Virus record (IMG/VR): IMGVR_UViG_3300009788_000311
Location: 1 to 22,890 of that record
Origin: a virus
Reading direction: 5' to 3' (one strand)
DNA: 22,890 bases
The translations under genes and the position numbers were made by a program. Under the pieces are notes generated by a model. It was not told the DNA's origin. It worked only from the letters and a program-made list of their open reading frames with translations, and made no database searches. This document shows positions 1 through 22,890 of this stretch, in pieces (the first letter of the stretch is position 1; each line of letters begins with the position of its first letter).

Positions 1-5302: not shown

Positions 5303-6754
5303 ATGGGATATGCATTAGAGAGAGCTATAACTGAAGACCGCATTGAAGCGGGGCGTCGAACTTACCGGAAAGACCGGAAGCTTTGGGACGCTCAGCTAAA
5401 TACCGTTGTCTCCCGCTACTGGGGTGGACACCGCCCACACTTCTTACAGAAGATCTTTCTATCTTGTAAACAGGATCGTGAAGTCTTCTTCGGTGGCGCG
5501 GCGGGTGGCGGGAAGTCTGACGCGCTTCTCATGGGCGCTCTGGAGTACATGAACATTCCCGGATACTCCTCATTGATCCTCAGACGAACCTATGCGCAGT
5601 TGGGTAAGGCTGATTCGATCATGTTCCGCGCTCAACAATGGTTGGCGAAGTATCCGGAGATTCGATGGAACGAACAGAAGCATCAGTTCCTGTGGCCGAA
5701 CGGCGCGACCCTCGAATTCGGTCATCTTCAATACGATAAGGATTGCTACAACTACGACGGACCCGCTTACCAATACGTCGCCTTCGATGAGTTAACTCAG
5801 TTCACAGAGTATCAATACAAGTTCCTCTTTGGACGTGTTCGCCGACCGAGTCGAGGTCTTCTATCGAAGGTTCCTCTCCGGGTCCGTGGGGCGTCTAATC
5901 CGGGCGGTATTGGACATGATTGGGTTAAGGGGCGTTTCGTCACGAAAGAGACAGCGGTCGCTCCTTTCATCCCGGCGCTGATTGCGGACAACCCTTCTCT
6001 TGACGCGGTAGCTTATCATCGAATGCTGGCAGAGCTTCCGCCTATTCTCCGGAAGCAACGCGAAGAAGGTGACTGGGAAGTAACTCCGGACGGTCTGATC
6101 TTTCAGTCCGAATGGTTTCAGGACTATGTCGATCAAGCTCCTAAAGACTGCTATCGCTTTCGCTTCTGGGATCTGGCAGCAACCGATAAGAAGGACGCTG
6201 ATTACACTGTCGGCGCTCTCGTCGCAATGGATGGGCGTGGAGATATCTTCATCGAAGATATTGTTCGTGGCCAATGGAATCCCGGCAAGGTCGAGCGAGT
6301 GATTCAAGCGACTGCGCAAGCGGACGGGAACGGCGTTAAAATCCGAATAGAGCAGGAGCCCGGCGCTTCCGGAAAGCTAACGATAGGAAACTTTGCACGG
6401 CTACTGATCGGCTATGACTTCCAGGGCATCCCGTCGAGCGGTGCGAAGGTGACGCGCTGGACTCCTCTCGCGTCGGCGGCGAACAACGGACTTGTGAAGA
6501 TTGTCAATGCACCTTGGAATCATGACTTCATCTCGGAGCTTGTAAATGTTCCGGAAGCTGGACATGATGATCAGGCGGATGCAGCTTCCGGCGCGTTCCT
6601 CCAGTTAGCAAATAATCGACCTGTCGCAGTCGGCGTCTCTCGTGTTCGCGACAAAAAGAAAGCGGAACCTGAAGAGACCACTATCGAGAAGGACGTTCGA
6701 GAACTACTCAAGCAATCAATGAAGAACAAGGACCGAGAGAAGGTGAGCGTATGA
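5303..6754 (+). CDS. Terminase large subunit
   Basis: ATP-driven motor and nuclease that packages phage DNA through the portal. In the 483 residues: Walker A GGAAGGGKS (64-72), Walker B VAFDE (159-163), coupling motif SNPGG (about 198-202), and nuclease acidic residues at RFWDLA (D290), RIEQEPG (E350/E352) and HDDQADA (D422-D426). Length is normal for the family. ATG 5303 has a poor SD, but the next in-frame starts would cut the N-terminal helical region. No small terminase is found beside it. It overlaps the sigma-like gene by ATGA, so the two are probably translated together. Confidence 0.93.
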   Translation: MGYALERAITEDRIEAGRRTYRKDRKLWDAQLNTVVSRYWGGHRPHFLQKIFLSCKQDREVFFGGAAGGGKSDALLMGALEYMNIPGYSSLILRRTYAQLGKADSIMFRAQQWLAKYPEIRWNEQKHQFLWPNGATLEFGHLQYDKDCYNYDGPAYQYVAFDELTQFTEYQYKFLFGRVRRPSRGLLSKVPLRVRGASNPGGIGHDWVKGRFVTKETAVAPFIPALIADNPSLDAVAYHRMLAELPPILRKQREEGDWEVTPDGLIFQSEWFQDYVDQAPKDCYRFRFWDLAATDKKDADYTVGALVAMDGRGDIFIEDIVRGQWNPGKVERVIQATAQADGNGVKIRIEQEPGASGKLTIGNFARLLIGYDFQGIPSSGAKVTRWTPLASAANNGLVKIVNAPWNHDFISELVNVPEAGHDDQADAASGAFLQLANNRPVAVGVSRVRDKKKAEPEETTIEKDVRELLKQSMKNKDREKVSV

Positions 6755-7410
6755 TAACGATTCCTCAATCACTGAACCTTAACTCGGAAACGGACGACTA
6801 CAAGGAAGATGGTCCGGAAGTCGTTCCTTCCGGAAGGTCCCAAGTACAAACGCTTGTCGAAGACAACGGTGGAAAGTTACGCGATGTCCTCCCCTTTGTA
6901 CTCTCGATTGTACAGCGCGTGAAGAAGACAAACAATATCGGGAACGTCACACACGAAGAGATGGTCGCGGTTGCTCTGGCGGCTCTTGCGAAGTGTCGTT
7001 ATCGCTTGAAACCGAAGAGCGGGAAATTGACGACTTACGCTTATCGAGCAGTTAAAGGAGCTATCCAAGACTTCATCGCAGCAGAGCTTCGACACTATGG
7101 GAAAGTAACTCCGGTCAATCCTATCGTGTTCCATTCGTTGCAGGCTTCGAATCACTTCGAGGAGAAGCTCTCAAACAAGCGGCTCTTTACGCGAGTTCTC
7201 GACGCGCTGGAACAGATCGAACCGCTGAAAGCTTACATTGTCCGGAAGCATTTCCTCGATGGCGTCCAAGAGTATGTTCTCGCGAAAGAGCTAGGTCTGA
7301 CGACTCAGAACATCTCGTCTATTCGCAGAGAAGCTTTCGCAGACATCCGCGCGATAATGGGCGCGACGGCGACTGGCACGGTTCAGTGGGTAGCGAATCA
7401 CGACAATTAA
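6751..7410 (+). CDS. Sigma-70-family-like RNA polymerase sigma factor
   Basis: The 219-residue product shows a sigma region 2-like segment (about 47-112), with HEEMVAVALAALAKCRYRL then GKLTTYAYRAVKGAIQDFI, comparable with the 'F(S/T)TYA..W/R.V+.AI' core that binds the -10 element. A region 4-like segment (about 146-202) has a helix-turn-helix, LAKELGLTTQNISSIRREAF, which would contact the -35. Region 3 is short or absent. It overlaps TerL by 4 bases and precedes the portal gene, an odd place for a transcription factor. It may direct polymerase to late promoters. Alternatives are a degenerate sigma-like regulator or a small-terminase substitute using the HTH. Confidence 0.75.
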   Translation: MITIPQSLNLNSETDDYKEDGPEVVPSGRSQVQTLVEDNGGKLRDVLPFVLSIVQRVKKTNNIGNVTHEEMVAVALAALAKCRYRLKPKSGKLTTYAYRAVKGAIQDFIAAELRHYGKVTPVNPIVFHSLQASNHFEEKLSNKRLFTRVLDALEQIEPLKAYIVRKHFLDGVQEYVLAKELGLTTQNISSIRREAFADIRAIMGATATGTVQWVANHDN

Positions 7411-7431
7411 GGAGTGCTAGGAGAACTGACT

Positions 7432-8799
7432 ATGAATTTCACAAACTCTTTCCGGAAGGCTGGGCGCTTCTTCACAAAAGCCGAGACCGCTCAGACTCCG
7501 GGTATTATTTCCGCTGTCTTCTCAGCTTCCGGAAGCGGCTCCGGAATGTTTGGCGGGAAGTTTAGTTTCACGAAGGCGGTATCTTCCGGATACAAAGATC
7601 TCGTTTGGGTCTATCGATGCGTCGCAAAGAAGGGCGAGAGCATCGGCTCTGTCCCGTGGAAGGTTTACCGGAAGGCGACGTCTAGCTCTGATCGCGAACA
7701 TCTGATCGACCATCCACTTCAAAAGCTGATCGACCGTCCAAACAAATACACAGACAGGACTCAGTTCTTCATTCAGTGGATTTCTGATCTCGACCTCGGA
7801 GGAAACTCCTATTGGGAGATCGCGCGGGAAGGCGGAAGAGATTCCGGACTTCCTATCGGTCTTTGGCGGATGCGTCCGGACTGGACAACTCCGCGACCGG
7901 GGAAAGATGTCTTCCTGAAGGACTACAAATTTGACTCGGGTTCCGGGACTCCCGCGTATTTCGAGGTTGATAACGTGATCCACATGAAATATGTCGATCC
8001 CGTTGATCCCTACGTCGGTATGAGTGTTATTCAAGCGGCGGCGCGAACGATCTTAACCGAGAACGCGGCTATCGGTTGGAACAAATCTATCCTCGATAAC
8101 TCAGGCGTCCCCAACGGTATTTTGAAAGTTCCGGTTCAGACGATGTTGGCGCAGGATAAAGCGACGCTTCAGGAGAACATAGAAGACGAGTTCGCGACTG
8201 AGGATTCTCGCCATCGTCCTATGATTCTTTGGGGCGGGATGGAATGGGAATCGATGTCACTCTCGCAGAAGGACATGGATTTTCTCGAACAGAGGAAATA
8301 CAACAAATTCGAAATCTGTGCTGATCTTGCGGTTCCGCCTATGGTGGTCGGCGCTTTAGAGAATCCGACTTATTCAAACTACGGGGTCGCGCGTCTCTCA
8401 TTTTGGGAGGACACGATTACTCCGTTACTCGATTGGTTGAAGGGACATTTGAACTATCGTCTTGCTCCCTACTTCGGTCCGGATATTGAAATTGACTATG
8501 ATCTTTCTCAGGTTCCAGCAATGCGGGAAGCGTTCAAGCAACTTGTCGAGACGGCGAAGACCTTGTACGAAATGAACTACCCGATCAACGCGATCTCGGA
8601 ACGGCTGAATCTCGGAATGGAAGCTGTACCGTGGGGCGATTCCGCATGGATTAATCAGAGCTTGATTCCGACCGTACCTGTTGACGGTGGCGCGGTACAA
8701 CCGGCAGACGAAGATCTTTTGGACGATGAAGGCAACCCTCGTGATCCTTACCGCTTACAACCGGCTGAGGAAGAAGCGCGGCGGGGGCGTCTTGTCTAA
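7432..8799 (+). CDS. Portal protein (HK97-like family)
   Basis: Forms the dodecameric ring at the capsid vertex through which DNA enters and leaves and to which the terminase docks. The 455-residue product shows family hallmarks: LVWVYRCVAKKGESIGSVPW near the N-terminus, HPLQKLIDRPN, a DLGGNSYWEI core, VIHMKYVDP, GMSVIQAA, and the KFEICADLAVPPMVVG stem region. I chose ATG 7432 because AGGAGA lies seven bases upstream; the frame is also open to a GTG at 7414. The acidic, low-complexity C-terminus is usual. Confidence 0.92.
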   Translation: MNFTNSFRKAGRFFTKAETAQTPGIISAVFSASGSGSGMFGGKFSFTKAVSSGYKDLVWVYRCVAKKGESIGSVPWKVYRKATSSSDREHLIDHPLQKLIDRPNKYTDRTQFFIQWISDLDLGGNSYWEIAREGGRDSGLPIGLWRMRPDWTTPRPGKDVFLKDYKFDSGSGTPAYFEVDNVIHMKYVDPVDPYVGMSVIQAAARTILTENAAIGWNKSILDNSGVPNGILKVPVQTMLAQDKATLQENIEDEFATEDSRHRPMILWGGMEWESMSLSQKDMDFLEQRKYNKFEICADLAVPPMVVGALENPTYSNYGVARLSFWEDTITPLLDWLKGHLNYRLAPYFGPDIEIDYDLSQVPAMREAFKQLVETAKTLYEMNYPINAISERLNLGMEAVPWGDSAWINQSLIPTVPVDGGAVQPADEDLLDDEGNPRDPYRLQPAEEEARRGRLV

Positions 8800-8819
8800 A
8801 CGGTTAGGATCAAGACGAT

Positions 8820-10700
8820 ATGATATTCCTTGCGACTCCGCTCTCTCAACTTCCGACAGAGGAAGTCTCAGTTGCTACTCTTCCGGAAGAGATTCAGAAT
8901 TGGATTAAGTCTGTCTACCGCGATTGTTCTCCATTCTTTGAGCTTCCGGAGAGAGTGAGCTTCCGGATGGTTCGCTCTGTTCTTAAATGGAAAGCAATCG
9001 ACGCGGAGAGACGACCGTTAGAGGCGAAGTGGGGAGAGCGTCTCGCGGACGACTTCGAGCGATGGGGAAGAGCGGTCGGTCGAGTGTACACACGAACGGA
9101 ACGGATCGGCGACGCGCTCGACGTTGCGGACGATCTGATCCGGATACAGTTCCGGAATGAACTCGCTCTTCTGTGGGTTGAGGTCGGGAAGAAGTTCTAC
9201 CGAAGCACGGAAGCTGACATTCTCGGTAAGGCGATCTCAGACAACTTCACTGAACTAGATACACTCGATGACGCAGAGTTTCAGGCGTATGTCTCCCGCG
9301 CGGTCGCTCAGAAGGTGACAGCGGTCGCGGGTTCAACAAAGCGGGCGATAGCGGAGACAATCGAGCGCGGACTTCGAGACGGCGACTCGATTAGAGATAT
9401 CGTTGGCAAGCTTCAGTCAGGACTCGCGTTCGGAAGACATCGCGGGTTCTTGATCGCGCGGACGGAAGTCATTGGAGCTTCGAACGGAGCAACTCATTTC
9501 GCTAACGGAAAGCACTACGACAGGGCGACAACGGAGAAGGAATGGTTAGCAACGCGAGACGGGCGCGTTCGAGCGTCTCACAGTGCGGCGAACGGGCAGC
9601 GTGTCGGCTTCTCCGAGACATTCTCAGTCGGTCATGCTCAGCTTATGTTTCCGGCTGATACCGAATCCGGCGCGGGACATCCGGAAGAAGTGATCAACTG
9701 TCGTTGTACTCTGCTCTATCACACAACTGGAACCGGGACAACGAGTCCAACCGGAAGGGCTCCGCGTCGGCGTCGTGTTCCGGGCGCTCCCGGCTCTCCC
9801 TCACAAGTGGCAGTGGAAGAGATTACAGCGGCTTCAGTGCGTCGGCAAGTGATTGACGCGCTAGAAGACGTAGGGAAAGAGATCGAAGCCTTAAAGGATA
9901 TCCATAGGGGTTTGATCAATCGAACGAACAAAGCACTAGCCAATTACAAGCGTGTCCGCACACCGGAGAATCTAGAGGTTTACAACGCACTGTTCCAGGA
10001 AGCAACGGACATCGGGAAGCGACTCCCGAAGATGTACAAAAAGAGCGCGGATGAGTTTTTGAAGATTTGGAATCCTTCCGGAAAGAAGCGGACTAAGATC
10101 GAGTACGTTAAGGATCAGTTCGGAAAGGGGCGCTTCAAACAAGCAAACTTTGACGAGAGCAAAAGGTTCATGGAAGGTTTAGGCGGTCTTCCAGATCAGA
10201 AAGAACTGAAGATCCAATGGCGAAAGGTTGACGCACGGGACAGACATCGAGCGTCTCAGTACGATGGCGACGCGCATATCAAGCAACCGGATGGAAGCTA
10301 CAAGCGAGAGCATCGCTCGACGATAAAGCTTGATACACATCATACAGCGGAAACCTACATCCATGAGACGGGTCACGCCTTTGATGCAAACTCGAAAGAG
10401 TTCTCTGACAAGGTAGAAGCGCACTACAAAAAGCGGACGAAGGGCGAACCTCTGGAGAAGCTCTCGGACCTGACCGGCAACCCGAATTATAAAGACACTG
10501 AGGTCGCGCGGCGTGATCAGTGGATAACGGCGTATGAGGGAAAGGATTATACTGCTATGGGGATTCGGAACAAGTCAGGAAACTATGCTTCTGAGGTTAC
10601 GAGTATGACCGTTCAACAACTTTATGAGAACCCGGCACGTCTTGCGCTGCAAGATGAGGATACCTTTGATTTCTTCTGGAATCTGTTCGTAGGACCCTAG
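8820..10700 (+). CDS. MuF-type minor head protein with C-terminal metallopeptidase-like domain
   Basis: Residues about 1-300 are a phage head morphogenesis (Mu gpF/SPP1 gp7) domain, with the signature EWLATRDGRVRASH, then FPADT and VINCRCTLLY. Such proteins sit in the capsid near the portal. A Pro/Arg/Ser-rich linker (about 305-330) and a basic helical stretch follow. The C-terminal ~170 residues hold YIHETGHAFD, with the zinc-binding HExxH at 515-519, and a candidate third ligand Glu at 592 (ASEVTSM), as in gluzincins. At 626 residues it is much longer than plain MuF proteins. The extension may be an injected effector or a head-maturation protease; both are inference. The stop overlaps the convergent leftward gene by 3 bases. 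Confidence 0.88.
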   Translation: MIFLATPLSQLPTEEVSVATLPEEIQNWIKSVYRDCSPFFELPERVSFRMVRSVLKWKAIDAERRPLEAKWGERLADDFERWGRAVGRVYTRTERIGDALDVADDLIRIQFRNELALLWVEVGKKFYRSTEADILGKAISDNFTELDTLDDAEFQAYVSRAVAQKVTAVAGSTKRAIAETIERGLRDGDSIRDIVGKLQSGLAFGRHRGFLIARTEVIGASNGATHFANGKHYDRATTEKEWLATRDGRVRASHSAANGQRVGFSETFSVGHAQLMFPADTESGAGHPEEVINCRCTLLYHTTGTGTTSPTGRAPRRRRVPGAPGSPSQVAVEEITAASVRRQVIDALEDVGKEIEALKDIHRGLINRTNKALANYKRVRTPENLEVYNALFQEATDIGKRLPKMYKKSADEFLKIWNPSGKKRTKIEYVKDQFGKGRFKQANFDESKRFMEGLGGLPDQKELKIQWRKVDARDRHRASQYDGDAHIKQPDGSYKREHRSTIKLDTHHTAETYIHETGHAFDANSKEFSDKVEAHYKKRTKGEPLEKLSDLTGNPNYKDTEVARRDQWITAYEGKDYTAMGIRNKSGNYASEVTSMTVQQLYENPARLALQDEDTFDFFWNLFVGP

Positions 10701-10966
10701 TAGATAAGTTCCGGAAGCTCTTCCTTCTGGGATTCTTCAATGACGTAGGAACCGGGGAAAGCTTCGACAACGGCGCGGACTCGATTGTCTTCCAGGTCCG
10801 GACTGTACTCGGGATCGCCTTTATTGAGAAGTGGACTCGCGGACGCGGGTCCATACAAGCGGTTCAGGTGACGAGCGACAAATGAGTCTCGAAGAACAGA
10901 CCATCGCCCTTCGTTCCAGACCGCTTCGACGGTCACGGTATCCAAAGCTAACATAACCTTTGTCAT
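10697..10966 (-). CDS. Hypothetical protein (89 aa), last gene of leftward insert
   Basis: Unrecognised. The product begins MTKVMLALDTVTVEAVWNEG, has a central basic part (RDSFVARHLNRLYG), and an acidic C-terminus (EESQKEELPELIY). It is the distal gene of a four-gene leftward operon from the cassette at 11517. AGGAG lies 12 bases before the ATG, a rather long spacing. Its stop overlaps that of the MuF gene on the other strand, a tail-to-tail junction that marks the left edge of the insert. Confidence 0.68.
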   Translation of the reverse strand: MTKVMLALDTVTVEAVWNEGRWSVLRDSFVARHLNRLYGPASASPLLNKGDPEYSPDLEDNRVRAVVEAFPGSYVIEESQKEELPELIY

Positions 10967-10981
10967 GACTTGATCATACTC

Positions 10982-11224
10982 CTAGTGTCGCGTGTTGAAC
11001 TTCTCTCCGTCCTCGAAGACGGAGACCTGAAGTTCGAAGTACTTGTGATTGACGAAGAGCGGAAACGTGACGAGCGCAAGCGGCTGAACCGCGCGGAAGG
11101 GATCGAACTCGGGATAGGATACGACCGCGTCTTCCGGCTTGCAGAGAAGGGCGGCGCGTTGGCGACGTGAGAGAGTTAGCGCGGCGCGGGAGCGGATAAC
11201 GTTGCTGATATCGTTTGAAGTCAT
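10982..11224 (-). CDS. Hypothetical protein (80 aa) in leftward insert
   Basis: Unrecognised. The N-terminus is helical and basic (NVIRSRAALTLSRRQRAALL), followed by likely beta segments (LALVTFPLFVNHKYFELQVSV). There is no membrane helix. AAGGA lies eight bases upstream of ATG 11224, and the ATG overlaps the stop of the 34-codon gene before it (ATGA). It is followed 15 bases later by the gene at 10697-10966. The arrangement supports a genuine operon member of unknown function. Confidence 0.7.
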   Translation of the reverse strand: MTSNDISNVIRSRAALTLSRRQRAALLCKPEDAVVSYPEFDPFRAVQPLALVTFPLFVNHKYFELQVSVFEDGEKFNTRH

Positions 11225-11325
11225 CGGGAGAGTCCTTTCAGTTTCTGAGAGACGCGGTAGTCGTAGGACGGGACGAGCAAGAACTCGACCACATCGAGGA
11301 TTAGATTCTCAAGTTTGCTCAGCAT
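11221..11325 (-). CDS. Very small protein (34 aa) in leftward insert
   Basis: Reads MLSKLENLILDVVEFLLVPS and ends VSQKLKGLSR. The N-terminal half is an amphipathic or weakly hydrophobic helix. Support comes from a strong SD (AGGAG, eight bases before the ATG) and from an ATGA overlap with the next gene, which fits exactly between two neighbours. No family is recognisable at this length. It might act at the membrane with the 59-residue protein upstream. Confidence 0.6.
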   Translation of the reverse strand: MLSKLENLILDVVEFLLVPSYDYRVSQKLKGLSR

Positions 11326-11336
11326 CTCAGCAACTC

Positions 11337-11516
11337 CTAGCGGGAAAGACGGGTGCAAGCCGAACCGTTCTCATTCAGGTAAACTGCGGAAGCGTTCGCG
11401 GCAGTATTTCCAGGAAGGTTCCGGATGATTGAAGGCGCGAAGTAGAAAACCGCGAATGCGAAACCGAAGAAGATTCCCTCGATCAGTTCGGCGTTTGCTG
11501 CTAATGTCGTTTCCAT
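11337..11516 (-). CDS. Small membrane protein (59 aa), first gene of leftward insert operon
   Basis: Begins METTLAANAELIEG, followed by one hydrophobic, Phe-rich segment (about residues 15-32, FFGFAFAVFYFAPSI), then a polar C-terminus ending ACTRLSR. The ATG at 11516 lies six bases after TATAGT of a complete cassette, so it is probably leaderless; METT fits the cassette start pattern and equals that of the gene at 2625-3203. It heads an operon of four leftward genes set within the late rightward genes. Small membrane proteins in such inserts often alter host or superinfection properties, but nothing here proves it. Confidence 0.7.
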   Translation of the reverse strand: METTLAANAELIEGIFFGFAFAVFYFAPSIIRNLPGNTAANASAVYLNENGSACTRLSR

Positions 11517-11571
11517 GATCTAACTATAAACCTTCCGGAAGGATCTGTCAAGAGAAATCTTCCGGAAAGTT
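11517..11571 (-). promoter_or_regulatory. Leaderless promoter with paired TTCCGGAA operators (insert copy)
   Basis: TTGACA (complement of 11546-11551), 17 bp spacer with TTCCGGAA (11533-11540), TATAGT (11523-11528), TAGATC, ATG at 11516; second palindrome 11560-11567. The spacer begins GATCC where the early-array copies have GAAGC or AAAGC. It is 8 kb from the early array but otherwise equal. Confidence 0.87.
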
Positions 11572-11589
11572 AAGAAAAGTTTTTCGAGG

Positions 11590-11736
11590 TTAAAACAGAC
11601 CTTCTCTTTCCATGGCGACGAACTCCGGTTTGAACTCCTCATAGGCGGGAGTTCCGTAGGCGGGGAAGTCGTCGCTCTAGAGAATGACCATCGGCGCGGG
11701 TTCAGCGGCGACTGCGATGTTCCATGTTTTTGTCAT
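11590..11736 (-). pseudogene. Small gene interrupted by an in-frame amber codon
   Basis: A start at 11736 has GGAGG ten bases upstream and overlaps the preceding stop as ATGA. The frame reads MTKTWNIAVAAEPAPMVIL, then TAG (11677-11679), then 28 further sense codons beginning SDDFPAYGTP and ending MEREGLF, TAA. The composition after the TAG is protein-like and the gap to the next cassette is filled exactly. A single G-to-A change from TGG (Trp) would explain it. Other readings are a sequencing error, suppression, or a real 19-residue peptide. TAG ends many other genes here, so general recoding is unlikely. Confidence 0.55.
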
Positions 11737-11960
11737 TTTCTGTTAACCTCCAGTGCTTCAATCATGACCTTTCGGGAGACGCGCTTTCTGTCGAGGTAGA
11801 AGGTCGAACGGTAGTGGTTACGCTGGAAGCGGGTCCGCGCTCCTACTGGGACTACATAGCACTCAAAGCGTCCTTCGCGGTATACACCGTAGTTGCAAGC
11901 GTCGGCGTCGGCGTCTTTCTTCGCTTTCTCGATTAGTTCGATTAGAGTAGGCGTCTTCAT
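11733..11960 (-). CDS. Hypothetical protein (75 aa) in leftward insert
   Basis: Unrecognised basic protein. The N-terminal helix (TLIELIEKAKKDADADACNYG) is followed by a segment rich in Arg and Tyr (FQRNHYRSTFYLDRKRVSRK). The start at 11960 follows the -10 box TAAGCT by six bases, with no SD, so it is probably leaderless. It is the first gene of a second leftward operon in the insert; the second gene is the amber-interrupted one. It begins MKTPT rather than M-E-x-T. Confidence 0.7.
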   Translation of the reverse strand: MKTPTLIELIEKAKKDADADACNYGVYREGRFECYVVPVGARTRFQRNHYRSTFYLDRKRVSRKVMIEALEVNRK

Positions 11961-12015
11961 GTTTAAAGCTTATACCTTCCGGAAGGATCTGTCAAGAGAA
12001 ATCTTCCGGAAAGTT
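11961..12015 (-). promoter_or_regulatory. Leaderless promoter with paired TTCCGGAA operators (insert copy)
   Basis: TTGACA (complement of 11990-11995), 17 bp spacer with TTCCGGAA (11977-11984), -10 TAAGCT (11967-11972), TTAAAC, ATG at 11960; second palindrome 12004-12011. It differs most from the other copies around the -10 and probably works more weakly. Confidence 0.8.
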
Positions 12016-12058
12016 AAGAAAAGTTTTCGAGGGAATCCGGGGACAGTCCGGAAGGACT

Positions 12059-12090
12059 CGCGCGACTCCTGAGCGGAACCGATAATTAAC
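12059..12090 (+). promoter_or_regulatory. Candidate late promoter, CGCGCG-N16-GATAATTAAC
   Basis: CGCGCG (12059-12064), 16 bases, GATAATTAAC (12081-12090), 46 bases upstream of the protease gene. The same two blocks with the same spacing recur at 18426-18457, also directly after a leftward insert. CCGATAA resembles the -10 of sigma-28-group promoters (GCCGATAA), while no TTGACA is present. It would restart rightward late transcription. Confidence 0.6.
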
Positions 12091-12136
12091 GAACGTATAG
12101 GGGCGGAATCGCTCCACTAGGAAGGTCACAGACTAT

Positions 12137-13090
12137 ATGCTCCGAAAAAAGATTGACCCTGACTTTACAAAGGTCACAGTCGTCGAGGAAGAAGGCTCAT
12201 CTTCCGGCTACCTCGAAGGCTACGCCAGTGTCTTCAACAATGTTGACCTCGGAGGGGATGTCGTTCGGAAAGGCGCTTTCAAGAAAACGATCAGAGAGCG
12301 ACTGAAGAAAGGGATGATCCTTCTCTACGACTCTCACGCGGTCTATGAGGGAACAAGCGCGGTTATCGGCGCTGTCACAGCGGCGGAAGAGCGCGACGAA
12401 GGTCTTTGGTTCCATGCTTCCTTCTCCGCTGTAGCGCGGGCGCAAGATGTCCGTACGAAGGTCAAAGAGAAGATCCTTCGCGCTCTGAGCTTTGGTTACG
12501 ACGTGATCAAGAGCGCTCCGTCGACTGAGTTCGGGGAAGATGTTACTGAACTGGTAGAGCTTAGGCTCTGGGAAATCTCAGTCGTCCCGTGGGGAATGAA
12601 TCCGAAGGCGGCGTCTGATGTTGTCAAAGGGATTGGTCTCGGACAAGAGTTCGAGTTCGCGGCGAAAAATCATCCCTTCGATCCTGTCGGCGCTCGGAAG
12701 CGCGTCGCGGAATGGGCGGAGAACGATCCGTTCCTTTACTCGAAGGCGTTCATATGGGCAGACGAAGCGAACGATCAGTCTCCTCTCGGGTATGCTCTCC
12801 AGGTCGTCGATATTGTGGACGGCGAACCGAAGTACATTTTGAACGCGGCGAAGACGGCTCTCACCAGAACTCGCGGCGACGAAGAAGCTGTCTGGAAGAA
12901 GGACAGCGAAGAGATCACATCTGACCTGAAGACTCTCTATCAGAAGGTCGATGAAAAATTTCCGGAAGTAGAGACTCCGGATACCGAATTCAAGGGTCTG
13001 TCCGAATTGTCGAAAGGCGTTCAGGACTTCGCCCTCGCAACAACCCTCCGGAAACTTCGAGAGGGTATGGGTACATTGTCCGCGAAATAG
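12137..13090 (+). CDS. Prohead maturation protease (HK97/S78-like) with C-terminal extension
   Basis: Cuts the capsid scaffold domain during head maturation. The N-terminal ~170 residues match the family: GYLEGYASVFNNVDLGGDVV, catalytic His in YDSHAVY (H67), catalytic Ser in RALSFGY (S118), and ELRLWEISVVPWGMNPKA. The protein is 317 residues, longer than the usual ~200; the extension (from about 175) is charged and includes VGARKRVAEWAEND and a coiled-coil-like end. An extension of this kind could serve as scaffold, but this is inference. AGGAAGG lies about 11 bases before ATG 12137. It is the first gene after the leftward insert and its candidate promoter. Confidence 0.9.
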   Translation: MLRKKIDPDFTKVTVVEEEGSSSGYLEGYASVFNNVDLGGDVVRKGAFKKTIRERLKKGMILLYDSHAVYEGTSAVIGAVTAAEERDEGLWFHASFSAVARAQDVRTKVKEKILRALSFGYDVIKSAPSTEFGEDVTELVELRLWEISVVPWGMNPKAASDVVKGIGLGQEFEFAAKNHPFDPVGARKRVAEWAENDPFLYSKAFIWADEANDQSPLGYALQVVDIVDGEPKYILNAAKTALTRTRGDEEAVWKKDSEEITSDLKTLYQKVDEKFPEVETPDTEFKGLSELSKGVQDFALATTLRKLREGMGTLSAK

Positions 13091-13215
13091 GCGGATGACC
13101 TCGGTCACTGTTCGGACACTTCTTCCGGAAGCCGAATGAGCAAGCCGACAGAGGGTTGAGCAGCCGATCCTTGATCACTGCGAGAGAGAGAGACTTCGAA
13201 ACAGGAAAGGGAAAC

Positions 13216-14514
13216 ATGGACGTACAAGCGGAACTGAAAACTATCAATGAGACTTTCGCAGGGTTCAAGACTCTGAACGAGGAAGCTCTCGCGGAAGTCA
13301 AAAAGTATGGCACTGTCAGCGGCGATCTTGAAGCCAAAATGACGAAGATGTCCGACGACATGGACGCTTCCGAAGTGAAGCTGAACGAGCGGCTCACGGC
13401 TATCGACGCGAAGGCGGAGAAGCTGGAAGTCATGGAGAAACAGATTGAGGACTTCAAGGCTTTCGAGTCCGAAGTTCGGTCTCGCTCCAATCATAACGGT
13501 GGCGCTGGCGGTGACGATGGTGACACCGTTAAGGCGATGCGGAAGTCGATCTTCTGGAAGGCGATTCGCGGTGGACTCACTCCGGACCTGATCGACCTTC
13601 ACAAGACCATCACCGACGACGAGAAGGAATGGCTCGGTGTCTCTGCTCAGAAAGCAATGATTGTCGGCGACGACGAAGCGGGCGGCTACCTCGCTCCCGA
13701 AGAGTACGTGAACGAGATCATCGCGGACACGGTCGAGTTTTCTCCGATTCGGAGTCTTGCTCGAATCCGGACGACTTCTCGGAAGGCTGTCACGATTCCG
13801 AAGAAGACCGGATCAATCTCCGCGTCTTGGGTTGAAGAGACCGGCACTCGCGGCGATTCCGGAAACCCGACTTACGGAATGGAGCGTCTCCAGTCCTACG
13901 AAATGCATGGACTGATCAAGGTCTCAAAGCAGGAACTCGAAGATGCGGCGTTCAACGTCGAAGGCTTCATTCGCGAAGAGCTTTCCGAACAGTTTGGCTC
14001 TGCCGAAGGAACCGCGTTTGTTACCGGAACCGGAACGGGTCAACCCCAGGGCGTTCTTTCGAATGCTTCAGTCACTTCAGTCAATTCCGGTCATGCGACT
14101 CAGATCACGGCTGATGGTCTGATTGATCTGTACTTCGAGCCGAAAGAGATTTACGCGAACAATGGCGTCTTCGTCATGGCGCGTTCGACTCTGAAAGCGA
14201 TCCGGAAACTGAAGGACGGGCAGGGTCAGTACATCTGGACTCCTGGTTTCAAGACGGAAGCCAAACCGGCGACGATCCTCGACCGTCCTTATGTGGTCGC
14301 TCCCGATATGCCGACTATCGCAGCTTCAGCTTATCCGGTCGTCTTTGGCGACTGGCGGCGGGCGTACTACATCCTCGACCGGGTCGTGATGGAAATCATC
14401 ACTGATCCGTATTCGAGTAAGGCGACTGGCATGATCGAGATCAGCGCTCGTAAGCGTGTTGGTGGACAGGTCGTTGCTCCGTTCGCGATCAAGAAACTGA
14501 AGATTTCGGCGTAG
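13216..14514 (+). CDS. Major capsid protein (HK97 fold) with N-terminal delta/scaffold domain
   Basis: Forms the icosahedral shell. The 432-residue product has an N-terminal coiled coil (about 1-95, TFAGFKTLNEEALAEVKKYG onward) acting as built-in scaffold. A Gly-rich linker (NHNGGAGGDDGD) follows, then the HK97 core: GGYLAPEEYVNEII, ARIRTTSRKAVTIPK, SASWVEETG, GFIREELSEQFG, and GTGTGQPQGVL. The protease next door would remove the N-terminal part. AGGAAAGG before ATG 13216 fixes the start; the frame is open further upstream without an SD. There is no sign of truncation. Confidence 0.93.
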   Translation: MDVQAELKTINETFAGFKTLNEEALAEVKKYGTVSGDLEAKMTKMSDDMDASEVKLNERLTAIDAKAEKLEVMEKQIEDFKAFESEVRSRSNHNGGAGGDDGDTVKAMRKSIFWKAIRGGLTPDLIDLHKTITDDEKEWLGVSAQKAMIVGDDEAGGYLAPEEYVNEIIADTVEFSPIRSLARIRTTSRKAVTIPKKTGSISASWVEETGTRGDSGNPTYGMERLQSYEMHGLIKVSKQELEDAAFNVEGFIREELSEQFGSAEGTAFVTGTGTGQPQGVLSNASVTSVNSGHATQITADGLIDLYFEPKEIYANNGVFVMARSTLKAIRKLKDGQGQYIWTPGFKTEAKPATILDRPYVVAPDMPTIAASAYPVVFGDWRRAYYILDRVVMEIITDPYSSKATGMIEISARKRVGGQVVAPFAIKKLKISA

Positions 14515-14520
14515 GTCCTA

Positions 14521-14556
14521 CGCCTTTTGACGGGACCTTTCCGGAAGGTTAGGTCC
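14521..14556 (+). other. Hairpin between capsid and next gene, containing TTCCGGAA
   Basis: GGGACC and GGTCCC (about 14532-14556) flank TTCCGGAA (14539-14546), so the transcript could form a stem with a second inner fold. No T-run follows. It may stabilise the 3' end of the capsid mRNA, or may simply carry a dispersed palindrome. Confidence 0.4.
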
Positions 14557-14581
14557 CATTCAAAAACAGGAGAAAATGAAA

Positions 14582-15082
14582 ATGTCTTCAGTCTTAAATT
14601 CTTTTGATCAAGCGGACGCATCAGGCGACAACAAACTGAATCTCGGTGGAACCGTCGATGTCACGGGAACCATGCAGCGTCACGGCGCAAGCGTCGGCGA
14701 CGCACTGACCTACACGAAAGCGGTTCGGATCACGCTTGCGGAACTGATCGCAGGATACGAACTCGTCGCGGCTGTCACTGGTAAGTCGATCCGGGTCACG
14801 AACTACTATCTTCGGATCATCGGCGGCGCGGCTACCGCTGCGGATGACATTCGCATTCAGGACAACAACGGGACTCCCGTTATCGTCGTTACGGCGGCTG
14901 TGGCGGCTCTGACGGAGAATGCAGAGGTCGCGGGTCTCGGACCCGCTATCGCGAACGTCACGAAGGGCGCGGGATGGATGGCGCTTCTCACGGCGTCGAA
15001 GGCGCTCGATATCGTGGAGACCGGGACAACCATGACGACGCTGACTCACGTTGACGTTATCGTTCAGTATCAGATCGGCTAA
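14582..15082 (+). CDS. Hypothetical structural protein (166 aa), possibly capsid decoration
   Basis: Low-charge, Ala/Thr/Val/Gly-rich protein of likely beta structure (KSIRVTNYYLRIIGGAATAA, PVIVVTAAVAALTENAEVAG). It resembles small head- or fibre-associated proteins in composition only; no family is recognised. AGGAG lies nine bases before ATG 14582 but only three before an ATG at 14576, so I prefer the later start. Its position after the capsid gene suggests a head decoration or accessory protein. Confidence 0.78.
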   Translation: MSSVLNSFDQADASGDNKLNLGGTVDVTGTMQRHGASVGDALTYTKAVRITLAELIAGYELVAAVTGKSIRVTNYYLRIIGGAATAADDIRIQDNNGTPVIVVTAAVAALTENAEVAGLGPAIANVTKGAGWMALLTASKALDIVETGTTMTTLTHVDVIVQYQIG

Positions 15083-15147
15083 TTCCTTCCGGAAGGATTC
15101 GATCAAGTAGAAGAGAGAAAATTCGAAAAGAGGAAGGAAAAAGAACC

Positions 15148-15579
15148 ATGTTCAAACTTGCAGGCAATGTCAAACTGAACCGGGCGATTGACTACGCTCA
15201 GATCACCGCATCCAAAACCGGCGACGTGATTATCGACACTCAGGGCTACGACGATATCTTCTTCATCGTTCACGTCCATGCAGCGACTACCGCTGACGCT
15301 GATCACTACTTCACCATGAAGATGCAAGAGGGAGACGCGGCGGCTCTTGGTGACGCGGCTCTTGTCGCGGACGGAACCACGTATCCGAACCGCTACTTTG
15401 GCGAGTCGCCTTCAGATCGAGCACTCGATCTCACGACTCAGGCGGACGGGTTCATTGTGTTTGGTGTCCGTCTTCACAAGCGGTACGTCCGGCTCATGGC
15501 AATCGAGACCGGAACCTCTGACGTCACGATCAGTGCGGTCGCAGTCCTTGGAAATCCGAAGACCGCTCCGACTGTCTAA
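15148..15579 (+). CDS. Hypothetical structural protein (143 aa), possibly head decoration
   Basis: Beta-rich protein (DVIIDTQGYDDIFFIVHVHA, GFIVFGVRLHKRYVRLMAIE) with the look of small phage structural proteins that sit on or beside the capsid; no family is assigned. AAGGAAAAAGAACC before ATG 15148 is a good ribosome site. A 14 bp perfect palindrome, TCCTTCCGGAAGGA (15084-15097), lies in the gap before it. It ends 84 bases before the connector gene. Confidence 0.78.
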   Translation: MFKLAGNVKLNRAIDYAQITASKTGDVIIDTQGYDDIFFIVHVHAATTADADHYFTMKMQEGDAAALGDAALVADGTTYPNRYFGESPSDRALDLTTQADGFIVFGVRLHKRYVRLMAIETGTSDVTISAVAVLGNPKTAPTV

Positions 15580-15608
15580 CGAAGTCGCCTTTCGCGACGG
15601 TCCAGATG

Positions 15609-15638
15609 AGATCTCGCGCCTTTCGGGGCGCGGGGTCT
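15609..15638 (+). terminator. Strong hairpin, possible terminator or processing site
   Basis: A 12-pair stem (15609-15620 with 15627-15638, core CGCGCC/GGCGCG, outer pairs include G-U) with a six-base loop. A smaller stem, GTCGC/GCGAC, lies just upstream (about 15585-15600). No clear T-run follows, so full termination is doubtful. It could lower expression of the connector genes after the abundant head proteins. Confidence 0.45.
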
Positions 15639-15663
15639 TGTCTATTGCTGTACTGTGGGAGTT

Positions 15664-16356
15664 ATGCCGATCTTTGATCAAATCTCTCTAGCTGAAAGTT
15701 CTTCCGGAAGGGCGCGGTCGCGGGGCGTCGATGTCACGCGGACTGTCAATCCGGAATTCAATCCGGTGACAGCGGCGGATGTAATCGCTCACCTGAAGCT
15801 ACCTTCCGGAAGTTCCGAAACAAACATCGATAGGATTATTGGGGCGGTCGTGGGCGCGATTGAGAAGTATACGAATCGCGGTTATGTTAAACAGACGATC
15901 CGACAGATTCATGATCAAATCGGACCAATGGTTAAGCTTTGGGTTCGTCCCGTCCTAGAGGTCGTTTCTATCCAGACAATTGCTTCTATGGCGGCGGATG
16001 ACCTTGTTTTGATGTCCTCTGACGACTATGCGGTTTCCATCGATAAGGACAAGATTCGACCGCGTTCGGCGTGGCCGACACATCGCGGCTTTTCTTCCTT
16101 CGTCGTCACCTTCAATGTCGGATACAACGATCATCCGGATAGTCCTTCAGGTCCAGAGATTATAACGGCACAAGCGGCGGTCCCGACTGATGTTCACGAA
16201 GCGGTCCTTCAGTGGATTGGTCATCTCTACAACAACCGAGAGGGACAATCTGGAGAAATGAAATATGAGGTCATCGCGAAACGGATTGGAATCATTCCCG
16301 CAAATGTCGCGATCTTGCTTGAAGGCTACCTCGACCGGAGACTGACGCTCTCATGA
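15664..16356 (+). CDS. Head-tail connector protein (gp6-like)
   Basis: Adaptor ring below the portal. The family pattern is seen: NPVTAADVIAHLKLPSGS near the N-terminus, IDRIIGAVVGAIEKYTNRGY, a long beta region (VRPVLEVVSIQTI), VTFNVGYND, and a C-terminal helix, DVHEAVLQWIGHLYNNREG. The length (230 aa) is normal. The start is uncertain: ATG 15664 has GGGAG too close, and GTG 15655 adds three residues with no SD. It overlaps the next gene as ATGA. Confidence 0.85.
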   Translation: MPIFDQISLAESSSGRARSRGVDVTRTVNPEFNPVTAADVIAHLKLPSGSSETNIDRIIGAVVGAIEKYTNRGYVKQTIRQIHDQIGPMVKLWVRPVLEVVSIQTIASMAADDLVLMSSDDYAVSIDKDKIRPRSAWPTHRGFSSFVVTFNVGYNDHPDSPSGPEIITAQAAVPTDVHEAVLQWIGHLYNNREGQSGEMKYEVIAKRIGIIPANVAILLEGYLDRRLTLS

Positions 16357-16730
16357 AACGGACGAAGAAGAGTCGCGCGTCAACCGGAGATCTTCGTTTC
16401 TATCTTGCTCTTGCACGTCCGGAAACTACTCCCGATGATATCGGCGGGAGCCCTCGACAATCATGGACGCTGATCACTGAGCTATGGTGCGACATAATGC
16501 CGCGCTCCGCAAAGGAACGCATGATCGGCGCTCAGCTTCAGGAGATGACTTCTCACTTGATCGAGTCCCACTATTGGGAAGACTGGAAAAAGGGAGACCG
16601 GCTCTCCTACACGGACGCGAACACGGACAAGACACACTACTTCCGGATACTCGCACGGCTTGATATAAATCAGTCGGCTACCCGGCTCTTCTGGGAAGCT
16701 GAAGAGTTCGACGGGTCCAGTGCCGAATAA
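16353..16730 (+). CDS. Head closure / head-tail adaptor protein
   Basis: The 125-residue product resembles the SPP1 gp16/HK97 gp7-like head-tail joining family: GDLRFYLALARPETTPDDIGG, SWTLITELWCDIMPRS, a central TSHLIESHYWEDWKKGDRLSY (compare 'H.I..RY...I..g.Ri.') and a C-terminal strand, TRLFWEAEE. It plugs the connector after packaging. The start overlaps the previous stop (ATGA), and its end overlaps the next gene by 11 bases. Confidence 0.82.
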   Translation: MKRTKKSRASTGDLRFYLALARPETTPDDIGGSPRQSWTLITELWCDIMPRSAKERMIGAQLQEMTSHLIESHYWEDWKKGDRLSYTDANTDKTHYFRILARLDINQSATRLFWEAEEFDGSSAE

Positions 16731-17277
16731 TTCACCTATCGAAGCAAAGCTCATCGGCGCAACCGCACTGAAGCGGAAGTTCAGTCTCATGGATCAGCGA
16801 GTCAGAGGCGCGATGAAGCGTCTTGTCAATGAGCACTCTCGCAAACTCACGAACCGGGCGAAGAAGGAAGCTCCGGTAGACATGGGTCAGCTCAGAGCGT
16901 CCATACGTCCTCAGTTCTTCTCCAACGGTCTAACCTCTCGAATTGCCACGAACACAGGTTACGCGGCGTTTGTGGAGTACGGAACGGGTCCTCTGGGACG
17001 CATGACCGCAAAGAACACACCGAAAGGTTACGTTCACTCTGTCTCGCTCAAACGTCCTCCGCCAGACGTCATCTTCGAGTGGGTCTGGCGGAACCGTAAG
17101 AACATGGGCGGCTCGGGATGGACGAAGTCACAAGCGAAGGGCGTCGCGTTCCTCATTGGAAGAGCAATCGGAAAGCGCGGTCTTCGAGCGCGGGCATTCA
17201 TGGGACCGGCTTACATCGAGACGAAAAAAGAGTTTGAGCGGGACGTTCGGCGCGAGTTCAAAAGGACGGCGAAATAA
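16720..17277 (+). CDS. HK97 gp10-like tail component
   Basis: Begins with GTG 16720, inside the end of the preceding gene. The 185-residue product shows the gp10 pattern: an N-terminal helix, LIGATALKRKFSLMDQRV, then RAKKEAPVDMGQLRASI and GYAAFVEYGTGP. These proteins act at the head-tail junction or in tail assembly. The C-terminus is basic with GRAIGKRGLRARAFMGPAY. No strong SD is seen before the GTG, and there is no alternative start before the conserved core other than internal codons. Confidence 0.85.
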   Translation: MPNNSPIEAKLIGATALKRKFSLMDQRVRGAMKRLVNEHSRKLTNRAKKEAPVDMGQLRASIRPQFFSNGLTSRIATNTGYAAFVEYGTGPLGRMTAKNTPKGYVHSVSLKRPPPDVIFEWVWRNRKNMGGSGWTKSQAKGVAFLIGRAIGKRGLRARAFMGPAYIETKKEFERDVRREFKRTAK

Positions 17278-17699
17278 TGACAGCGATCAAAGGCGGCTCT
17301 TCTCTCTACGGCGTGTCACTCGCGATCTTCCAGAAGGTCTCGGTCGCGTTCCAGGATGTTGGCGAAGTCTTTGACGGATTCCTTCCGGAAGAATTAGACT
17401 CGGTTGATTTTCCATACGCGATTATCGAAGAGATGACCGAAGGGCAAGAGAACCTTTTGAACCGCGCGGTTCGAATGACCGTCGTTACGATCAAGATCTA
17501 CACAGCGTATCGTGGAACGAAACAAGCGAAGCAACTCGCGGGGAAACTTGTAGACGCACTCGAAGAGATGGACCTCTCTCCTGAAGAAGGATGGGTCTTT
17601 CCGAAGACGAAGTATCTCGATACTCATTTCCTACGGGAAGACGACGTCCGCTTCACAGCGATCATGAGATTCGAGGTCATGGCGGAGAAGCTGGCATGA
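17277..17699 (+). CDS. Tail terminator / tail completion protein (DUF3168-like)
   Basis: Likely caps the tail tube and fixes tail length. The 140-residue product has the layout of the family: SLYGVSLAIFQKVSVAFQDV, FDGFLPEE, FPYAIIEE, then the alternating strand-helix part VVTIKIYTAYRGTKQAKQLAGKLVD and a final strand, TAIMRFEVMAEK. The ATG overlaps the preceding stop by one base (TAATG), a coupled arrangement. It overlaps the next gene as ATGA. Confidence 0.82.
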   Translation: MTAIKGGSSLYGVSLAIFQKVSVAFQDVGEVFDGFLPEELDSVDFPYAIIEEMTEGQENLLNRAVRMTVVTIKIYTAYRGTKQAKQLAGKLVDALEEMDLSPEEGWVFPKTKYLDTHFLREDDVRFTAIMRFEVMAEKLA

Positions 17700-18106
17700 G
17701 TGAAGACGAAGAACAACTCGGACCGGGGGAAGAGTGGGAATACTACGACGAAGACGTTCCGGAAGAAGCACCGACCGCGCCTCAATCTCAAGAGGAAATT
17801 GATCAGGAACGCGGTTACTCTGAACTCTCTTGGAAGAACTTCCCGCTCTTCCAGTGTCTCTCCTGTAAGTTCAATCACATCTCTCCGGATGGAAGCGAAG
17901 ACAACATAAAAGCGCACGTCTGGAAGTTTCATCAGATGGCGGAGAATCTCGCTATGAACGCGGCGCTCGAAAGCACGAAGCGTCCGGTCGAAGCAGAACT
18001 CTATGATCCTTCCGGAAGACTGATTGAAGAACGCGACGCGACTGAAGAAGAACGCGCGGAAGATTCCTTTCTTAACTTCGATCCTCCGAAGACCCTCAAC
18101 GGCTAA
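17696..18106 (+). CDS. Hypothetical acidic protein with CCHH zinc-finger-like motif (136 aa)
   Basis: The first ~45 residues are strongly acidic (DEEQLGPGEEWEYYDEDVPE). A central segment FQCLSCKFNH ... AHVWKFHQ has a C-x2-C pair and an H-x4-H pair about 18-20 residues later, a plausible C2H2-like zinc site. The C-terminus is again acidic. Position between tail terminator and tail tube suggests a tail or regulatory role, but zinc fingers are unusual there. The ATG at 17696 overlaps the previous stop. Its stop overlaps the convergent leftward gene by 2 bases. Confidence 0.75.
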   Translation: MSEDEEQLGPGEEWEYYDEDVPEEAPTAPQSQEEIDQERGYSELSWKNFPLFQCLSCKFNHISPDGSEDNIKAHVWKFHQMAENLAMNAALESTKRPVEAELYDPSGRLIEERDATEEERAEDSFLNFDPPKTLNG

Positions 18107-18402
18107 CTGACGAACTGTCTCCAGTCCTCGCACATATCCCGTGCGGTCGTGGGGTGCTTTACGTCATCCACAAAAGGCATTATCGGCTGAAGCTGTTTCC
18201 CCATTGTGAGCACGGTCAAGAATAGATCAAACCCGTTATTCAATTTGTCGAGTTCATCTGGCGAAAGCTTGTACCGCACCGTGACCGCTCCGCTATCGCG
18301 GGACATCACAGCGGGGAGCGTTTCATACTCCACTTGATCTTCTGCGATCTTAATCTTCCGGAAGGAATCGTCTCCTACAAACACTAGATCTTGAGGCGTC
18401 AT
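18103..18402 (-). CDS. Hypothetical protein (99 aa) on the opposite strand of the tail genes
   Basis: Unrecognised soluble protein: MTPQDLVFVGDDSFRKIKIA at the start, a strand region (AVTVRYKLSPDELDKL), then LFLTVLTMGKQLQPIMPFVD. The frame is open further upstream, but ATG 18402 follows TATTCT by six bases, so a leaderless start is likely; no TTGACA or paired TTCCGGAA cassette precedes it. It is convergent with the gene before and divergent from the one after, the signature of an inserted extra gene. A single TTCCGGAA lies inside its 5' coding part (18356-18363). Confidence 0.68.
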   Translation of the reverse strand: MTPQDLVFVGDDSFRKIKIAEDQVEYETLPAVMSRDSGAVTVRYKLSPDELDKLNNGFDLFLTVLTMGKQLQPIMPFVDDVKHPTTARDMCEDWRQFVS

Positions 18403-18457
18403 GGTTTTAGAATACGCGCTTCTCCCGCGCGGGTTCTTTCCGGACCCGATAATTAAC
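18403..18457. promoter_or_regulatory. Divergent promoter: leaderless leftward box and CGCGCG-N16-GATAATTAAC rightward
   Basis: Leftward: TATTCT (complement of about 18409-18414), AAAACC, ATG at 18402. Rightward: CGCGCG (18426-18431), 16 bases, GATAATTAAC (18448-18457), 48 bases before the gene at 18506. The CGCGCG lies inside the palindrome CCCGCGCGGG (18424-18433). The rightward element equals the one at 12059-12090 in both blocks and spacing. Confidence 0.58.
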
Positions 18458-18505
18458 ACTCGAAGAAGGTTCGCGGACGCGGACCGGAAGGAAGGATCAG
18501 GATCT

Positions 18506-18856
18506 ATGGCAAGAGCAACTCTAGTAAAAACGACCGCTCCGGGTCCGTACACGTCTGATGGCGTCGCAGTCACTTGGACAGCGGCGGTCGTTGCTGACAA
18601 AGAGGAATTCGTCATGGAAGGTAATGACTTGCTCCTAGTTCGCAACGAAGACGCATCCCCGCACACGTTCACTATCACGTCGGCGGAAGATCGCATGGGG
18701 CGAGTGGGTCACATTACCGCTCAGTCTCTTGCCGCGTCGGCGTGGGCGGTTCTCGGACCTTTCAAGAAACTGACCGGATGGCAACAGTCAACCGGCGTCC
18801 TCTATATCGAAGCGGACGATATCAATATTGAGTGGGCGGTTATCAAGCTCGCGTAG
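18506..18856 (+). CDS. Hypothetical structural protein (116 aa), paralogue A
   Basis: Beta-rich, low-charge protein with TTAPGPYTSDGVAVTWTAAV, EEFVMEGNDLLLVRNED, HTFTITS and WAVLGPF. It is clearly related to the next gene: both have APG.Y...G...T, A....EEF.M.G..LL...N.D..PHT.TI.S, a V.GPF-type segment, G-W....G.L..EAD...IE..VI+. Such small repeated beta proteins before a tail tube may be tail or virion accessory proteins. AAGGA upstream of ATG 18506 fits an SD. It is the first gene after the candidate promoter at 18426. Confidence 0.75.
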   Translation: MARATLVKTTAPGPYTSDGVAVTWTAAVVADKEEFVMEGNDLLLVRNEDASPHTFTITSAEDRMGRVGHITAQSLAASAWAVLGPFKKLTGWQQSTGVLYIEADDINIEWAVIKLA

Positions 18857-18874
18857 AAGGGAGATTCCGGAAAG

Positions 18875-19228
18875 ATGCCAAGACAAGCACACACACCAGA
18901 CGCGGCTCCGGGTAGCTATCCTACTGCGGGCATCGTCTTGACTCAGACAGCGGCGGATGCCGCAAACCTTGAGGAATTCAAAATGACCGGGCGTGAACTT
19001 TTGATCGCGTGGAATCCGGACGTTGGTCCTCACACCGTTACTATCGACTCGGTTGCAAATCAGCAAGGGCGGACACTAGACGTCACAGCGGATTCAATCG
19101 CGGCGGGAGCAACTCACGTTTATGGACCCTTCACTACAAAGCTCGGATGGGTTCAGGGAGACGGAACGCTAAACTTTGAAGCGGACTCCGCCTTAATCGA
19201 ATTCAGCGTTATTCGGATGCCGACCTGA
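18875..19228 (+). CDS. Hypothetical structural protein (117 aa), paralogue B
   Basis: Tandem paralogue of the gene before it. It has the same order of features: AAPGSYPTAGIVLTQTAADA, EEFKMTGRELLIAWNPD, PHTVTIDSVANQQGR, HVYGPFTTKLGWVQGDGTLN, FEADSALIEFSVIR. Identity looks moderate, spread along the entire length, with no gaps of note, so the duplication is not recent. AAGGGAGA lies ten bases before ATG 18875. It is followed by the tail tube gene, with which it is probably cotranscribed. Confidence 0.75.
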   Translation: MPRQAHTPDAAPGSYPTAGIVLTQTAADAANLEEFKMTGRELLIAWNPDVGPHTVTIDSVANQQGRTLDVTADSIAAGATHVYGPFTTKLGWVQGDGTLNFEADSALIEFSVIRMPT

Positions 19229-19277
19229 TCGAAGATTCCGGAGAGAAGATCTTTCCAGACAGGAGATATAAAACAGA

Positions 19278-19712
19278 ATGGCAAGTCCAGCTATTTCCGC
19301 CTTCGGAACACTACTCCAGATCGGCGACGGCGCGACTCCCGAAGTTTTCGCAACGGTCGCAGAGCTACGGACTATCTCGGGTCCGTCTCTGAACGCCGAT
19401 ACAATCGACGTCACAACTCACAACACGGCGACACCTTTCCGGCGTTTCATCTCCGGACTGATCGACGGTGGAGATGTCACGTTCGATATCAATTTCATCC
19501 CTCAAGAGCCGACGCACTCCTACAGCGCGGGGATCTTGAAAGACGTGGTCAATCGGACTGCTCGAAACCTGAAGATCGTCTTTCCGGACAGTGGCAACAC
19601 TGAATGGATCATCCCAGTTATCTTCGTGAACTTCGAGGTCTCGTCCGACCCCGCCGATGTTCTCATGGCTTCAATCACTGCAAAGGTCGCAGGTCCGCCT
19701 ACGTTCGCGTAA
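19278..19712 (+). CDS. Major tail tube protein
   Basis: The 144-residue product fits the siphovirus tail tube family: ISAFGTLLQIGDGATPEVFA, VAELRTISGPSLNADTIDVT, THNTATPFRRFISGLIDGGDV (a typical 'G..D.G.V' turn), FDINFIP, then IPVIFVNFEVSSDPADVL and ITAKVAGPP. It polymerises into the tail tube around the tape measure protein. AGGAGA lies 11 bases upstream of ATG 19278. Its place before the chaperones and tape measure is standard gene order. Confidence 0.87.
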   Translation: MASPAISAFGTLLQIGDGATPEVFATVAELRTISGPSLNADTIDVTTHNTATPFRRFISGLIDGGDVTFDINFIPQEPTHSYSAGILKDVVNRTARNLKIVFPDSGNTEWIIPVIFVNFEVSSDPADVLMASITAKVAGPPTFA

Positions 19713-19874
19713 CGCGACTTAATCTGCCCTCATAAGGCGGAAACGATCTGAGCGGCGCTACGGAGCGTTTGAGACAAGTGAGGGAGTTCCGGTCCTCTCC
19801 CTCACTTGAATCGTGTCACGGTCTCGATATCGCAAGGAATCGGGGTCATAGGAAGACCGGAGAAAGAAGATTCG
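19713..19874 (+). other. Structured gap with a 12 bp perfect hairpin after the tail tube gene
   Basis: No gene. CAAGTGAGGGAG (19775-19786) pairs perfectly with CTCCCTCACTTG (19797-19808) around a ten-base loop. A smaller fold (CGCT ACGG AGCG) lies upstream at about 19756-19767. No T-run follows the large stem. It may be a partial terminator or RNase III site setting the ratio of tube protein to chaperone. Confidence 0.6.
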
Positions 19875-20261
19875 ATGAGCGAATCAAAAGCTACGATAGC
19901 AAAGCAAGTTCCAGGCATCGACGGTCGTCCGACTGTCGCCATCAAACTAGGTGGACAAACCCGTCATCTACTCGTTACCTTCGGCGCTCTGCTCAACATT
20001 GAACAACTTACCGGAAAGTCAATCATCGGCGGCGACGCATGGGGCGCAGATCTTCAGATCAGAGATGTGAAGCTCATGACGTTGGCGGCGCTGGAATGGT
20101 GCAACGACAAACTGACAGCGGAAGAAGTTGGCAAGTGGATACACGTTCAAAACATGCCGTTCGTTCTTCAGAAGGTTACGGAAGCTTGGACGAAAGGTCT
20201 TTCGGCGACTGATCCGGTCGAGGACTATCGCCCTTTGGAGATTCGCCCTCAGGCAGCGTAG
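19875..20261 (+). CDS. Tail assembly chaperone, upstream frame (gpG-like)
   Basis: The 128-residue product reads MSESKATIAKQVPGIDGRPT, VAIKLGGQTRHLLVTFGALL, NIEQLTGKSII, and ends LEIRPQAA. It has the size and position of tail assembly chaperones that escort the tape measure protein during tail assembly. I chose ATG 19875; the frame is open from 19806 but AGACCGGAGAAAGAAG lies just before 19875. Near its 3' end is CCCTTTG (20231-20237) in the phase X-XXY-YYZ, where some ribosomes should slip to -1 and continue into the next frame. Confidence 0.85.
   Translation: MSESKATIAKQVPGIDGRPTVAIKLGGQTRHLLVTFGALLNIEQLTGKSIIGGDAWGADLQIRDVKLMTLAALEWCNDKLTAEEVGKWIHVQNMPFVLQKVTEAWTKGLSATDPVEDYRPLEIRPQAA
20231..20237 (+). 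promoter_or_regulatory. -1 programmed frameshift site CCCTTTG
   Basis: In the chaperone frame the codons are CGC CCT TTG, giving C-CCT-TTG, a canonical slippery heptamer. The -1 frame is open from 20213 to 20656, so the heptamer lies within the 46-base overlap. A small stem (GCC CTCA GGC, 20245-20254) follows within ten bases, and ACCC/GGGT can pair further down. Confidence 0.8.
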
Positions 20262-20656
20262 AAGAAACCCGGCTCGACTGGGTCCGCTTGTGGGCATTCG
20301 CAAAATATGATCTTAGACTTTCTAGGTCGGAGTTTCTCGGGCTCGCTCCTGTTGAGTTCTACGCTCTCAAGGATCGATGGATCTACGCAAAGGAAGACTT
20401 CGACTTTCGTTCCGCTCTTGTTTGTACCGTTATCGCGAACGCGAACCGTTCAAAGAAGCAACGTCCGTTCAAGGTTAAAGACTTCATCCCGGAAAGACGC
20501 GGTAAGGGCAAAGAAGCCGATGCGCGTCAGACATGGAAGCAACAACTCGAACTCGCGAAACAACTCACGGTCGCTTTCGGCGGAAAGCTTCCGGGCGCGG
20601 GCAAGAAACGAAGGCGGCGTAGAAAGAGAATCATTCCGGAAGAAGAGAGGGGATAG
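20237..20656 (+). CDS. Tail assembly chaperone, frameshifted extension (gpT-like)
   Basis: Made as a fusion with the preceding gene: 121 shared codons, then from base 20237 in the -1 frame, giving about 260 residues. After the slip the sequence continues with RLDWVRLWAFAKYDLRLSRS, EFLGLAPVEFYALKDRW, which has the look of tail assembly chaperone families. It ends in a very basic tail (KKRRRRRKR). The frame has no ATG near its start, and the first start-like codon is TTG 20288 without SD, which supports frameshifting over independent initiation. The stop overlaps nothing; the tape measure ATG follows immediately. Confidence 0.8.
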   Translation, partial: GDSPSGSVEETRLDWVRLWAFAKYDLRLSRSEFLGLAPVEFYALKDRWIYAKEDFDFRSALVCTVIANANRSKKQRPFKVKDFIPERRGKGKEADARQTWKQQLELAKQLTVAFGGKLPGAGKKRRRRRKRIIPEEERG

Positions 20657-22890
20657 ATGGCAGTCAAAGTAGGAGACTTGTTCGTCGAACTCGGTCTCAA
20701 GCTTGGCAAGTTCTCGAAGGGTATCGAGGACATGCAACGGAGCTTGAAGGATGTTGCGGACGACATGAAGAATGTCGGCGCAACGATGACCGCGACGATT
20801 ACAGTTCCTATTGTTGGTCTAGGTGTTGCGTCTCTCAAAGCGTTCGGCGACTTTGAACAAGGGATGAACCGTGTTAAGGCGGTGACTCAACAGAGCGGCG
20901 CGGCGTTCGACGCGATGAACTCGACCGCTCTCGAACTGGGAAGGACGACTCAGTTCAGCGCTTCTCAGGCGGCGGACGCTATGGGGTTCCTGGCGATGGC
21001 AGGGTTCAAAGCGAACGAGATCATCGCTGCAATGCCCTCGACCCTTCAGCTTGCAGCGGCGGGCGCTATGGACCTCGGACGCGCGGCGGATATCACGTCT
21101 AACATTCTGACCGGCTACGGTCTCGCGGTCTCGGATCTTGAACACGCGAACGACGTACTAGTTACCGGAATGACTAACGCGAATGTTGATCTCACGATGT
21201 TGGGAGAATCGTTCAAGATGGTCGGTCCTATTGCGAAAGCGGCGGGCGTTCAGTTCGAAGAGACAGCGGCAATGATCGCGTTACTAGGGAACGCGGGTAT
21301 TCAGGGAAGTATGGCAGGGACAAGTCTCCGGAAGGCAATCACGTCTTTGATCGCTCCATCGAAACAGCAAGCGGAGATTATGGAAAGACTCGGACTCTCC
21401 GTCACAGACACCTATGGAAGGTTCATCGGCTTCGCTGACATCGTTGAACAACTGGAAGGAAGCACAGCGGGCGCAGGCGACATGATGAAGCTGTTTGGAT
21501 TGCGGGCGGGTCCTGCTATGCAAACGGCAGTCGATCAAGGCTCTGATGCGATACGGCGAATGACTAAGCTGATGGAGGAGAACGAAGGCGTCGCGAAGCG
21601 GGTAGCCGAAACTCAGCTTGAGGGTTGGAAAGGGGCAATGACAAAGCTAAAGTCAGCGGTCGAAGGGACGCTGATCTCTATTGGGGCTGTTCTAGCTCCT
21701 ACTGCTCACAAGATCGCGGAAGCTTTCACGACGTTAGCGGGTAAGGTGACAAAGGTTGCAGAACTCTTTAAGAAGCTTCCTCAGTCGTTCCAAACTTCGA
21801 TTGTCGCTTTCCTCGGAATCGCGGCGGCTATCGGTCCAGTAATTCTCGTCTTCGGACATCTTGTCGGCGCAGCAGCAAACTTGAAAATGTTGGGTCCGGT
21901 TCTCGCAGGTGTCGGTAAAGCGATGGGGACGTTTGGATCAAACGCTATAAAGATGGGAGGGGCGAAGGCGTCTCTTATCAGTTTGAAGGGCGCGGCGGCT
22001 CTCGCGGCTCCCGCTCTGACTACTCTTGGAATTGCGATTGCAGCGATTGCCGTGGTGGAAGTTGGTAGGGGTCTTTGGAATGTTGCTGACGCTCTCTTTG
22101 GATGGAGCAAAGCGGCGGCGGATGCTGCGAAGGAAACGAAGGTCCTCACTGACGCGACGAAGTCGGAAGAGCGGATTCTCAAAGAGCTTCAGCAGACTTT
22201 AATCGATGCGAAGAATGGTGTTCATGAATTCAGTGAAGAGCATCGTCGCTCTGCTTCCCAGTTAGGGGAAGCTACGTCCACATGGGGGGCGCTGAAAGAC
22301 GCTGTTATTGCTTCTATTGCACCTTGGAGGTCGGCGAGAAAAGCGCTCGACAAGATCGCGGAAACGATCCGTCTCTTCAAAGGCGAGACGTTAGACATGA
22401 GCGACGTTGTTGTTCGGGAGTTCAAACGGATCAACGGTGCAATTCTGCGGAATGCGAAAGCGGACGGTGACGCGGATATTGCGAAGCGGCAACTGATCAA
22501 AGCGACAAAGAAACTGCAAGAGCAACAGGAAGCGGCTACTAGAGCAACGGAAGCGGCAACTCGCGCGGAAGAAGCACAAGCGAAAGCGGTCAAAAAAGCA
22601 GAACTAGCAATCGATGGTCGGATCAACATGATGAAGCGCTATGAGAAACGCGCGGAGAATCTAATCAAGATCCAAAAGCAAATTGAGGAGATGGACGCGG
22701 AGATTCTTCAGACAAGTAGGGATCTTACCGCGATGTTCCGCGCGGTCGAGTTAGCGACGAAGGACGTTGGTAAAGCTGTTGAAGTCGATATCATCATTCC
22801 TCTTAAAGACAGGCTCGGTCCTGCCATTGTTGGTGTGATCAAAGACGCAAACGATCTCGCGTCGGCATTCGTGAATCTTGGGGTCACGTC
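20657..22890 (+). CDS. Tape measure protein (partial, runs off the window)
   Basis: Sets tail length and is injected with DNA. Open to the window end (744 codons seen). It starts MAVKVGDLFVELGLKLGKFS, followed by a coiled-coil-like helix. From about residue 94 comes a TP901-like tape measure core (TTQFSASQAADAMGFLAMAG, then ADITSNILTGYGL, MLGESFKMVGPIAKAAG, GIQGSMAGTSLRKAI). Two hydrophobic segments lie at about 379-400 (VAFLGIAAAIGPVILVFGHL) and about 450-470 (TLGIAIAAIAVV). A long Ala/Glu/Lys/Gln coiled coil comes after about 610. The ATG follows the chaperone stop directly (TAGATG), with GAGAGGGG upstream. Confidence 0.93.
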   Translation, partial: MAVKVGDLFVELGLKLGKFSKGIEDMQRSLKDVADDMKNVGATMTATITVPIVGLGVASLKAFGDFEQGMNRVKAVTQQSGAAFDAMNSTALELGRTTQFSASQAADAMGFLAMAGFKANEIIAAMPSTLQLAAAGAMDLGRAADITSNILTGYGLAVSDLEHANDVLVTGMTNANVDLTMLGESFKMVGPIAKAAGVQFEETAAMIALLGNAGIQGSMAGTSLRKAITSLIAPSKQQAEIMERLGLSVTDTYGRFIGFADIVEQLEGSTAGAGDMMKLFGLRAGPAMQTAVDQGSDAIRRMTKLMEENEGVAKRVAETQLEGWKGAMTKLKSAVEGTLISIGAVLAPTAHKIAEAFTTLAGKVTKVAELFKKLPQSFQTSIVAFLGIAAAIGPVILVFGHLVGAAANLKMLGPVLAGVGKAMGTFGSNAIKMGGAKASLISLKGAAALAAPALTTLGIAIAAIAVVEVGRGLWNVADALFGWSKAAADAAKETKVLTDATKSEERILKELQQTLIDAKNGVHEFSEEHRRSASQLGEATSTWGALKDAVIASIAPWRSARKALDKIAETIRLFKGETLDMSDVVVREFKRINGAILRNAKADGDADIAKRQLIKATKKLQEQQEAATRATEAATRAEEAQAKAVKKAELAIDGRINMMKRYEKRAENLIKIQKQIEEMDAEILQTSRDLTAMFRAVELATKDVGKAVEVDIIIPLKDRLGPAIVGVIKDANDLASAFVNLGVT

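Follow-up and report, generated by a model that had tools for sequence, protein, structure and literature searches.

Phage sigma factors read promoters that are well conserved and low in copy number (PMC4331800). In Salmonella phage 7-11, gp47 has been shown experimentally to read eight bipartite late promoters of the form GTAAtg-(16)-aCTA (PMC8948821). Both in 7-11 and in phiEco32, where the factor is gp36, the sigma gene is found within the functional (middle) gene group, with phage promoters ahead of it (PMC4331800). The locus presented here resembles these systems, in which a few well-conserved phage-specific late promoters are read with the host core polymerase; its own promoters, which are predicted from sequence, are also few and conserved, as described for phage sigma factors (PMC4331800). 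Unlike in 7-11 and phiEco32, the sigma gene stands between TerL and the portal gene, no late-type site precedes its operon, and the promoter sequences of the two phages (GTAAtg-16-aCTA; tAATGTAtA) differ from those found here.

Sigma-like factors have also been associated with terminases. In the Bacillus prophage PBSX, the gene for Xpf is close to the terminase genes, before them rather than between TerL and portal, and in phage T4 the late promoters and the sliding-clamp machinery differ from the system described here. Xpf is likewise a sigma-like prophage factor (PMC4243946), to which the protein described here is tied only by a weak match to a related profile (phrog_248). T4 gp55 is also a late phage sigma factor, with a known link between sigma and TerL (PMC3012670); we found no sequence match to it. 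Phage psiM2 has a related TerL, with the small terminase upstream of it, and TerL is followed directly by portal, with no gene between them.

Gene layout and the sigma-70-family gene

The 22,890-nucleotide stretch analysed here, referred to as the window, is a genome fragment with three rightward units and two leftward gene islands:

3292..10700, + strand: first rightward unit, with small genes, ThyX (4247-5161), TerL, sigma, portal and a MuF-like gene (8820-10700); PF02511, PF04860, PF04233
5303..6754, + strand: TerL, the large terminase; PF17289 (2.5e-12), PF03237 (1.3e-6), phrog_979 (1.4e-101), TIGR01630 psiM2_ORF9
6751..7410, + strand: sigma-70-family gene, almost certainly; N-terminal tail 1-44, region 2 at about 45-112, linker 113-140, region 4 at about 141-204
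7432..8799, + strand: portal; PF04860 (2.5e-72); start at 7432 from an AGGAG upstream, read from the sequence
10697..11960, - strand: leftward gene island 1, ORFs; the island has sigma70-type promoters of its own (11551, 11995)
12137..18106, + strand: second rightward unit, with prohead protease, major capsid, connectors, head-tail and tail completion genes; PF04586, PF05065, PF05135, PF05521, PF04883, PF11367
18103..18402, - strand: leftward gene island 2, a single ORF conserved in the relative G001, whose ATG follows a TATTCT -10 at a distance of six bases
about 18506..22890, + strand: third rightward unit, with tail tube (family matches below cut-off) and tape measure (PF10145, 7.9e-50), which runs off the window

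Units 1 and 2 each end tail-to-tail against a leftward island with a 4-base overlap, the MuF-like gene meeting island 1, so rightward transcription must restart after each island. For the portal gene, the upstream AGGAG makes ATG 7432 a likelier start than GTG 7414. At its C-terminus the MuF-like protein is extended by a long stretch that matches phrog_33618 and phrog_20397, neither with an annotated function, and carries, by eye, an HETGH motif resembling a zinc protease. In G001, an extra rightward gene (L011 9364-9870, 168 aa, possible signal peptide), absent from the window, lies between the portal and MuF-like genes. Among the early genes, the 192-aa protein at 2625-3203 (-) matches phrog_15549, whose function is not annotated, at 1e-22, and the stretch between two leftward genes holds a 28-base inverted repeat, whose arms (1673-1700 and 1807-1834) are 93% complementary with 106 bases between them.

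The ORF at 6751-7410 starts with ATG and encodes 219 residues; the ATGA at 6751-6754 joins its start to the TerL stop, and the portal gene comes next. There is little doubt that the product is a sigma-70-family factor. Region 2 matches PF04542 (Sigma70_r2) at 27.9 bits, above the curated cut-off of 24, as it does in 4/4 homologues. The NCBIfam sigma70-ECF model TIGR02937 scores 46.5 bits (cut-off 42.9) and spans residues 46-200, positions 10-162 of the model's 165; the relatives G001 and G003 score 49.3 bits, above the cut-off, and 38.7 bits, below it. The PHROGs family phrog_351, 'RNA polymerase sigma factor', matches at 8.2e-13. The Pfam region-4 models gave no match in the protein, and region 4 is recognised by the span of TIGR02937 and by superposition of its predicted fold on that of sigmaE (Z 10.0, 1.6 Å over 68 residues) and BldN (Z 9.4, 1.0 Å over 59 residues). 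The structure model, built from four homologues, is of low confidence (mean pLDDT 54.5) with an unreliable domain arrangement; whole-protein superposition was therefore dropped and region 4 used alone. By Foldseek, the best matches of the model among solved structures, and its named matches among viral proteins, were nearly all sigma factors. The first-pass annotation had described a sigma-factor-like gene between TerL and portal, with region 2-like and region 4-like segments and a 4-base overlap with TerL; profile search, structure prediction and conservation in relatives all bear this out.

In build the protein appears to be ECF-like, with regions 2 and 4 and a conserved N-terminal tail. As in the ECF sigma factors SigE, BldN and SigL, the two regions are joined by a short linker, TIGR02937 matches end to end, and region 4 superposes. 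The protein differs from them in being phage-encoded, in its 44-residue tail, which is conserved among the relatives, and in its predicted promoter, which is not of the ECF type. A likeness to FliA and WhiG (sigma28) is seen in region 2, which is expected to read the -10 element, while regions 2 and 4 are some 30 residues apart, leaving no room for region 3; the FliA/WhiG subfamily model TIGR02479 scores 20.2 bits against a cut-off of 189.6.

Three IMG/VR contigs (G001, 30,797 bp; G002, 8,294 bp; G003, 4,672 bp) likewise carry the gene between TerL and portal, at identities of 77-84%. Against G001, dN is 0.088 and dS 1.29, a dN/dS of about 0.07 that indicates purifying selection on the protein. 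Kept under such selection at the same place in three relatives, the gene is more than a chance ORF. The set thus comprises four contigs including the window, two of which reach the promoter sites described below. Searches of 50,697 phage records, of GTDB species genomes (by pattern) and of about 100 loci with more distant TerL genes (with the sigma profile) gave no homologue. A match at E 0.005 in this last search was rejected because its ORF holds the psiM2 portal, and a candidate in locus L003 proved to be a tail tape measure matched by chance. Of 49 records scanned with a general sigma model, 15 contained matches, three of them over the cut-off, including G001 and G002. The best TerL match in a genome, 48% identical and from an Ardenticatenia MAG, is too distant to name a host. 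In the papers searched, no sigma gene was described as lying between terminase and portal genes, which is weak evidence and does not prove absence.

A sister-phage contig, G046 (23,745 bp), was found through a shared early promoter and carries replication genes, among which lies one further feature:

L135 957-1499 of G046, - strand: second sigma-like protein, about 180 aa, only region 2 clearly matched

This protein matches phrog_351 at 7.6e-9 and TIGR02937 at 22.9 bits, below the cut-off, and the phage group may use two sigma-like proteins.

Early promoters and putative late promoters

Most genes with a promoter of their own have a -10 hexamer that ends exactly six bases before the ATG (at 344, 1168, 2147, 2571, 3203, 11516, 11960 and 18402 on the - strand and at 3292 on the + strand), a spacing from which we predict leaderless transcripts. 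Many of the leftward promoters read TTGACA-n17-TATAGT. The first rightward unit, which contains the sigma gene, also begins at an apparently leaderless promoter of host type:

3245..3292, + strand: promoter of host type for the first rightward unit; its TATTAT ends 6 bases upstream of the ATG, and TTTCCGGAAA stands at the -35 place; conserved in two relatives

The -10 hexamer reads TATTAT in the window and TATTCT in the two relatives. A scan with the four-site late promoter profile described below found no late-type site upstream of the operon. Positive feedback of the sigma factor on its own operon, which had been proposed, thus finds no support in a unit that starts at a promoter of host type.

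Early promoters of the sigma70 type carry the palindrome TTCCGGAA in their spacer. It occurs 42 times in the window against 0.8 expected (for example at 361, 2164, 3257, 6367, 6828, 12004 and 18356), 54 times in G001 and 37 times in G046. Its enrichment is 33-fold, compared with 4-fold for the next most enriched 8-mer palindrome, and inside genes 13/17 copies are kept exactly in G001, compared with 25% for other 8-mers. It may be a stoperator-like, putative binding site of a phage regulator.

The bipartite element GCGCG-n14-CCGATAATTAAC is present in two copies in the window and two in G001, at equivalent places:

12058..12094, + strand: putative late promoter A, GCGCG-n14-CCGATAATTAAC, 47 bases upstream of the protease gene; G001 counterpart 13583-13613
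18425..18461, + strand: putative late promoter B, GCGCG-n14-CCGATAATTAAC, about 49 bases upstream of where the tail genes of unit 3 begin; G001 counterpart 19949-19979

Both lie exactly where rightward transcription restarts, before the capsid genes and before the tail genes, and would leave leaders of about 45 bases. When the sites are aligned at CCGATAATTAAC, GCGCG falls at one fixed distance in all of them. At site A, the blocks TCCGGAAGGACTCGCGCGACTC and AACCGATAATTAACGAACGTATAGGG are kept in G001 and the spacer between them has changed, as expected for a promoter; at site B conservation extends over nearly all of the stretch, in part owing to an overlapping leftward promoter, and this site therefore tells less. 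Across all IMG/VR contigs, the exact element was found in three places, the two G001 sites and one contig 99.9% identical to the window phage, and is thus confined to this phage group within IMG/VR. A profile built from the four sites scores 49-56 bits at those same sites and at most 3 elsewhere in the window and G001, where it found no third site in either; since the profile was built from the sites it scores, what is informative is this gap and the lack of further sites. When the protease gene was used to look for promoter copies that had diverged further, only the known relative came back. Repetition and conservation would not suffice for a promoter claim, because a coding 12-mer, TGAACCGCGCGG, likewise recurs and is conserved in both genomes; fixed spacing, placement and rarity add weight.

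The FliA consensus is TAAAGTTT-n11-GCCGATAA (PMC2859248), and WhiG shares the FliA specificity (PMC8325347). The window element has the same geometry, an 8-mer, n11 and near-GCCGATAA, and its -10 agrees with that of FliA at 7/8 bases; the -35 block stands at the same distance but reads GCGCG. This FliA-like -10 and the likeness of the protein to FliA and WhiG in region 2 are independent observations. The stretches 12059-12090 and 18426-18457 had been singled out earlier as likely targets of the sigma factor, and their repetition, their conservation in G001 with the same spacing and the confinement of the exact element to this group strengthen that assignment. We infer that sites A and B are likely to be promoters recognised by the phage sigma factor.

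Alternative readings of the protein and its sites

The protein could be a sigma factor whose targets lie outside the window, the window genome being incomplete, while sites A and B are read by host sigma70 with an activator at GCGCG or by a host sigma factor of the FliA/WhiG type. The CCGATAAT site contains GATAAT, close to a sigma70 -10, and CCGATAA is near the FliA -10 (PMC2859248). However, neither TTGACA nor TAAA occurs at the -35 place of A and B, whereas the phage's early promoters carry a clear TTGACA, and the exact element occurs within IMG/VR only in phages that carry this sigma gene. As for targets elsewhere, no CCGATAAT site was found in the G046 contig, which covers the downstream replication part of the sister phage. 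We consider this reading unlikely but not negligible. Regulators of the Xpf/ArpU type adjoin terminase genes in Gram-positive prophages, and the protein might be a sigma-derived activator of this kind, aiding the host holoenzyme at the late promoters rather than replacing its sigma factor. A weak match of residues 117-197 to phrog_248, 'transcriptional activator' (E 0.0038), points this way, but the match to the sigma family phrog_351 is far stronger (8e-13) and the whole of region 2, including the part that reads the -10, is kept and scores over the Pfam cut-off, which makes an activator of this kind improbable.

The overlap of the gene with TerL raises another question, whether the protein has given up transcription for packaging, either as a partner of TerL or in place of the missing small terminase. 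None of the window's genes was recognised as a small terminase, whereas in psiM2 such a gene immediately precedes the related TerL, and the T4 late sigma factor gp55 interacts with the TerL gp17 (PMC3012670). Yet Pfam, PHROGs and NCBIfam returned no terminase family for the protein, its similarity to the psiM2 small terminase is not significant (best E 0.022 over 21 residues), and, as the window is incomplete, a small terminase gene may lie outside it. With both sigma regions kept, the repurposed small terminase entertained in the first-pass annotation lacks sequence support, and we regard a role in packaging in place of transcription as remote. A dual role, in which the sigma factor would open late transcription and also load the terminase on transcribed phage DNA, replacing the small terminase that was not found, is only marginally more credible and still very improbable. 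T4 extracts lacking gp55 package concatemers about 100-fold less well (PMC3012670), and a dual role would explain why the sigma gene is tied to TerL, as a compact version of the gp55-gp17 link.

A predicted feed-forward late switch

The mechanism that we consider probable as a whole combines a compact sigma factor, promoters of the form GCGCG-n14-CCGATAATTAAC and feed-forward timing. Host polymerase would read the first unit (ThyX, TerL, sigma, portal and MuF) from the host-type promoter at about 3245-3292, perhaps under the control of a factor binding TTCCGGAA, and the sigma factor would thus be made alongside low-copy packaging parts. It would then bind the host core RNA polymerase and direct it to the phage-specific promoter class, so that, once accumulated, it would switch on the capsid unit from promoter A and the tail unit from promoter B. 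Such a circuit would act as a feed-forward timer with no self-activation. We infer the core polymerase binding, the recognition of the sites by the sigma factor and the timing from sequence.

Here a sigma factor in an unusual place, the packaging operon, is linked from sequence alone to a new class of promoters, predicted down to exact coordinates, so that in vitro work can test directly how an uncultured group of phages switches to late expression. If the mechanism holds, the host enzyme would make the packaging motor and portal first, with the same operon supplying the factor that turns on the bulk proteins of capsid and tail, which would be a simple way to order assembly. The phage group would also provide a new sigma/promoter pair able to run beside the host's own.

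Follow-up and report, generated by a model that had tools for sequence, protein, structure and literature searches.

The closest described systems for the locus analysed here are phages that encode their own sigma factor. In Salmonella phage 7-11, the phage sigma possesses region 4 and reads a bipartite signal, GTAAtg-(16)-aCTA, before late genes, whereas the phiEco32 sigma, which lacks region 4, reads a single element (excerpted text of PMC8948821). From this, the argument was made for phage 7-11 that a sigma factor with region 4 is expected to recognize a bipartite promoter (PMC8948821, same excerpt). Pairwise comparison of gaps is the promoter-finding approach presented in the excerpted text of PMC4331800, and it was used here as well. 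A further point of reference is the bacterial sigma-28 (FliA) promoter, for which the consensus TAAAGTTT-N11-GCCGATAA is given in the excerpted text of PMC7286023.

The stretch of DNA analysed, hereafter the window, comprises the 22,890 bases of virus record IMGVR_UViG_3300009788_000311. An exact search of the whole 22,890-base window found the element CGCGCG-N16-GATAATTAAC twice, on the + strand, at 12059-12090 (copy 1) and 18426-18457 (copy 2). A reading of the letters alone, the sequence-only reading, had claimed that both blocks and the 16-base spacing are identical and that each copy stands some 46-48 bases before a rightward gene, just past leftward genes, and this is borne out: the end of GATAATTAAC lies 46 nt from the ATG at 12137 and 48 nt from the ATG at 18506, while the leftward genes upstream start at 11960 and 18402, respectively. 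When the rest of the genome was searched for the element, as that reading had suggested, no third copy appeared within the window at up to three mismatches, and none of 100 shuffled sequences gave two matches. The terminase, portal and sigma-like genes, which stand together, have no copy upstream of them in the window. Of three divergent left/right junctions, two carry the element, both preceding structural genes, and the third (3203/3292) has a promoter of the GCGTATT type described below.

One related virus was found, IMGVR_UViG_3300009788_000242 (30,797 bases; hereafter G001), whose major capsid protein and protease are 90% and 88% identical to those of the window and whose main aligned DNA blocks are 78-86% identical. 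Absence of the element from a close relative with the same gene order was to count against the sequence-only reading; G001, the sole relative found, has the same gene order and retains both sites, copy 1 exactly and copy 2 except for a single base of the first block, and GATAATTAAC occurs only twice in this 30.8-kb record, at precisely these sites. Aligned on the second block, the four sites in the two viruses share the invariant GCGCG-N14-CCGATAATTAAC. The first block is better given as GCGCG, since GGCGCG stands at the second site of G001, and the second block is longer than first written, comprising CCGATAATTAAC; in the window, these invariant parts occupy 12060-12064 and 12079-12090 in copy 1, and 18427-18431 and 18446-18457 in copy 2, the only two sites of this class. 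All four have the same orientation and lie 46-50 nt from a rightward start codon. At copy 1, stretches of 22 and 26 identical bases flank eight bases that all differ between the viruses, a pattern of two conserved blocks around changed bases that fits two contacted blocks separated by a free spacer. At copy 2, the indel in G001 falls before GCGCG, leaving the distance to the -10 intact. Copy 2 would be coding if the longer open reading frame 18401-18856 were used; this was rejected, as in G001 the frame stops inside the element. Such conservation calls for some caution, since long runs shared by the two viruses also occur in other gaps, one of 38 nt at 15580-15664, which holds the strong hairpin described below, and one of 37 nt at 14515-14575.

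The number of distinct viruses stays at two: loci L103 (100% identical to G001 over 8294 nt) and L016 (99.9% identical to the window virus over 5204 nt) are these same viruses and thus bring no independent evidence. Protease or capsid relatives were scanned at 103 loci (1.54 Mb): CCGATAATTAAC was absent, the composite motif matched once when up to two mismatches were allowed, and none of the ORFs of 80 aa or more matched the sigma profile at E 1. A search of phage DNA returned no match. In genome contigs, the terminase had no match, and capsid relatives were found at 16 loci with 30-41% identity in alphaproteobacterial records, which serve as a lead to the host only.

Pairs of a 6-mer and a 10-mer at some gap are expected about by chance at this sequence length, so the element might have been a coincidence picked post hoc. 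Across the window, such pairs at a gap of 14-19 nt are indeed not rare (mean of 1.9 raw hits and maximum of 8 in 60 Markov sequences); the window itself, with leftward promoter repeats masked, gave three overlapping raw hits, all corresponding to the element pair. Near-matches to GATAATTAAC with up to two mismatches number 11, about what chance predicts (11.4), and CGCGCG, one of many GC-rich hexamers, occurs 23 times in the window, which makes the first block weak alone. Coincidence is nevertheless contradicted by location, register and conservation in the second virus, and, nearly refuted by G001, is very hard to credit. The two divergent gaps are 101 and 102 nt long, and for this pair 3 of 3000 dinucleotide shuffles produced a common 12-mer, as did 8 of 4000 pairs of actual tiles drawn at random from the window. 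A 12-base run at equal distance from the start codon in both gaps came up in 3 of 6000 shuffles, and a 12-base plus a 6-base run in the same register in 0 of 6000. In viral contigs, CGCGN{16,18}CCGATAATTAAC matched 12 stretches, two of which (L006 and L016) are the two viruses. The ten others were taken as chance matches: eight fall within ORFs of 100 codons or more, and L014 alone is followed, within 160 nt, by the start of an ORF of 60 aa or longer (at +79).

Both copies precede structural genes. The first gene past copy 1 encodes the head maturation (prohead) protease (12137..13090, +; phrog_80, E 1.2e-36), followed by the major capsid protein (13216..14514, +; phrog_10, E 6e-76) and, further downstream, the connector genes. 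Past copy 2 stand a small protein (18506..18856, +) with no PHROG match at E 0.001, a weak tail-protein match (18875..19228, +; phrog_16194, E 7e-4), the major tail protein (19278..19712, +; phrog_158, E 4e-14) and another tail protein. Under the mechanism we propose, the two copies would be the -35 and -10 parts of two late promoters of one class, copy 1 starting the head operon (protease, major capsid and connector genes) and copy 2 the tail operon. Transcription would then start some 7 nt beyond GATAAT (around 12093 and 18460), giving leaders of 44-48 nt with a Shine-Dalgarno-like stretch: the predicted head-operon leader (12091..12136, +) has the purine-rich, Shine-Dalgarno-like AGGAAGG before its ATG, and the predicted tail-operon leader (18458..18505, +) has a similar purine-rich stretch, both with putative start sites. 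RNA structure within the two leaders was not supported (z -0.42 and 0.70).

Some features of neighboring genes deserve mention in their own right. A strong hairpin at 15600-15648 (MFE -37.6, z -4.05), kept in G001 and lacking a clear U tract, follows the second gene past the capsid gene and is possibly a terminator or an mRNA end inside the head operon. The gene at 4247-5161 encodes a ThyX-type thymidylate synthase (Pfam Thy1, E 1.9e-39) and is followed at 5183-5215 by a strong hairpin that has a T run and resembles an intrinsic terminator (z -5.04). The head morphogenesis protein encoded at 8820-10700 has a long C-terminal extension with HETGH-like residues, ETYIHETGHAFD, suggesting what we take to be a fused metallopeptidase-like domain.

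Leftward block 1 (10697..11960, -) varies in content between the two viruses, the window having four ORFs there and G001 six. Its window ORFs share 37, 70, 77 and 69% identity with their G001 partners, as against 88-90% for protease, capsid and terminase. Since this content differs while the adjoining element is constant, the element belongs to the downstream structural module. No direct repeats flank this stretch or the second leftward gene (18103..18402, -), which encodes 99 aa without a family match. We therefore abandoned the idea, raised from sequence alone, that the inserts had brought the element with them; a promoter moving with the leftward genes as a mobile cassette is likewise rejected, given the lack of flanking repeats and an element found only on the right side, unchanged. 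The nearest named capsid is that of Rhizobium phage RHph_X2_25 (39% identity by tblastn, 43% in the alignment), in which no leftward gene and no annotated sigma interrupts the neighboring terminase, portal, protease and capsid genes. From this uninterrupted order, the leftward block was plausibly added to the usual one, and the new rightward start is plausibly its consequence, the order of events being our reconstruction. The other half of that earlier idea, a rightward restart promoter after opposing genes, fares well: the element stands at two of three divergent junctions, is kept in G001, lacks TTGACA and precedes a leader with a Shine-Dalgarno-like stretch. Rightward transcription would thus restart where leftward genes interrupt the structural cluster.

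Three promoter classes can be distinguished in the genome: TTGACA-N17 leaderless, GCGTATT leaderless, and GCGCG/CCGATAATTAAC with predicted leaders of 44-48 nt. TTGACA-N17-hexamer-N6-ATG, with TTCCGGAA inside the spacer, precedes eight leftward genes in the window and would yield leaderless mRNAs. These near-identical promoters of small leftward genes lie at 379, 880, 1203, 2182, 2606, 3238, 11551 and 11995 (-), the last being TTGACA-N17-TAAGCT (11967..11995, -), 6 nt before the ATG at 11960. All eight carry a second TTCCGGAA copy upstream of TTGACA besides that in the 17-nt spacer, and these copies look like a shared operator. G001 likewise has eight leftward promoters of this type whose spacer contains TTCCGGAA, and two further pattern hits without it. 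In coding and non-coding DNA together, TTCCGGAA is enriched more than 100-fold over expectation from base composition (42 copies against 0.34 in the window, 54 against 0.46 in G001), and TCCGGA has 81 copies against 6.2 expected, an abundance of TTCCGGAA resembling that of iterated palindromes, for instance HIP1 in cyanobacteria. Leaderless promoters of the form GCGTATT(A/C)T-N6-ATG lie at 3277 (+) and 18417 (-) and are conserved in G001 at 3883 and 19938. The box of the one at 18417, GCGTATTCT (18409..18417, -), stands 6 nt before its ATG, back to back with copy 2, whose GCGCG block and spacer overlap the region upstream of the box; from this overlap, the late and leftward promoters probably exclude each other.

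The sequence-only reading had also supposed a phage sigma-like protein, and one is encoded at 6751-7410 (+), between terminase and portal. Regions 2 (residues ~45-111) and 4 (~147-203) are matched in the proteins of both viruses, that of the window having hits to phrog_351 (E 8e-13), Pfam Sigma70_r2 (E 2e-6) and, over residues 46-200, NCBIfam sigma70-ECF (E 3e-12). Subfamily matches are weak and far under curated cut-offs, to FliA/WhiG in region 2 (E 4e-4; 4e-6 for the G001 copy) and to SigG in region 4. Comparison with solved structures was insignificant (best E 0.1 and 0.033, WhiG and FliA), the AlphaFold model is poor (mean pLDDT 48.9), and phage records gave no match to the protein at E 0.01. 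Three features expected of late promoters read by a phage sigma are thus present: a sigma-like protein with DNA-reading regions encoded by both viruses, a low-copy conserved motif preceding structural genes, and an element unlike the host primary-sigma promoters of the same genome.

Taken together, the element very probably has promoter function. On a non-promoter reading, the copies would instead be bound, in the divergent gaps, by a phage repressor or some other DNA-binding protein. This reading could point to the palindromic core TAATTA, to the position of both copies in such gaps and to the overlap of copy 2 with the upstream part of the leftward promoter; it is improbable, as the conserved unit is asymmetric and bipartite and keeps one orientation and a distance of 46-50 nt to the start codon at four of four sites. 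As to which polymerase reads the element, the absence of TTGACA noted from the letters holds, with at most 2/6 agreement at 16-18 nt, and a promoter scan of 10000-19500 scored neither copy as a sigma-70 promoter. Host primary sigma could still use GATAAT, which matches TATAAT at 5/6, with the help of an activator, from phage or host, that binds on the GC block or further upstream, and the imperfect dyad GACTCGCGCGACTC that contains this block at copy 1, conserved in G001, would be a possible activator site. This arrangement, also compatible with the element's sequence, is a serious contender but unlikely, given the lack of a usable -35, the loss in G001 of the copy 2 dyad CCCGCGCGGG, and the invariance of CCG and TTAAC around GATAAT, beyond what a sigma-70 -10 needs. 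The suggestion of a sigma-28-type promoter survives in part: at all four sites, the -10 octamers ACCGATAA/CCCGATAA match GCCGATAA at 7/8 and stand exactly N11 downstream of the GC block, as in the consensus (PMC7286023, excerpted text), but the -35 octamer shares with TAAAGTTT a single position of eight at one site and none at the other three, so that reading by a host alternative sigma of the FliA type is quite improbable. GGAAC is the ECF-type -35 consensus; such a -35 at copy 1 was rejected, G001 having ACAAAC there.

On balance, we favor two late, leadered promoters read by the phage's own sigma-like protein. What ties this protein to the motif is their co-presence, and its reading of the element is plausible: it would aim host core RNA polymerase at both promoters, region 4 reading GCGCG and region 2 reading CCGATAATTAAC, whereas the eight TTGACA-N17 leaderless leftward promoters would be read earlier by host primary sigma. 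More tentatively, and with considerable doubt, the whole might form a two-promoter late regulon under a phage sigma of new specificity, combining a sigma-28-like -10, CCGATAATTAAC, with the GC-rich -35 GCGCG, switching from host-sigma leaderless early to leadered late mRNAs, and shutting the back-to-back leftward leaderless promoter through copy 2. If the favored reading is right, a sigma and its two target promoters within 23 kb would offer a small system for studying -35/-10 specificity in a divergent sigma, and would show how a phage keeps head and tail genes expressed despite opposite-direction genes in its structural cluster.

Among known systems, phage 7-11, with its sigma SaPh711_gp47, is the closest precedent, sharing a bipartite signal with a 16-nt gap, few copies, late target genes, a sigma with region 4, and opposite-strand genes under host-sigma promoters; it differs in its motif (GTAAtg/aCTA rather than GCGCG/GATAATTAAC), in having eight promoters against two copies here, and in being a podovirus, whereas the present virus has capsid protease and tail-tube genes and a predicted promoter role (PMC8948821, excerpted text). 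Likewise, phiEco32 gp36 is a phage sigma with low-copy, strongly conserved promoters before structural genes, but it reads the single element tAATGTAtA without a -35 and lacks the region 4 present here (PMC8948821, PMC4331800, excerpted texts). Sigma-28 (FliA) promoters resemble the element in the -10 octamer and in geometry, and, with the -35 octamer at 0-1/8, the element is not a member of that class (PMC7286023, excerpted text). A full-text literature search with GATAATTAAC gave, among the matches listed, no phage-promoter paper by title. Read as favored here, the locus would add a new signal sequence to an already familiar type of phage control.
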